Source: Paenibacillus sp. UNC499MF | Lineage (GTDB): Bacteria > Bacillota > Bacilli > Paenibacillales > NBRC-103111 | Length of the DNA stretch: 64,000 nucleotides | Assembly: GCF_900107975.1 (NCBI RefSeq) | Contig: NZ_FNVF01000009.1 | Coordinates: 62,001-126,000, forward strand | Reading direction: 5' to 3' | Shown: positions 1 through 64,000 of the stretch, one piece after another | Layout: each line of letters starts with the position of its first letter | How positions within the stretch are numbered: position 1 is the stretch's first letter | The notes under the pieces: generated by a model | What the model was told of the DNA's origin: nothing | The model's database searches: none | The model's input: only the letters and a program-made list of their open reading frames with translations | Translations under genes and position numbers: made by a program

Positions 1-3000
1 GAGCATCCTTCGGCGAATCTGGCCGACATTGCCTATACCTTGCAGACCGGCCGGCGTCCCTTCAAATACCGTCGCATGCTCTCCTGCAGCACGGTTGAGG
101 AAGCGGTAGCAGCACTGACGCCTTCCGCTGACAGGGCTAGCTTCGATGCACGCAAAGTAATCTCCGGCACGGCCGGAGAGGAACGCGGTTCAATCGTATT
201 CATGTTCTCCGGGCAAGGCTCGCAATATATCAACATGGGGAAGGGGTTGTATGAGACCGAGCCCGTGTTCCGGGAAGAGATGAACCGATGCTTCCGTCTG
301 TATCTCGACATTACCGGCTCTGATATGAAGGTGATGCTGTACCCGGATGCGGGAGCGGAGGCTGCGGCGGCATCCTCTCCCTTAAATCAGACCAAACATA
401 TCCAGCCTGCCATGCTTATGCTCGAATATGCGCTCGCGCGACTTCTCCTGTCATGGGGAGTGAAGCCCGATGCGATGATAGGCTACAGCTTCGGCGAGTA
501 TGCTGCCGCCTGCCTCGCCGGTGTCATGTCACTGGAAGAGGCGATGCGTCTCATCATACTGCGCGGAGAGCTTATGCAGCAGGTCCCGCCGGGCGGGATG
601 CTCAGCGTGCCGCTTCCTGAGCAAGATATCAAACCTCTTCTTACCGGCTCCCTGTCACTAGCCGTCGTCAACGGGCCTTCCTGCATCGTATCCGGCCCTG
701 AAGAAGAAATCGCCGCATTCGAACAGCAAATGAAGGCGGGCAAATACGTTTGTATGAGATTGCCGGTGTCGACGGCTTCTCATTCTTCGCTTCTTCGCGA
801 AGTGGCGGAGCCTTTCGCCGAGGCCGTCCGGCAGGTGCGTTTGAATCCGCCGCAAATACCGTATGTCTCTACAACGACGGGCAAGTGGATAACGGATGAA
901 GATGCGACAGACCCGGATTATTGGACCCGGCACATGACCGATACGGTTCGTTTTGCGGATGGTATTGAGCGGCTTGTAGAGCAGCAAGGCAGGCTGTTCG
1001 TGGAAATCGGCCCCGGACAGGATTTAACACTCCTGGCGCGTCGCTACATCGATACGAAGCGCGGACAGCAGGCATTCAACCTTATGCGGCCTGAGCAGAA
1101 CAGTATACCGGACACTTCCCTGCTCGTTAACCGGATCGGGAGATTGTGGCTCTACGGCCAGTCTGTCGATTGGAGAGCATTTCATGGGGAAGAACCGCGG
1201 CTGCGTCTCTCTCTGCCTGCTTATCCGTTTGCCGGGCAGCGCTATTGGATCGAGTCGGCTGCTGCGAGTAGTTTACTGCCGGCGGGCAGCGCTAAAAGCA
1301 AGCTTCAGAGCCCGGGCGGCAAGGTGGCCAAGCAGCCCGACATGTCCGACTGGTTCTATGTGCCGACATGGAAAAAAGAGCAGCTGCTTCCTTGCTCCGC
1401 CAACATGAACGCAGCAGACATGGCCGGTAATTGGCTTGTATTCGCCGATGAAAACGGCTTGGCCGCCGATATTATCGCATTCTTGGCCGAGTGTGAAGGG
1501 CAAATCATCGTAGTTAGCGCAGGCGAGCATTACGAACAGGCGGCTGCTCATCAATATACCTTGAATCCGCAAAATGAAGATCACTATAGGAAGCTTTTTG
1601 CTGATCTGGAAGCTCAGGGAGCACTGCCTGATCGGCTGCTTCATACATGGGGAATTTCCGCCCCATCTTCCCGCAACAGCGGTTCAGCTTGGCTGCGGGC
1701 CACACAGGAACGCGGGTACTACAGCTTGTTATACACGGGCAAAGCGCTGAAGAAACAACCTTCGGGACATGAAATGCGCATGTGGGTGCTGACGGATAAT
1801 ATGCAGGCTATTGCCGGCGAGTCTGTCCTGTATCCTGAGAAAGCGACAGTACTTGGACCATGCCGGGTTATTCCGCAGGAATTACCGCACGTTCATTGCC
1901 ACAGCATCGATATTAACCTGCCGGAAGCGGAAAGCTGGCAGAGAGATAGACTGATCCGCCGTCTGCTCGACGAATTTGGCGCTGCCCGGTTCGAATTGGC
2001 GGCTGCCTATCGAGACAACGAACGCTGGGTACTCGGTTATGAACCGGTTAAGGTTACAGAACCTGAAGCGGAAGCGGTGGGACTCCGTCAAGGCGGCGTC
2101 TATTTGATCACAGGCGGGCTGGGATATATCGGTCAGGTCCTTGCCGGTCATCTGGCCGGAAGTGTACAGGCGAAGCTTGCTTTTACCAGCCGCTCGCCAT
2201 TTCCGCCCAAGGATAAATGGGGGCAGTGGCTTGCCGAAAACGGCCCTGAGAATACCGTTAGTGTTCAGATCGGCAAGCTGCAACAGCTCGAATCTCAGGG
2301 AGCCGAAGTCCTTGTATGTACAGCGAACTCGTCGGATCAAGAGCAAATGAAAGAGGCTGTCCGGCAAACCGAGGCGGCGTTCGGTCCATTGAACGGGGTT
2401 ATTCACAACGCCGGTATGACAGGCGAAGCGGCATTCAGGATGCTGGAGGAGACAGACAAAGAATTAAGCGAGCGGCATTTCCAAGCAAAGCTGTATGGAC
2501 TCCTTGTTTTGGATGAGGTGCTGGCTGACAAGGAGCTTGATTTCTGCCTGCTGGCTTCGTCGCTGTCTCCGATGCTCGGCGGATTAGGTTTTACCGCCTA
2601 TTCGGCAGCGAACCATTTTATGGACGCCTATGTACACGACCGCAACCGCCGTTTGCGCACGGCATGGACCAGTATCAACTGGGACGGTTGGCAGCTGGAG
2701 AAGGAGCAGACGATCCACGGGCAGGCGGGCGCTTCAATATCGGAGCTGCTCATTGCGCCTGAAGAGGGGACCGAGCTGCTGAAGCGCGTATTGTCGGTCC
2801 GGGGAGCGAGCCAGATCGTCCTGTCGACAGGCAGTTTGCAGGACCGGATCGACAAGTGGGTGAAGCGGACGGCTCAGGAAGAGGCACCTCTTCCGCAGGG
2901 TGACGGCAGCTTCTACACCCGTCCCGCGCTGTCCGGTGAATATATCGCTCCCGCAACTGAGTCCGAACGCAAGCTCTGCGGGATGTGGGAACAGCTTTTC

Positions 3001-4602
3001 CGGATAGACCGCATTGGGGTACAGGATGATTTCTTCGAGCTTGGCGGAGATTCGCTCAAGGCGATTACGGTCGTGACGGGAATTCATAAAGAAATGAAGG
3101 TAGAAATCAGCTTGTCTGGCTTTTTCAATATGCCGACGATCCGGCAGCTTGCCGCCTATATCGATGAGGCCGAACAAAGTGCCTATCAGGATATCGAGAA
3201 GGCTCCCTCCCGCGAATATTACGAGCTGTCCTCCGCGCAAAAGCGTCTGTATTTGATCCAGCAGATGGAGCAGGGACATACGGGATATAACGAAATTGTC
3301 GCAGGCGTTCTGAAAGGCAGTCTGGACAGGGTCCGAATGGAAGCGGTACTCCGGCAGCTGATAAAGCGCCATGAAAGCTTGCGCACTTCGTTCGAACTGG
3401 TTAACGGCTTGCCCATGCAGAAAATCAGCGAAACCGTCGAGTTCGAGGTTGAATATGCGGACTTCAGCGGCGAAATTGGGCCGGGGGAACCGGACGCCGG
3501 ACTATTAGATGAAGAAGGGGAAACCGCCGAGAAAATCCGCGAAGCAGTGGCGAAGTTCGTGCGTCCCTTTGATTTGACCCGGGCGCCGTTGATGCGCGCC
3601 GGACTCATCAAGCTTGAGGATGAGCGGCATGTGCTGATGGTGGATCTTCATCATATCGTGTCGGACGGATTATCGCAGGACATATTCGTTAACGATTTTA
3701 TGGCTCTGTATGCCAGCCGTGAATTGCCCGAGCTTGTGCTGCAATATAAGGATTTTTCAGAATGGCAGAACCGGATGAAGGAAACGGAGGAGCAGCAGCG
3801 GCAGGGGGCATTCTGGCTAAATCAGCTGCGGGATGTTCCACGGCTAGCCCTGCGTACGGATTATCCGCGTCCGGAGTCAAGAAATTTTGCCGGCAGCCGA
3901 GTTCCCTTTGATCTGAGTACGGAGCAGACGCAAGCTCTGAAATCGCTCTGCCTGAAGGAAGATGTGACCTTGTTTATGGCGCTTCTCGCCGTTTTCAACC
4001 TGCTTCTTGCCAAAGTCTGCGCTCAGCAGGACATTGTGATAGGAACTCCGGTTATCGGCCGCAAACAGCAGTCTCTGCAGCTTATTATCGGTAAATTCGT
4101 CAACATGCTTCCGCTGCGGAATCAATTGGATGAAGAAATGAGCTTCGGCGCTTTTCTCCAGGCAGTGCGAGCCACAACCCTTGATGCATTTGCCAATCAG
4201 GACTATCAATTTGAGGAAATGGTTCAGCAGTTGGGGCAGGATCGTGATTTGGCCCGTAATCCGGTATTTGATGTTGTATTCGCGCTCCAAAACATGCAGA
4301 ACCCTGAGATGAGCATTCCCGGCCTGAAGATGGAGCCATTCCCGTTCGTTCACGACGCCTCTCATTTTGATTTGTCTCTGATCGCGGAGGAGGACGGAGA
4401 AAGACTGTCCTTTAAGTTCGAATACAGCACCCGCTTATTCCTGCGGGACACGATTGTGCGTTTGGCAGGTTATATGCAGGATATTATATCCGGTGTTCTG
4501 GCAAATCCGGACAAGAAGCTGAAGAACATTACGATTGCTCATCATCTAGCAGAGCCGGAACCTGTCTATCTTGCCGGAGCCCGGGGGGAATTCGGACTAT
4601 GA
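1..4602 (+). CDS. Type I PKS / NRPS hybrid, 5'-truncated: (KS)-AT-KR-ACP-C
   Basis: The frame is open from base 1, so the gene is cut at the 5' edge; the first residues match the KS-AT linker seen in the later PKS genes, and its KS lies upstream. Counting from base 1 (1533 residues), it has AT at about 65-380, KR at about 450-950 (GGLGYIG at about 699, YSAAN at about 867), an ACP with GGDSLKA (Ser about 1019) and a full C domain at about 1070-1510 with an intact HHIVSDG motif (about 1217). There is no DH, so the module should leave a beta-hydroxyl, and the C domain should join the acyl chain to the amino acid on the next protein. The AT is odd: GHSxG reads GYSFG and the malonyl signature HAFH reads TASH, so its substrate may differ from the other four ATs. 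The stop overlaps the next start as ATGA, which suggests translational coupling. Confidence 0.93.
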   Translation, partial: EHPSANLADIAYTLQTGRRPFKYRRMLSCSTVEEAVAALTPSADRASFDARKVISGTAGEERGSIVFMFSGQGSQYINMGKGLYETEPVFREEMNRCFRLYLDITGSDMKVMLYPDAGAEAAAASSPLNQTKHIQPAMLMLEYALARLLLSWGVKPDAMIGYSFGEYAAACLAGVMSLEEAMRLIILRGELMQQVPPGGMLSVPLPEQDIKPLLTGSLSLAVVNGPSCIVSGPEEEIAAFEQQMKAGKYVCMRLPVSTASHSSLLREVAEPFAEAVRQVRLNPPQIPYVSTTTGKWITDEDATDPDYWTRHMTDTVRFADGIERLVEQQGRLFVEIGPGQDLTLLARRYIDTKRGQQAFNLMRPEQNSIPDTSLLVNRIGRLWLYGQSVDWRAFHGEEPRLRLSLPAYPFAGQRYWIESAAASSLLPAGSAKSKLQSPGGKVAKQPDMSDWFYVPTWKKEQLLPCSANMNAADMAGNWLVFADENGLAADIIAFLAECEGQIIVVSAGEHYEQAAAHQYTLNPQNEDHYRKLFADLEAQGALPDRLLHTWGISAPSSRNSGSAWLRATQERGYYSLLYTGKALKKQPSGHEMRMWVLTDNMQAIAGESVLYPEKATVLGPCRVIPQELPHVHCHSIDINLPEAESWQRDRLIRRLLDEFGAARFELAAAYRDNERWVLGYEPVKVTEPEAEAVGLRQGGVYLITGGLGYIGQVLAGHLAGSVQAKLAFTSRSPFPPKDKWGQWLAENGPENTVSVQIGKLQQLESQGAEVLVCTANSSDQEQMKEAVRQTEAAFGPLNGVIHNAGMTGEAAFRMLEETDKELSERHFQAKLYGLLVLDEVLADKELDFCLLASSLSPMLGGLGFTAYSAANHFMDAYVHDRNRRLRTAWTSINWDGWQLEKEQTIHGQAGASISELLIAPEEGTELLKRVLSVRGASQIVLSTGSLQDRIDKWVKRTAQEEAPLPQGDGSFYTRPALSGEYIAPATESERKLCGMWEQLFRIDRIGVQDDFFELGGDSLKAITVVTGIHKEMKVEISLSGFFNMPTIRQLAAYIDEAEQSAYQDIEKAPSREYYELSSAQKRLYLIQQMEQGHTGYNEIVAGVLKGSLDRVRMEAVLRQLIKRHESLRTSFELVNGLPMQKISETVEFEVEYADFSGEIGPGEPDAGLLDEEGETAEKIREAVAKFVRPFDLTRAPLMRAGLIKLEDERHVLMVDLHHIVSDGLSQDIFVNDFMALYASRELPELVLQYKDFSEWQNRMKETEEQQRQGAFWLNQLRDVPRLALRTDYPRPESRNFAGSRVPFDLSTEQTQALKSLCLKEDVTLFMALLAVFNLLLAKVCAQQDIVIGTPVIGRKQQSLQLIIGKFVNMLPLRNQLDEEMSFGAFLQAVRATTLDAFANQDYQFEEMVQQLGQDRDLARNPVFDVVFALQNMQNPEMSIPGLKMEPFPFVHDASHFDLSLIAEEDGERLSFKFEYSTRLFLRDTIVRLAGYMQDIISGVLANPDKKLKNITIAHHLAEPEPVYLAGARGEFGL

Positions 4603-7262
4603 GCGGACCCGGAGGAGGAAAGGGAGGAATAGGGATGGGGCCAGAAAATCGTTTGGACAGGTTGGCAGTGGCAGCTTCTCAAAAGAGCAAGGAGCGGGAT
4701 TACTGGCTGTCCGCCTTGTCCGGAGAATATGACAAGAGCGGTTTTCCCGGCGATTACACGCGCGGAGCAGGGGTGACGATTGAAGAAGCTTCGTTCTCCT
4801 TTCCGCAGGAGCTGGCGGACCGCCTGCTCCAAGTCAGCAACGAATCGGATTCAAAACTTCATGTCGTACTTAGTGCCGCACTCGCCGCTTTACTGGCCAA
4901 AATGTCCAATCGCAGTGTCGTTACGCTGGGAACTCCGATCTACAAGCAGAAGGAAGAGGCGGAATTTATCAATTCCGTACTGCCTTTACGGATCAAGATC
5001 GATCATTCGCTTTCGTTCAGGCAGTGCCTTCTTCACACGCAAGATACGGTTGTGGCAGCCGTGGATCATCAGAGCTATCCGATGGAGATGATGGCGGAAC
5101 AATTGGCGCTTCAGACGGATGATCCCATTGCACATCCATTATTCGAGGCGGCATTGCTGCTCGACAACATTCATGAAGAGCGTTATTTCCGGAATGTGAA
5201 ATGGACTACGCTGTTTTCTTTTCAAAGGAAGCAGGACCGCATTGGCGGTACGGTTCAATATAATGCGCAGCTCTACCGCAGCGACACCATAAATAAACTC
5301 ATCTCGCGTTACACGCTTCTGCTGCGGGAAACGCTGGCGAATCCGGATCTTCCGCTGAAGAGCATCGACATTCTGCTGCCGGGAGAGAGAGAGGATCTAC
5401 TCGGCCCGCTCGCCGGCAGCCCGGCCGAATTTCCTGAACATAAGACCGTTCAGCAATTGTTTGAAGAGCAGACGGCACGGACTCCGCATGCGCCTGCCAT
5501 CGTTAACCAGGAGCGGCAAATGACGTATCGCGAGCTGAATGAGAAAGCCAACCGGCTTGCCCGGATCCTGCGGGCGGAAGGGATCGGCACAGGCGACATC
5601 GTGGGCTTGCTGTTTGCACCCTCCGCCGACATGATGCTCGGTATGATGGCTGTCCTTAAAGCCGGCGGCGCTTTCCTTCCGATAGACCCGGATTATCCCG
5701 ACGAGCGTCTGACATACATGCTGGAAGACAGCGGCGCACAAGTGGTACTGACACAACAGGCTTTTACCGGCAGAACGGCAGGCCGCAAGACGCTGTTCCT
5801 AGACGATGAAAAGTTATTTGCCGGCGAAGCAGGTAATTTGGCATTAGAAAGCACAGCGGATGATCTGGCTTATATTATCTATACATCCGGGTCAACCGGA
5901 CAGCCGAAGGGTGTCATGATTGAGCACCGTTCGCTAGTCAATCTGGCCTGCTGGCACAATCGCGCATTTCGTGTAACTGCGGAGGACCGCAGCATTAAGT
6001 ATGCCGGTTTCGGATTTGACGCTTCGGTATGGGAAGTGTTCCCTTATTTGCTTGCAGGGGCATGTATTTATGTCGTACCTTCCGAGATCAGACTGGATGC
6101 AAAAAAGCTGGATGATTTTTTCACGAAGAACGGCATTACTATCGCCTTCCTGCCGACACTAATGTGCGAGCAGTTTATGGATTTGCCGGACCGGGAACAG
6201 ACCCCGCTGCGGATCTTGTTAACGGGCGGAGACCGTTTGAAGCGGTATAAGCCGGGCAGCTACCGGTTGTTCAACAATTACGGTCCTACCGAGAATACGG
6301 TCGTGACTACGTTCACTGAAATTAAGCCGGATAACGGAAGCCTTCCGATCGGTCGGCCGGTCGACAATGCCAAGGTTTATATTTTGGACGATAATCTCCG
6401 GCTGCTTCCACCGGGATTGCCCGGCCAAATATGTGTTACGGGTGCGGGTCTGGCTCGCGGTTATCTCGGCCGGCCTGAGCTGACAGGGGAGAAATTCGTG
6501 CCTCACCCGTTCGTTCCCGGAGAGCGGCTGTATTTGACGGGCGATCTGGGACGATGGCTCCAAGACGGAACGCTGGAGTACTTGGGCCGCCGGGATGACC
6601 AGGTCAAAGTACGGGGATATCGCATAGAGCCTGGCGAGATCGAAGCTCTTCTGCGGCGTCACGAAGAAATTCGCGAAGCTGTAATCCACATCAGGGAAGA
6701 TGAGAGCGGGCAGAACATTTTGTGCGCGTATTATACCGGGCCTGATGATCTTTCCGCCGCTAAGCTTCGGGAGCATCTGTCCGGGCAGCTGCCCGCTTAT
6801 ATGATTCCGGCCTATTTTGTCCGCCTGAACCGGCTTCCCGTAACGGCAAACGGCAAACTGGACAGGAAAGCTTTACCCGATCCGAAAGCACATGTTCATA
6901 CCGGCAAGGAATACGTGGCCCCACAGGGTGAAACGGAGAACACACTCGTCCGGATCTGGGCCGAGGTCTTGGGGGTTAGCGAAGACAAAGTGGGGGTCCA
7001 GGATACGTTTTTCGACCTGGGTGGAAACTCGTTCCAGTTGGTCCAGGTAGTCAATATGCTGAAGGAAACCTTCGGGCATGACATTCCGGTACCCGTTATG
7101 TTCCAGTACACCACGGTTTCGGCGCTCAGCGGGTATTTGCAGCGGATGGACAAAGGCGAGGCTCCTGTGCCCCAAGATATGGCCGGCAACGAGGAGATGG
7201 ATGCTGGATTCGAGACCATGGAACAGACGATGCTGATTTTGGAGGGGGCGCATGATGACTAA
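4599..7262 (+). CDS. NRPS module: partial C - A (leucine) - PCP
   Basis: This 887-residue protein activates one amino acid as an adenylate and loads it on its carrier. Residues about 30-265 are only the C-terminal half of a condensation domain, with no HHxxxDG. The A domain spans about 285-770 (YTSGSTGQPKG near 430). Aligning by eye with GrsA gives the pocket code D-A-W-F-L-G-N-V-V-(K), which matches the established leucine code of surfactin-type synthetases. A PCP follows with GGNSFQ (Ser about 811). There is no epimerase or thioesterase. A full C domain sits at the end of the preceding protein, so the half domain here is probably structural or a docking platform rather than catalytic. Its start overlaps the upstream stop by four bases, and its end overlaps the next PKS gene by 11 bases. 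Confidence 0.94.
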   Translation: MSGPGGGKGGIGMGPENRLDRLAVAASQKSKERDYWLSALSGEYDKSGFPGDYTRGAGVTIEEASFSFPQELADRLLQVSNESDSKLHVVLSAALAALLAKMSNRSVVTLGTPIYKQKEEAEFINSVLPLRIKIDHSLSFRQCLLHTQDTVVAAVDHQSYPMEMMAEQLALQTDDPIAHPLFEAALLLDNIHEERYFRNVKWTTLFSFQRKQDRIGGTVQYNAQLYRSDTINKLISRYTLLLRETLANPDLPLKSIDILLPGEREDLLGPLAGSPAEFPEHKTVQQLFEEQTARTPHAPAIVNQERQMTYRELNEKANRLARILRAEGIGTGDIVGLLFAPSADMMLGMMAVLKAGGAFLPIDPDYPDERLTYMLEDSGAQVVLTQQAFTGRTAGRKTLFLDDEKLFAGEAGNLALESTADDLAYIIYTSGSTGQPKGVMIEHRSLVNLACWHNRAFRVTAEDRSIKYAGFGFDASVWEVFPYLLAGACIYVVPSEIRLDAKKLDDFFTKNGITIAFLPTLMCEQFMDLPDREQTPLRILLTGGDRLKRYKPGSYRLFNNYGPTENTVVTTFTEIKPDNGSLPIGRPVDNAKVYILDDNLRLLPPGLPGQICVTGAGLARGYLGRPELTGEKFVPHPFVPGERLYLTGDLGRWLQDGTLEYLGRRDDQVKVRGYRIEPGEIEALLRRHEEIREAVIHIREDESGQNILCAYYTGPDDLSAAKLREHLSGQLPAYMIPAYFVRLNRLPVTANGKLDRKALPDPKAHVHTGKEYVAPQGETENTLVRIWAEVLGVSEDKVGVQDTFFDLGGNSFQLVQVVNMLKETFGHDIPVPVMFQYTTVSALSGYLQRMDKGEAPVPQDMAGNEEMDAGFETMEQTMLILEGAHDD

Positions 7263-10200
7263 AAGCGGACAAGCACAAGCGGCCACCGGGCTTGAAATCG
7301 CTGTGATCGGTATGGCCGGACGATTTCCCGAAGCGCGAAATATAGAAGAGTACTGGGATAACCTGAGAAACGGCAAGGAATCGATTCACTTCTTCTCCGA
7401 CAGCGAACTTGAGTCCGCAGGAATCGATCCCGCACTGATACGAAACCCCAAGTATGTGAGAGCGAAAGGACTCTTACCCGATGCGGAATGGTTTGATTCC
7501 GATTTCTTCGATTATTCGCCGCGCGAGGCTGAAGTCATTGATCCGCAGCTGCGGATCTTTCATGAGTGCGCTTGGGAAGCGCTGGAGCACGCAGGCTACG
7601 ACACGGAGCAGACAAGCGGTGCCGTCGGTCTGTTCGCGGGAGCGTCGTCGAGTATTTACTGGCAGCTGGTGGCCATGCTTTCGCGCAGCGAAAGCACAGC
7701 CGAGCAGTTCGCCGCACTGGCTTTGTCGGATAAAGATTTCTTGAGCACGCGAATTTCCCATAAGCTGAATCTAAAAGGCACGAGTGTGAGCGTCGATTCC
7801 GCCTGCTCCACCTCCCTGCTGGCCATTCACCTGGCCTGCAGGGCGCTGCTTACGGGCGAATGCCGGATAGCGTTAGCCGGCGGGGTTACCGTAACGGTAC
7901 CCCGGACGGAAGGCTATTTATACGAGGAAGGGATGGTCAGCTCGCCGGACGGCCATTGCCGTGCTTTCGATTCAAACGCCAAGGGAACCGTCGGCGGCGA
8001 AGGAGCGGGTGTCGTTGTTCTGAAGCCGCTTAAGCAGGCACTAGCAGACGGGGACGCTGTTTATGCGGTTATTAAGGGCTCGGCGGCGAACAATGACGGT
8101 ACGCGTAAAATGGGCTACTCCGCTCCAAGTGTAGAGGGGCAGGCGGAGGTAATCCGGGCGGCGCAGCGGATGAGCCGAGTCGCTCCGGAAAGCATCAGCT
8201 ATATCGAAGCGCACGGAACCGGTACGGCGCTGGGCGATCCCGTCGAGATCGAAGCGCTTAAGCTGGCTTTCCAGACGGACAAAACAGGGTTCTGCCGGAT
8301 CGGCTCCGTCAAGACGAACATCGGCCACTTAAACAGCGCCGCCGGAGTTGCGGCGTTCATCAAAACGGTGCTGGCGCTTATGCACAAGCAGCTTCCGCCG
8401 AGCTTACACTTCGAGAAGCCTAATCCCAAAATCGATTTTGCCGGCAGTCCGTTTATCGTCAATACGGAACTCACGGACTGGACGAACGAGCTTCAACCGC
8501 TAAGAGCCGGAGTGAGCTCGTTCGGCATCGGCGGAACCAATGTGCATGTGGTGCTTGAAGAAGCGCCTCCCCCGGCGGAAGAAACCAAAGGGAGAGATTC
8601 ACAGCTGCTTCTTTTATCGGCAAAGACGGAATCGGGACTAGAACAAGCTACAGCCCGCTTCCGCGAATATTTGCGGGCCAATCCCGGCGTGTCTCTACCC
8701 GATGCGGCCTATACACTGCAAATCGGCCGCAGGGCATTCAAGCATAGACGCATGCTTGTAAGTTCTTCGGCGGAGGAAGCGCTGGAACTGCTGGACAGCC
8801 TGCCTCCTGAACGGGTTTACAACCATATCGGCGGCTCTGAACAGCCCAGACTTGTATTTATGTTCCCTGGGCAGGGCGCGCAGTATGTCAATATGGGACT
8901 GGATCTCTACAATCATGAGCCCCAATTCCGCGAAGCAGCCGATCGGTGCTTTGAGATTGTCCGTCCGTTGATGGACGTTGATTTAAAAGCTTTGATGTAT
9001 CCAGCCGATAGCGAAGCGGCCGAAGATCATCATAATCGTTTAAAGCAGACGGACGTGACACAACCGGTCATGTTTATATTCTCCTATGCGCTCGCAAATC
9101 TACTGATCGGATGGGGGCTGAAACCCGCCTCCATGATCGGACACAGCGTCGGCGAATATGTGGCCGCTTGTCTGGCAGGAGTAATGACCTTAGAAGAAGC
9201 GCTGGAGTTGGTCGTGCTGCGGGGTAAGCTTATGCACAGTCTGCCGGGGGGAGCGATGTTAAGCATACCTTTACCTGAGCAGGAACTCTTGCCGTTCATG
9301 AATGAAGGCTTATCGCTTGCGGCAGTTAACGGTCCGGCAATGTGTGTCGTATCGGGATCTTACGAGGCGATAGAGCTTTTGGAAGAAAAGCTGGACCGGA
9401 AAGGGCAGGCCTGCACAAGGCTGCATACGTCACATGCCTTTCACTCCCTCATGATGGAACCGGCAATGGAGCCGTTTCGGCTGAAGTTGAGCGGAATGAA
9501 GCTGCAAGCCGCACACATACCCTATATTTCAAATGTAAGCGGAGGCTGGATCACGAAGGAAGAAACAGTCGATCCCGATTACTGGGTACGTCATTTGCGC
9601 GGCACCGTCCGCTTTGCCGACGGTCTTAGCGAGCTGCTGCATGACGACAAGGCCGTGTTTGTGGAAGTCGGTCCCGGCAACACATTAAGCGCATTCGTGC
9701 GTCGTCATCCGGATAAGAAGGAGCGGCATGCCGTCATCAATCTTATCCGGCATGTGAAGGAGCAGGTGCGGGACGACTATTATTTGCAGCAGCAGGTGGG
9801 ACGCTTGTGGCTGGAAGGTGCCCGGCCCAATTGGAAGGCGTTCCACGCGAACGAAAAGCGCCGGCGGACAGCTTTGCCGACGTATCCGTTTGAGCGTCGG
9901 CGGTACTGGGTCGATCCGCCTTTTGATACGGATGTTCTAAAGCAAGGACTTGTCCGCAAGCAGACGAAGGAACCTATACCCCAAAGCGCTGCCGGTCCGG
10001 TTAAAAAGAACGCCGCGCGGGAATGGCTGTACACGCCGATCTGGGAACGTTCTCTGTTGAACGAAGCGGCGGGTGCGGCAGCGGGCATGAACGCCAAAAG
10101 CACTTGGCTTGTTTTTACGCCAGAGCATGGAATAGGTTCCCGGCTGGCAGCGCGGTTGCAGCAAGAAGGTCATCGCGTCGTTTCGGTTTATCCGTCGAAT

Positions 10201-11985
10201 ACGTTTGCTCAGCAAAATGATCATGCGTACGGGATCGATCCGGGGCAGGGAGAGCATTATACCCGTCTGCTGCAAAGTTTGAAGGAAGCCGGCACAGTGC
10301 CGGAGCGTATTGTTCATGCTTGGCTGACCGGGGAGAGCGAACACACCGAGGGGTGGACCGCTTCCTGCAGCGCAAGGGTACTCGACAAGGGTTATCTCAG
10401 CCTTATTTCACTGACTCAGGCGATCGGGACTTGCGGACTGCAGGATGAACTGCAGCTATCGGTCATAACGTCGGGAATGCAAGAGGTGACAGGAGTGGAG
10501 CGGGTGCTGCCGGAACAAGCAACGGTGCTTGGGGCATGTCTGGTTATCCCGCAGGAATACGGCAATGTGCGCTGTCGAACCATCGATATAGCGGATTCGC
10601 CGGGGCAGGAGGACTCAGAACATCGGCAGCAAGCGCTATTGGGCCGGTTGCAGGCCGAATTAACCGCTTTTTCCGAGGAGATTTTCGTCGCGTATCGCGG
10701 TCCGAACCGCTGGGTGCAGACCTACGTTCCAATACCGCCCCCCGCGGCTGTCGAAGAAAATTTCGGCCTCAGGGAAGAGGGGGTATACCTGATAACCGGA
10801 GGCTTGGGCGGTATAGGAATGACCTTAGCGGAGCATCTGGCGAAGACCGTGAGAGCCAAGCTCATCCTTATCGGCCGATCGGGAATAAGGGAAGGAGCGG
10901 ATTGGCGCCACTATGCCGAACATACGACCGACGAAGCTCAGGCGATTCAGCTGCAAAAGCTCAAGGAGCTGGAGCAGGTTGGAGCCGAGGTACTGGTCTG
11001 CAAAGCGGATGTAAGCGACGAGCAGCAAATGGAGCAGGCCATAGCCCGGGCGCTCGACCGCTTCGGCACGATTCACGGCGTTATACACGCGGCCGGCACG
11101 CCCGATGGAGCGCTCATTCAGCGGCGCACCCGGGAAATTGAGGAGCATGCATTGGCGGCCAAGGTGAACGGCACGCGTGTCCTTGAGCGAGTGCTGGCCG
11201 GAAGGAAGCTGGACTTCCTCGTATTGTGCTCTTCTCTGACCAGCGTGCTGGGCGCTTTGGGCCAAGCGGGGTACTGCGCGGCCAATGCGTTTCTCGATGC
11301 TTATGCCTACCGCAAACGCGCGCTGGACGATACGCATGTGGTCGCGATTGATTGGGACGGGTGGCAAACCGTCGGAATGGCCGCGGCGGCTGAACAAGAA
11401 GTCGCCGTCGCTGCGGCTCAAGCGGGAGTGTCGGCACAAGGCCCGGACAAGCGGACCCGGCTGTTACCGGACGAAGGAATCGCCGTTTTCCGGCATGCAC
11501 TGGCTTGCGGTCTGCCCCAGGTAACGGTATCGACGACGGATTTGAGTTTGCGGCTGCATGCCGCCCGCACTTCATCCTTGCAATCTCTCGTGGATGGGGA
11601 GAAGAGCGGTCTATCCCGCACAACGGCACGTTCCGGCGTCAGCACGCCGTTTGCACCTTCGGAGGACGAACTGGAGCAGACTTTAACTGAGCTATGGCGT
11701 GACTATCTGGGTATCGATCAAGTCGGCCTGCATGATAACTTCTTCGAGCTGGGAGCCACCTCGCTCGATATGATTCAAATGAACTCCAAGCTCCAGCGTT
11801 CACTCCGGCAGGAAGTGTCAGTCGTTGACATGTTCAGCCATCCGACAATTCACGCACTCGCCGGGCTGCTGAGAAGATCGCAATCGGGAACCGCTCTGCA
11901 GCAAGAAGCGGCGGACCGTACAGAACTGATACAGGACGGAAAGAACAGGCTGCAGAAGCGGCTGCAAAAAAGGAATAGAACGTGA
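7252..11985 (+). CDS. Type I PKS module KS-AT-KR-ACP (statine-forming position)
   Basis: This is a single elongation module of 1577 residues. KS: DSACSTS (Cys about 185), EAHGTGT (His about 321) and NIGHLN (His about 359) are intact. AT at about 535-850 has GHSVGE and HAFH, the malonyl-CoA signature. KR at about 925-1400 has GGLGGIG near 1183 and a catalytic Tyr in GYCAAN near 1341; no LDD motif is seen. The ACP ends in GATSLDM (Ser about 1504). It follows the leucine-loading protein, so it should add malonate to leucyl-PCP and reduce the former leucine carbonyl, giving a 3-hydroxy-4-amino (statine-like) unit. That is inferred from colinearity. A good AGGAGG-like site precedes the ATG inside the upstream gene. 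The C-terminal tail is rich in Lys/Arg/Gln, possibly a docking element. Confidence 0.94.
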   Translation: MMTKSGQAQAATGLEIAVIGMAGRFPEARNIEEYWDNLRNGKESIHFFSDSELESAGIDPALIRNPKYVRAKGLLPDAEWFDSDFFDYSPREAEVIDPQLRIFHECAWEALEHAGYDTEQTSGAVGLFAGASSSIYWQLVAMLSRSESTAEQFAALALSDKDFLSTRISHKLNLKGTSVSVDSACSTSLLAIHLACRALLTGECRIALAGGVTVTVPRTEGYLYEEGMVSSPDGHCRAFDSNAKGTVGGEGAGVVVLKPLKQALADGDAVYAVIKGSAANNDGTRKMGYSAPSVEGQAEVIRAAQRMSRVAPESISYIEAHGTGTALGDPVEIEALKLAFQTDKTGFCRIGSVKTNIGHLNSAAGVAAFIKTVLALMHKQLPPSLHFEKPNPKIDFAGSPFIVNTELTDWTNELQPLRAGVSSFGIGGTNVHVVLEEAPPPAEETKGRDSQLLLLSAKTESGLEQATARFREYLRANPGVSLPDAAYTLQIGRRAFKHRRMLVSSSAEEALELLDSLPPERVYNHIGGSEQPRLVFMFPGQGAQYVNMGLDLYNHEPQFREAADRCFEIVRPLMDVDLKALMYPADSEAAEDHHNRLKQTDVTQPVMFIFSYALANLLIGWGLKPASMIGHSVGEYVAACLAGVMTLEEALELVVLRGKLMHSLPGGAMLSIPLPEQELLPFMNEGLSLAAVNGPAMCVVSGSYEAIELLEEKLDRKGQACTRLHTSHAFHSLMMEPAMEPFRLKLSGMKLQAAHIPYISNVSGGWITKEETVDPDYWVRHLRGTVRFADGLSELLHDDKAVFVEVGPGNTLSAFVRRHPDKKERHAVINLIRHVKEQVRDDYYLQQQVGRLWLEGARPNWKAFHANEKRRRTALPTYPFERRRYWVDPPFDTDVLKQGLVRKQTKEPIPQSAAGPVKKNAAREWLYTPIWERSLLNEAAGAAAGMNAKSTWLVFTPEHGIGSRLAARLQQEGHRVVSVYPSNTFAQQNDHAYGIDPGQGEHYTRLLQSLKEAGTVPERIVHAWLTGESEHTEGWTASCSARVLDKGYLSLISLTQAIGTCGLQDELQLSVITSGMQEVTGVERVLPEQATVLGACLVIPQEYGNVRCRTIDIADSPGQEDSEHRQQALLGRLQAELTAFSEEIFVAYRGPNRWVQTYVPIPPPAAVEENFGLREEGVYLITGGLGGIGMTLAEHLAKTVRAKLILIGRSGIREGADWRHYAEHTTDEAQAIQLQKLKELEQVGAEVLVCKADVSDEQQMEQAIARALDRFGTIHGVIHAAGTPDGALIQRRTREIEEHALAAKVNGTRVLERVLAGRKLDFLVLCSSLTSVLGALGQAGYCAANAFLDAYAYRKRALDDTHVVAIDWDGWQTVGMAAAAEQEVAVAAAQAGVSAQGPDKRTRLLPDEGIAVFRHALACGLPQVTVSTTDLSLRLHAARTSSLQSLVDGEKSGLSRTTARSGVSTPFAPSEDELEQTLTELWRDYLGIDQVGLHDNFFELGATSLDMIQMNSKLQRSLRQEVSVVDMFSHPTIHALAGLLRRSQSGTALQQEAADRTELIQDGKNRLQKRLQKRNRT

Positions 11986-11998
11986 AGGAGGTGGCAAG

Positions 11999-14900
11999 AT
12001 GAGTGCCGAGAACGAAAAGTACGGAGAAACCGGGTTGGAAATTGCCGTTATCGGAATGGCAGGAAGATTTCCGGGTGCGAAGAACCTCACGGAATTTTGG
12101 GAAAACTTGCGTGCCGGCAAGGAGTCGGTCACTTTTTTTACGGACGAGGAACTGGAGAAAGCGGGAATTGCCCCGGAGATACTCAAGCATCCCCAGTATG
12201 TAAAAGCCAAGTCCCAGATAGAGGACGTGGAGTCGTTCGATGCGCCGTTTTTTGAATACACGCCGCGGGAGGCCGAGCTGATCGATCCGCAGTTCCGTCT
12301 GTTCCACGAGTGCGCTTGGGAAGCGCTTGAGAATGCGGGACACCCTCCGGAAACGGAGGATCAGCTAATCGGGGTGTATGCAGGGGCTTCTCCCAACACC
12401 TATTGGGTCGCCAGCCAAGTTATGAACGCCGCACATGCCAGTGATCATTTTCAAATTCTGCAATTGAATAATCCTTCGTTCACGACGCGAATTTCATACA
12501 AGCTCAATCTGAAAGGTCCAAGCGTAAGCGTGCAAACGGCTTGCTCCACCTCTCTTGTATCCATCCACCTGGCTTGTCAGGGATTGCTGGCCGGGGAATG
12601 CGATCTTGCTTTGGCCGGAGGGGTTTCGATCAATTTGCCGCGCACGACCGGCTATCTCTACCAGGAAGGAATGATCCAGTCTCCCGACGGACACTGCCGG
12701 CCTTTTGACGAAGGCGCAGGCGGCACTTTGTTCGGTGACGGAATCGGAATCGTCGTGCTCAAGCGGCTCGCGGACGCCGTTAAGGACGGCGATACTATTC
12801 AAGCCGTTATCAAAGGCTCGGCGGTTAACAATGACGGCAGCCGGAAAGTAGGGTACACGGCGCCAAGCACGAACGGCCAGGTGGAAGTCATCCGCGCGGC
12901 CCATCAAATGGCGGAAGTTCACCCCGAAACTGTCGGGTACATTGAGGCGCACGGAACAGGGACTACGCTGGGGGACCCGATTGAAGTGGAAGCTCTGCAG
13001 GCTGCTTTCGCCTCGGACAAAAAGGGCTTTTGCAAAATCGGTTCGCTTAAATCCAATATCGGGCATCTCGACGCCGCGGCGGGAGTCGCGGGTTTTATCA
13101 AGACCGTGTTGGCGCTTAAGCATCAGCAAATCCCGCCAAGCCTTCATTTTCATAAACCGAATCCCAAAATCGATTTTGAAAACTCTCCTTTCAGAGTCAA
13201 TTCGGAGCTTAGCGATTGGAAAAGAACGGAAGGGCCTCTGCGAGCAGGAGTCAGCTCCTTCGGTATCGGGGGTACGAATGCCCACGTCATTCTGGAGGAG
13301 GCCCCGATTGGCGAGGCAAGCTCGGCGGGACGCGATCTGAAACTGCTCGTGCTCTCTGCCCGGACGGAGGAAGGATTGGAACGGGCGACTCGCAATCTCG
13401 GCGAGTTTCTGCGGACTTGTCCCGAAGCCGACTTGGCTGATGCGGCTTATACGCTGCAGACAGGACGCAAGCGGTTCCGCCACCGCAGAACACTGGTCTG
13501 CTCCGATGTCCGTGAAGCTTTAGAGCGTCTGAATGCTCCCGATGAAGGCAGCGTGCAAACGGGCGAGTCGGAGAGGGATCAGACCCGGGTTGTTTTCCTC
13601 TTCCCCGGACAGGGGTCGCAGTATGTGAATATGGGAGCCGATTTATACCGCAAAGAGCCTTTGTTCCGGGCGGAGATGGACCGCTGCTGCGAGATTATTA
13701 CGGCAGAGGGCGGCGCCGATCCCAGGCATGCACTGTACCGGGCTTCGGACAACGCGGCGGCTGCCGATGGGATCAACCGGACGGAAGCGGCGCAGCCGGC
13801 ATTATTCGCGTTCGAATATTCGCTCGCGCAGCTCCTGATGTCATGGGGCGTCAAGCCGGACGCAATGATCGGGCACAGTATCGGAGAGTATACGGCTGCG
13901 TGCCTGTCGGGTGTTCTGTCACTTAACGACGCGCTGAAACTCGTCACACTGCGCGGCAAGCTTATGCAGAGCCTGCCGGCAGGAGAGATGCTGAGCGTCT
14001 CTCTTGACGAAGCAAGTTTGGCGGAGCTGCTTCCGGAAGATCTGGCGCTGGCAGCCGTTAACGGACCCGAGCTCTGTGTCGTTTCCGGCCCTCATGCGGT
14101 CATCGCTTCCTTTGAAACCAAACTTGCCGGGCTGCAGGTGGCGCACCGAAAGCTTCATACGTCGCATGCGTTTCACTCGCCCATGATGGAGCCGATATTG
14201 GAGAAGTTTGCGGACAAAGTCAAGCAGGTCGTCCTATCCGCCCCGTTAATTCCGTATGTGTCCAATGTAACGGGTACATGGATTACGACGGAAGATGCCG
14301 CCGACCCCGCCTATTGGACCAGGCATTTGCGGGAAACGGTGCGGTTTGCCAGCGGGGCGGCCGAGCTGCTTAAGGAGAAGCCGGCCGTATTTTTAGAAAT
14401 CGGGCCCGGCAATGTTCTCAGCAGCTTTATCCGTAAACAACAGGGGAAAGACACGGAGCGGAAGCATGAAGTGCTCCATCTCGTCCGTCACCCGCACGAA
14501 CAGGCCGCGGATGATGCTTTCTTACTGGAGAAGCTAGGCAAACTGTGGATCGCGGGCGCGCGGATCGACTGGAAGGGGTTCTACCATTCGGAACGCCGCC
14601 GGCGGGTTGCTCTGCCGACTTATCCGTTCGAGCGCCAGCGGTATTCCGTTGAGGGCTCACAGCTCTCAGTGGGAAATACTCACGAGAGAACGGGTCAGCG
14701 GAGAATGACTCCTCCGGAAACGGAGACCCGAAGCGATACCGTCAAACAAACCCCAGCAGCCGCCCGCATGCAGTCTGTATCCTCTATTGAGCAGACGGTT
14801 GGGGACCTTGTCCAGCGTCATTTCGGATTCGCGGAGCTTGGGGTTAATGACAACTTTTTTGAAATCGGGGCAAGCTCGCTCGATATTTCCCAAATGGCCG

Positions 14901-17900
14901 ATAAGCTTGCGGGTGTACTGGGAAGGGAAGTGCCCGTAGTTACCTTGTATTCCTATCCCACCGTTCGAACCCTGGCGGCATTCTTGCGTGAAAACGGGCA
15001 GGAAAGGTCAGCGTCCGCCAGCACGGCAGTTGAAGACGAAACGGAACGCCGTAATGTCATTAACGAGGGAATGGCGCGTTCCGAGCGGATGCGGACCATA
15101 TCGGCCCAAGACAGGGGTCTGCCGGGAGCATGGGAACAAGCGGAACGTGAGGCGGCGGGGGAGAACGGACTTGAGATAGCGGTCATAGGCATGGCCGCCA
15201 GATTTCCGGGTGCGGACAGCATCGGCCAGTTCTGGAACAATTTGCGCGACGGCGTTGAGTCGATAACGTTCTTCACGGACGAAGAGCTGGTACAGGCAGG
15301 CGTCGACCCCCAGCTTGTATCCCATCCTTCTTATGTAAAAGCCAAAGGCGCTTTGAACGGAATCGATCAGTTCGATGCCGCGTTTTTCGGCTATTCACCG
15401 CGGGAAGCGCAGCTAATGGACCCGCAGCTGCGGCTGTTTCACGAATGCGCCTGGGAAGCGATCGAATCCGCCGCCTACAATCCCGACACTTATCCGGGAC
15501 TTATCGGCGTCTATGCGGGCGCGACTCCGAATCTGGAATGGGTTTCCCGCTTTGCGCCTGCTTTGGGCGGAACGGAACGATTCAGCGCCATGCTTCTTAA
15601 CGACAGGGAGTTTTTCAGCACCCAGCTGTCGTATAAACTCAATCTCCGGGGCCCCAGCATCTCCATGCAGACCGCTTGCTCCACATCCCTGGTTAATATC
15701 GTTCTGGCTTCGCAAGGTTTATTGGCGGGCGCGTGCGATATCGCTCTGGCCGGCGGTTCCACTGTCAGCGTACCCGACAAATCCGGTTATTTGTATGAAG
15801 ACGGTATGATTCAGTCACCCGACGGGCATTGCCGGGCCTTCGACGAGCAGGCGGCAGGAACTGTTTTCGGAGACGGAGTCGGTGTCGTCGTACTGAAACG
15901 GCTGAGCGATGCCATTGCGGACGGAGACGTCATCCACGCCGTTATCAAAGGCTTTGGCTTGAACAATGACGGCACCCGCAAGGTAGGCTTTACCGCTCCA
16001 AGCACAAAGGGGCAGGCCGAAGTCATTCGTGCCGCTCATCGGATGTCGGGTGTGGACCCGGAAAGCATCACTTATGTAGAGGCGCACGGAACAGGCACAA
16101 GCATGGGGGATCCCATTGAGATTGAGGCTTTAAAGGAAGCCTTCGGCTCCGATAAAAAGGGATTTTGCCGTATCGGCTCCGTCAAGACGAACGTCGGCCA
16201 TCTTAACAGCGCAGCCGGAGCGGCCGGATTTATCAAAACGGTATTGGCGCTCAAAGCGAAGCAAATTCCGCCGAGCCTGCATTATGAACGGGGAAATCCC
16301 AAGATTGATTTCGCCAACAGCCCCTTCGTCGTCAATACCGAACTGGCGCCTTGGGAAAGCAGCGGGCATCCTCTGCGCTCCGGAGTCAGCTCATTTGGCA
16401 TCGGCGGCACGAATGCGCACGTTATTCTCGAAGAAGCTCCGCCAAGAGAGCCGTCGGACGAAGGCCGGGCAGAGAAGCTGCTGCTCTTGTCGGCAAGAAC
16501 GCCCACGGCTTTGACGGAGGCGAAAGCACGTCTTGCCGCATTTTTGACAGAGAATCCGCAAGTTAATCTGGCAGATACGGCATATACGCTGCAAGCAGGC
16601 AGGAAGGCCTTTGAATGGAGAGCCGCCTTCGTGTGCAGGGGTGCGGAAGAAGCGATCGGCCTATTGACGTCGGACGGGTCCGGTAAAATTGCCGAGGGCC
16701 AGACGGGGGCGCAAACAAGCTCTGTTGTATTCATGTTCCCGGGCCAGGGATCGCAATACGTCGGCATGGGACGGGACCTCTACCTTAACGAACCTGCATT
16801 CAGGGAAGAACTTGATCGCTGCTTCGAGCTTCTTCAACCGTATGTACAAGTTGACCTAAATGCTGTCCTTTATGCCGGCGATCCGGACCGAGACGCGAGA
16901 GAGGAACTCCTGAAGCGGACGGATATCGCCCAGCCCGTGCTTTTTATGATCGAATACGCGTTTGCCAAGCTGCTTATACGCTGGGGCATCGAGCCCGAAG
17001 CGATGCTGGGCCACAGTATCGGCGAATATGTGGCAGCCTGTCTGGCGGGTGTATTCACGCTGGAAGATGCGCTGCAGCTCGTGGCGCTTCGCGGCCGGCT
17101 CATGCAGGGGCTGCCGGGGGGATCTATGCTCAGCGTGGCGATGCCGGAAGCGGAGCTGCGCCCGTTGCTGCCTGATCATCTTGCACTGGCGGCAGTCAAC
17201 AGCTCCTCCTTGTGCGTCGTATCCGGCCCATCGGCAGAGATCGATGCCTTCTCACGGCTGCTTGAAGACAAAGGCTGTGCCTGCCGTCTTCTTCACACAT
17301 CTCATGCCTTCCACTCTCATATGATGGATCCGATACTGGCGGCGTTTGCGGATAAAGTGCGCTCGATCCGGCTGCATGAGCCTGCACTGCCCTTTATTTC
17401 CAACGTTTCCGGCACGTGGATTACACCCCAAGAGGCTACGGATGAGCAGTATTGGGTCCGGCATTTGCGATCGACCGTGCGGTTTGCGGACGGGCTTGAG
17501 GAATTGTTGAAAAATCCGCGCTCCGTATTCATAGAAGCCGGTCCGGGCAATTCGCTCAGCACATTCGTACGCAAGCATGAAGCCGGTTCGCGCGACCGGA
17601 TAGTCGTAAATATGCTGAGACATCCCCAGGAAGCCGTTTCCGATACCGAGCATCTGTTGAACAAAATCGGCCGCCTCTGGCTGTCGGGTATCGACATCGA
17701 TTGGACGGGCTATTACGCCCGTGAGCGGCGCAGGCGCATTGAGCTGCCCACCTATCCGATGGAGCGCCAGCGCTATTGGCTCGATGATGAGCAGCAGCCG
17801 CTGGCGGGAGCGCGGCCGTCCTCAGCCCGAAGAGGCGGCAAAAATCCCGACATGTCGGAATGGTTCTATTATCCTTCCTGGGAACGCGCCCTGCTGGAGG

Positions 17901-19798
17901 AGTATCCGGGAGAAAGCCGTCAGAACAGTCATAACTGGCTTGTATTTAAAGATGACTGCGGGATCGCGGACGAACTTGCCGCAAGTGTTCAAAATAGAGG
18001 TGAGCGGACTGTAATCGTTAAGGCGGGCAGCGCCTTCATCGCTCATGAGAACGGAACGTTCACGCTTGTCCCGGGCTCTGCGGAGCATTACGTCCGGCTG
18101 CTGGAGGAACTGCAAAAGCGGGATTTCGTTCCCGACAAAGTCGCTCATCTGTGGAATGTTTCCTCCTCCGGGAAGGAAGAAGAGGAAATGGAACCTTCCG
18201 ATGCGCAAGCGGTTGAACGCCGCCAGCAACAAGAAGGTTACTACAGCCTGATCTATTTGGCTCAGGCGCTGCGCAAGCATAAGGTAGAGGAGATCCGTAT
18301 AGCAGTCGTGTCCTCGGGAATGCAGGAGGTAACGGGGACGGAGCCGCTGTCTCCGGGTAAAATGACGCTGCTCGGACCCTGTATGGTCATTCAGCAGGAA
18401 TACAGCGGGATTACATGTGTGAGTATCGATATCGATGTACAGGAAGAGACAAAGCACAAGCGGCGAATCGCCGGTAATGTCATCACGGAATTATCATCTC
18501 CGTCTTCGGATCTGTTAATCGCTTATCGGGGGAACTACCGGTGGGTTCAAAATTTCAAGCCGGTGGGACTGCGCCAGGCGGATAAACCGGCAGCTCCGTT
18601 CCGGGAGCAGGGTATATATCTGATTACGGGAGGGCTTGGAGGCATCGGGATGCTGACGGCAGAGTTCCTGGCGCGCAATTACGGCGCGCGGCTCATTCTT
18701 ACCGGACGTTCAAACTTTCCCGACAGGAAAGAATATACCCGTTACCTGGCCGAAAATGGAGAGGAGCATCCGCTTTCCCGAAAAATCAGACGTGTCCTGC
18801 AACTGGAAGAACTCGGCGCCGAGGTTACCTATATGCAGGCCGACTTGTCCAATGAAGAAGAGATGCGCCGGGTTTTCAAATTTATTGATCGCGAGTACGG
18901 CCGCCTTCATGGCGTCGTGCAGGCGGCGGGTCTTCCCGGCGGCGAATCTTTCCGCGCGATCGAGAATATCGTCGGGGACCAGTCCGACGAGCAGTTCCGC
19001 GCCAAAGTCCAGGGCTTGCAGACGCTGGGCAGGCTGATTGCCGACAGGGAGACAGAGATATGCATCCTGTTCTCCTCCATCGCCAGCATACTCGGTGGAC
19101 TCGGCTTCAGCGCTTATTCGGCCGCGAATTTGTATATGGATGCCTTTGCCCGCAAACAGAACCGGGCAGGCGGGACGAAATGGCTGTGCGTCAATTGGGA
19201 TGCGTGGGAGTTCTGGGAAGAACACCGCTCGACGATCGGAGAGTCGCTTGTCGAACTGGCGATAACGCCTGCCGAAGCGCCTGATCTGTTCCGCTACGTC
19301 TACAGCCCGTGCGGCAGCAGCCAAATCATCGTATCGACCGGAGATCTTCAGACGCGGATCGATCAATGGATTCGGCACGCGGGCAAGAAGGAAGACAGTC
19401 ACGCGGCAGGGGGCGCCTCATTCAGCAGGCCGGATCTAACTACACCTTACGCGGCGCCCCGCAATCGGGTCGAGAAGACGATCGCCGACGTGTGGAAACA
19501 ATTTTTCCGTATTGACGAGGTTGGTATCCACGACAATTTCTTCGATCTGGGAGCAAGCTCGCTGGATATGATTCAGGTGACCGCCAAATTAAATGAAGCG
19601 TTGAACGAAAGTATTGCCGTTGTTGATATGTTCACCTATCCGAGCATTCATGCCCTCGCTCAGCGCCTTACCCACAGCGAAGAAGACGAGGCGGAAGAGG
19701 CTGAAATGGAAAATCAGATGATCGACTCCGCCGCGAAGGGAAGAAAGCGGCAGCAGCAGCAAAAAGAAAAAAGACGCAAAGGAGAGGTCTTGCTATGA
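11999..19798 (+). CDS. Bimodular type I PKS: KS-AT-ACP-KS-AT-KR-ACP
   Basis: The protein has 2599 residues. Module 1: KS (QTACSTS, EAHGTGT, NIGHLD), AT at about 530-850 (GHSIGE, HAFH) and an ACP directly after the post-AT linker (GASSLDI, Ser about 959), so it has no reductive domain and its beta-ketone should remain. Module 2: KS from about 1055, AT at about 1575-1900 (GHSIGE about 1671, HAFH), KR at about 1950-2440 (GGLGGIG about 2210, AYSAAN about 2373) and ACP (GASSLDM, Ser about 2520). The AT-KR segment is the usual KR structural subdomain, not a DH, as no HxxxGxxxxP is present. Both ATs look malonyl-specific. The start has a strong AAGGAGGTG site 13 bases after the previous stop. The last four bases overlap the next gene (ATGA). 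The highly charged C-terminus (Arg/Gln/Lys/Glu-rich) may be a docking tail. Confidence 0.95.
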   Translation: MSAENEKYGETGLEIAVIGMAGRFPGAKNLTEFWENLRAGKESVTFFTDEELEKAGIAPEILKHPQYVKAKSQIEDVESFDAPFFEYTPREAELIDPQFRLFHECAWEALENAGHPPETEDQLIGVYAGASPNTYWVASQVMNAAHASDHFQILQLNNPSFTTRISYKLNLKGPSVSVQTACSTSLVSIHLACQGLLAGECDLALAGGVSINLPRTTGYLYQEGMIQSPDGHCRPFDEGAGGTLFGDGIGIVVLKRLADAVKDGDTIQAVIKGSAVNNDGSRKVGYTAPSTNGQVEVIRAAHQMAEVHPETVGYIEAHGTGTTLGDPIEVEALQAAFASDKKGFCKIGSLKSNIGHLDAAAGVAGFIKTVLALKHQQIPPSLHFHKPNPKIDFENSPFRVNSELSDWKRTEGPLRAGVSSFGIGGTNAHVILEEAPIGEASSAGRDLKLLVLSARTEEGLERATRNLGEFLRTCPEADLADAAYTLQTGRKRFRHRRTLVCSDVREALERLNAPDEGSVQTGESERDQTRVVFLFPGQGSQYVNMGADLYRKEPLFRAEMDRCCEIITAEGGADPRHALYRASDNAAAADGINRTEAAQPALFAFEYSLAQLLMSWGVKPDAMIGHSIGEYTAACLSGVLSLNDALKLVTLRGKLMQSLPAGEMLSVSLDEASLAELLPEDLALAAVNGPELCVVSGPHAVIASFETKLAGLQVAHRKLHTSHAFHSPMMEPILEKFADKVKQVVLSAPLIPYVSNVTGTWITTEDAADPAYWTRHLRETVRFASGAAELLKEKPAVFLEIGPGNVLSSFIRKQQGKDTERKHEVLHLVRHPHEQAADDAFLLEKLGKLWIAGARIDWKGFYHSERRRRVALPTYPFERQRYSVEGSQLSVGNTHERTGQRRMTPPETETRSDTVKQTPAAARMQSVSSIEQTVGDLVQRHFGFAELGVNDNFFEIGASSLDISQMADKLAGVLGREVPVVTLYSYPTVRTLAAFLRENGQERSASASTAVEDETERRNVINEGMARSERMRTISAQDRGLPGAWEQAEREAAGENGLEIAVIGMAARFPGADSIGQFWNNLRDGVESITFFTDEELVQAGVDPQLVSHPSYVKAKGALNGIDQFDAAFFGYSPREAQLMDPQLRLFHECAWEAIESAAYNPDTYPGLIGVYAGATPNLEWVSRFAPALGGTERFSAMLLNDREFFSTQLSYKLNLRGPSISMQTACSTSLVNIVLASQGLLAGACDIALAGGSTVSVPDKSGYLYEDGMIQSPDGHCRAFDEQAAGTVFGDGVGVVVLKRLSDAIADGDVIHAVIKGFGLNNDGTRKVGFTAPSTKGQAEVIRAAHRMSGVDPESITYVEAHGTGTSMGDPIEIEALKEAFGSDKKGFCRIGSVKTNVGHLNSAAGAAGFIKTVLALKAKQIPPSLHYERGNPKIDFANSPFVVNTELAPWESSGHPLRSGVSSFGIGGTNAHVILEEAPPREPSDEGRAEKLLLLSARTPTALTEAKARLAAFLTENPQVNLADTAYTLQAGRKAFEWRAAFVCRGAEEAIGLLTSDGSGKIAEGQTGAQTSSVVFMFPGQGSQYVGMGRDLYLNEPAFREELDRCFELLQPYVQVDLNAVLYAGDPDRDAREELLKRTDIAQPVLFMIEYAFAKLLIRWGIEPEAMLGHSIGEYVAACLAGVFTLEDALQLVALRGRLMQGLPGGSMLSVAMPEAELRPLLPDHLALAAVNSSSLCVVSGPSAEIDAFSRLLEDKGCACRLLHTSHAFHSHMMDPILAAFADKVRSIRLHEPALPFISNVSGTWITPQEATDEQYWVRHLRSTVRFADGLEELLKNPRSVFIEAGPGNSLSTFVRKHEAGSRDRIVVNMLRHPQEAVSDTEHLLNKIGRLWLSGIDIDWTGYYARERRRRIELPTYPMERQRYWLDDEQQPLAGARPSSARRGGKNPDMSEWFYYPSWERALLEEYPGESRQNSHNWLVFKDDCGIADELAASVQNRGERTVIVKAGSAFIAHENGTFTLVPGSAEHYVRLLEELQKRDFVPDKVAHLWNVSSSGKEEEEMEPSDAQAVERRQQQEGYYSLIYLAQALRKHKVEEIRIAVVSSGMQEVTGTEPLSPGKMTLLGPCMVIQQEYSGITCVSIDIDVQEETKHKRRIAGNVITELSSPSSDLLIAYRGNYRWVQNFKPVGLRQADKPAAPFREQGIYLITGGLGGIGMLTAEFLARNYGARLILTGRSNFPDRKEYTRYLAENGEEHPLSRKIRRVLQLEELGAEVTYMQADLSNEEEMRRVFKFIDREYGRLHGVVQAAGLPGGESFRAIENIVGDQSDEQFRAKVQGLQTLGRLIADRETEICILFSSIASILGGLGFSAYSAANLYMDAFARKQNRAGGTKWLCVNWDAWEFWEEHRSTIGESLVELAITPAEAPDLFRYVYSPCGSSQIIVSTGDLQTRIDQWIRHAGKKEDSHAAGGASFSRPDLTTPYAAPRNRVEKTIADVWKQFFRIDEVGIHDNFFDLGASSLDMIQVTAKLNEALNESIAVVDMFTYPSIHALAQRLTHSEEDEAEEAEMENQMIDSAAKGRKRQQQQKEKRRKGEVLL

Positions 19799-22700
19799 GC
19801 ATATCGAGCGGTACAGAGTATAACGGGTCGGAAATTGCCGTAATCGGCATGTCGGGCAGGTTTCCGGGAGCCAAAAACTTGCGGGAATATTGGAATAACC
19901 TCTGCAGCGGCAAAGAGAGTATATCTTTTTTCAGTGATGAAGAGCTGTTGGAAGAGGGCATCGATATAAATGCGGTGACTCACCCCAATTATGTGAAGGC
20001 CAAGGGAGTACTCGATGATCTCGAGTACTTCGATCCCGAATTTTTCGATTATACGCCTCGCGAAGCGGAGCTTATGGACCCGCAGTTCCGCCTTATGCAC
20101 GAATGTTCCTGGGAAGCGCTCGAACAAGCGGGTTATGATCCCAGAACGTATAAAGGCTCGATCGGGTTATATGCGGGCGCGGCCTTCAATTCCAACTGGT
20201 TCATGCGCGCATTCAAGGGGCTGGGGACGGCGGAGGAATCCGCTACCCTGGAGACGGCTATGCTCAATTTGCGCGATTATATGGCCACGCTCGTTTCTTA
20301 TAAGCTCAATATGAAGGGACCGAGCTTTACGGTGCAGACGGCTTGTTCGACTTCGCTTGTTGCCATTCACCTTGCTTGTCAAAGTCTCCTCAGCGGGGAG
20401 TGCGGCATGGCGCTGGCCGGCGGCGTGTCGATACAACTGCCCAAGAAAGCCGGTTATTTCTATCAGGAAGGGATGATTAATTCGCCCGACGGGCACTGCC
20501 GGGCTTTCGACGAGAAAGGGGCGGGCACCGTCTTCGGTGAAGGCGCCGGGATTGTCGTCTTGAAACCGCTGGAGGATGCGCTCGCGGACGGCGACCATAT
20601 ATATGCCGTAATTAAAGGCTCGGCGATCAATAACGACGGTAGCCGGAAAGTAGGCTATACCGCTCCCAGCACTTCAGGCCAGGCGTCCGTAATCCGTGCC
20701 GCTCATCATATAGCTGAGGTGGAGCCGGAAAGCATCTCCTATATTGAAGCGCACGGTACAGGTACGACACTTGGTGATCCGATCGAAATCGAAGCATTGA
20801 AAACCGCTTTTCAAACGGACAAAAAGAAATACTGCGGCATCGGCTCCGTTAAATCCAATATCGGGCATCTAAACAACGCAGCAGGAGTAGCCGGGTTCAT
20901 AAAGACGGTGCTCGCTCTGGCCCATAAACAGCTGCCGCCTACGCTTCATTATGAACGCCCGAATCCCAAAATCGACTTTGAGAACAGTCCGTTCTTTGTC
21001 AATGACCGGTTAAGAGACTGGACCAACGATTCCTTCCCTCTTCGGGCAGGCGTCAGCTCATTCGGCATCGGCGGCACGAATGCCCACGTTGTCCTGGAGG
21101 AAGCGCCGCCTGCTTCCGCTTCTTCCCGGGGCAGGTCGGCGCAGCTCATCTCTTTGTCGGCCAAGACGGAAGCATCGCTCGACAGACTGACGGAGCGGAT
21201 AGCGCAGCATTTGCAGGAGCATCCGGAAGTATGCTTGGCCGACATGGCCTATACGCTCCATGAGGGACGGGCGGCTTTCCCGCACCGCAGGACACTCGTC
21301 TGCGGCAGCGCGGGTGAAGCGGCCGTAAGGCTGGCTGAGCCGGGATCGCCCGATGTTCAGAACGGACTTGCCCCTGCCGATGAGCAGCCGGTCGTATTCA
21401 TGTTTTCCGGCCAAGGCTCGCAGTACGCCGGAATGGGCAGGGAGTTGTATGAGCAGGAGCCGGCGTTTCGCGAGGAGGCGGACCACTGCTTCGATCTGAT
21501 GCCCGATGAGATCCGCCATGTGGCGAAGCGGGTTCTGTATCCCTCCGCCGATGAGCCGGATACGCCGCTGATTAACCGGACTGACATTGCCCAGCCGGTC
21601 CTGTTTACGGTCGAATATGCGCTCGCCAGACTCATGATGAAATGGGGCGTGCAGCCGCAAGCCATGATCGGGCACAGCATCGGTGAATACGTCGCCGCAT
21701 GTCTGGCAGGCGTCTTCTCGCTGGAGGATGCGGTGCGGCTCGTAACTCTTCGCGGTCAATTGATGCAGAGCCTGCCAGGCGGTGTCATGCTGAGCGTCCC
21801 GCTGACCGAGCAGGAGGTTCTTCCGCTGCTGTCCGGCGGGGTATCGCTGGCTTCGGTGAATGCTCCTTCCATGTGCGTTGTTTCCGGCACTCCGGAAGCG
21901 GTCGCTTCATTGGCGGGTTCCTTGGAAGAGAAAGGAGTCGAATGCAGCCGTCTCCACACGTCGCACGCCTTCCATTCCGCCATGATGGAACCGATTCTGG
22001 AATCGTTTGAGCGCGAGGTAGGCAAGCTTGTGCTGAAAGCACCGCAGCTGCCCTTTATATCCAATGTCACGGGATCTTGGATTCAGGATGAGCAGGCAAT
22101 CAGTTCCGCTTATTGGGCACAGCACCTGCGCGGCACGGTAAAGTTCTCGGACGGGCTCGGCACTCTGATGAACGAAATGGACGCAGCGTTTGTAGAGGTA
22201 GGCGGAGGCAATGCCCTGACCGCATTTGCGAAGAGTCATTATGAATTTTTCAAAAAGTCGGCCGGTGCCAAAAATGAGCCTGTTATGGTGAACCTCCTGC
22301 GGCATCCGAAGCAGAAAACATCCGATATCGCTTACCTGCTCCTTCAAGTGGGGCGCTTATGGAATGCGGGTGTAAAAATAAATTGGACCCGCTTTTACGG
22401 GGAAGAGAAACGAAACCGTATTCCTTTGCCGACTTATCCGTTTGACCGCCGTCGTTACTGGCTTGATGAGGAGGGAATCCGGATCGTCCACTCCGATTCG
22501 CCGGGTAAGAAGACAGGACAAAACGCCATTACCGAGCGGGATGACCGGACAGCGACGCAGAAAGGGGTATCCGAACCAAGCAGTCCGCTGGAAGAGACGC
22601 TGGCCGGCATATGGCGCAATCTGTTCGGCTTGGAGCAAATCGGCGTTCATGAGGATTTCTTCGAAATAGGCGGGCATTCTTTGAAAGCGACCAGTCTGAT

Positions 22701-25700
22701 CACTAAGATTCACAGGGAACTCGATGTGGAGCTGGCTCTGTCGGATATTTTTAACATGCCGACCATAAGTGCGCTTGCCCGTTATATCGGGCAGACGGCT
22801 AAAAATAAATATTTAGCTATCGAACCGGCCGAAAGCAAACCTTACTACCGCTTGTCCTCCGCACAAAAGCGCACGTTCCTCATTCACCAGCAAATCGGCC
22901 CGGTAACCACCTACAACATGCCGATGGCTTTGTGGGTGTACGGAAAAGCGGAAGCGGACCGTTTTGAGCAGGCTTTCATTAAATTGATTCAGCGTCATGA
23001 GAACATGCGCACCTCGTTTCATATGGTAGACGGAGAACCGGTCCAGCGTATTCATGAGAGCTTCACGTTTACCGTTGAACGCATGGAAGCGGACGAGGAA
23101 GATTTAAAGAAAATCATGCGGAAATTTATCAGGCCGTTTGATCTGGGCAAAGCCCCTCTTATCCGCGCCGCTTTTGTCCGAATAGAGCCGGAGAAACATG
23201 TGCTGTTTATGGATATGCACAATATTGTTTCGGACGGCGCTTCAATGAATGTGTTTATTAAGGAATTCAGCGATCTGTATGCTGGAAACGAACTCCCGCC
23301 TCTGCGCATTCAATATAAGGATTTCGCGGAATGGCAGCACCGCCTGCTGGACGGGGACGTTATCCGGAAGCAAGAGGAGTATTGGATGAACCAGTTCCGG
23401 CACACAATTCCCGTGCTGAACATGCCGTATGACTTCGAGAGGCCCGAATTCCAGTCCTTTGTCGGCAGGGCGCACAAGATCCGTTTGTCCAAGGAAACCG
23501 CAGACCGGCTGAATGCTTTGGCCAAATCGCAGAATGTTACGATTAATGTCCTCTTGTTTCATCTATACACGATTGTGCTGCACGAATATACCGGCCAGAG
23601 CGACATTACGGTCGGCTCGCTGGTGGCAGGCAGGCGGCATGCCGACGTGGAGCCTTTAATAGGCATGTTCACGAACTTCCTGCCGATCCGGGTCCGGTTC
23701 CAAGACCGGCTTAGTCTTCTCGACCAACTGCAACTTCTGAATGACACGATGATGAACGCCTATGAGAATCAAGACTTCCCGTTCGACCGGATGGTGGAGA
23801 AGCTCTCGGCGAAATTACCGCGCGGACGTAATCCTCTTTTTGATACCATGATGATTTTCCACAATGAATTTGATGGAGAGACCGTGCTTACCGCCGAAGG
23901 ACTCACTTTCGAGAACTTTGAAATTACGAAAGGTATTTCCAAGCTTGATTTCAAACTCGATATCGGCTTTGCGGATAATGGCGGTCTGCTCTGTGTCTTG
24001 CAGTACAACACCGCTTTGTTCGAAGAAGCTACCATGGCGGGACTGATGGGGCATTTTACGGATCTGATTGAACTGGCTCTGGACAACCCCGCTCTCGAAT
24101 TGAGAGAAATCCGGCTGTTCACCGAAGAGCAGGAGTCTGAAGCGGCGGCAAAAAGAAGCAGTTCGCTGCCGGAGCGTGTCTTTACGGTAACGGCCGTCTC
24201 TACCTTTACTGCGGACCCGATCCGCCCTTATGTCAGCTGGTGGGGAGAGCAGTTCGGAACACGGGTTGACATCCGTTTCGCACCGTATCAGCAGGTGTTT
24301 CAAGAGCTATTGAATCCGGACAGCTCCTTCTCGTCCGAAGAGGCTGCGGGACTGCTGCTCGTCCGTTTCGAAGATTGGCTGCGGGATGACCGCTCTCCGG
24401 AGGCCCGGCAGATTAAAAAGCTTGAACGGGCACTGGCCGATCTGCTGCAGACTTTATCCGCAGGCCGGAGAACGGGCCCTTTATTCGCCGGAGTGTTCCC
24501 CGTATCCGCTCCACCAGGAGCTTCTCCGGTCATGGAGAGCTACCTGGAAGAGCTCGGAAATCGCTGGAAGCGCGAATTGGAACGGCTGGATCATGTTCAG
24601 GTTATCGATTTCAGAGAGCTTGACGCCGTGTTCGGCATTGAACACATGCACGATTCCGCTGCCGATCAAGCTGCACATATGCCGTTCACGTCGGAAGCTT
24701 ATGCGGCTATCGGCACCCTTACCGCCCGTCGTCTGCTCGCTTGGCAGGGACACCCGTTCAAAGTGATTGCCGTGGATTGCGATAACACTCTGTGGCACGG
24801 GGTGTGCGGGGAAGACGGGGCTGCAGGAGTGACGGCTTCGGAGCCTTACCGCGAGTTCCAGCGGTATCTGTTGAACAAGCAGCAGGAAGGCATGCTTCTG
24901 GTGCTCGTCAGCAAAAATAATGAAGCGGATGTGTGGAATGTACTCGAGCATAACCCGGACATGCTGCTTAAAAAAGAGCATTTTGCGGGAACGCGGATCA
25001 ATTGGAACTCAAAATCCGAAAACTTGCTTTCGCTGGCGGAAGAACTGGGGTTAGGACTGGACAGCTTTATTTTCATCGATGACAGTTCGCTGGAATGTTC
25101 CGAAGTACAGCTGCAGTGCCCGGAAGTTCTTACGCTTCAGCTCCCTGAAGAGCGGCTGATCCCGGCATTCCTGGAGCATATCTGGGCAACGGACCGTCTG
25201 CGTGTTACGGAAGAGGATAAAAGGAGAACCGAAATGTATGTCTCGGAGCGCACGCGCAAACAAATTCGTTCTACGACTTCCTCTCTGCAGGCTTTTCTCG
25301 ACGAGCTGGATCTTAAAATGGGCATTTACGAAGCGGCTGCCGAACAACTGCCCCGCATAGCCCAACTGACGCAGCGCACCAATCAATTCACGCTGAACGC
25401 CGATACAAGAGCAGAGAGTGAACTGGAAGCCATGCGGGCTGAACCGGATACGAAATGCTGGGCGATTGAAGCCTCAGACCGGTTCGGACATTACGGACTG
25501 ACAGGGGCGGTTATAACGCGATGCGAGAAAGACGTCGTTCATCTGGATGTCTTCCTGCTAAGCTGCCGCATTCTAGGCAGAGGGATCGAGTCGGCCGTGA
25601 TCAGTTCTTTGAAGGCTTACTGCCGTGAACGGAAGGCCGAATATGTGGAGGCAGTGTGCGCAATTACCGGGAAAAATGAGCCGCTGCTCGCATTTTTCAG

Positions 25701-26292
25701 AAGGGGACCGTGGAGCGTCACGGAAGAGTCCGGCCGCAGGGTGCGCTTCCGGGTCGCGGTAAAGGATATCCCTGATTCTATCAAGCATATAGAAATCCTT
25801 AACGAGCCTCTGCCCCGCGCAGGACTGACTCAATCTCAGCTTTCCGGACGTGAAAATCAAGTAGAAGCGAGCAGCGCCGCAGGTACGGCGCGAAGTTTAG
25901 AAAGAACGGATTGGGCGGAAACTCTAAGCGGCAGCGGGCGTGAAAACCAGCAGCATTACCGTCATTTGCTTCCGCTGCAGTATTCGGACGCTTCCAGGCT
26001 GCTCCAGATTCCGGTGAGGGAGATAGAGGAGAGCGAGGCTCAAAGAGCTCCGTACCGGGCTCCGTCCAATGAGACAGAGGCAGCCTTAGTGCAAATTTGG
26101 GAACGGGTGCTCGGGATCGGCGGCATCGGAATTGACGACGATTTTTTCCGGCTGGGCGGAACGTCCCTTCACGCCGTTCGGGTCGAGATCGAAATGGAGA
26201 AACAAGGTTTGTCGGCGGAAGGACAGCAATTATTCAACTATCGGACGATTCATCAATTGAGTCCGTTCATTCGAATTTCCGTCATGGAATGA
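19795..26292 (+). CDS. Terminal PKS/NRPS hybrid: KS-AT-ACP-C(HN variant)-FkbH-ACP
   Basis: The protein has 2165 residues. KS at about 12-440 and AT at about 530-850 (GHSIGE, HAFH: malonyl) are followed directly by an ACP (GGHSLKA, Ser about 962). There is no KR, so a beta-ketoacyl chain is expected. A C domain spans about 1000-1440, but its HHxxxDG reads HNIVSDG: the catalytic second His is Asn at residue 1143 (AAT, 23221-23223). Next is a long-form FkbH region: an N-terminal alpha/beta part at about 1455-1640, a HAD-IIIC core with DCDNT near 1661, the QLTQRTNQF motif and SCRILGR near 1923. A carrier follows with GGTSLHA (Ser about 2124). FkbH domains are known to load glyceryl from 1,3-bisphosphoglycerate onto carriers. 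No thioesterase follows; the operon ends here at a terminator. The C domain may have a non-amide or non-catalytic role. Confidence 0.94.
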   Translation: MSISSGTEYNGSEIAVIGMSGRFPGAKNLREYWNNLCSGKESISFFSDEELLEEGIDINAVTHPNYVKAKGVLDDLEYFDPEFFDYTPREAELMDPQFRLMHECSWEALEQAGYDPRTYKGSIGLYAGAAFNSNWFMRAFKGLGTAEESATLETAMLNLRDYMATLVSYKLNMKGPSFTVQTACSTSLVAIHLACQSLLSGECGMALAGGVSIQLPKKAGYFYQEGMINSPDGHCRAFDEKGAGTVFGEGAGIVVLKPLEDALADGDHIYAVIKGSAINNDGSRKVGYTAPSTSGQASVIRAAHHIAEVEPESISYIEAHGTGTTLGDPIEIEALKTAFQTDKKKYCGIGSVKSNIGHLNNAAGVAGFIKTVLALAHKQLPPTLHYERPNPKIDFENSPFFVNDRLRDWTNDSFPLRAGVSSFGIGGTNAHVVLEEAPPASASSRGRSAQLISLSAKTEASLDRLTERIAQHLQEHPEVCLADMAYTLHEGRAAFPHRRTLVCGSAGEAAVRLAEPGSPDVQNGLAPADEQPVVFMFSGQGSQYAGMGRELYEQEPAFREEADHCFDLMPDEIRHVAKRVLYPSADEPDTPLINRTDIAQPVLFTVEYALARLMMKWGVQPQAMIGHSIGEYVAACLAGVFSLEDAVRLVTLRGQLMQSLPGGVMLSVPLTEQEVLPLLSGGVSLASVNAPSMCVVSGTPEAVASLAGSLEEKGVECSRLHTSHAFHSAMMEPILESFEREVGKLVLKAPQLPFISNVTGSWIQDEQAISSAYWAQHLRGTVKFSDGLGTLMNEMDAAFVEVGGGNALTAFAKSHYEFFKKSAGAKNEPVMVNLLRHPKQKTSDIAYLLLQVGRLWNAGVKINWTRFYGEEKRNRIPLPTYPFDRRRYWLDEEGIRIVHSDSPGKKTGQNAITERDDRTATQKGVSEPSSPLEETLAGIWRNLFGLEQIGVHEDFFEIGGHSLKATSLITKIHRELDVELALSDIFNMPTISALARYIGQTAKNKYLAIEPAESKPYYRLSSAQKRTFLIHQQIGPVTTYNMPMALWVYGKAEADRFEQAFIKLIQRHENMRTSFHMVDGEPVQRIHESFTFTVERMEADEEDLKKIMRKFIRPFDLGKAPLIRAAFVRIEPEKHVLFMDMHNIVSDGASMNVFIKEFSDLYAGNELPPLRIQYKDFAEWQHRLLDGDVIRKQEEYWMNQFRHTIPVLNMPYDFERPEFQSFVGRAHKIRLSKETADRLNALAKSQNVTINVLLFHLYTIVLHEYTGQSDITVGSLVAGRRHADVEPLIGMFTNFLPIRVRFQDRLSLLDQLQLLNDTMMNAYENQDFPFDRMVEKLSAKLPRGRNPLFDTMMIFHNEFDGETVLTAEGLTFENFEITKGISKLDFKLDIGFADNGGLLCVLQYNTALFEEATMAGLMGHFTDLIELALDNPALELREIRLFTEEQESEAAAKRSSSLPERVFTVTAVSTFTADPIRPYVSWWGEQFGTRVDIRFAPYQQVFQELLNPDSSFSSEEAAGLLLVRFEDWLRDDRSPEARQIKKLERALADLLQTLSAGRRTGPLFAGVFPVSAPPGASPVMESYLEELGNRWKRELERLDHVQVIDFRELDAVFGIEHMHDSAADQAAHMPFTSEAYAAIGTLTARRLLAWQGHPFKVIAVDCDNTLWHGVCGEDGAAGVTASEPYREFQRYLLNKQQEGMLLVLVSKNNEADVWNVLEHNPDMLLKKEHFAGTRINWNSKSENLLSLAEELGLGLDSFIFIDDSSLECSEVQLQCPEVLTLQLPEERLIPAFLEHIWATDRLRVTEEDKRRTEMYVSERTRKQIRSTTSSLQAFLDELDLKMGIYEAAAEQLPRIAQLTQRTNQFTLNADTRAESELEAMRAEPDTKCWAIEASDRFGHYGLTGAVITRCEKDVVHLDVFLLSCRILGRGIESAVISSLKAYCRERKAEYVEAVCAITGKNEPLLAFFRRGPWSVTEESGRRVRFRVAVKDIPDSIKHIEILNEPLPRAGLTQSQLSGRENQVEASSAAGTARSLERTDWAETLSGSGRENQQHYRHLLPLQYSDASRLLQIPVREIEESEAQRAPYRAPSNETEAALVQIWERVLGIGGIGIDDDFFRLGGTSLHAVRVEIEMEKQGLSAEGQQLFNYRTIHQLSPFIRISVME

Positions 26293-26310
26293 TACGAGGC
26301 AGCTTTACCG

Positions 26311-26365
26311 GCAAGGCATCATGTGACAAGGCTATCGCCTGTTCACGGATGCCTTGCTTTTTTTT
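26311..26365 (+). terminator. Rho-independent terminator after the PKS operon
   Basis: A perfect 10-bp inverted repeat (GCAAGGCATC at 26311-26320, GATGCCTTGC at 26348-26357) is followed by eight T residues. It lies 18 bases after the stop of the last PKS gene and closes the five-gene operon. The next gene therefore needs its own promoter. Confidence 0.93.
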
Positions 26366-26466
26366 GGTAATTATAGGATAATGGTTGCGCTTGTTGGAAA
26401 TACATTAATATACAATTGTGCATTACGCTGGATAATATATTCGTTAAAGGAGTGGATGGTAAATAT

Positions 26467-27636
26467 ATGAATAAAAATCTGATAGATTACGTTTATTCAC
26501 AAGTGACGATTAAGGAAGGGAAAAAAGTAATCGAGAACGTTCTTCTGGATATTTATTTCAAACCGGGCATTTCCACCAAAGAGATTGCCAGAAAAACGCT
26601 GCTGCCCCTGCCGCTTGTGTCCGCAATTAAAAAAGAGCTGATTAAGGTTGCCCTCATCGAACAAAAACGGGGAGTAAACTGCACCGCTAGAGGAAACCGC
26701 TTTGTCGAGCAAACGATGGGGTTCGGCCATTTGGATCATGATCTGTATAAGCGCTTGAAATACGAGCAGTGGCAGCCTGAAGAGCTGAAGGACATGATGA
26801 CCGGGCTGGAGAGCGTCTTTGAGGGACGGCCTCAGGTCGATGTTACGATTGACCAGTCGCGCTGCACGCTGGCTACGAGCATGAACCGGGCTGTTCTGGC
26901 GCTTCGTCATGAAGCTCTGATCGGCAGAGACATCGTTTGTCTTGGGGACGATGATATCGTCAGCGTATCGCTGGCATTTCTGCTGAAGCAGCTTTACCGT
27001 AATGATCCCTCCAAGTCGAACACCCGTATTCACGTATTCGAAATCGATAAACGTATTACCGGCTACATAAACTATCTGGCGGAAAAAGAAGATTTGCCGA
27101 TCGTCTGCCACGAAACGGATTTTCGCGAACAGCTTCCGTCCGAATTTTTGCACCGCTTCGATTGCGTGTTCACCGATCCCCCTTATACACAGCAGGGGAT
27201 GTCATTGTTCGTCTCCCGCGGAATTCAATTGCTGAAACGGGATGTAGGACTCCCTATCTTCCTGTCGTTCGCCCACAAGTCACCTGACTTCACCTTGGCG
27301 ATGCAGCGCGAATTTGCCAATATGGGCTTGTTCGTGACCAGTGTCCTGCCTCGATTCAATGAATATATCGGTGCGGAAATTATTGGTAACACAAGCCAGA
27401 TGATTGTGTTACAATCTACTGAAGAGACGCATGAAAGCATCGAGCGTGAATACAGACAGGCGCTGTATACCGGTGAAGTGAAACGTACGATTCGCTCATA
27501 CGAGTGCAAACGCTGTAACCGCGTGACCGAAGTCGGCTTTCAAATGCAGTGGCAAACGATCGAGCAGTTGAAGAAAGAGGGCTGCCCCGGCTGCCGTTAC
27601 GAGACTTTCGAGCTCATTCAAAAAAAGAACGCATAA
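26467..27636 (+). CDS. bpsA: BpsA-family branched-chain polyamine (aminopropyl) synthase
   Basis: The protein has 389 residues from the ATG at 26467, preceded by AAAGGAGTGG; an upstream in-frame TTG at 26416 has no such site. An N-terminal winged-helix-like part (about 10-80) is followed by a Rossmann methyltransferase-like fold with the acidic GDDDIVS motif near 160-167 and FTDPPYT, both typical of BpsA (DUF43). The C-terminus has two CxxC pairs (CKRC and CPGC), a likely zinc site. BpsA enzymes add aminopropyl groups from decarboxylated S-adenosylmethionine to the inner nitrogen of spermidine, giving branched polyamines. It opens a compact operon with a GNAT, an FkbH and an ACP. It may therefore supply a polyamine building block for the metabolite, or it may be the cell's ordinary polyamine gene; the context favours the former only moderately. 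Confidence 0.85.
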   Translation: MNKNLIDYVYSQVTIKEGKKVIENVLLDIYFKPGISTKEIARKTLLPLPLVSAIKKELIKVALIEQKRGVNCTARGNRFVEQTMGFGHLDHDLYKRLKYEQWQPEELKDMMTGLESVFEGRPQVDVTIDQSRCTLATSMNRAVLALRHEALIGRDIVCLGDDDIVSVSLAFLLKQLYRNDPSKSNTRIHVFEIDKRITGYINYLAEKEDLPIVCHETDFREQLPSEFLHRFDCVFTDPPYTQQGMSLFVSRGIQLLKRDVGLPIFLSFAHKSPDFTLAMQREFANMGLFVTSVLPRFNEYIGAEIIGNTSQMIVLQSTEETHESIEREYRQALYTGEVKRTIRSYECKRCNRVTEVGFQMQWQTIEQLKKEGCPGCRYETFELIQKKNA

Positions 27637-27661
27637 GAACGCAGATTGGAGTTACAGCAAG

Positions 27662-28120
27662 ATGCCGATTAGAGAAATCGAGCCCCGGGATATTGCCGTT
27701 ATTACAAGATTCGAGACAGAAATCTCCACGATTTCATTCGGAGAAGAGGCGATTACCGATCCTCTGTTCCATACGAAAAAACTGGAAAAGGCTTATCGTT
27801 ACGAGAGAAAAGGAATGCTTGTTCTCGACGTGGACGGGGAAGTTTCAGGCTGGATGTGGATAACCCCTCGTAAAAACTCGGTTACCAAAGAAACGTATGC
27901 GAATTTCAAAAGTTTCTATATTGCCGAATCCTGCCGGGGCACCGCTTATGTCGATGAGCTTTTCGAGGCGGGAATGAACTATTGCAAAAGCGAGGAAGTT
28001 ACGCAGATCGTCGGTAAGGTGCATGTGGGCAACTTGCCGATGAGGCTGCTTTATAAGAAATACGGCTTCAAGCCGACCCATTTGACAATGGAGCTGTTTC
28101 CAAATGCATCCCATGATTAA
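27662..28120 (+). CDS. GNAT-family N-acetyltransferase
   Basis: This 152-residue protein fits a single GNAT domain: an N-terminal REIEPRD strand, a central strand (MLVLDVDGEVSGWMWITP) and an acetyl-CoA-binding stretch around SCRGTAYVDELFEAG. It ends with the usual N-x-x-M-R-L-L-Y-K-K-Y-G-F segment (NLPMRLLYKKYGF near 125-137). GNATs move an acyl group from acyl-CoA to an amine. It begins 25 bases after the polyamine synthase, and its last codons overlap the start of the FkbH gene by 17 bases. An amine substrate such as a polyamine arm or the amino terminus of the product is plausible, but the acceptor cannot be read from the sequence. Confidence 0.85.
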   Translation: MPIREIEPRDIAVITRFETEISTISFGEEAITDPLFHTKKLEKAYRYERKGMLVLDVDGEVSGWMWITPRKNSVTKETYANFKSFYIAESCRGTAYVDELFEAGMNYCKSEEVTQIVGKVHVGNLPMRLLYKKYGFKPTHLTMELFPNASHD

Positions 28121-29138
28121 ATGCCTGGTCTGGGATTTAGACGATACGTTGTGGCAGGGGACGCTTAAAGAAGATGAAACGGGCATTGAACTCCTGCCGG
28201 GGATAAAAAACGTACTCGATACGTTGGACCGGCGCGGTATTGTTCAGAGCATAGCCAGCCGCAACAACTGGGAACAGGTAAAAAGCAAGCTGGAGGAGCT
28301 CGGCGTCGGTCACTATTTCCTGTATCCGCAGTGCCATTTCGACTCAAAAGCGCTCAGCATGGAACGGATAGCAAAGGAACTGAATATCGGGCTGGATTCG
28401 CTGGCTCTGATCGACAACGATCCGTTCGAACGGTTTGAAATTAACTATTATGTGCCGCAAATACGCACTTATGATGCCCGTCAATACCGGGATTTGCCTG
28501 AGTACCCCGAATTTCAGAATAGCCATGCGACCGAGGAATCGGTGAACCGGCGTCAATATATGCAGGCGCGATCCAGGCGGGAAGAAGCCAGTAAAGAGTA
28601 CAAGGGAAGCCGCGAGCAATTTTTAAAGGAATGCGGTATGAAACTGGGGATCCGTTTAGCACAGGAGGAAGATTACCCCCGGGTTGTCGAATTGTCCCAT
28701 CGTACGAATCAGATGAACAGTTTGCTGGAAAGAATCGACATGCCGTTCGTAGATTCCTATTGCAAGCAGGACGGCCGCTATTTGTATGTGGCCAAGCTTG
28801 AGGATCGGTTCGGCGCGCACGGGCTTATCGGAACCTGTTTTGTGAATACCGCCGGCGCAGAGATCAATCTGGATCTCTTTTGCATCTCATGTCGGATTGA
28901 AGGCCGTGGCATCGCTTCGGCATTTTTGTATACGGTTCTTGAACGGCTCGGACAACAGCACCCTATGGCGGAAACGGTACGGTGCCGATTGGTGCGCAAA
29001 GAGCGAAATTTACCGGCCAGACTGTTGTTGGAAATGCTCGGCTTCAAGAAAACCGCTGCGGATGACATGGAATCCACCTACATCCTGCAGCTGCCGATTC
29101 CGCACAAAGTATTTACTTGGCTCGAGATTGGAGAATGA
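28104..29138 (+). CDS. Stand-alone FkbH-like HAD-IIIC glyceryl-transferring enzyme
   Basis: The protein has 344 residues, the short FkbH form without the N-terminal extension. HAD motif I is DLDDT (residues 11-15), followed by LW as in FkbH proteins. Further on are the ELSHRTNQM segment (near 200), KLEDRFGAHGLIG, and ISCRIEGRG with the Cys that in characterised FkbH proteins is thought to carry glyceryl. Family role: dephosphorylating capture of 1,3-bisphosphoglycerate and transfer of D-glyceryl to an ACP, as in tetronate and alkoxymalonyl-ACP pathways. It overlaps the GNAT stop and is followed after three bases by a free ACP, its natural partner. The dehydrogenases needed to go on to hydroxy- or methoxymalonyl-ACP are not in the window, so glyceryl-ACP is the likelier output. 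A second FkbH is fused in the upstream PKS gene. Confidence 0.9.
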   Translation: MHPMIKCLVWDLDDTLWQGTLKEDETGIELLPGIKNVLDTLDRRGIVQSIASRNNWEQVKSKLEELGVGHYFLYPQCHFDSKALSMERIAKELNIGLDSLALIDNDPFERFEINYYVPQIRTYDARQYRDLPEYPEFQNSHATEESVNRRQYMQARSRREEASKEYKGSREQFLKECGMKLGIRLAQEEDYPRVVELSHRTNQMNSLLERIDMPFVDSYCKQDGRYLYVAKLEDRFGAHGLIGTCFVNTAGAEINLDLFCISCRIEGRGIASAFLYTVLERLGQQHPMAETVRCRLVRKERNLPARLLLEMLGFKKTAADDMESTYILQLPIPHKVFTWLEIGE

Positions 29139-29141
29139 ACG

Positions 29142-29396
29142 ATGAACCGTGATGCGATCGAACAAGAGATTACGGATATAATCAAGAATATGTTTCACTT
29201 GCCGTTTGTTGATAACGATACGGTCTTAATCGGCACGGCCGGAGTGTTGGATTCTATGACGTTAATCAGACTGCTTGCGGAATTAGAGAAGCGGTTTGAC
29301 TTTACCGTAGACGAGGATGATTTGACTCTGGATTCCATCAGCAGCGTAAAACACTTGACGGAATGGGTGGTTAAGAGCAAACGGGAGAACTCCTGA
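29142..29396 (+). CDS. Free acyl carrier protein, FkbH partner
   Basis: This 84-residue carrier protein has LDSMTL at about 36-41; the Ser is the phosphopantetheine site. Its acidic four-helix composition and length fit discrete ACPs that accept glyceryl from FkbH. It starts three bases after the FkbH stop and is the last gene before a terminator. It does not resemble the multi-domain carriers (GGxSLKA or GAxSLDM) in the PKS genes, so it is probably recognised separately. Confidence 0.92.
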   Translation: MNRDAIEQEITDIIKNMFHLPFVDNDTVLIGTAGVLDSMTLIRLLAELEKRFDFTVDEDDLTLDSISSVKHLTEWVVKSKRENS

Positions 29397-29427
29397 ATTG
29401 CAGCAGGCAGCAGAAGACATAGACTTT

Positions 29428-29475
29428 AAATACCATGATTAAGCGGGGCTTATTCCTGCTTTGTTATGGTATTTT
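29428..29475 (+). terminator. Rho-independent terminator after the BpsA-GNAT-FkbH-ACP operon
   Basis: A two-part stem, AAATACCAT with ATGGTATTT outside and AAGCGGG with CCTGCTT inside, is followed by a run of T. It lies about 30 bases past the ACP stop and ends that operon. Confidence 0.88.
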
Positions 29476-29756
29476 TTATTTGTGCGAACAGACGGGTGAG
29501 TAATTATGTATGGATCATTTTATATCACTGTCAATATTCAGAACAGTTTATTATACACAATATTTACCTATTTTCCTTATTATTTACATGTTATACTTCT
29601 GTTATATCTCATACACCTTGCAGGATCTTGCGCAATCTTGTATGCGGTATAAGAGGAAGGAACCCAGGTTTCGTTCTCACCTTACTTATGGCAGTCATAA
29701 CAGAACCGATTCACGTTGTACAAAGAAAAACTTTGAACTACGGGAGGAATGTACGA
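29476..29756. other. AT-rich leader upstream of the dimethylformamidase-like gene
   Basis: This 281-base stretch is clearly more AT-rich than its neighbours. An open frame runs through it into the following gene, but the translation is Cys/Tyr/Ile-rich and unlike protein-coding neighbours, so it is read as leader. The gene's ribosome site GGGAGGAAT lies at its end. Possible promoter elements near 29620-29660 are too weak to call. Confidence 0.5.
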
Positions 29757-32012
29757 ATGTCTAAAGCAGATGTGAAAACGAATGTGACCGATCCGCAGGC
29801 CCCAAATCCCGTGAAAATTATCGGGTATGCGAATGAATTCAGCGTCCAGCCCGGGCAAGATCTGCACTTTATGATTGATACCGGAAGCTCGGTATATGCG
29901 GCTAGTGTTGTGCGCTTAAGCGAAGGGATGCCTGATCCGGACAACTCCGTTTTGCTGCCGACGGAACCGGTGACGGCCGATTGCGCGGGGGAATATCCCG
30001 GGCGGCGGCAGATAACGGCTCCAGGTTCCTACGCCGAGCTTCCCCTGCCGGAGAATTGGATGCAGAGCGGCGAATTCTCGGCACAGCTGTGGATTTACCC
30101 GACGGTCCCCGTCTATGACTATATCCAGACCGTCTGGTCCGCACGCTCTGCGGATGGCGCATCCGGCGCTGTCCTGGCAGTAGAAACCGACGGACGTCTT
30201 GCATTATCCCTAACCGGCGGCTGCGGGCAGTCCGTTACAGTCCGCACCGATATCCCGCTTAAGAAAAATAGATGGTATTCCGTAGTCCTCCAGTATGCGG
30301 CAAGCACACAGGAAGCCAAGCTTTGTGTCACCGGCGGGGACGGGTGGAGAGCTGATGACGGCCTGCAAGTTCATACCGCTGCTGCAAATTTGGATTACAG
30401 CAGTTTCGCCGCAGCACGCGTCCTGCTCGCTGCGGATTCCGACCCTGCGGCTCCCGGAGGCACCGTTCATCATTACAACGGTAAAATCGGGAATCCCCGG
30501 TTTTGGGGACAGCTTCTGACCGAAGAGTTGATAACGGACGTGCTGCTTGGCACAAACGGAATTGGCGCTGCTCCCTTGGCGGATTACGATTTCAGCGCCG
30601 ATATTTCATCTGCCAGCCTTAAGGACCTGTCGGCAGGCGGCTATCACGGCACTCTGCACCAGGGAGGCACAAGGGCGGTAACCAGTCATAACTGGACCGG
30701 GGAACAGCTCGATTACCGGCAAGCGCCCGAACAATATGCGGCTGTTCATTTCCATGATAACGATCTGGTCGATGCCGGATGGGAGATTGATATTTCCTGG
30801 AAAATCCCGGACGATCTGCCGAGTGGAATATACGCGCTCAAACTTGAAGCTGAAGGCAGCGTAGACTTTGTTCCTTTCTTTGTGCGGCCTATTCAAGGAA
30901 CTGCAAATGCGCCCGTTCTGTTTCTAGCGCCGACCAACACTTACGTGGCTTACGGGAACGAACGGCTGTTTAAATTTGCCAAAGACTATCTGGGGGAGGA
31001 CTACGTCCTTCCTTCCCAAGACGTTTATTTGGATGAACATCCGGAGCTGGGAAACTCCATCTACGACCTGCATAACGATGGCAGCGGCGTGCAGTTCTCC
31101 TCTCGTCTGCGGCCGCTTCTGAATATCCGGCCTCACTACCGTAACTGGCGGGCCGTACGCCATTTCTCCGCCGATTTGTACATTACAGGGTGGCTGGAGA
31201 AACGGGGTCAGAGCTATGACGTTGCTACGGACGAGGATTTGCACCATGAGGGTGTTAATCTATTGAGCCCTTACAAGGTGCTGATTACCGGAAGCCATCC
31301 CGAATACTGGACAAGACCGATGATGAAGGCTCTGGAGCAATATTTAGCGAGCGGCGGGCGGGTCATGTATTTAGGCGGCAACGGGTTTTATTGGGTAACG
31401 AGCCTCGATCCGGACCGGCCGTCCCTATTGGAAGTAAGGCGCGGCAACTCCGGTTCACGCGCTTCGGACTCTCCTCCGGGCGAAATGTTCCACAGCACGA
31501 CGGGAGAGTCCGGCGGACTATGGCGTCACCATGGTTATGTGCCCCAGCGCGTTGTCGGGGTAGGTACCAGCGCTTTGGGGGGCGGATCCGCTACCGGCTA
31601 CCGGCGGTTAGATGACAGCTTCAAACCGGAAGCCGCATTTATTTTTGGCGGAATCGGCGATAACGAGATCATTGGTGATTTCGGACATGCAGCCGGAGGA
31701 GCCGCCGGCGATGAAATCGACCGTTACGATTTGAGTCTGGGAACACCTCCGCACACGCTGCGTCTGGCGACATCGACTGGTCATGACGATAACTACCAAT
31801 TCGTGCATGAAGACCTGCTTCACACTGCGCCGGGTCAGGGAGGCACCGCAAACCCGCTCGTACGGGCGGATATGACTTATTTTGATATTCATGGCGGAGG
31901 CGCCGTGTTCTCTGTCGGTTCGATTAACTGGGCCGGCAGCCTGGGCTGGAACAATTACAACAACAACGTAGTCCGAATCAGCGACAACGTGCTGAACAAT
32001 CTGCTGCTGTAA
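29757..32012 (+). CDS. N,N-dimethylformamidase large-subunit-like hydrolase with LamG-like insert
   Basis: The protein has 751 residues from the ATG at 29757, preceded by GGGAGGAAT; an earlier in-frame ATG at 29466 reads through atypical sequence. Residues about 10-70 form an N-terminal beta domain, and about 85-240 a LamG/concanavalin-like jelly roll (WIYP, RWYSVVLQY). From about 400 to the end it matches the C-terminal domain of dimethylformamidase: LFLAPTNTYVAYGNE, HPEYWTRPMMKALEQYL, GGNGFYW and the final SINWAGSLGWN. Dimethylformamidase uses an iron ion bound by two Tyr and a Glu; Tyr residues in HPEYW and NGFYW are candidates, not proven. No signal peptide is seen, and no small-subunit gene is adjacent. 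It stands alone between two terminators. It could hydrolyse an amide of the neighbouring product, or have nothing to do with it. Confidence 0.82.
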   Translation: MSKADVKTNVTDPQAPNPVKIIGYANEFSVQPGQDLHFMIDTGSSVYAASVVRLSEGMPDPDNSVLLPTEPVTADCAGEYPGRRQITAPGSYAELPLPENWMQSGEFSAQLWIYPTVPVYDYIQTVWSARSADGASGAVLAVETDGRLALSLTGGCGQSVTVRTDIPLKKNRWYSVVLQYAASTQEAKLCVTGGDGWRADDGLQVHTAAANLDYSSFAAARVLLAADSDPAAPGGTVHHYNGKIGNPRFWGQLLTEELITDVLLGTNGIGAAPLADYDFSADISSASLKDLSAGGYHGTLHQGGTRAVTSHNWTGEQLDYRQAPEQYAAVHFHDNDLVDAGWEIDISWKIPDDLPSGIYALKLEAEGSVDFVPFFVRPIQGTANAPVLFLAPTNTYVAYGNERLFKFAKDYLGEDYVLPSQDVYLDEHPELGNSIYDLHNDGSGVQFSSRLRPLLNIRPHYRNWRAVRHFSADLYITGWLEKRGQSYDVATDEDLHHEGVNLLSPYKVLITGSHPEYWTRPMMKALEQYLASGGRVMYLGGNGFYWVTSLDPDRPSLLEVRRGNSGSRASDSPPGEMFHSTTGESGGLWRHHGYVPQRVVGVGTSALGGGSATGYRRLDDSFKPEAAFIFGGIGDNEIIGDFGHAAGGAAGDEIDRYDLSLGTPPHTLRLATSTGHDDNYQFVHEDLLHTAPGQGGTANPLVRADMTYFDIHGGGAVFSVGSINWAGSLGWNNYNNNVVRISDNVLNNLLL

Positions 32013-32040
32013 TTTAAAAGTGAAACGAACATCAATAAAG

Positions 32041-32066
32041 CCGAGGGAAAAGCTCCCTCGGTTTTA
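32041..32066 (+). terminator. Rho-independent terminator
   Basis: The 8-bp stem CCGAGGGA (32041-32048) / TCCCTCGG (32054-32061) with a 5-base loop is followed by TTTT. It ends the dimethylformamidase-like gene. Confidence 0.92.
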
Positions 32067-32259
32067 AGTTTATTTGCAGACAGGCAGCACGACAACGAGA
32101 TTGCAGTAAACAGGGGGAGATTAACCGGATTGCGCTGCGGTCTGAAAACAGATGCGAAGCTGGAAGCGATTAGGGGAGATGTACAGAAGCAGACTGTCCC
32201 ACTGCTAAAGCAGCATACGATAGCTCCTTGCGATGCAAGTAAAAAATTCCATTTTAGGA

Positions 32260-32288
32260 TTGAAAAGTCACCCGGAACGTTATATACT
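32260..32288 (+). promoter_or_regulatory. Sigma-A-type promoter for the nitroreductase
   Basis: A -35 box TTGAAA (32260-32265), a 17-base spacer and a -10 box TATACT (32283-32288) lie about 95 bases before the nitroreductase start, after a terminator and in an otherwise gene-free stretch. Confidence 0.65.
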
Positions 32289-32383
32289 GTAATCATATAT
32301 GTTTCAGTTAATTGTTCGTCCGTTTATTTAAGATATCCTGTGCCTGATAGGAGCGCAGTAATTATTGAGGAGGAGAGAGAGCT

Positions 32384-33046
32384 ATGTCCATTTTACAAAC
32401 ATCTTTAACGGTGGAGCAGCAGCAGTTTTTCAATGTTATTAAGGATCGCCGGTCCGTCCGCAGCTATGATCCCGATGTCAAGATTTCGCAGGAGGAAATG
32501 AACGAAATCTTGCAGCAAACGACCCTGGCTCCTTCAGCAGCCAATTTGCAGCCGTGGAGGTTCCTCGTGATCGATTCGCCGGAGCTGAAGCAAAAGCTGC
32601 TTCCGATCGCGAATAATCAGCAGCAAGTGATCGAGGCTTCGGCCGTCATTGCGGTATTAGGAGATATGGAGAGCTACAAACTGGCCGAAAAAATTTACGG
32701 AATGACGGCTGATGCGGGTTATATGCCTGCAGAGACGGCTAAATCGTTCGTGGAGCGCTATGAAGAGATGTTCAAAAGCATGCCTGCGGAAAGAATTCGC
32801 CGGATTGTTTCTATTGACGGTGGCTTGGTATCCATGCAGCTCATGCTCGTAGCCAAAGCCAAAGGGTACGATACGGTCCCGATGGCCGGCTATGACGAAG
32901 CCAAATTCATGGAAGCCTTCCATATTTCAGAGCGGTACGCTCCTGTTATGCTTATCGCCATAGGCAAGGCGACGAAGTCGGGACATCCGACGGTAAGATT
33001 GCCGATTGAGGATGTCACTTTCTACAACGAAATGCCCCAGGCATAA
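32384..33046 (+). CDS. Nitroreductase-family flavoprotein
   Basis: The protein has 220 residues. It opens with the family signature IKDRRSVRSYDPDVKI near 20-35, in which Arg residues bind FMN phosphate, followed by LAPSAANLQPWRF (about 48-60), and ends with LIAIGKATKSGHPTVRLP. This family uses FMN and NAD(P)H to reduce nitro groups, quinones or activated double bonds. The ATG follows a GAGGAGGAGAG ribosome site. It is monocistronic, with its own promoter and terminator. The natural substrate cannot be inferred; a tailoring role is possible only by proximity. Confidence 0.9.
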   Translation: MSILQTSLTVEQQQFFNVIKDRRSVRSYDPDVKISQEEMNEILQQTTLAPSAANLQPWRFLVIDSPELKQKLLPIANNQQQVIEASAVIAVLGDMESYKLAEKIYGMTADAGYMPAETAKSFVERYEEMFKSMPAERIRRIVSIDGGLVSMQLMLVAKAKGYDTVPMAGYDEAKFMEAFHISERYAPVMLIAIGKATKSGHPTVRLPIEDVTFYNEMPQA

Positions 33047-33062
33047 ATATTCCACAACGAAA

Positions 33063-33100
33063 AGACGCCAGAGGATTCAACGGAATCCCGGCGTCTATTT
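33063..33100 (+). terminator. Rho-independent terminator, probably bidirectional
   Basis: Outer arms AGACGCC (33063-33069) and GGCGTCT (33090-33096) enclose an inner GGATT/AATCC stem, and T-rich sequence follows on both strands. It ends the nitroreductase gene and may also stop reads from the convergent esterase-family gene. Nothing else was recognised between 33101 and 33305. Confidence 0.8.
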
Positions 33101-33305
33101 GTTTAGCCGGCGATAGAGAGCGCACTATATGTCTATGTAGAAAACGTTCGGATTGCGACGATGCCGGTTCCTACGACGCGAGTGATACGCTGCAGCTCTG
33201 ATATTACGGGGCCTCGCCGATGCCGAATTGGTCCGAGCACGAACGGTCACTACCCGATTTCAATATAAGCATTCATTCAAACGTCCAAACGATTTCTTTT
33301 GACCG

Positions 33306-34610
33306 TTATACTTCTTCCGCAACCGGCTGAAGGGCAGGCAGGGGCTGGAGAGCCGTGGTCCGGTCGAGATGAACAAACGCGTCATACCGGTCCTTCATGC
33401 TGGAAGGCACATAATTTCCGAATCGCTCCCGATTCGGATCGTAAACCACTCCGATGGCGCGGTGGCCGATGGCCGTCTGGAGCACGGAGGATGCCTCGGA
33501 GAGCAGGACCATGCCGTCCCGTCCGCGTCCGGCCCGGTGCATATATTCTTCCCAGCTTCCCGGTTGTCCGGGCGGTACGGTCATTTTCTCCACTGGTGCT
33601 CCCCAGGAGCTTCCGGCCAGCACCTCGCCCTGATAGGTACCGAAGCCGACGGCGAACACCCGGTGTTCCGGATCTTCCCGCAGGAGCTGCCCGACGTTGA
33701 CCATGCCCTCCTGCGCCATATCCGTTGCCCGCGCATCCCCGATATGCGTGTTATGCTCCCAGACGATGGCTTTGGCGGAGGACCCGTAATAGGCCATAAT
33801 TCGCTTCAGCGAATCAACCATATGCCGGTCCCGCACATTCCAGGACTGCGGTCCGCCCCGGACCATCGTCCGATAATAGGCCTCCGAGCTGGAAGTGACC
33901 AGCATGTTTACTTCCGCATTCAATTCTTCCTCGTTGTCCGGATGTGCCATGCGCCGGCTCTGCATCTGCTTCAGCAGCTCAATCACTTCATCCTCGCAGC
34001 TCTCCGAGAGCAAGCCCGCCGCAATGCCATACGTCTGATGGTCCCTGCCGTAGGGATCGAAGCAGGCGTAGGTCCGGCGGGCCTGTTCCAGCTGGGGAGA
34101 CTCTGTCTTTTCCAGATAGCCGATAATGGCCTCCATCGATTCCCACAGCGAATACATGTCTATGCCGTAAAAACCGACCTTCTGCCGCCCGCTGCCGCCT
34201 CCGTGAATTGCCGCATTATGCGCTTTGATCCACTCCGCGAAATCCCGAATATCCGTATTTGCCCACATCCAAGCCGGCCACCGGGTAAAATCGCCAAGCG
34301 CCCCGGCCGCCGAGGAATCGGCTCCTGCCATTCCTTTGACATACCGGTTCAACCGGTAAGCCGCGGGCCAGTCTCCTTCGACACCGATAATGTTGAAACC
34401 CTTGCTTATAATCAGCCTCTTCGAAAGCTCGGCCCGCACCCGGTAAAAATCAGATGTTCCATGGCTCGCCTCGCCGAGCAGCACAATATCCGCGTCTCCA
34501 ATGGCTTCTACCATCCGGTCCAGGTTATCCGTTTTGTCCAAAGGGATAAATAAGGCATTCAGCTCTTTCAAATAGGCATTTTGCCCGGTCGGTCGATCGT
34601 TGGGATTCAT
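33306..34610 (-). CDS. Erythromycin esterase-family protein
   Basis: The protein has 434 residues. The family's catalytic signature is present as LLGEASHGTSDFY with Glu47 and His50, and a second conserved His occurs in WEHNTHIGDAR in the C-terminal half. Members hydrolyse macrolide lactones or act on other esters; many environmental homologues have no known macrolide activity. The ATG follows TAGGAGGAAA on the minus strand. It faces the nitroreductase gene convergently and is monocistronic. It could give macrolide resistance or act on lactones made nearby, which is inference. A 394-codon open frame on the opposite strand is a shadow. Confidence 0.9.
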   Translation of the reverse strand: MNPNDRPTGQNAYLKELNALFIPLDKTDNLDRMVEAIGDADIVLLGEASHGTSDFYRVRAELSKRLIISKGFNIIGVEGDWPAAYRLNRYVKGMAGADSSAAGALGDFTRWPAWMWANTDIRDFAEWIKAHNAAIHGGGSGRQKVGFYGIDMYSLWESMEAIIGYLEKTESPQLEQARRTYACFDPYGRDHQTYGIAAGLLSESCEDEVIELLKQMQSRRMAHPDNEEELNAEVNMLVTSSSEAYYRTMVRGGPQSWNVRDRHMVDSLKRIMAYYGSSAKAIVWEHNTHIGDARATDMAQEGMVNVGQLLREDPEHRVFAVGFGTYQGEVLAGSSWGAPVEKMTVPPGQPGSWEEYMHRAGRGRDGMVLLSEASSVLQTAIGHRAIGVVYDPNRERFGNYVPSSMKDRYDAFVHLDRTTALQPLPALQPVAEEV

Positions 34611-34780
34611 GAGGCAGTTTCCTCCTATTGTCGGTATGTGTGAATTATTTCCGATTTATCTAATCATTAACCGCAAACGGTTCGCGTATAGCGATGCGGC
34701 AATGACCTTTTCGCTGGCTAGCAAAACGGTAAAACTCATGGATTTGCGGACTCAGACTCGACAGCCGTTGAATGAACAAA

Positions 34781-34819
34781 AGGACATCCGCTCTGAAACT
34801 CAAAACGGATGTCCTTTTT
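34781..34819 (-). terminator. Bidirectional hairpin terminator downstream of the MFS exporter
   Basis: A perfect 10-bp inverted repeat (AGGACATCCG at 34781-34790, CGGATGTCCT at 34806-34815) is flanked by T-runs on both strands. It is placed to terminate the minus-strand exporter gene about 85 bases past its stop. The rest of 34611-34898 shows no other signal. Confidence 0.85.
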
Positions 34820-34898
34820 GTAATCTCCATTCGCGCTGACGGCGAGATAAAGCAAATTCTTCATCCGCCCCGCTGTATGGTCATGGCGGACACTTTTA

Positions 34899-36374
34899 CT
34901 ATCCTAATCGGCCGGTTCCGTTTCGCCCCGCCAGCTTTAATGCCAGCGGAAGGATGAGAACAGCGGCGGCGGCCAGCACATATAAGCAAATGTTAAACGC
35001 GTCGGAATACGCGGATACCGAGCCGTCATAGGCTTCAAGAGCGCTAAGCCAAACAGTGCCGATCAGAGCGATTCCGATCGTTGAGGCGATTTGTATGCTG
35101 GTTGTCATGACACCGGATGCGGAGCCTATGTCCGCGGTGCGGATTTTCGCCAAAACGATATTAGTCAGCGGCGCGGCGACGAAGCCTTGACCGATGCCGA
35201 GCACTGCCAGAGCCGGGAGCCATACGCCGATATCGGATGAAACCCCGGTCGTTCGGACCGCCCAGCTAAGCAGCAGGTAGCCTGCTGTCGTCAAGATGGA
35301 GCCGAGGGTCAGCACATGGGCTCCAAGCTTCGCGGCGACTCGGGAAGAGAACAGCGATGCGAGAAAATAACCCATTCCCATCAATCCGATTACAAGGCCT
35401 GCTTGCAGAGCCGAGAAATGAAGTCCAAGCTGAAGCATGTAGGCGGCGACAAGGAAGAAGGCCCCCTGCGACGACATCAACAGCAGCACGACGATAATAC
35501 CGAGCGCAAACACCTTATTTTTAAAGAGATCGACATTCATAAACGGGAGCCGGCCGCGGCGCAGCAGTCCCCGCTCGTACCAGGCGAACAAAACCAGCAT
35601 AGGCGCAGACAAGAGCAAACTGGCAATGAGGCCGGCGGGCCATCCTGTACGCTGTCCCTGCACGAGCGGATAGACGAGCATCAGCAGGCCGGCCGCGGCG
35701 AGTGCGGCTCCGATCCAATCCAGTCCGGCACGATCCTGTGAGCCTGATTCCGGAATAAACGGAATCAAGGCTAATATCAGAGCCCCGAGCAGGACGCTGA
35801 TCAGAAACACTGCTCTCCAATCCAGCTCCCACAGATTCATGCGAAGAAGCAGCCCGCCGATTATCTGCCCGGCCGTTGCGGCGATTCCCTGGGTCGCTCC
35901 ATACATGCCGAAGACCGCCCCTCGACGTTCCGGAGTATAATTGGCTTGAATGAGGGATAAAACCTGCGGCATAAACAGAGCGGCGCCGACGCCTTGCAGG
36001 ACGCGCGAAGCAATAAGCATTGTGACATGGGCAGATAAGCCGCATACCAGAGAAGCGACCGTGAATAAAGCCACTCCGATGAACAGCATCCTCCGGCGTC
36101 CAAACCGGTCACCCAGCCGGGCGCCGATAATAAGCAGTACGGCGAACGTAAGAGTATACCCGGTCAGCATGAATTGAACATCCGCGAAGCTGGCCCCGAG
36201 CCCTTTCTGAATCGAAGGCGTAGCTACGTTCACGATGAACACGTTCGACACTGCCATAAATACCGGCAAAAGCAGAGCGGGCAGCATCAGACGCGATCTG
36301 CGTCCGTCACCTTTGGAGACGGAAGCGCGAGTCCGGACCGCCTGGGCGGAAGCATCCGGAAGCATGTTGGACAT
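34899..36374 (-). CDS. DHA2-type (EmrB/QacA) MFS multidrug exporter
   Basis: The protein has 491 residues from the ATG at 36374, preceded by AAAGGGGAAA; in-frame starts further upstream would overlap the promoter. Hydrophobic segments throughout fit 14 transmembrane helices. MFS motif A is present as GARLGDRFGRRR near 75-86 and a GVGAALFMPQVLSLI segment follows, as in QacA/EmrB proton-drug antiporters of the cytoplasmic membrane. It is transcribed away from a TetR gene. Its promoter spacer is itself an operator palindrome, so repression by that TetR and induction by a drug-like ligand are likely. It may export one of the metabolites encoded nearby, or foreign drugs. Confidence 0.92.
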   Translation of the reverse strand: MSNMLPDASAQAVRTRASVSKGDGRRSRLMLPALLLPVFMAVSNVFIVNVATPSIQKGLGASFADVQFMLTGYTLTFAVLLIIGARLGDRFGRRRMLFIGVALFTVASLVCGLSAHVTMLIASRVLQGVGAALFMPQVLSLIQANYTPERRGAVFGMYGATQGIAATAGQIIGGLLLRMNLWELDWRAVFLISVLLGALILALIPFIPESGSQDRAGLDWIGAALAAAGLLMLVYPLVQGQRTGWPAGLIASLLLSAPMLVLFAWYERGLLRRGRLPFMNVDLFKNKVFALGIIVVLLLMSSQGAFFLVAAYMLQLGLHFSALQAGLVIGLMGMGYFLASLFSSRVAAKLGAHVLTLGSILTTAGYLLLSWAVRTTGVSSDIGVWLPALAVLGIGQGFVAAPLTNIVLAKIRTADIGSASGVMTTSIQIASTIGIALIGTVWLSALEAYDGSVSAYSDAFNICLYVLAAAAVLILPLALKLAGRNGTGRLG

Positions 36375-36406
36375 AGAGAATTTCCCCTTTCGCACTACTC
36401 GCTCAA

Positions 36407-36436
36407 TTGACAGGAGGCGAGAGGCTTTCATATAAT
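36407..36436 (+). promoter_or_regulatory. Promoter of the tetR gene
   Basis: The -35 box is TTGACA (36407-36412) and the -10 box TATAAT (36431-36436), both consensus, with an 18-base spacer. The expected start point near 36443 falls in the first operator palindrome, which implies autorepression. Confidence 0.85.
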
Positions 36437-36440
36437 GGAG

Positions 36441-36456
36441 GAGACAGGTCTGTCTC
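36441..36456. promoter_or_regulatory. TetR operator 1
   Basis: The inverted repeat GAGACAG-GT-CTGTCTC covers the tetR transcription start and lies just downstream of the exporter's -10 box. Its core matches operator 2; the centres are 33 bases apart, close to three helical turns. Confidence 0.85.
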
Positions 36457-36467
36457 TTTATGGCGAA

Positions 36468-36496
36468 ATGATACAGACAGATCTGTCTCATGTCAA
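36468..36496 (-). promoter_or_regulatory. Promoter of the MFS exporter
   Basis: On the minus strand, a -35 box TTGACA (plus-strand 36491-36496) and a -10 box TATCAT (36468-36473) are separated by 17 bases. The spacer consists almost entirely of the second operator palindrome, a classic steric-repression layout. Confidence 0.85.
36475..36488. promoter_or_regulatory. TetR operator 2
   Basis: The perfect palindrome AGACAGATCTGTCT lies inside the -35/-10 spacer of the exporter promoter and shares ACAG/CTGT arms with operator 1. Confidence 0.85.
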
Positions 36497-36555
36497 TACA
36501 CTTTTTTCCCTTTTTTTGCTAACCTTTTGCAAACCAATAGAGACGGGGGACGAAA

Positions 36556-37140
36556 ATGAAAAAAGAATCGGCTAGAGATCGTATACTGCGGGTCGCCTCC
36601 GAATTGTTTTACATGGAAGGAATACGGGCCGTCGGCATTGATCGGATTATCAAACAATCCGGCGTTGCCAAGGCAAGCTTCTATCGAAGCTTCGCGACGA
36701 AAGATGATCTGGCTGTTGCTTATCTCGAATCCAGGGATGAGCTAAAAGTAGAAAAACTGGAAAAGCTGAGGCAGATGTATCCAAGCTCCCCTAAGGAACA
36801 ACTCAGCGCCCTTATTCGCGATGTGACCGAACAGATGGGGATGCCGGATTACCGGGGATGCCCGTTTTTGAACGCGGCGGTTGAATTCCCTGACCCGGAT
36901 CACCCCGCCCACGTCAAATTACTGGCCATTCAGAGGAGCTTCTGGTCTCGGGTTCTGGAGCTTGCCGAGGAAGGCGGGGCACGACAGCCCGAGGAGCTGA
37001 CTGTGCAGCTGAGGATGTTGTATGACGGATTCGTCATGAAGAGCTACTTGGATAAATCCGAATCTGATCCGGAGTATTTCCGGAAGGCTGCGGAGCTGCT
37101 CTTGGAGAAGCAGCTTACTGCGGACAACCATCGCGGATAA
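36556..37140 (+). CDS. TetR/AcrR-family repressor of the divergent exporter
   Basis: The protein has 194 residues with an N-terminal TetR helix-turn-helix at about 10-55 (VGIDRIIKQSGVAKASFYRSF) and a variable ligand-binding C-terminus. The ATG follows a GGGGGAC ribosome site. It is divergent from the DHA2 exporter. Two matching palindromes cover both promoters, so it very probably represses both the exporter and itself until a ligand binds. The inducing ligand is unknown. Confidence 0.93.
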   Translation: MKKESARDRILRVASELFYMEGIRAVGIDRIIKQSGVAKASFYRSFATKDDLAVAYLESRDELKVEKLEKLRQMYPSSPKEQLSALIRDVTEQMGMPDYRGCPFLNAAVEFPDPDHPAHVKLLAIQRSFWSRVLELAEEGGARQPEELTVQLRMLYDGFVMKSYLDKSESDPEYFRKAAELLLEKQLTADNHRG

Positions 37141-37374
37141 CGGACGGCATTCATTTCGCCGGAGAACCCTAGCCGCTTAATGTTCATTCTCTGCAAAATC
37201 GAGTTATCGCATATTGTAATCGATGTATACGAGCCGTCCGCTCAATTTGGCACGCACAAAGCACGCACAAACTACGGCCATTAGAGCGGACGATTAGTAA
37301 TCCTTCCGTTCCAACAAAGTTATCTCGCAGAACATGCGGAGACGAGAATTATATGCGAAGCAGATACGAACAGC
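37141..37374. other. Gene-free stretch with an inverted repeat around a short tandem repeat
   Basis: No gene was recognised. Inverted repeat CGTCCGCTC (37235-37243) / GAGCGGACG (37284-37292) encloses a two-copy tandem repeat of GCACGCACAAA (from about 37251). It has no T-run, so it is not an obvious terminator. Confidence 0.5.
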
Positions 37375-37417
37375 AAAAGCAGCTCGTTCCTCATCCGAGG
37401 GCGGGCTGCTTTTTTTA
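37375..37417 (+). terminator. Rho-independent terminator downstream of the exporter repressor
   Basis: AAAAGCAGC (37375-37383) pairs with GCTGCTTTT (37405-37413), and the T-run continues to 37417. It lies about 235 bases past the TetR stop. The stretch between it and the next terminator shows no convincing gene. Confidence 0.8.
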
Positions 37418-37589
37418 AAGGGCGATGGATGGGCTGAAGCTTGCGCTCACCGGAAGATTCGCTAAGTTCCGCAAGCGTCTGTTCCAAATAGCTGCTTCAG
37501 CCGGTGAAGGTTACCGTGTGTGGAAGCGGGGCGGTGAATCGACCATGCGCAATTTGATCACGCTTGCTTTACTTCCCGGTTTTAAGCAA

Positions 37590-37628
37590 AATAGCTTCCG
37601 CCTTGTACAATAAGCGGAAGCTATTTAT
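37590..37628 (-). terminator. Terminator of the iron-binding lipoprotein gene
   Basis: A 12-bp inverted repeat (AATAGCTTCCGC at 37590-37601, GCGGAAGCTATT at 37614-37625) has T-rich flanks on both strands. It lies about 26 bases past the minus-strand stop. Confidence 0.85.
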
Positions 37629-37653
37629 TAATCGGTGCCGGAAGCAGGGACGC

Positions 37654-38625
37654 CTACAAGCTCAGCTTGTCGAACCGGGCTTTAATGTCCTCAACCAGCA
37701 GCTTCGCCGCGATGATACCGCCCGATGTATTCCAGACCGCTTCATTCACATTGAAAATCCGTTGTTTTTTTACAACGTTCAGACTTTGTCCGAGAGGGCT
37801 TTTCAGCCATTCATCCGCCGTTTTGGAGGCACCCGTTTCACCGTTGCGGTCGGAAGTGAAATAGAAGAGAACATCGCCATCAAGCACGTTCATTTGCTCC
37901 GTTGTAAGATCCGCGGTGAACTCATCTTTGTTTTGAGCCTCCGGGCGGGCAAAACCCAGCTGATCAAAAACGACGCCGGCAAAATTGTTTTTGTAGTAAA
38001 CGCGCACCTTTCCGGGCTGGAATCGGGCCAGCGAAACACGCATTTTCGTTTTATCGCCCAGGGCCGCCTTCGTTTGTTCGATAGCCTTGTTGTAGCTATC
38101 CAGAGCCGCTTTGCCTTCCGCTTCTTTGTTTAGCGCCTTCGCATACAGCTCGAAGTTTTCAATCATGCTATCGCCGAGATTCTCCGTAAAGACGGTTGGT
38201 GCAATAGCGGATAACTGCGGATATATTTTTTCGTGGCGGACCTTGGTTCCTAAAATAATATCCGGTTTCAGGCTTGCGATTAGCTCCAGATTGGGCTGCG
38301 ACTCGTCGCCGACAACTTTTACGCCGTCCATCTTATCCTTGATATGATCAAACCAGGGCTCGCCAATCCACGACTTTACCGCGGCGACCGGTTTAATGCC
38401 AAGTTCCAATAAAGATTCGGTGCCTTGGTTCGTCAATACGACGACGCGCTGCGGCGTTCCTGTAAGGGGTGTTTCGCCCATAGCATGTTTAATCGTGCGG
38501 ACCGGAGCTTCGCTGCCTTTCACTTCTGACGGCTGGGATGCGTTCGGCTTGGCGCAGGCTGTGACAAGTAAAGACATGATGAGGAGGAGAGGCAGCGCCA
38601 TCCATTTTTTTGATCTTCCCAACAA
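37654..38625 (-). CDS. Iron-siderophore ABC transporter substrate-binding lipoprotein
   Basis: The protein has 323 residues. A lipoprotein signal with lipobox LVTA|C puts Cys24 at the membrane-anchored end of the mature protein. The remainder has the FecB/FhuD-type periplasmic-binding layout: PQRVVVLTNQGTESLLELGI near 60, SLKPDIILGTKV, a long connecting helix and the GGIIAAKLLVEDI end. It captures ferric siderophores for an ABC importer, but no permease or ATPase gene is adjacent. The start is TTG: the first of two adjacent TTG codons is used here, though the second (38622) is slightly better spaced from GAAAGGGG. A strong Fur box lies about 30 bases upstream, so iron starvation should induce it. 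Confidence 0.93.
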   Translation of the reverse strand: MLGRSKKWMALPLLLIMSLLVTACAKPNASQPSEVKGSEAPVRTIKHAMGETPLTGTPQRVVVLTNQGTESLLELGIKPVAAVKSWIGEPWFDHIKDKMDGVKVVGDESQPNLELIASLKPDIILGTKVRHEKIYPQLSAIAPTVFTENLGDSMIENFELYAKALNKEAEGKAALDSYNKAIEQTKAALGDKTKMRVSLARFQPGKVRVYYKNNFAGVVFDQLGFARPEAQNKDEFTADLTTEQMNVLDGDVLFYFTSDRNGETGASKTADEWLKSPLGQSLNVVKKQRIFNVNEAVWNTSGGIIAAKLLVEDIKARFDKLSL

Positions 38626-38653
38626 TAATACCCCTTTCGGTTCTCTTATTTGT

Positions 38654-38672
38654 AAAAATGATTATCATTCTC
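38654..38672. promoter_or_regulatory. Fur box
   Basis: This 19-base site matches the classical GATAATGATTATCATTATC consensus at 16 positions by eye, with a perfect AATGATTATCATT core. It lies just upstream of the iron-siderophore-binding lipoprotein gene. Confidence 0.9.
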
Positions 38673-38734
38673 AATAGAGTTTTGCAAACGGCTCCCTTGA
38701 TTCGAATGATGCGTCTCTCGAAGAAAAAAGAAAC

Positions 38735-38756
38735 GTTACAGATGTAACACGTGTTA
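38735..38756. promoter_or_regulatory. Overlapping palindromes, candidate regulator operator
   Basis: GTTACA-GA-TGTAAC (38735-38748) and TAACACGTGTTA (38745-38756) overlap and share the TGTAAC/GTTACA half-site. A further palindrome, CAAGT-GTA-ACTTG, lies at 38920-38932. They sit between the lipoprotein gene and the divergent TetR gene and may be its operators. No direct evidence links them. Confidence 0.5.
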
Positions 38757-39024
38757 TCTTCGTTTACCTTAATATAAAATCTTTTTGGATGCAATGCTTG
38801 CCGGGGAAACGGGAACAAAAATAGACACATAAGAGAATGTGTCACACTTTGAACGGTCAGCCATTTTTTATACAACTTATTCGCAGCACGGCGTTTTTTT
38901 TGAACAAGCTTTCATGGTGCAAGTGTAACTTGTGGTATAGTTGTATCGGTTTCGTATAAGCATTTCATGGAGCGCAGGTTGAGCGAATAGGATAGGAATT
39001 TACACGATAGAGGATGTGGCACAC

Positions 39025-39606
39025 GTGAACGCGCAGTCAGGCAAACTTGCTTTACGGTCGCAGGAATGGATTCAAACCGCCTTGTTTCAACTTATGGAAA
39101 AAAAAGAGTACTCCCACATATCGATAACCGAGATCGCGGATAGGGCCGGGCTTGCACGGCAAACCGTTTATCGCAATTTTCAAGACAAAGACGTCATCCT
39201 GCTCAACTATTTGGACGGATTTATGAAAGGAATGTGGCACGATGTGGGCGCCGGGATGAAGACCCCATTCGACGAAGAGATGTTCGTCCTGCTGTTTCGC
39301 AATTGGAAGCGCAATGCTCCTGCCGCCTTAATTCATAGTATCTTAACCAAGGACCGCAAGATCAGGCAGCTCATTTATAAAAGCATTTGTGACTATTTCG
39401 ACGAGCTGCTCGCAAGCAGAAGAAATGAGCCGGGCGGAAACAGGGAAGGTGCGATTCCTACATATGGGCTGTACGCCGGTAAATCGCTATCTTCCATCGT
39501 GCATATGATTCTGATCGAATGGACTCTGAACGATTTTCATCTGACGCCGGAACAAATCGGAAGTATGGTTAGCGATTTGACCGCTTCGATCCGTGCGTAC
39601 CTGTAG
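39025..39606 (+). CDS. TetR/AcrR-family transcriptional regulator
   Basis: The protein has 193 residues from the GTG at 39025. A GTG nine bases earlier also fits the frame but lies too close to the AGAGGA ribosome site. The helix-turn-helix is at about 33-60 (ISITEIADRAGLARQTVYRNF). The C-terminal part resembles the TetR_C domain common in Firmicute regulators (DhaS/YbiH-like), but the ligand is unknown. It is monocistronic and faces away from the Fur-regulated lipoprotein gene. Palindromes upstream suggest autoregulation. Confidence 0.88.
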   Translation: MNAQSGKLALRSQEWIQTALFQLMEKKEYSHISITEIADRAGLARQTVYRNFQDKDVILLNYLDGFMKGMWHDVGAGMKTPFDEEMFVLLFRNWKRNAPAALIHSILTKDRKIRQLIYKSICDYFDELLASRRNEPGGNREGAIPTYGLYAGKSLSSIVHMILIEWTLNDFHLTPEQIGSMVSDLTASIRAYL

Positions 39607-39724
39607 AGCCGCAGCAGGGCGTGTTGAAACCGTGCATGCTTTTTTTACTTGACGGTTTTCGGCTTGCGCATTTACACTGACGATGGTTTAAAACCTATAT
39701 TTTGTAAGAATTGGAGTGAAGCCG

Positions 39725-40786
39725 ATGGAGCATTTGATAAGCATTGTAATGCCGACCTATAATCGGGCGCACGTCATTTCCGGCGCAATCGAGTCCATCA
39801 TGCGGCAGTCTTACGCCAATTGGGAGCTGCTCGTCGTTGATGACCGAAGCACCGATCATACGGAAGAGGCCATCCGTGATTGGACGCGCAAAGATGCGCG
39901 AATCCGTTATGTGCGCAATGAACGGGAAAAAGGACCGGGAGGCGCGCGAAATACGGGGATGCTGGAGGCGCAGGGCGAATATTTGGCGTTTCTAGATTCC
40001 GATGACGAATGGTATCCTTGCCATTTGACCGACAGCGTGCGGACGCATACGCTGACGAAAGCGGATATCAGCTTTGCGCTCTGGGTGGAACGGCACGGTG
40101 AGATTACTTCCTATAACTTCGACAATCAAGTTGAGCGGAATTTGCTGCATTCGATGCGAACAACATTCGAAACATGGAATGACGGGGAAACGATTGTTTT
40201 TGAGAAAGGATTGTTTGAGGCGTTTTTGTCGCATACGCGCAATTTTTTTCAACTGAACACGATGGTTTTCCGCCGGGAGCTGCTGACCGAAGTCGGCTTG
40301 ATCAACGAACATTTTTTTCTGGGGGAAGATACGACCTATCTGCTCCGCTTTTTCGACAAATACAGAATCGCCCTGCAAACCAAGCCTCATTCCGTCTACC
40401 GGGAGTCTCCCGACAGCCTCTATTTCTTCTGCGACCGCTGGCAGCTTGATCCCGATACGATTCATCTCAACGAGGACATATTTATAAAAATCGAGGGACT
40501 TAGCTTCAAATCCATCAAGGTGCGCGAGCATATCCGGGATTTGGTCGCTCAGTCCGAATCCGTCCGCAATAAAGCGAAACAGCTCTCTTACATTGACATC
40601 GGCATCGCAAGCAAATATTATACGCTCAGCTATTTGAACCGTTACGACAGAAAAAAAGCGCTCCACTACTGCCGCCAGTCCCTTCGTCACAAAGTTTCGG
40701 TTTTTAATTTGTTTTTGTTGATCAAGCTGCTGTTTGCAAGCAAGAGCGGTAATGCTTTTTTACAAAAGGCTCTTAATATTTGGTAG
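39725..40786 (+). CDS. Family 2 glycosyltransferase
   Basis: The protein has 353 residues from the ATG at 39725; the GGAGTG just upstream serves as ribosome site, so the in-frame GTG at 39716 is unlikely to be the start. The GT-A fold is clear: ISIVMPTYNRAHVI near 5-18, LLVVDDRSTDHT near 39-50, GPGGARNTG and the DSDDE metal-binding motif (DXD type) near 95-99. A late FLGEDTTYLLRFF acidic motif fits the catalytic base region. It transfers a sugar from a nucleotide sugar; the acceptor is unknown. Members often act on surface polysaccharides, and a role in the adjacent cluster is not implied by sequence. Confidence 0.92.
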   Translation: MEHLISIVMPTYNRAHVISGAIESIMRQSYANWELLVVDDRSTDHTEEAIRDWTRKDARIRYVRNEREKGPGGARNTGMLEAQGEYLAFLDSDDEWYPCHLTDSVRTHTLTKADISFALWVERHGEITSYNFDNQVERNLLHSMRTTFETWNDGETIVFEKGLFEAFLSHTRNFFQLNTMVFRRELLTEVGLINEHFFLGEDTTYLLRFFDKYRIALQTKPHSVYRESPDSLYFFCDRWQLDPDTIHLNEDIFIKIEGLSFKSIKVREHIRDLVAQSESVRNKAKQLSYIDIGIASKYYTLSYLNRYDRKKALHYCRQSLRHKVSVFNLFLLIKLLFASKSGNAFLQKALNIW

Positions 40787-41130
40787 AATTAACCAAAATA
40801 AGTTAAAAAATAAAAGAATTTCCCCCTCCATTGTAAGATTATTACCCTATCGAAAGTAAACATTAAGCACTACTATTAGGGTAGGTTACAAGAAATAAAA
40901 GGCTTTATTTCGCTTCAATGCTTTAAATCATTGCCGCTATACCCGGTTACATAGTATGATTTTTCTCCTTCCTTCGCAGCACTCAATCGTCTACATAATG
41001 AACTGCTGCGATGTACAAAGCAAGTTTTCGTTTCATTTATCAGAATTTTCAATCATCTAGACCCCGCACAATAGCTAACCTGCAAATTAGCATGACCTCG
41101 TCTAAAAGCAGGGGCTTACCCAAACAGCAA
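40787..41130. other. AT-rich gene-free stretch
   Basis: No convincing gene. A weak TTTGGT/ACCAAA hairpin lies just at the glycosyltransferase end. The 3' part (41060-41130) contains pieces similar to the following 37-bp repeats (a CCGCACA stretch and an AGCATGA stretch), but they are out of phase. Confidence 0.5.
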
Positions 41131-41278
41131 GATCCCACACAACAGCATGAACCTACCCACTCAACAAGATCCCACACAAAATGCATGAGCTTGACGATCA
41201 ATATTCCCCTCTCCCAATCGCATGAATTTTCCATTCAGCTTGATTCCGCACATTAGCATGAACTTTCTTACTTCGTAC
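41131..41278. repeat. Four degenerate tandem 37-bp repeats
   Basis: Copies begin at 41131, 41168, 41205 and 41242, exactly 37 bases apart. Three start GAT(C/T)CC(A/G)CACA and carry (A/G)CATGA at offset about 15; the third copy has lost its 5' part but keeps GCATGAA. There are no spacers, and the unit length is not a multiple of three, so it is neither a CRISPR array nor a coding repeat. The array lies about 210 bases upstream of panD. Confidence 0.7.
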
Positions 41279-41423
41279 GAACCACCCCATGGGCAACCGT
41301 TTGCCGCAGGATTTCTTTTTTTAAGGGCTTTATTGCCCCAACTTGTTAATTTTCGTTAAAACAGAGAAACCATGTATGTTTGTTTTGCATTCTGGATGTT
41401 CCTTAAAAAAGAATAGCTGGAAA

Positions 41424-41437
41424 ATAACGTTCGTTAT
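41424..41437. promoter_or_regulatory. 14-bp palindrome upstream of panD, candidate operator
   Basis: ATAACG-TT-CGTTAT is a perfect inverted repeat with a 2-base centre, about 55 bases before the panD start, where a repressor could block transcription of panD and the NRPS gene behind it. The regulator is unknown. Confidence 0.5.
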
Positions 41438-41490
41438 AAGAAATTAGCTGATTTTATTTTTACAAACCACTCCATGAGGAGAGTGTATTC

Positions 41491-41874
41491 ATGTTTAGAG
41501 AAATGCATAAGTCCAAAATTCACCGGGCTGTCGTGACAGAGGCCAATTTGAATTACGTAGGAAGCATAACGATCGATCAGGATATTTTGGATGCATCGAA
41601 TATCCTTGAAAACGAGAAAGTGCAAGTTGTCAATATTAATAACGGAGCCAGGCTGGAGACGTACGTCATAACCGGCCCAAGAGGTTCGGGTATGGTTTGC
41701 TTGAACGGCGCCGCTGCCAGACTGGTGCAGCCGGGCGACCGCGTCATTATTATTTCTTACGCGATGATGGAAGAATCGGTAGCCCGCACGTATCGTCCGC
41801 ATGTCGTCATTATGGACGAGCATAATCGCATCGTAACGGAGGATTATCAAGAACTGCATTCCACAACGGTGTGA
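41491..41874 (+). CDS. panD: Aspartate 1-decarboxylase (pyruvoyl-dependent)
   Basis: The protein has 127 residues. It is full length and aligns with E. coli PanD throughout: Lys9, the self-cleavage site Gly24-Ser25 in YVGSITID, and Arg54, Thr57 and Tyr58 in [10 protein letters not shown] are all present. The proenzyme cleaves itself to make a pyruvoyl group and converts aspartate to beta-alanine, the precursor of pantothenate and so of phosphopantetheine arms. No panB or panC is adjacent. Instead, it lies 28 bases before a giant lipopeptide synthetase and probably shares its transcript. It may supply beta-alanine as a residue, boost carrier-arm supply, or be a spare copy of a target. The ATG follows GAGGAGAG. 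Confidence 0.95.
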
Positions 41875-41902
41875 TAAAAGACAGAACGGAGGGCTGCCTG
41901 CT

Positions 41903-44900
41903 ATGAGAACCATCCGTAATTTATCCGGCGTATTGCTGGCGCGCAAGGAAAACGATTCGGGAATTTTATTCTGCGAAAGCGGCGGGGAGCGCTACTTGTC
42001 GTACGGCCAATTACTTGCATCGGCCGGAAGGACGCTCCATCTGCTGCGCGAGCGGGGCCTTGAGCCAGGCGACTTTGCCGTCATGCAGACGGAAGATAAC
42101 GAACGGTTTATCCTTCTGTTCTGGGCTTGCGTGCTCGGCGGCATTGTTCCCGTACCTGTGACGGCGGCGCGCACGGACGAAGGACGCAAAAAACTGATCC
42201 AGGTATTCAAGCAGTTGGAAGCGCCTACATTGCTCTGCGATGAAGAACTGTGGCCGGGAATTCAAGGCTATGCTTTGAAGCACGGGGAAGCGGAAGTGCT
42301 GGTCCGGCTTGAGTCCCGCAGCGTGCCGATTGCGGAAGTGCTTGCGGCTTCTGCGGATGCCGGCCATCCTGAGGCTGAGCCGTATGATGCAGCCGAGACG
42401 GACACCGCATTCATCCAGTTTACATCAGGCTCTACAGGAGACCCGAAGGGGGTCGTGCTGACGCACGGCAATCTTCTGTCGAACATGCGCGCCATTATGC
42501 ATGGGGCGCAGTCGACGGAACGGGATTCTTCGCTAAGCTGGCTGCCGCTGACGCATGATATGGGGCTCATCGGTTTTCATCTTACGCCCCTGTTTTGTGG
42601 CATGAATCAGCTGCATTTGCCGACCTCGACGTTTGTGCTTCATCCGATGAAATGGCTGGAACTTACGCATAAGCATCGGGTGACATGCCTTGCTTCGCCT
42701 AATTTCGGTTATGTGCATTTTCTGCAGCATTGGAAGCCGGAAGGAGCGGCGGCCTGGGATTTGTCCTGCGTCAGGCTGATTTTTAACGGGGCCGAACCGA
42801 TATCGGCCGCCCATTGCCGCGATTTTCTGGAGGCGATGAAGCCGTACGGGTTAAAGGCAAATTGCATTTTTCCGGTATACGGACTTGCGGAAGCGAGTCT
42901 CGCCGTGACATTCCCGGGGACGGAGGATCACCTGAATACCGTCAGGCTTGAGCGCCGATCGCTCGCTGTCGGACAGCCTGCACAAATGGCTGCGCAGGGG
43001 GATCATACCGCGATCGAGATCGTCGAGCTGGGTTTCCCCGTCCAAGAGTGCGAGGTGCGCATTTGCGACGAAGGGGGAAACCCTTCTTTAGCAGGCAGCG
43101 TAGGGCTGATTCATATTAGAGGCCGCAACGTGACAAGCGGCTACTATAAGAGGCCCGATGTCAATAAGCAAACGATTTCCCCCGATGGCTGGCTGAATAC
43201 GGGAGATTTGGGTTTCTTGCTGGAAGGGCGTTTATATGTGACCGGCCGCATGAAGGACGTCATTTTCGTCAACGGGCAAAATGTGTATCCGCATGACCTG
43301 GAGGCGTTGATCAGCGGCCTGAAAGGGGCCGAAATCGGGAAAACGGCGATTGCGGCCGTTCAGGATGCGACGACCAAACGGGATGCGATCGCGGTTTTTA
43401 TTCAGCATCGCGGCAAGACAGGCGGATTTGTGCCGCTGATGTCCGAGGTGAAGAAGCTGCTGAACGGATCAGCCGGTCTGGACGTTGCTTTTGTCGTCCC
43501 CGTTCGGCGGATTCCAAAGACGACTTCCGGCAAGATTCAGCGCTATGTATTGGCGGAAGCGCTGCGCGAAGGCGAGTTTGCCGGAGCGCTCGCCGAGCTG
43601 ACGGAGCTGGAAGCGGCAGCCGCATTGGAGCGGTGTGATGCGGAAGGCGGAGAGCCCTTGTACGGGGATGCCGGCTTGGAACCGGCCACGGATACGGAAG
43701 AGCGAATCCTATCCATCTGGCGCGAGGTGTTGAAAAAAGATTACATAGGCCGGAAGGATGGCTTTCTTGAGCAGGGAGGAAATTCGCTCAAGGCGGCTTA
43801 TGCGGCCGCCAGGCTGCAGGAGGCGTTTGGCGTCGAGCTTACGCTTACCGAGCTGTTTTTGCATGATACGGTGAGTTCGCTCGCCGCTTTGCTGAAGCAA
43901 AAGACGCAGGAAGGCGAAGGAACTGCCGGCGCCGCTCCTCCGCCGGTGGCCAAAGCGGAGGAACGTACGGTTTACCCGGCAACCTCGGCGCAAAAGCGGC
44001 TGTTCATTTTGGAAGAGCTGAATCCCGGGCTGCTCAACTATCATCTGCCGTTTGCGGTCCAGGTGAAGGGTCCGCTCGATATCGAACGATTCCGCGCGGC
44101 TTGGCGGGCCCTGATAGAGCGGCATCCGGCGCTGCGGACGTCCTTTTATATGGAGGATGGCCATGTGATGCAGCGCATCGAGCAGGGGATCGAGCCGCCG
44201 CTTGCCGTCGTTGACGGAGGCGGCTGGCCGGCGCCTGCACTGGCGCTGCGGCAGCGCGGCTTTCTGCAGCCGTTTCGTCTGGAGCAAGCGCCCCTGCTGC
44301 GCATGGAGCTCGTACACATGGAGCACGAGTCAAGCGTGCTGCTGCTGGATATGCATCATATCATATCGGACGGAACGTCGATGGGTATTTTGATGTCCGA
44401 TCTTGCGAGGTTTTACGAAGGGAACGCGCCGGAGCCGTTGTCCATCCACGGCGGGGATATGGCGCTGTGGGAGGAAGCCGGCCGAAGCGGCAGCCGATTG
44501 GAGCGCCAAAAGCTTTATTGGCGCGAAATCTTCCGGGATGGGGTGCCGTCTACGGCGCTTCCGTCCCCCCGGCCAAGGCCGCAAACGCCAAGCTATCGCG
44601 GTGCAATTGAACGCTTCGAGCTGGAGCCGGAGCTTGCCGGATCGCTGCGGGCGCTGGCTGGACGCGAGGGCGTAACGTTATACACCGTCCTGCTTTCGAT
44701 TTATTATGTACTGCTTGCGAAATATACGGGCGAATCCGACATCGTTGTCGGTACGGCAGCCACGAGACGTGTGCGGCCGGAGCTGCAAGGCGTAGTCGGG
44801 ATGTTCATCAACATGATTCCGATCCGCCTGCGCGGACAAAGCGGCTTGCGTTTCGATCAATGGGTAAAGCAGGTCAATGGGGAGTCGCTGGCGGCTATCG

Positions 44901-47900
44901 GCAACGGAGATGTGCCTTATGAAGAAATAGCCGAGCTGGCAGATGGGACACGGGAATTCGGGCGGAATCCGCTGTTCGATACGGTGTTTACGCTGCAAAA
45001 TATGGAGCTGCCCGAATGGCGGAGCAAGGATGTCGTTTATACGCCCCAAGCGATGGACGGCGGCTCGGCTAAGTTCGACCTGACTTGGGAGTGCACGGAT
45101 ACCGGCGCAGGCATCGCATTTACGCTGGAATATGCACTGGATTTGTACGATGAGCGGTCCGCCGTACAATTGGCCCGGCATTATGCAGCGCTGGCCCGGG
45201 CAGTCGCCGCGCAGCCGCATGCGGCGCTGGACGATCTTGATCTCGTCGATGCAGGGGAGAGGGAAAGGCTGCTCCGGCTTGGGCGTTCATTCGCCGCGCC
45301 GCCGCAGGAGCTCTCGCTGCACAGACTGTTTGAACGGCAAGCGGTGGAAACACCGCAGCAGATTGCCGTTGAAATGGGCGAGCGGGCATATACTTACAGC
45401 GAGCTGAACGAACGTGCCAACCGTTTTGCGCGCGCGCTTGCGCGGCTCGGCGTAACGCCGGGGTCGAAGGTGGCGCTGCTTCTCAAGCGCTCGCCCGATA
45501 TGATTGCGGCAATATTGGCTGTGCTGAAAGCGGGAGCCGTCTATGTGCCGATCGACCCGCAATATCCGGAAGAGCGGATTTTGTTTATGCTGCAGGATAC
45601 GGAAGCGCGGGTGATCGTGGCTGCGGCAGCGACGATGGAGATGGGCTCCCGGATCGCCGGAAACAACATAGCTGTCATCGACATGGATGGATCCGATACA
45701 AGATGGTCCGGCGAGTCCGGCCAAAATCTCGACTTCGACGGTTCGGCGGACGATCTTGCTTATATCATGTATACGTCCGGATCGACGGGCAAGCCGAAAG
45801 GAATTATGACCACGCATCGCAATGTGTCCCGGATTGCCGTCCATACAGATTATGTGAGCATTTCGGAAAAAGATGCGCTGCTTCAGCTTTCCAATTACGC
45901 CTTTGACGGTTCAACGTTCGATTTGTACGGAGCGCTGTTAAACGGCGCGAGGCTGACGCTGGTCGGCGAGGAAGAGGTTGCCGACGTTGTGCGGCTGACC
46001 GAGCTGATCGAGGACAGAGGCATTACCGTATTTTTTGTGACGACGGCACTGTTCAATACGCTGGTCGATCATGGGCTGGAGTCGCTGCGCGGCCTGCGCC
46101 ATATTTTGTTTGGCGGGGAGCGGGCTTCCGTGCCGCATATCCGCAAAGCGCTCCGCGCGCTTGGACCGGGCGTGCTGCTGCATGTCTACGGTCCTACGGA
46201 AACGACGGTGTTCGCTACCTGTTATCCGATCACGGAGACATGGGACAGGCAAGGAGCGGCCACCGTGCCGATCGGCGTGCCGATCGCGCGTGCGGAAACG
46301 CTGGTACTCAATGAACAGAGCCGGTTGCAGCCGGACTGGGTGCCGGGGGAGCTGTGGATTGCGGGTGACGGTGTCGCATCCGGCTATGTAAATTTGCCGG
46401 AGCAGACCGCTTTGAAGTTCCGGCCGCATCCGATCCGTGAAGGCGAAACCGTGTATGGAACCGGCGATCTGGTGCGCCGCTTGCCTGACGGAAATCTGGA
46501 GTTTCTGGACCGGATCGACAGCCAGGTCAAGCTGCGGGGTTACCGGATTGAATTGGGCGAAATCGAGAGCAGGCTGCTGGATTGCGCGGGCGTCAAGGAA
46601 GCGTTTGTAGCTCTGATCGAGAATGACGGCGCACCTTATTTATGCGCTTATATCGTTGCGGAGCAAACCGAAGGGCAGGCAAGCGTTCGGAGCCAACTGA
46701 CAGGCAAGCTGCCGGCATTTATGATTCCCGCCGCGTTTGTGCAGTTGGAGAAGCTGCCGCTGAACGCTAACGGCAAGGTGGACAAAAAACGTCTGCCTGC
46801 GCCGGAGCGCGCGCTTCCGTACGAAGCCCCCGCTACGGATACGGAGCTGATTGTCGCAGGATTGTGGCAAGAAGTGCTTCATGCGGGGCAGGTTGGCGCG
46901 CTTGACCACTTCTTTGAGCATGGCGGCCATTCCCTGAAAGCGGCCGCATTGACCTCGGCAATCTACAAAAATTGCCGGGTGCGCATGCCGCTTCAGGAAA
47001 TTTTCAAGCTGCCTACGGTCAGAGAGCAGGCGGCCTGGATCGACAGGGCTGCCAAGGAAGTGTACGAACCGGTTGCGGAAGCGCCAAAAGCCGCATCCTA
47101 TCCGCTCAGCCCGCCGCAGCGGCGCATGTTTTTGGCGGAAAGTATGGCTGATATCGGACTAACCTACCATATTCCCCTTGCGCTTAAACTGTCGGGTGCG
47201 GTGGGGGAGTCCAGCATCGGGCTGGCGCTTCGGAAGTTAATCGACCGGCATGAGCCGCTGCGGTCCTCCTATCAATGGATCGACGGCGTTCCGGCTCAGA
47301 TCGTGCACGATTCGGCCGACTTTGTTCTGCAAACGGCGGAGCTCGCTGACACGACGCTACCGGAATGCTTAAGCGAGTTTTTCCGGCCGCTCGATCTTGC
47401 CGCAGCGCCGCTGCTTGCCGCATGTTACTGCCGGCCCGAATCCGAAGGAGCGGACGCCTATCTGCTGCTCAACATCCACCATATTGCAGCGGACGGCATA
47501 TCCGTCAAGCTGCTCCTGGAAGAGTTGACCGCTTTGATCGACGGCACCGAATTTGCGCCGCCCGCTCTGCATTACAAAGATTATGCCGTTTGGCAGGAGC
47601 GGCAGTCCGGCTCGGAGCGGGCCAGGGCGAGCCGGGCGTTTTGGACAGAGCAGCTTGCAGAGCTGCCGGCGCCGCTCGATATGCCGCTGGATCGGCCGCG
47701 CGGCGACCGCCAGACATTTGCGGGCGATATGCATACCTTCCACATTCCGGCGGAGCTTGCCGTACGGCTGAAAGAGACGGCCGCAAGCGCCGGAGCGAGT
47801 ATGAACAGCCTGCTTTTTGCGGCTTACGCGCTGCTGCTCAAGGGAACGACGCATCAGCCGGAATTTGCAATCGGTTCTTTGGCGGCAGGCCGGACGCATC

Positions 47901-50900
47901 CGGACACGGCCCGGATGATCGGCATGTTCAACCAATTTCTGCCGATTCGGATGCGTGTGGCGGACGAGCTGCCGATACGGGCATTTGTCGGCGAGACCCA
48001 TGGGCGCTTGCTTGCCGCATACGAGCATGGCGATGTCAGCTTCGAGCACATGATGGAGGCGGCCCGTTATCCGCATGACCCGACTCGCAACCCGCTGTTC
48101 GATACGATGCTGATCGTTCACAACCAATTTGAGGACGAGAAGCTGACGGCGCGCGGCGACGGCTGGAGCATGGAACCCGTGCCCGTAGGCCACGGAACAT
48201 CCAAGCTGGATTTCAAGCTCGATTTGTACAGCGATGGCGAAGGCGGTCTGCGGGCAGAGCTGGAGTATAATACGGGATTGTTCCGTAAAGGCACGATGGA
48301 GCGGATGGCGGAGCGGCTGCTTTACATTTTGGAGCAAACGGCCGCCAGCCCCGACCTGATCTGCGGAGACGTCGTAATGGCGACGCCTGCCGATGAAGCC
48401 GCCTTTGAGGTATGGAATGATACGGAATATCCGTACCCGGCGGAGAAGACGATTCACGGATGGTTTGCCGAGTCCGCCCGGCGGTGGCCGGACTTCCCGG
48501 CGGTGCGGTCGGCCGAAGGTACGCTGACGTACGGGGAGCTGAATGACCGCGCCGAATGTATGGCTGCCGTGCTAAGAGGCAGGGGGGTTGCAGTCGAAAC
48601 GATTGTGCCGATTGCCGCTCAGCGCTCGTTGTCCATGATGATTGCGATCATGGCAGTGCTCAAGGCGGGAGGGGCTTATTTGCCCATCGACCCGGAGCAT
48701 CCGCCCGAGCGGATCCGCGGCATTCTGGAGGATAGCGGGGCTAAACTGCTTCTTGCGGGGGCCAAGTGGATTCATAAGCTCCCGGACTTCCAGGGAGAAA
48801 CGCTCGATCTGGACGCGCTTGCGGCTGCCGCCGCATTGGAGCTGCCGAAAAGCGATGAAGAAACGGATTTGACGCCACAAGCGGGCCCCGAGCATTTGGC
48901 GTATGTCATATATACGTCAGGTTCTACCGGTAAACCCAAAGGCGTTATGGTGGAGCACCGCGCGGCGATCAACCGGCTAAATTGGATGCAGACGGCTTAT
49001 CCGCTGAATGAGCGCGACGTTATTTTACAAAAAACGCCGATTTCGTTCGACGTTTCCGTATGGGAGCTGTTCTGGTGGAGCTTTGCCGGCGCTTCGCTTT
49101 ATTTGCTGGAGCCCGGCGGGGAGAAGGAGCCGTCCGTCATGCTGCGCACGATAGAGGAGCAGGCGGTCACGGTTATGCATTTTGTACCGTCCATGCTGGG
49201 TGTCTTTTTGCCTTATGCGGCGGACAGCGGCAGAGGGGGCGGGCTTTGTTCCCTGCGATACGTATTTGCGAGCGGCGAAGCGCTCAAACCCGCCCATGTC
49301 ACAGGTTTTTACAGCCTGATGGAGCGCGCCGGCGGACAATGCCGGCTCATTAATCTGTACGGCCCGACGGAAGCGACGGTCGATGTCAGCTATTACGATT
49401 GCCCGGATACTGGGGCGGATACGATTCCGATCGGCAAGCCGATCCATAACATCCGGCTTTACATTTTGGACGAACGGATGAGACCGCAGCCGATCGGCGT
49501 GTCCGGCGAGCTGTGTATCGCGGGTGCCGGTCTTGCGCGCGGATACCGGAACAGACCGGAATTGACGGAGGTAAGCTTTGTTGCGAATCCGTTAGTTCCA
49601 GGAGAGAAGCTGTATCGTACCGGTGACCGCGCAAGGTGGCTGCCGGACGGCAACATTGAATATTTGGGACGCTTTGACCATCAGGTCAAGCTGCGTGGAC
49701 TCCGCATTGAATGCGGCGAGATCGAGCACGCGCTGCTCTTGCAGACGGAAGTTCGCGATGCCTTGGTAATGGTCGTGACGGACCCCGCCGGAGAGCCGGC
49801 GCTTTGCGCATATCTCGTGACAGCGGATGGGGAGACGCCGGAGGAAGAAAGCCTTCGGGCCGCTCTTAAGGAACTGCTGCCGGAGTATATGATCCCTTCG
49901 CATTTTGTTGCTATGGATGCGTTTCCGCTGAGTCCGAGCGGCAAAGCCGACCGCAGCAGCCTGCCGCAGCCCCGGTTCGCTGAACCGGCATCTTTCGGCG
50001 AGGCGCCGGCTACGCCGACGGAGCAGCGGCTGGCGAAGCTTTGGCTGGAGGTGCTCGGTCTGACCGCAAGCGGGCAGGACGATCGGACTGCAATCGGTAG
50101 AGGAGCCCATTTCTTTCAAATGGGCGGCCATTCCTTGCGTGCCGCGCAGCTTGCGGGCTTGATCGAGCAGCATTATGGAGCGGCGTTTGCGATGAAGGAC
50201 GTGTTCGATGCTCCCTTACTGCGGGAAATGGCGGTCCGCATCGACAATGCGGTCCCCAAGCGGGCCGCGGTTATTACCCGGGCGGAGAGCCGGCCGTTCT
50301 ACCCGTTGTCGCTCGCGCAAAACAGGCTGTTTGTGCTGCAGCAGCTTTATCCCGACAGCACGGCCTATAATCTGCCGCTCGCTCTGAACCTGACGGGCAA
50401 GCTCCAGAAGGACAGGCTTCGCGAGGCGATTCAAGGACTGATTGACCGCCATGAACCGCTACGCACCAGCTTTGACTGGGCAGACGGCAGGCCGGTACAG
50501 CGTGTTCATGAGGGGGTTTCTTTTGAATTCGCCGTACATGAATTAGTGGAAGCGGCGGACTTGAATACATTCGCTCGCGCGGTCGTTCGCCCGTTCGATT
50601 TGCGAAAGGCTCCGTTAATTAGGGCGTTTCTGGCGACGGACGGCGAAAGCCGGCATACGCTGCTGCTGGACATGCACCACATCGTCACGGACGGTGTGTC
50701 CATGAACGTGATGGCGCGCGATTTCGGGCAGCTGTATCAGGGCGGCTCCTTGCAGCCGCTGCCCATTCACTATAAGGATGCCGCCGTATGGCAGCAGGAG
50801 TGGATGGGTTCGGAGGCGAGAGAGCGGCAAGAGCAGTATTGGGCGTCCGAGTTGGCGGGTACGCTTCCTGTGCTGCAGCTGCCGACCGATTATCCCCGTC

Positions 50901-53900
50901 CGCCCGAACAAAGCTTCGAAGGCGCCAAGCTTGCGATGCCGGTTCCGGCTGAGCTTGCCGAGGGAGTAAGAGCGGCGGCGGAGCAGTGGGACGTCACGCC
51001 ATTCCATATCTGGCTTGCCGCCTACCATACGTTATTGCATCTGATGACGGGGCAAGACGATCTTATTGTCGGCACACCGATCGCCGGCCGCTTCCATCCC
51101 GCAACCGAGTCTCTGGTCGGCATGTTTGTCAATACGCTGCCGATTCGGAGCAGGCCATCCGGCGAACTGCCGTTCAAAGCGTTCGCCGAGCAGCTCAAAG
51201 AAACTGCGCTTGCGGCGATGGACAACGGCTTGCTCCCGTTTGAACATATGGTGACCATGCTGGAGGTGCCGCGCGACCTGAGCCGCAATCCGCTGTTTGA
51301 CACGATGTTTGTCATGCAGCACAAGGAGATGGAACAATCGGCGGCGGACGCTTTGCAATTCGAGGCGCAAGTGCCGGACAATCGCGTATCGAAGCTGGAC
51401 TTGACGTTCGAGTTTGCGGATCAGGGCGCCAAAGGCGCAGCCTTGACGATCGAATATGCGACGGCGCTGTTTAAAGAAGACAGCATACGCAGAATGGCGG
51501 AGTGGTATTTCCGTATTGCGGGCCTTGCACTGGCCGAACCGGATCGGCGGCTTGGAGGAATCGGGCTGCTCGATACGGAGGCAGCGGACAAGCAGAGCCA
51601 AGCGTTCAATCGCACGGCCGCGCCGTATGCAAGCGGGGATACGGTAGAGATTTACCTCGAAAGACAAGCGGCGGAAACGCCGCAGGCTGTTGCGGTTGCG
51701 GCGGAGGACGGCGTACTGACCTATGCGGAATTGAACCGGAGGTCGAACAGGCTGGCGCAGGCGCTCAGAAAACAAGGTGTAAAGCGCGAGGAGCGCGTGG
51801 CCGTCGTGATGGAGCGCAGCCTGGAGATGATGATTGCCATCTTTGGCGTGCTGAAGGCGGGCGGAGCTTATGTGCCAGTTACGCCGGGCTTGCCGCCGGA
51901 GCGAATCCGCTACATGCTGGACAATTCCGGAGCCAGGCTCCTCTTGACGAAGGGCAAAACCCCGGAAGGGCTGGAGACGTTCCTGCCGATTATGGATGTT
52001 CATGAGGCTCTGGCGCAGGAGCGGGACGACTCTCCTGTCGAGAAGCGGCATGATTCACGTTCGCTTGCTTATGTGCTGTATACTTCGGGCTCGACCGGAC
52101 AGCCGAAAGGAGTCATGATCGAGCATCATTCCGTGGTCAACCGGATCGGCTGGATGCAGAAGCAATACGGACTGGACGCAAGCGGAGTCATTCTGCAGAA
52201 AACGCCGATTACCTTTGACGTATCGGTCTGGGAGCTGTTCTGGTGGAGCTTTGCGGGAGCCAGGCTGGTCCTGCTGCCTCCAGGCGGCGAAATGGATCCC
52301 GCGCTTATGATGGATACGATAGCGCAGCATGGCGTAACGACAATGCATTTTGTGCCTTCCATGCTGCATCTGTTCCTGGAGAATCCCGGCTTGCTGCGCG
52401 GCGAGGCCAGGCTGGAGAGCCTAAGGCATGTGTTCGCCAGCGGCGAAGCGCTGACTGCGGATCAGGTGAGGCGGTTCCGCGAGCGGATCGGACTTCCGTT
52501 CGGTGCACGGATCGTGAACTTGTACGGCCCGACCGAGGCGACGGTTGACGTTTCCTATTACGATTGCTCTGACGGCGATATTCCGGTCCAGGTGCCGATC
52601 GGCAAGCCGATCGACAACATCTCGATTTATATCGTGAGCGAAGCGTTGAAGCTCCAGCCTGCCGGCATTGCCGGTGAACTGTGCATTACCGGCGCGGGCC
52701 TGGCGCGGGGTTATATCGGCCGGCCCGATTTGACGAAAGAAAAGTTCGTCGATAATCCGTTTGCGGCGGGCAGTCTGATGTACCGGACAGGAGACCTTGC
52801 CAGATGGCTGCCTGACGGAACGATCGAATATTTGGGCCGAATTGACCATCAAGTAAAAATAAGGGGCCAGCGCATCGAATGCGGGGAAATCAAACAGGTG
52901 CTGCTCGGTCATCCGGCGGTATCGGAAGCGGTGGTCATGAAGCGGAACGCCGCAAGCGGAAGCGAATATTTATGCGCGTACATCGTTTGCTCCGAATCTG
53001 CGGACCATCAGGAGCTGCTCGATTTTGCAGCGCTTCGCCTGCCGGATTACATGGTTCCGCAGGCCGTGGTGGAACTGCCGGCCATGCCCCTGTCTCCAAA
53101 CGGAAAAATCGACCGGAAGGCTCTGCCTGAGCCGGAGCTGGCGGCGGATGCTGGCGGCACTCCGTTTGTCGAAGCGGCAAGCGATATCGAACTGGCGATT
53201 GCCGCCGTATGGCGCGAAATTCTGCAAAGGGACGACTTCGGCATCCATCATCGTTTCTTTGATATCGGGGGAGAGTCGCTGCTGCTGGTGCGGGTGCATC
53301 AACGGCTGGAGGAGTTATATCCCGGCGCTCTCGGCGTAACGGATTTGTTCACCTATCCGACGATCGCATCGCTTGCGGCTTATCTGGAGTCGAGAAATCG
53401 CGAGCTGGCGAGCTGGAACTGGAGCGGTCTGCCTGTAGCGGACGACTGCGTCAGCAGCGGCTATTCCGCGGAGCGTATCGGCAGCGTTCAGTTCCAACTG
53501 GACAGGGCGGTTGTGGAAGGGCTTGCGGAACTTGCGGCATCCCGCTCGGTGACCGTTGAAGCGGCGGCTTATGCCGTATATCTGTACTTCTGGCGCGGCG
53601 AGTCCGGCATGGACCGGCTTGTGCTTCCGGCACTGACGGACAAAGGGCTGATTAACCCGAAGGAAATCGACTTTGCGGAGGTGCGCGATTTCGATACGCT
53701 GTTGCGGCATGCCGCCAAGCTTGCGAGCGCGGGTGAATGTTATACCGTGCGGCAAATCAAAAATCAGCCGAAAGCCGAAACGGGATTCGCCTTGTTTCCG
53801 TTATTTGCGGGATCAGCCCGGCACGGGTTCAAGGAACGGGAAGCGCTGCTGGAACAATTCGATGTTGTGCTGTATATGGATGGCGCCGCTGCACCGAGCG

Positions 53901-54058
53901 GGGCGGAAGGACCAGAGCTTGGCGGGGTATGGACCTATAACGCCCGTCTTCTCGGCAAGGAGGCGGTGCTGGATTGGGCTTCCGCTTATCTGGATCTGCT
54001 GTTGAGCGTGGTCGAGCAGTATCGCTCCGCGGCAGGCAGCGCCGTCCCGGGGGCGTAG
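41903..54058 (+). CDS. Lipopeptide NRPS: FAAL-ACP-(C-A-PCP)x3-partial C
   Basis: The protein has 4051 residues. Residues 5-575 form a fatty-acyl-AMP ligase (FTSGSTGDPKG, GWLNTGDLGFL, GRMKDVIFVNGQNVYP), followed by an ACP (GGNSLKA, Ser about 627). It activates a fatty acid and loads it as starter. Three C-A-PCP modules follow, with intact HHxxxDG motifs near 817 (HHIISDG), 1858 (HHIAADG) and 2924 (HHIVTDG). Pocket codes read by eye: module 1 DGFFLGVVF(K), one residue from a known isoleucine code; modules 2 and 3 both DVWHFSLVD(K), serine. No epimerase or thioesterase is seen. After the last PCP (GGESLLL), residues about 3840-4051 look like the C-terminal lobe of a C domain with no HHxxxDG. The start follows GGAGGG, 28 bases after panD. 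Predicted chain: acyl-Ile-Ser-Ser, passed to another protein. Confidence 0.95.
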   Translation: MRTIRNLSGVLLARKENDSGILFCESGGERYLSYGQLLASAGRTLHLLRERGLEPGDFAVMQTEDNERFILLFWACVLGGIVPVPVTAARTDEGRKKLIQVFKQLEAPTLLCDEELWPGIQGYALKHGEAEVLVRLESRSVPIAEVLAASADAGHPEAEPYDAAETDTAFIQFTSGSTGDPKGVVLTHGNLLSNMRAIMHGAQSTERDSSLSWLPLTHDMGLIGFHLTPLFCGMNQLHLPTSTFVLHPMKWLELTHKHRVTCLASPNFGYVHFLQHWKPEGAAAWDLSCVRLIFNGAEPISAAHCRDFLEAMKPYGLKANCIFPVYGLAEASLAVTFPGTEDHLNTVRLERRSLAVGQPAQMAAQGDHTAIEIVELGFPVQECEVRICDEGGNPSLAGSVGLIHIRGRNVTSGYYKRPDVNKQTISPDGWLNTGDLGFLLEGRLYVTGRMKDVIFVNGQNVYPHDLEALISGLKGAEIGKTAIAAVQDATTKRDAIAVFIQHRGKTGGFVPLMSEVKKLLNGSAGLDVAFVVPVRRIPKTTSGKIQRYVLAEALREGEFAGALAELTELEAAAALERCDAEGGEPLYGDAGLEPATDTEERILSIWREVLKKDYIGRKDGFLEQGGNSLKAAYAAARLQEAFGVELTLTELFLHDTVSSLAALLKQKTQEGEGTAGAAPPPVAKAEERTVYPATSAQKRLFILEELNPGLLNYHLPFAVQVKGPLDIERFRAAWRALIERHPALRTSFYMEDGHVMQRIEQGIEPPLAVVDGGGWPAPALALRQRGFLQPFRLEQAPLLRMELVHMEHESSVLLLDMHHIISDGTSMGILMSDLARFYEGNAPEPLSIHGGDMALWEEAGRSGSRLERQKLYWREIFRDGVPSTALPSPRPRPQTPSYRGAIERFELEPELAGSLRALAGREGVTLYTVLLSIYYVLLAKYTGESDIVVGTAATRRVRPELQGVVGMFINMIPIRLRGQSGLRFDQWVKQVNGESLAAIGNGDVPYEEIAELADGTREFGRNPLFDTVFTLQNMELPEWRSKDVVYTPQAMDGGSAKFDLTWECTDTGAGIAFTLEYALDLYDERSAVQLARHYAALARAVAAQPHAALDDLDLVDAGERERLLRLGRSFAAPPQELSLHRLFERQAVETPQQIAVEMGERAYTYSELNERANRFARALARLGVTPGSKVALLLKRSPDMIAAILAVLKAGAVYVPIDPQYPEERILFMLQDTEARVIVAAAATMEMGSRIAGNNIAVIDMDGSDTRWSGESGQNLDFDGSADDLAYIMYTSGSTGKPKGIMTTHRNVSRIAVHTDYVSISEKDALLQLSNYAFDGSTFDLYGALLNGARLTLVGEEEVADVVRLTELIEDRGITVFFVTTALFNTLVDHGLESLRGLRHILFGGERASVPHIRKALRALGPGVLLHVYGPTETTVFATCYPITETWDRQGAATVPIGVPIARAETLVLNEQSRLQPDWVPGELWIAGDGVASGYVNLPEQTALKFRPHPIREGETVYGTGDLVRRLPDGNLEFLDRIDSQVKLRGYRIELGEIESRLLDCAGVKEAFVALIENDGAPYLCAYIVAEQTEGQASVRSQLTGKLPAFMIPAAFVQLEKLPLNANGKVDKKRLPAPERALPYEAPATDTELIVAGLWQEVLHAGQVGALDHFFEHGGHSLKAAALTSAIYKNCRVRMPLQEIFKLPTVREQAAWIDRAAKEVYEPVAEAPKAASYPLSPPQRRMFLAESMADIGLTYHIPLALKLSGAVGESSIGLALRKLIDRHEPLRSSYQWIDGVPAQIVHDSADFVLQTAELADTTLPECLSEFFRPLDLAAAPLLAACYCRPESEGADAYLLLNIHHIAADGISVKLLLEELTALIDGTEFAPPALHYKDYAVWQERQSGSERARASRAFWTEQLAELPAPLDMPLDRPRGDRQTFAGDMHTFHIPAELAVRLKETAASAGASMNSLLFAAYALLLKGTTHQPEFAIGSLAAGRTHPDTARMIGMFNQFLPIRMRVADELPIRAFVGETHGRLLAAYEHGDVSFEHMMEAARYPHDPTRNPLFDTMLIVHNQFEDEKLTARGDGWSMEPVPVGHGTSKLDFKLDLYSDGEGGLRAELEYNTGLFRKGTMERMAERLLYILEQTAASPDLICGDVVMATPADEAAFEVWNDTEYPYPAEKTIHGWFAESARRWPDFPAVRSAEGTLTYGELNDRAECMAAVLRGRGVAVETIVPIAAQRSLSMMIAIMAVLKAGGAYLPIDPEHPPERIRGILEDSGAKLLLAGAKWIHKLPDFQGETLDLDALAAAAALELPKSDEETDLTPQAGPEHLAYVIYTSGSTGKPKGVMVEHRAAINRLNWMQTAYPLNERDVILQKTPISFDVSVWELFWWSFAGASLYLLEPGGEKEPSVMLRTIEEQAVTVMHFVPSMLGVFLPYAADSGRGGGLCSLRYVFASGEALKPAHVTGFYSLMERAGGQCRLINLYGPTEATVDVSYYDCPDTGADTIPIGKPIHNIRLYILDERMRPQPIGVSGELCIAGAGLARGYRNRPELTEVSFVANPLVPGEKLYRTGDRARWLPDGNIEYLGRFDHQVKLRGLRIECGEIEHALLLQTEVRDALVMVVTDPAGEPALCAYLVTADGETPEEESLRAALKELLPEYMIPSHFVAMDAFPLSPSGKADRSSLPQPRFAEPASFGEAPATPTEQRLAKLWLEVLGLTASGQDDRTAIGRGAHFFQMGGHSLRAAQLAGLIEQHYGAAFAMKDVFDAPLLREMAVRIDNAVPKRAAVITRAESRPFYPLSLAQNRLFVLQQLYPDSTAYNLPLALNLTGKLQKDRLREAIQGLIDRHEPLRTSFDWADGRPVQRVHEGVSFEFAVHELVEAADLNTFARAVVRPFDLRKAPLIRAFLATDGESRHTLLLDMHHIVTDGVSMNVMARDFGQLYQGGSLQPLPIHYKDAAVWQQEWMGSEARERQEQYWASELAGTLPVLQLPTDYPRPPEQSFEGAKLAMPVPAELAEGVRAAAEQWDVTPFHIWLAAYHTLLHLMTGQDDLIVGTPIAGRFHPATESLVGMFVNTLPIRSRPSGELPFKAFAEQLKETALAAMDNGLLPFEHMVTMLEVPRDLSRNPLFDTMFVMQHKEMEQSAADALQFEAQVPDNRVSKLDLTFEFADQGAKGAALTIEYATALFKEDSIRRMAEWYFRIAGLALAEPDRRLGGIGLLDTEAADKQSQAFNRTAAPYASGDTVEIYLERQAAETPQAVAVAAEDGVLTYAELNRRSNRLAQALRKQGVKREERVAVVMERSLEMMIAIFGVLKAGGAYVPVTPGLPPERIRYMLDNSGARLLLTKGKTPEGLETFLPIMDVHEALAQERDDSPVEKRHDSRSLAYVLYTSGSTGQPKGVMIEHHSVVNRIGWMQKQYGLDASGVILQKTPITFDVSVWELFWWSFAGARLVLLPPGGEMDPALMMDTIAQHGVTTMHFVPSMLHLFLENPGLLRGEARLESLRHVFASGEALTADQVRRFRERIGLPFGARIVNLYGPTEATVDVSYYDCSDGDIPVQVPIGKPIDNISIYIVSEALKLQPAGIAGELCITGAGLARGYIGRPDLTKEKFVDNPFAAGSLMYRTGDLARWLPDGTIEYLGRIDHQVKIRGQRIECGEIKQVLLGHPAVSEAVVMKRNAASGSEYLCAYIVCSESADHQELLDFAALRLPDYMVPQAVVELPAMPLSPNGKIDRKALPEPELAADAGGTPFVEAASDIELAIAAVWREILQRDDFGIHHRFFDIGGESLLLVRVHQRLEELYPGALGVTDLFTYPTIASLAAYLESRNRELASWNWSGLPVADDCVSSGYSAERIGSVQFQLDRAVVEGLAELAASRSVTVEAAAYAVYLYFWRGESGMDRLVLPALTDKGLINPKEIDFAEVRDFDTLLRHAAKLASAGECYTVRQIKNQPKAETGFALFPLFAGSARHGFKEREALLEQFDVVLYMDGAAAPSGAEGPELGGVWTYNARLLGKEAVLDWASAYLDLLLSVVEQYRSAAGSAVPGA

Positions 54059-54098
54059 CCTGAGGCAATTTCCGTTGCGTCTGACCTTGGGAATACAT

Positions 54099-54401
54099 CT
54101 GACAGAGGTTGCTTAAAAAGTCTCTTTTGATCACGAAGCTATTTTGGGAGCTATTTCAACATCGAATCCTGAATTCAGCCGGGCCTAAAACGGATGCTTA
54201 CGAAGTCATGTTGCCTGCGGAAACCTCTCAGGTGCTCACGTGCCCACTACAAGCCAATGCTTCCGAGATCGTTTCCGCGAAAACGTTCAGCTCCGTTCCT
54301 CCGTCTCTGGCTTCATTCAACTGAAGCGTTTTGCAAAAACGCATCTCGGAAAAATAAGCGCCGGTGCTGAAAGTCTGACTTTTTAAACATGTACTGACAG
54401 A
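54099..54401. mobile_element. MITE-like element with terminal inverted repeats and 8-bp flanking repeat
   Basis: Inverted ends TTAAAAAGTC (54113-54122) and GACTTTTTAA (54377-54386) are perfect, with weaker pairing outward. CTGACAGA occurs at 54099-54106 and again at 54394-54401 as a direct repeat, consistent with a target duplication around a 287-base element. It has no open frame for a transposase and includes a GCGTTTT/AAAACGC hairpin near 54325. It fills the gap between the NRPS gene and the CPBP genes. Confidence 0.6.
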
Positions 54402-54420
54402 AGAAGAAAGGAGCATTCGT

Positions 54421-55293
54421 GTGAAAAAAGTGTTGGCCATGATAGGGAATATCGCGCTTTATCTCGGGGTCTTTTATGCGCTGCTCTATCTGCTTCGCTC
54501 TACTTACAATTACGAAGTGACGCTGTCCTTCGCCAAGTTTCTGGATCGCAACCCGGCCATGTTTATGGCCGTTCTGTTCACGCTGATTACGCTTGTGTAC
54601 ATGCTCATTTTTCGTATTAAAGGGTGGATCTGGCCCCATGCGGAAAAAAGTCTGTTCCGTGCGTCGGGCTTCAAACGGCTGAGCGCCTCGCACGTCTTGT
54701 TGATGATCGGCCTGGGTCTTGCCGGAAGCCTGTTTAGCATCGGCCTTATCGTCATTGACGATATTGCGCGGCAGTTTCCGTCCATTCCCGCGCTGGTCGA
54801 CGATACGATCAGGGGCGATTCGATCTGGTACGTCATTCTGGGCGCCGGTCTGATCGGTCCGGCATTTGAAGAAATATTGTTCAGGGGCCTCATTTTCAGA
54901 GAGCTTCGCAGGGTTATGCCGGTATATGCGGCTTTGCTGCTGCAAGCCGCGGCTTACGCCTATTTCCAGCCGAGCGCGGCGCTTTCGGTCATCAGCATCG
55001 GTTCGGGCCTGATTTACGGATCGCTGTATTTGCGCACCGGATCGCTGTGGGCGCCCATTCTGGCACAGAATACGGCAATGGGCACTATCTTTCTATTTAA
55101 ATACATCGGGTTCTACGAATGGTTCGACAAGCTGGGCGATGTTTCGCTGTATATCATTACAGCGCTCTGTCTGGCTGCGTTGATTGGAGGTTCCGTCTAT
55201 GTCTGGCGGACCTCTGGCAACGGCGGCATCGGCGCACGCGCCGGTCAAGCGCTGGCGGCTGATGCGCCGTCGGCAGCACAAAAGGGGGTCTGA
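54421..55293 (+). CDS. CPBP-family intramembrane protease-like protein 1
   Basis: The protein has 290 residues from a GTG preceded by AAAGGAGC, with about seven hydrophobic membrane segments. It matches the CPBP (CAAX-type, Abi) family: motif 1 is intact as FEEILFRG near 150 (EExxxR). The later motifs, which normally supply metal-binding His residues, read AAYAYFQ and APILAQN, so both expected His are missing. Active CPBP proteins cleave peptides in the membrane, and many act in bacteriocin immunity or prenyl-protein processing. This copy may be catalytically weak or serve a non-proteolytic role. It is the first of three tandem homologues between two synthetase genes. Confidence 0.88.
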   Translation: MKKVLAMIGNIALYLGVFYALLYLLRSTYNYEVTLSFAKFLDRNPAMFMAVLFTLITLVYMLIFRIKGWIWPHAEKSLFRASGFKRLSASHVLLMIGLGLAGSLFSIGLIVIDDIARQFPSIPALVDDTIRGDSIWYVILGAGLIGPAFEEILFRGLIFRELRRVMPVYAALLLQAAAYAYFQPSAALSVISIGSGLIYGSLYLRTGSLWAPILAQNTAMGTIFLFKYIGFYEWFDKLGDVSLYIITALCLAALIGGSVYVWRTSGNGGIGARAGQALAADAPSAAQKGV

Positions 55294-55296
55294 CCG

Positions 55297-56106
55297 ATGA
55301 AGGCGTGGGGAATGATGCTGGCTCGCGTGGCCGTTGTTATCGGCCTGTATTTTGCATGGTTTTTTACCGTGACGACATTGTTTTTCGATTATGTGTACCC
55401 GAGAAGCGCGTGGTTTGAACGGAACACGGTATCCGTCATTATTTTAAACGATATCGTGGGTTTGCCGCTCATGCTGCTGGCCTGGAGGTTCATATTCAAA
55501 GAAAATCTGTTTAAGGCGGCCCAATTCCGCATGATGGGCGGCAAATCGGTGGCGATCGCTTTATGGATCGGGCTTGGAGCCGGCCTGTTTACGGTCGCTT
55601 TCTCCCGGCTTCCTCTCATTGCATCGGACAAGTACCGGTTCAACGAATTGTTTGATTACCTGAACCGCGCGGAATGGTATGTATTTCTCGTTTTCCTGAT
55701 TCTCGGAAATATTTACAAAGAGACACTGTTCAGAGGCATTCTGATGAATGAGTTCAGACGCGTGCTTCCGGTATGGATCGCAATTGTGATTCAGGGCGTG
55801 CTGTACGGTGCGTTGTTCTTTTTGGGAGATATACCTTTGTCGCTGTACGGTTTTCTCGGCGCGGTTATTTTTGGACTCTTGTATGTCTGGTTTAAATCCA
55901 TTTGGGCGCCGATTGCCGCGCAAGTCGCCTGTCAGGGCAGCCAGTACCTGCTTTGGCATTACGGACCGGAGACGACGGACGTCACCGTCATGTCCGTCTG
56001 TATGGCTGTGGCGGCGGCTATGATTGCGCTTGGCATATTCCTTGCGGTCAAGCACCGCTCTTCGATCTCTGCTCCGCTGTCTTCCAAGGCGGTGACATCG
56101 GCGTGA
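55297..56106 (+). CDS. CPBP-family intramembrane protease-like protein 2
   Basis: The protein has 269 residues and starts three bases after the previous stop. It has multiple membrane helices and the same fold as its neighbours, with a recognisable motif 1 region, but the first catalytic Glu is Lys (IYKETLFRG), and motif 2 (LYGALFFLG) and motif 3 (APIAAQV) have no His. By family knowledge, these losses should abolish metallo-protease activity. Its stop overlaps the third gene's GTG start (GTGA). A structural, immunity or transport-accessory role is possible. Confidence 0.88.
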   Translation: MKAWGMMLARVAVVIGLYFAWFFTVTTLFFDYVYPRSAWFERNTVSVIILNDIVGLPLMLLAWRFIFKENLFKAAQFRMMGGKSVAIALWIGLGAGLFTVAFSRLPLIASDKYRFNELFDYLNRAEWYVFLVFLILGNIYKETLFRGILMNEFRRVLPVWIAIVIQGVLYGALFFLGDIPLSLYGFLGAVIFGLLYVWFKSIWAPIAAQVACQGSQYLLWHYGPETTDVTVMSVCMAVAAAMIALGIFLAVKHRSSISAPLSSKAVTSA

Positions 56107-56909
56107 AGAAGGGGTTGCGAATAGCGGGAATTACCTTCCTATATTTGGTCATTTATGCGGCGATTGTGATGCTTTTCAATCACGCGCTCTACAACTGGGT
56201 CGGTGATCCCGGGCTGAAAGACTGGATCATAGGCAATTCCGGCATTGTGCTCATTGTATCCAATATCATCGTGCTTGCCGTCTATCTTCCGCTGCTTCGC
56301 TGGCAAAAAATTTCGCTGAGGGATTTGGGGTTTGTTCCTGCGCGCGGCGGATCGTTGCTGTTGTCCGCGGGAACGGGCGTCTGGCTCGGCTTGTTTATTG
56401 CCGTGTTTACCCGTCTACCGTGGGTAAAAGCGACTTTTCCGGCCATTTCGGATCTGGTCGCTTTTGTCGCCGGCGGCAGCCTGATCATTTTTGTGCTCGG
56501 CAGCTTGCTGCTTGGGTCATTGCTGGAGGAATGGCTGTTCAGAGGAATGCTGTTCCATACGCTTCGTCAACGTCTTTCGGTTCAGTGGACGGTTCTGCTC
56601 CAGGCCGTATTGTTCGGCGCGGTATTTATGAATGTGACGGTTGGCGCATTCGCGGCGCTGGGCGCGGTCGTTTACGGCGCCGTCCGCGCCGGCTCGCAAT
56701 CGCTTTGGGGGTCGCTTGCGGCCCATGTGTGCAGCACAGGCACCTTGTATATCGTGCTGCAACGGGCGGGCGATTGGCAATCCGGCACGCTTGGATTATT
56801 AGCCGCGATCAGCGGACTCGGCATCGCGGCGCATGTGCTGCTGCTGCTCCGCGGGAGCGGCGGAAGGGCGAAAAAAGAACAGGCCGTCAGCAATTCCATT
56901 ACTAGCTAG
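56103..56909 (+). CDS. CPBP-family intramembrane protease-like protein 3
   Basis: The protein has 268 residues if the GTG at 56103 is used; this overlaps the previous stop by four bases and follows AAGGCGGTG. An in-frame open stretch continues upstream within the preceding gene and is rejected as a start. EEWLFRG keeps motif 1 and SLAAHV keeps a His in motif 3, but motif 2 (QAVLFGAVFMN) has no His. It is the most intact of the trio. It ends 14 bases before the next PKS/NRPS gene, so the three genes and that synthetase are probably co-transcribed. Confidence 0.88.
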   Translation: MKKGLRIAGITFLYLVIYAAIVMLFNHALYNWVGDPGLKDWIIGNSGIVLIVSNIIVLAVYLPLLRWQKISLRDLGFVPARGGSLLLSAGTGVWLGLFIAVFTRLPWVKATFPAISDLVAFVAGGSLIIFVLGSLLLGSLLEEWLFRGMLFHTLRQRLSVQWTVLLQAVLFGAVFMNVTVGAFAALGAVVYGAVRAGSQSLWGSLAAHVCSTGTLYIVLQRAGDWQSGTLGLLAAISGLGIAAHVLLLLRGSGGRAKKEQAVSNSITS

Positions 56910-56923
56910 GAGGAAAGGGCGCC

Positions 56924-59900
56924 ATGTTTCAACTGGATTTGCTGGATACCAAAAAAGACACTTCCCGGCGGAAGGGACGGAGCGGGGGCTCGGTCTCCAA
57001 TGTTTCCCTCAAAGATATTGCGATTGTCGGGATATCCGCCAAGCTGCCGCGCGCGGAATCGCACGAAGCCTTCTGGGAACTTCTGCGGAGCGGCAAGGAC
57101 CTGATAGGCGGGTTTCCGGATTCCCGCAAGGAGGAATTGAACCCGTATTTGCGCCGCATGGAGGCGCAATACGGCTCCGTTTCCTTTTTTGACGGGGCAT
57201 ATATCGAAGATATTTCAGGCTTTGACTATTCTTTTTTCCGGCTTTCGCCCAAGGAAGCCTCACTGATGAGTCCCGCGCAGCGCCTGTTCCTGCAGACTGC
57301 CTGGGGGGCGCTTGAAAATGCGGGGTACGGCGGAGATGCGCTGCATGGTTCGCGCACCGGCGTGTTTATCGGCTATAACGGAGACGCGCTGCATGATTAC
57401 AAGCGAATCATCGAGACGCTGGATCCGGACGCCTTGTCCATGGCAGCGCCCGGCAATCTGAGCTCCATGATACCGAGCCGGATTTCGTATTTGCTTAATT
57501 TGCGCGGTCCGGCGATCAGCGTGGACACCGCCTGCTCTTCCTCGCTGGCAGCGGTCCATCTGGCATGCCAATCGATCCGCAGCGGCGAATGCGAGGCCGC
57601 AATTGCCGGCAGCGTCAAAATTAATGTACTGCCACTGGATACCGGCATAAGGCTTGGCATCGAGTCAAGCGACAACCGGGCCAGAACGTTCGACGACTCG
57701 GCGGACGGAACAGGCATCGGCGACGGCGTGATTGCGCTGGTGCTGAAGCCGTTGTCCCGCGCGCAGGAGGACGGCGATCCTATTTATGCCGTTATCAAAG
57801 GCAGCGCGATGAATCAGGACGGCAGCTCGGTCGGAATTACCGCCCCGAACGCCCTCGCGCAGGAAGACGTCATTGTGCGCGCCTGGCAGGATGCGGGCAT
57901 TGATCCCGAAACGGTGACGTACATGGAGGCGCACGGCACGGGAACCTCACTGGGCGACCCGATCGAAATCGACGGGCTGACGCGTGCCTTCAGGAGATAT
58001 ACCGATAAACGGCAATTTTGCGCCATCGGTTCGCTGAAAACAAACATCGGCCATCTCGACCATGCCGCCGGCATTGCAGGTCTGCTCAAGGCGATCCTGT
58101 CGCTTGTCCACAAGCAGCTTCCGCCAACCCTTCATTACCGTTCGCCGAACCGCAACATTCCGTTTGTGGATTCGCCCGTTTATGTCAATGACGAATTGAC
58201 GCCCTGGGAGACGGACGGCGAAGCAAGAAGATGTGGAGTAAGCGCGTTCGGCATGAGCGGAACCAATTGCCACGTTGTACTGGAGGAGGCTCCCGAAGGA
58301 ATGCCTTCAGGCTCTTCGGACAAAACGGAGCTGTTCTGTTTGTCCGCGCACAGCATGACTGCGCTGGAGCGGCTTGTGCAGCTGATGCGGGACTGGGCTC
58401 AGCAGCATCATGGCGATGAGAACAGCAGCCTGGCTGACCTTTGCTACACCTTGGCTGTTGGCCGGGGAGCCCACCGGTACCGCCTGGTGATTGCGGTAAG
58501 GGGCTGGGAAGAGCTGCTTCAAACCTTGCATGCCGCAGCCGAAAGCGGCCTTACCGGCCTTGCGCTGCCGAACGTCCGCTTCGGGACGTCCGATTCAGCC
58601 GCGGCCGGAAATATGCGGCAGCTGCCCGCTTCAAACGAACGGGAAATGGACGCGCTGGAGCTGGGCCGGCGTTTCGTGGGCGGATACGAGATCGACTGGA
58701 ACGCGATCTACCAAGGACAACGCCGCCGACGGCTGCCGCTTCCGACGTATCCGTTCGATTCTCACCGCTGCTGGGTGGAGGAGGCGCGCGCCGGAGCGGC
58801 GCTTTATCTGCCGTTTGCGGCCTGGAACGGATACTCGGTCAGTGGAGAAATTCCCGAGGAGCTGCAAAACGAAATGAACGAAACGTTTGCCAGATGGCAA
58901 GCGGCGCTGGAGCGGAGCGGCGGGATAACGAGCCAGCCCCGCCGCGGCGTTGCGTTAACCGGGGAGCGCTCCGGCCTGGAATGGGAGCAGCATGTCGCAA
59001 ATGTCTGGGGAGAGCTGCTCGGTTATGACGAACTGCCTGCGGATGCCGGGTTTTATGAGCTGGGCGGTGATTCCATTATCGCACTCAAAATTGTAAACCG
59101 GCTCAGCGAGCTTGCGGGCGTCCGCATTCAGACGGCGGATTTGCTGGGGTTTGCGGATCTGCCTTCGTTCACGGCGCTGATCGAGCGGCGGCTCAGGGAA
59201 AGCGGCGCGGCGTCAGCGCAAAGAACGAACGGCCGGCACGATCGTCAAGGGGCGGACGTTAAGAATTACGGATACAAGGCGGACGAGGGTCATGACGGGC
59301 AAGCGGCAGCCATAAGTGTTGGCGGATCAGACGTCCAGGACGGGCCGTTGACCGGCCAGGCGGCCCACTCTTTATCCGGCATTACAATGGAGCCGATTCC
59401 AAAGGCGGCCCCCCAAGAGCATTATCCGGTTTCGTCGCCGCAGAAACGCATGTATTTGCAGCAGCAGGCGATGCCGGATGATCGCAGCTATAATTTGCCC
59501 GAATTGCTGCATTTGGACGGGGCTATCGATGCAGACCGGCTGGAGGCCGTCCTGCAAGCCATCGTGGAGCGTCACGAGACGCTTCGCACCACCTTCCATG
59601 TCATCGACGGAGAGATCAGGCAGCGCATTCACGCAGCCGTTCCTTTCCGCCTGATTCGCATGGAGGCCGATGAAGCGGAAGCGGACGGCGTACTGCAAAG
59701 CTTGTTCCGGCCGTTCAGGCTCGATAAGGCTCCACTGCTCCGCGCTGCCCTGCTGAAACTGGGGCCGGAGCGTCATATGTTGTTCCTTGATATGCATCAC
59801 ATCGCATCCGACGGTATGTCGGCGGGCATTCTCTTATCCGACCTGATGACTTTATATCAGGGGGGTTCGCTGCCGCCGCTGACGCTGCAATACAAGGATT

Positions 59901-62900
59901 ACGCGGTATGGCAGGAGAGCAGGCCGCTCTCCGGAGACGCCGAGCGGTATTGGCGCGAGCAATGCCGGGGAGACTGGCCGACTCTTTCGCTTCCGACCGA
60001 TGCCCCGCGGCCGCCTGTCAAAGGAAACCGCGGCGAAACGTTCGACGTATACGTCGAGGCGAGTTTGACGGCAGCCGTGCGCAGCCTCGCCGCCGAATCG
60101 GGCGCGACTCCGTTTATGGTGCTGTTATCGGCGTATTACACTTTCCTCGCCCACTATACGGGGGCCGAAGACATCGCGGTCGGTACGCCGATTGCGGGAA
60201 GGAACAGGCGCGAGCTGGAAGCGATCGCAGGCATGTTCACCGGCACGCTGGCGCTGCGCGCTTATCCGAGCGCGGACAAGGCGTTCAGAGCCTTTTTGTC
60301 CGAAGTGAAAGAGATGGCAACCGGGGCTTACGCCCACGCCGATTATCCATTCGAAGAAATCGCGCAATGGATGGACAGAAGGGACGCCAGCCGGAGTCCG
60401 CTGTTTGACACGATGTTTATCATGCAAAACCTGGGAATTCCAAATGCTTCGTCAGAGGGATTGACGTATCGCCACCAGCGCTTTGAGCATGGCACGGCCA
60501 AATACGATTTGATGATTCAGGCTGTGGAGAATGGTGAGGAATTGCGGCTTGTCGTGGAATATAATGCCGATTTGTTCCACCGCGCTACAGCCGAACGGTT
60601 CATGCGGCATTATGTACAGCTGCTGCGCAGCGTGACGCTTCGTCCCGACGCCGCGCTCGGCGAAGCGGAGATGCTGACGGAGGAGGAACGCCTGCATATG
60701 CTGGCGCTGGGCAGACGCGAAGCGGACTTTCCGCCGCCGCGCTGTCTGCATGATCTCTTCAAGGAACAGGCGGAAGCCGTTCCCGACTTGCCGGCCGTAT
60801 CTTGCGGCGATGAATCCATGACCTATCGGGAACTGGATCGCCGCACCGATGCGCTGGCGCAAACCCTGCGCGCCAAAGGTGTGGGACGCGGCAGCATAGT
60901 CGGCATCATGGCGGAGCGCTCCATTCCGATGCTGAGCGCTATGCTCGCCGTTATGAAAGCCGGAGGCGCTTATATGCCGGTGGATCCGCATTATCCCGAG
61001 GAGCGCATCCGCTATATGCTGGAGGACAGCGGCGCGGAGCTGGTATTTGCGGACGGCGCGCGTTCCGGAGCCGCGGCCGTCGTGCCGGCCTCCTTGCAGG
61101 TGCTGGACATTGCGGATGAGGCGCTGTTTTCCGGCGAAAACGATGCCGCCGCCGTATGGCCCCAAGACGCCGCCGATCCGATGTATGTCATTTATACCTC
61201 CGGTTCTACGGGTCAGCCGAAGGGCGTCATCGTGCCGCACCGCAGCTTTTACAATTTCGGACATTCGCTCAGGACGTTTTTCGACTGGAAGTACGGCGAG
61301 GGAGACAGATGCCTAAGCCTGACCAATATTTCGTTTGACGTCAGCGTAGCAGAGCTGTTTATGCCGCTTATGTTCGGGGCTTGCACGGTACTATATCCGG
61401 AACCGAAACTGCTTGATCCGCGGCGGATTGCCGAGGTGATTGCGGAAGAGCGGATTACATTCGCTTACTTGCCGCCGTCTTTGCTGAAAGAGGTTGCGCG
61501 GCTGCTGGAGCAATCGGCTTCTACGATTACGCTGGACAAAATGCTCGTTGGAGTAGAGCCGATTAAAGACGAAACGCTGGAGCTGTATACGAAGCTGAAT
61601 CCCGAGATTCGGATAATTAACGGCTACGGCCCGACGGAGGCAACGGTTTGCTCCAATATGTACGCATACAAGCCGGGTGATTATCGCGGCGGCTATGTGC
61701 CGATTGGCGGACCTATGCATAATGTCGAAATTTATATATTCGGCTATGGCGGCCAGCTTGCCCCTATCGGTGCGGCCGGAGAGTTGTATATTGCCGGCAG
61801 CGGCCTTGCCGACGGTTATGTGAACAAACCGGATATGACAGCCGAACGCTTTTTGCCGCATCCGTACCGCGAGGGTTGCTTCATGTATCGCACCGGCGAT
61901 ATCGCAAAGTGGCTGCCGGACGGCAACGCGATGTATGTGGACCGGGCCGATCAACAGGTAAAAATCAGAGGCGTGCGGATTGAAATGAACGAGGTCCGCT
62001 CGCAATTGATTTCCCTTCCCGATGTAGAGGATGCGGTTGTGGTCGTCCGCGAACAGGCAAGCGGCGACAAGGAGCTGTGCGCATATGTGGTCGCTTCGGA
62101 CAAGCTCTCTTCGCGGGAATGGCGGAGAAAGCTGAAAGACAAGCTGCCGGAGGCAATGATACCGGCCTATATCGCGGCGATTGACGCGATACCCCTAACG
62201 TCGAACGGGAAAGTGGACCGGCGCGCCCTCCCGGAGCCGGAATTCGGGCTTCGGGAACGGGGAATTCCGGAGCTGCCGCGAGACGGGATGGAAGAGCGCG
62301 TCGCCGCCATTTGGCAGGAAGTGCTGGGCGATACGGCCGGGCCAATCGGTATTCACGAAGACTTTTTCGAGCTTGGCGGCCATTCCTTGAAGGCTGCCGT
62401 GCTGGCGGGCAAGCTGCAGCAGGCAACAGGCGCCCTGGTTCCGCTCAGCGTGATATTCGAGCTTACTTCCATTGCGGAAATGGCTGCCTGGCTGAAGGAG
62501 CGGGACGTCAGCGCTGCGGCGGCCGAGCCGATCCCGAAGGCGGAAAGCCGCGAATGGTATCCGATGTCGCGCGCCCAGCGCCGCCAATATATGATGCAGA
62601 TGCTGGCCGGGGACGCCACCATGTATCATGTGCCGTTCGCGCTCCGTTTGCAGGGCAGACTGGATGCGGCCCGGCTGGAAAACGCGTTTACGGCGCTGAT
62701 CGGCCGTCACGAAAGCTTGCGGACGACCTTTCATATGACAAAGGACGAGTTCAGACAAAAAATTCATCCGCCGTATGCATTCAAGCTGGAGACGCTGGAA
62801 CGCGCAGCGATGATCGGGGACGAAGCACTGCGGGGAAGGGTGCCGGACGGCGCCGAGGTAACGAGGCTGATGGAAGTTTTCCGGCGCCCGTTCCATCTGG

Positions 62901-64000
62901 ACAAGCTGCCGCTTATACGCGCGGGGCTGCTGCGGCTGAATGAGGATGATCATCTGCTGCTGCTGGATGTTCATCACATTATTACGGACGGCGTATCCTC
63001 CGGTTTGCTCGTGAATGAGCTGTCGCAGCTGTATGCCGGACAAGCGCTGCCGGAGCTGCGCGTGCAGTACAGCGATTATGCGGTGTGGCAGGAAGCAGGA
63101 TTTGCTAACGCCGCTTATGCGGAGCATGAGCGGTACTGGATGGACATCTTCGAAGGCAAGCTTTCTGTGCTGGAGCTGCCGACGGATCGGCCGCGGCCGT
63201 CCCTGCCGAGCTATAAGGGCCGCCGCCATACGTTCCGGCTGGACGTGCGGACAACGGCGGAGGCGCGAAAGCTGGCGCGGGAAGCGAAGACGACGCTGTA
63301 TACCGTGCTGCTGGGCGCTTTTGCCGCGATGCTGTCCAAATACAGCGGGCAGGCCGAAGTGATAGTGGGCACCCCTGCCGCCGGCAGGGATCATGCGGAT
63401 ACACATGGCATGATTGGCATGTTCGTCAACACGCTGGCGCTGCGGACGAGGCCCGAAAGAGACAAGACAGTACGCGCCTATATGGCGGAGCTGCATAACC
63501 ATGTCGTAGAGGCGCTTTCACGCCAGACGTATCCTTTCGAGGAACTGGTTGAAGGACTGAAGGCAGATAGTGACAGAAGCCGCAATCCTCTTTTTGACGC
63601 CATGTTTGTCTTGCAGAATATGGACCGGGCGGCAATGGAAGCAGGCGGCCTTGTCTTTGGAGAAATACCGTTCGACTCGGGGACAAGCAAGTTCGACCTG
63701 ACTTTGGAAGCGGTGGAGCGGGAAGCGGAAATCGAGCTTCAGCTGGAGTATGCAACGGATTTGTTTCATGAAGAAACCGCGCGCCGTATGGCGGAAAGCT
63801 ATACCGTACTCCTGCGGGAGATGTGCGGATCGCTTGATCGCACGGTCGGCGAGCTTGAGCTGATGAGTGAAAGCGAGCGGGAGCAATTGCTGGCTCTGTT
63901 GGCGGGAAGAAGCATGCCGGTACAAGCGGCGAGTATAGAGGGGAGCAAGGGTAGGATGGAAATTGGAGCTGGGAAAGGCATGACGGACCGGCAAGGAGAC
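56924..64000 (+). CDS. PKS/NRPS hybrid, 3'-truncated: KS-(AT-docking)-ACP-C-A-PCP-C...
   Basis: The frame stays open for 2359 codons to the window edge. The ATG follows TAGGAGGAAAGG. KS at about 25-455 has DTACSSS (Cys about 205), EAHGTGT and NIGHLD. After it, about 455-640 has only the KS-AT linker and post-AT linker (LPLPTYPFDSHRCW) with no GQG or GHSxG, so the AT is absent, as in trans-AT modules. An ACP follows (GGDSIIA, Ser about 716), then C (HHIASDG about 957), A at about 1275-1770, PCP (GGHSLKA about 1820) and C (HHIITDG about 2016). The A-domain code by eye is D-V-A-Y-L-G-G-V-C-(K), which I do not recognise. It should add a malonyl-derived C2 unit to the incoming lipopeptide, leave the beta-ketone, then add one amino acid. 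No AT gene is in the window near it. Confidence 0.94.
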   Translation, partial: MFQLDLLDTKKDTSRRKGRSGGSVSNVSLKDIAIVGISAKLPRAESHEAFWELLRSGKDLIGGFPDSRKEELNPYLRRMEAQYGSVSFFDGAYIEDISGFDYSFFRLSPKEASLMSPAQRLFLQTAWGALENAGYGGDALHGSRTGVFIGYNGDALHDYKRIIETLDPDALSMAAPGNLSSMIPSRISYLLNLRGPAISVDTACSSSLAAVHLACQSIRSGECEAAIAGSVKINVLPLDTGIRLGIESSDNRARTFDDSADGTGIGDGVIALVLKPLSRAQEDGDPIYAVIKGSAMNQDGSSVGITAPNALAQEDVIVRAWQDAGIDPETVTYMEAHGTGTSLGDPIEIDGLTRAFRRYTDKRQFCAIGSLKTNIGHLDHAAGIAGLLKAILSLVHKQLPPTLHYRSPNRNIPFVDSPVYVNDELTPWETDGEARRCGVSAFGMSGTNCHVVLEEAPEGMPSGSSDKTELFCLSAHSMTALERLVQLMRDWAQQHHGDENSSLADLCYTLAVGRGAHRYRLVIAVRGWEELLQTLHAAAESGLTGLALPNVRFGTSDSAAAGNMRQLPASNEREMDALELGRRFVGGYEIDWNAIYQGQRRRRLPLPTYPFDSHRCWVEEARAGAALYLPFAAWNGYSVSGEIPEELQNEMNETFARWQAALERSGGITSQPRRGVALTGERSGLEWEQHVANVWGELLGYDELPADAGFYELGGDSIIALKIVNRLSELAGVRIQTADLLGFADLPSFTALIERRLRESGAASAQRTNGRHDRQGADVKNYGYKADEGHDGQAAAISVGGSDVQDGPLTGQAAHSLSGITMEPIPKAAPQEHYPVSSPQKRMYLQQQAMPDDRSYNLPELLHLDGAIDADRLEAVLQAIVERHETLRTTFHVIDGEIRQRIHAAVPFRLIRMEADEAEADGVLQSLFRPFRLDKAPLLRAALLKLGPERHMLFLDMHHIASDGMSAGILLSDLMTLYQGGSLPPLTLQYKDYAVWQESRPLSGDAERYWREQCRGDWPTLSLPTDAPRPPVKGNRGETFDVYVEASLTAAVRSLAAESGATPFMVLLSAYYTFLAHYTGAEDIAVGTPIAGRNRRELEAIAGMFTGTLALRAYPSADKAFRAFLSEVKEMATGAYAHADYPFEEIAQWMDRRDASRSPLFDTMFIMQNLGIPNASSEGLTYRHQRFEHGTAKYDLMIQAVENGEELRLVVEYNADLFHRATAERFMRHYVQLLRSVTLRPDAALGEAEMLTEEERLHMLALGRREADFPPPRCLHDLFKEQAEAVPDLPAVSCGDESMTYRELDRRTDALAQTLRAKGVGRGSIVGIMAERSIPMLSAMLAVMKAGGAYMPVDPHYPEERIRYMLEDSGAELVFADGARSGAAAVVPASLQVLDIADEALFSGENDAAAVWPQDAADPMYVIYTSGSTGQPKGVIVPHRSFYNFGHSLRTFFDWKYGEGDRCLSLTNISFDVSVAELFMPLMFGACTVLYPEPKLLDPRRIAEVIAEERITFAYLPPSLLKEVARLLEQSASTITLDKMLVGVEPIKDETLELYTKLNPEIRIINGYGPTEATVCSNMYAYKPGDYRGGYVPIGGPMHNVEIYIFGYGGQLAPIGAAGELYIAGSGLADGYVNKPDMTAERFLPHPYREGCFMYRTGDIAKWLPDGNAMYVDRADQQVKIRGVRIEMNEVRSQLISLPDVEDAVVVVREQASGDKELCAYVVASDKLSSREWRRKLKDKLPEAMIPAYIAAIDAIPLTSNGKVDRRALPEPEFGLRERGIPELPRDGMEERVAAIWQEVLGDTAGPIGIHEDFFELGGHSLKAAVLAGKLQQATGALVPLSVIFELTSIAEMAAWLKERDVSAAAAEPIPKAESREWYPMSRAQRRQYMMQMLAGDATMYHVPFALRLQGRLDAARLENAFTALIGRHESLRTTFHMTKDEFRQKIHPPYAFKLETLERAAMIGDEALRGRVPDGAEVTRLMEVFRRPFHLDKLPLIRAGLLRLNEDDHLLLLDVHHIITDGVSSGLLVNELSQLYAGQALPELRVQYSDYAVWQEAGFANAAYAEHERYWMDIFEGKLSVLELPTDRPRPSLPSYKGRRHTFRLDVRTTAEARKLAREAKTTLYTVLLGAFAAMLSKYSGQAEVIVGTPAAGRDHADTHGMIGMFVNTLALRTRPERDKTVRAYMAELHNHVVEALSRQTYPFEELVEGLKADSDRSRNPLFDAMFVLQNMDRAAMEAGGLVFGEIPFDSGTSKFDLTLEAVEREAEIELQLEYATDLFHEETARRMAESYTVLLREMCGSLDRTVGELELMSESEREQLLALLAGRSMPVQAASIEGSKGRMEIGAGKGMTDRQGD

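Follow-up and report, generated by a model that had tools for sequence, protein, structure and literature searches.

A terminal condensation domain that has exchanged its second histidine for asparagine in an amicoumacin-type assembly line of Paenibacillus

Introduction

What does a condensation (C) domain do when the second His of its HHxxxDG motif is gone, the rest of the domain is preserved, and the domain sits near the end of the last protein of an assembly line, next to FkbH? The question is raised by a 64,000-nucleotide stretch of DNA from Paenibacillus sp. UNC499MF (contig NZ_FNVF01000009.1, positions 62,001 to 126,000), hereafter called the window. An earlier note on this DNA had described the second His as the established catalytic base. 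That the residue has been replaced is correct, but its standing was put too firmly: its role as general base is a debated point (PMC11546977). A His-to-Ala exchange abolishes the activity of AmbB (PMC8968710), and in the ester-forming BurF the exchange His2992Ala abolishes ester formation (PMC12304814). The ORF18 C domain of streptothricin, which reads HQxxxDM, is active (PMC11546977). A second His that has been removed naturally, with the loss fixed across Paenibacillus, Bacillus, Paludifilum, and one Chloroflexota genome, provides a natural test of the role of this long-debated residue.

An asparagine in a complete C domain

The replacement lies in the gene at 19795-26292. Specifically, window positions 23218-23238 read CAC AAT ATT GTT TCG GAC GGC, in frame with this ORF, and specify HNIVSDG (local translation MDMHNIVSDGA). 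CAC occupies 23218-23220 and AAT, encoding Asn, occupies 23221-23223, just as first reported. The motif corresponds to residues 1142-1148 of a 2165-aa protein, making the Asn Asn1143. The features are:

22846..24135, plus strand: C domain, residues 1018-1447 (PF00668; AF2 model; structural match to the TycC C domain 2jgp)
23218..23238, plus strand: HNIVSDG motif, HHxxxDG with the second His replaced by Asn (Asn in 19/19 domains of the clade, His in 75/75 outside it)
23221..23223, plus strand: codon AAT of Asn1143 (sequence read; AAT in orthologues)

The domain, here called C(HN), scores 353.5 bits against PF00668 (cut-off 30.6), and the match spans the whole domain and places it in the superfamily. 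HH is kept by six other complete C domains in the window (motif positions 3649, 44354, 47477, 50675, 59795, and 62972), not five as previously counted. The gene at 4599-7262 begins with a half-C, the C-terminal half of a C domain, without the motif region. A sequencing error, a strain-specific mutation, and chance are ruled out as explanations for the Asn: its codon is AAT in 9/9 Paenibacillus orthologues from separate assemblies, and neighboring codons vary synonymously.

The last protein of an amicoumacin-type line

By identity and gene order, the gene encodes the terminal PKS (AmiM) of an amicoumacin-family line predicted to make a dihydroisocoumarin. Its product shows 48-54% full-length identity to AmiM of Bacillus inaquosorum KCTC 13429, Bacillus pumilus, and Paludifilum. 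Compared with AmiM of Bacillus subtilis 1779/B. inaquosorum KCTC 13429 (48% identity over 2162 aa), the gene order, the domain order, and the HN motif are the same. The domain order is KS-AT-ACP-C(HN)-NEX-FkbH-ACP, in which the name NEX is taken from PMC12304814:

19795..26292, plus strand: amiM homologue, 2165 aa, last PKS protein of the amicoumacin-type line (Pfam/NCBIfam domains; AmiM identity and synteny)
19831..21099, plus strand: ketosynthase (KS), TACSTS active site present (PF00109/PF02801)
21394..22233, plus strand: cis acyltransferase (AT) (PF00698)
22597..22788, plus strand: first acyl carrier, ACP1 (PF00550; translation)
24136..24759, plus strand: NEX-like N-terminal extension of the FkbH unit (position and homology to C-NEX-FkbH fusions)
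24760..25701, plus strand: FkbH, predicted glyceryl-loading HAD/acyltransferase, with DCDNTLW and LSCRILGRG motifs (TIGR01686)
26077..26283, plus strand: terminal carrier ACP2 (LGGTS), after which the protein ends (domain search; translation)

The KS, AT, and C domains all score far above their Pfam cut-offs. No KR lies between the AT and ACP1, so the chain reaches ACP1 as a beta-ketoacyl group. FkbH is, by its score (273.4 bits against a TIGR01686 cut-off of 146.65) and its HAD Asp and Cys motifs, a predicted glyceryl-loading domain. The nucleophile Asp and the Cys motif are intact in 16/16 HN proteins, and the carrier Ser is present in ACP2. The adjoining FkbH singled out by the earlier note is indeed there, but it belongs to the ordinary AmiM architecture.

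The genes leading up to amiM in the window are:

1..4602, plus strand: amiI homologue, 3' part (the gene starts upstream of the window), ending with a complete HH C domain
4599..7262, plus strand: amiJ homologue, half-C, A, PCP
7252..11985, plus strand: amiK homologue, KS-AT-KR-ACP
11999..19798, plus strand: amiL homologue, KS-AT-ACP-KS-AT-KR-ACP

Homologues of AmiB, D, E, F, G, H, I, J, K, L, and M are present in order, and the synteny with the amicoumacin cluster of B. inaquosorum KCTC 13429, B. pumilus, and Paludifilum holds gene by gene. Eight other genomes of Paenibacillales share the cluster from the NRPS through the genes after amiM. The KR pattern of the last four PKS modules is +,-,+,-, which is what a dihydroisocoumarin requires. 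The upstream stretch encodes a BtrH_N/C39-like protein, an N-acylating NRPS, an S12 peptidase, a type II thioesterase, a 3-hydroxyacyl-CoA dehydrogenase, a separate FkbH, an ACP, and an acyl-CoA dehydrogenase; a separate FkbH (AmiF) accompanies the dehydrogenases for hydroxymalonyl-ACP in every cluster examined. The AmiJ adenylation code, obtained by simple pattern extraction, is DAWTLTNVV in Paenibacillus versus DAQSIANVQ in Bacillus. Thus, the Paenibacillus product is probably an amicoumacin relative and need not be amicoumacin itself.

Published tables list AmiM merely as a (type I) PKS (PMC12366304, PMC7649127). In the published work considered, no enzyme is assigned to ring closure and release in amicoumacin lines, and the C-NEX-FkbH-ACP third of AmiM goes unmentioned. 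Among the openly available main texts searched, none pairs amicoumacin with FkbH; the architecture may be drawn elsewhere.

A single origin for the HN motif

In a curated comparison, Asn occupies the position in 19/19 terminal C domains of the amicoumacin-type family, and His occupies it in 75/75 other C domains. A scan of 84,980 species genomes with a four-sequence C-domain alignment, which relied on two peptide patterns (YKD[FY]AEW and FDTMMIF) that diverged HN domains could escape, yielded 75 loci. The 16 closest are all HN, and the remaining 59, at no more than 44% identity, are all HH. The HN loci come from nine Paenibacillus, Paludifilum halophilum, B. inaquosorum, B. pumilus (two), B. 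stratosphericus, B. safensis, and Tengunoibacter (Chloroflexota), and NEX-FkbH-carrier comes after the HN domain in every one (16/16). Other Paenibacillales C-FkbH fusions retain HH. A DNA pattern for D-[ILMF]-H-N-[IVM]-x-x-D-G, run on two evenly drawn samples (398 genomes of the class and 398 of the phylum, Bacillota), matched no C domain outside the HN clade in either sample; the other matches are not C domains. A literature search on "HNxxxDG" returned nothing. Across the genomes compared, HN is thus no peculiarity of one gene: the terminal C domains of amicoumacin-type lines all share it as a fixed trait.

A phylogeny of HN variants, which the earlier note had put forward as a check, was built from 100 C domains. 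All 19 HN rows group together in a single clade (SH-aLRT 100), nested (SH-aLRT 88) with seven of the eight Paenibacillales HH C-FkbH rows and with L120, L124, and L145, the only other FkbH-linked hits of the genome collection. The nesting implies that the domain derives from an FkbH-linked C lineage. Within this tree of HN rows, Paenibacillales C-FkbH rows, and collection hits, C(HN) thereby shows the kinship with C domains placed before FkbH/NEX that would be expected of an ester former of the SgcC5, VioA, or BurF type. By this topology, the His-to-Asn change arose once, through a single C-to-A codon change, in an ester-former-like lineage. The earlier note had named a clade of active C domains with HN as a finding that would count against its interpretation. 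Half of that has been found: an HN clade exists, and it lies within product-forming lines.

Further features set the clade apart. Its core motifs carry clade-specific co-substitutions, such as a T in place of V ahead of the C5 motif Asn and an L in place of P within GxPxAGR. Seven HH C-FkbH modules (L055, L056, L063, L064, L067, L124, and L145) have another C domain next, so the chain continues there; a further C domain follows 0/16 HN modules. The split of HH and HN by position is imperfect, as at least one HH module (L058) likewise ends its protein.

A conserved domain that fits no condensing class

Among four close Paenibacillus species, dN/dS for C(HN) is 0.074, lower than in the two HH C domains encoded by the amiI homologue (0.130 and 0.104); the KS, AT, and FkbH values are 0.039, 0.151, and 0.147, all of them pairwise NG86 averages and not a formal test. 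The AF2 model of C(HN) (mean pLDDT 88.8, pTM 0.85) has the two-lobed CAT-like fold, and its best solved structural match is the TycC C domain 2jgp (TM 0.91, 39% identity). The fold is thus predicted to be intact. Judged by dN/dS, C(HN) is kept by strong purifying selection and is not decaying, as the earlier note had surmised from the conservation of the rest of the domain. Decay as the main reading is ruled out by the dN/dS of 0.074, the intact FkbH motifs, and the pLDDT of 88.8.

With Asn in place of the second His, HNIVSDG lacks both the hallmark of canonical C domains and the catalytic residue of ester-forming ones, and on this motif C(HN) ought not to be classed among the active condensing domains. 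The DxxxxD motif of Cy-type domains is likewise absent. The feature that C(HN) does possess is that of the X domains of glycopeptide NRPSs, namely, an altered HHxxxDG in a terminal C fold, which in X domains is a platform for recruitment. X domains recruit P450s. By contrast, no P450 is recognized among the cluster genes scanned with Pfam, and C(HN) retains the DG of the motif.

Three further comparisons are instructive. In the C-FkbH-T modules of vioprolide and corramycin, and in the C-NEX of BurF, an ester or glycerate has been proposed or shown (PMC8949500, PMC10099666, PMC12304814). The vioprolide, cystomanamide, and corramycin modules, likened to C(HN) by architecture and not by C motif state, also place a C domain directly before an FkbH unit and a carrier; unlike in the amicoumacin lines, glycerate enters the product and chain growth goes on. 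The terminal C-NEX-T-Red of BurF shares the succession of C, NEX, and carrier, the beta-ketoacyl donor, and the position at the line end, but in BurF HH is kept and needed, the catalytic parts of FkbH are lost, and a reductase domain is present (PMC12304814). ORF18 resembles C(HN) in having an amide side chain in place of the second His and differs in its soluble aminoglycoside acceptor and in having no adjacent FkbH.

What the domain may do

We tentatively propose, with a probability of roughly 0.45, that C(HN) is a repurposed terminal domain that no longer condenses but keeps the finished chain in place for cyclization and offloading beside FkbH-ACP2. The notion is that C(HN) would bind ACP1 bearing the finished beta-ketoacyl chain, and would probably dock ACP2/FkbH, but would have given up joining the chain, with the help of a base, to the glyceryl group on ACP2. 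Its part would be to hold and shape the chain during aromatization and lactonization to the dihydroisocoumarin. Loss of the His would prevent wasteful ester transfer to glyceryl-ACP2. Offloading could perhaps be aided by the BtrH/C39-like AmiC or by a type II thioesterase. BtrH, of butirosin biosynthesis, transfers an acyl group from a carrier to an acceptor.

Points that we count for this holding role are the division between the 16 closest loci (HN) and the other 59 (HH), the nested clade, the dN/dS, the co-substitutions, and the intact fold. Others come from the products and from known proteins. Three amino acids and five malonates account for the modules of the known amicoumacin line (PMC4894447), and a glycerate unit has no place among them. 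A prediction based on domain order would wrongly add a glycerate that known amicoumacin does not contain. Further evidence comes from Xenorhabdus bovienii (X. bovienii), an amicoumacin producer that lacks amiC and in which AmiL-M is a fused protein of 3419 aa (PMC5055758); B. subtilis AmiL and AmiM are 2514 and 2142 aa (PMC7649127). By these published lengths, the fusion lacks about 1,240 aa, which matches C-NEX-FkbH-ACP in size, and the tail is apparently absent. Finally, the effect of the His-to-Ala exchange in BurF is counted on the same side.

Other features fit less easily. If the tail is indeed absent from X. bovienii, as the protein sizes indicate, ring formation can proceed without C(HN). 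The intact FkbH and ACP2 suggest that glyceryl-ACP2 has a use, for which a holding role by itself gives no account; AmiC offers a lead. Through positioning, the Asn could still aid catalysis, by analogy with HQxxxDM in ORF18, and, with an AmiJ code differing from that of Bacillus, glycerate might be incorporated in the Paenibacillus product. A scaffold role and altered catalysis both fit the sequence.

These considerations bear on a reading that we judge somewhat unlikely: C(HN) may still form an ester, with the Asn hydrogen-bonding or positioning the glyceryl hydroxyl, such that the chain passes to glyceryl-ACP2. The ester would then be lost on lactonization in amicoumacin lines or, in Paenibacillus, be kept or lead to a tetronate-like end. 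The ancestral C-NEX-FkbH-T context, as in vioprolide, corramycin, and BurF (PMC8949500, PMC10099666, PMC12304814), speaks for ester formation, as do the FkbH motifs and carrier Ser, the beta-ketoacyl donor supplied by a preceding module without a KR, and the activity of ORF18 (PMC11546977). BurF, however, forms no ester once its His is changed to Ala (PMC12304814), and a hydroxyl, a poorer nucleophile than an amine, should need the base more. In addition, glycerate is absent from known amicoumacins, and the further C domain found after seven HH C-FkbH modules is found after none of the 16 HN modules. Tetronate release (beta-ketoacyl plus glyceryl-ACP, Dieckmann) fits the architecture, but amicoumacin has no tetronate and the His is gone; we keep it only as part of the ester-forming alternative.

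A bolder version of the holding role, which we consider unlikely, is that C(HN) represents a new functional class: a terminal, non-condensing chamber that would fold the ACP1-bound beta-ketoacyl chain to the dihydroisocoumarin and release it via glyceryl-ACP2 and AmiC. If so, this release route has not been described before.

It is doubtful that the tail is instead a built-in generator of glyceryl-ACP, for example for hydroxymalonyl-ACP or for AmiC transfer, with C(HN) as an inert linker. The intact FkbH and ACP2 motifs are as expected of a generator, as is the BtrH_N/C39-like AmiC, which in Tengunoibacter is fused right after ACP2; X. bovienii is without both amiC and, by protein size, the tail (PMC5055758). 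Yet every cluster examined already has the separate AmiF, the C domain is conserved more strongly than FkbH, which would not be expected of a mere linker, and AmiC, present in Bacillus and Paludifilum, has only a distant homologue in Paenibacillus.

Very unlikely is transfer of the chain to a soluble nucleophile, such as water or an amine (a polyamine, for instance), that could react without a base, in the manner of VibH or ORF18. A BpsA_C gene (26416-27636) does follow amiM in the Paenibacillus clusters, and ORF18 acts on a soluble amine without a canonical second His (PMC11546977), but Bacillus HN lines carry amiN/amiO in place of BpsA and make lactones without polyamine. A tie between HN and polyamine release is disfavored for the same reason, as the Bacillus HN lines have no BpsA_C. 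Least probable of all is that the tail is a disappearing relic, tolerated as something dispensable for the pathway: in X. bovienii it was apparently lost or never present, and amicoumacin contains no glycerate, but the dN/dS of C(HN) lies under that of the HH C domains in the same cluster, HN is fixed across Paenibacillus, Bacillus, Paludifilum, and one Chloroflexota genome, and the fold is predicted with high confidence.

Other features of the clusters

Apart from the AmiJ code, the Paenibacillus clusters differ from the Bacillus AmiM cluster in the genes after amiM. Bacillus has the amiN kinase and amiO phosphatase, both missing from Paenibacillus, which has at 26416-32012 a BpsA_C protein (branched polyamine synthase-like), a GNAT acetyltransferase (possibly for self-resistance; compare AmiS/PamZ), a second separate FkbH, and a DMFA2_C/laminin-G protein, all absent from Bacillus there. 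The distant AmiC homologue, BtrH_N/C39-like, lies upstream of the amiA homologue (L044 2147-3184; contig C11 46147-47184). In Tengunoibacter (L116), the AmiC-like domain forms the C-terminal 389 aa of AmiM, directly behind the terminal carrier.

The split into a full C at the end of amiI and a half-C in amiJ (residues 27-268) also occurs in B. inaquosorum and Paludifilum, and a similar full-C/half-C pair lies on contig C33 of the same genome. Elsewhere in the collection, L208 6971-13963 (G176) and L042 5887-11070 (G102) encode KS-T-C(HH)-NEX-FkbH proteins with separate AT genes. In the L208 protein, no domain is recognized past the FkbH carrier, and with this architecture the product could end in a tetronate-type group or an ester.

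Next to the amicoumacin-type cluster, the minus strand at 33306-34610 encodes an erythromycin esterase family protein, adjoined by an MFS transporter and a TetR regulator. A second NRPS/PKS cluster occupies 41903-64000 of the window, with three CAAX-protease (Rce1-like) genes at 54421-56909 between its megasynthase genes.
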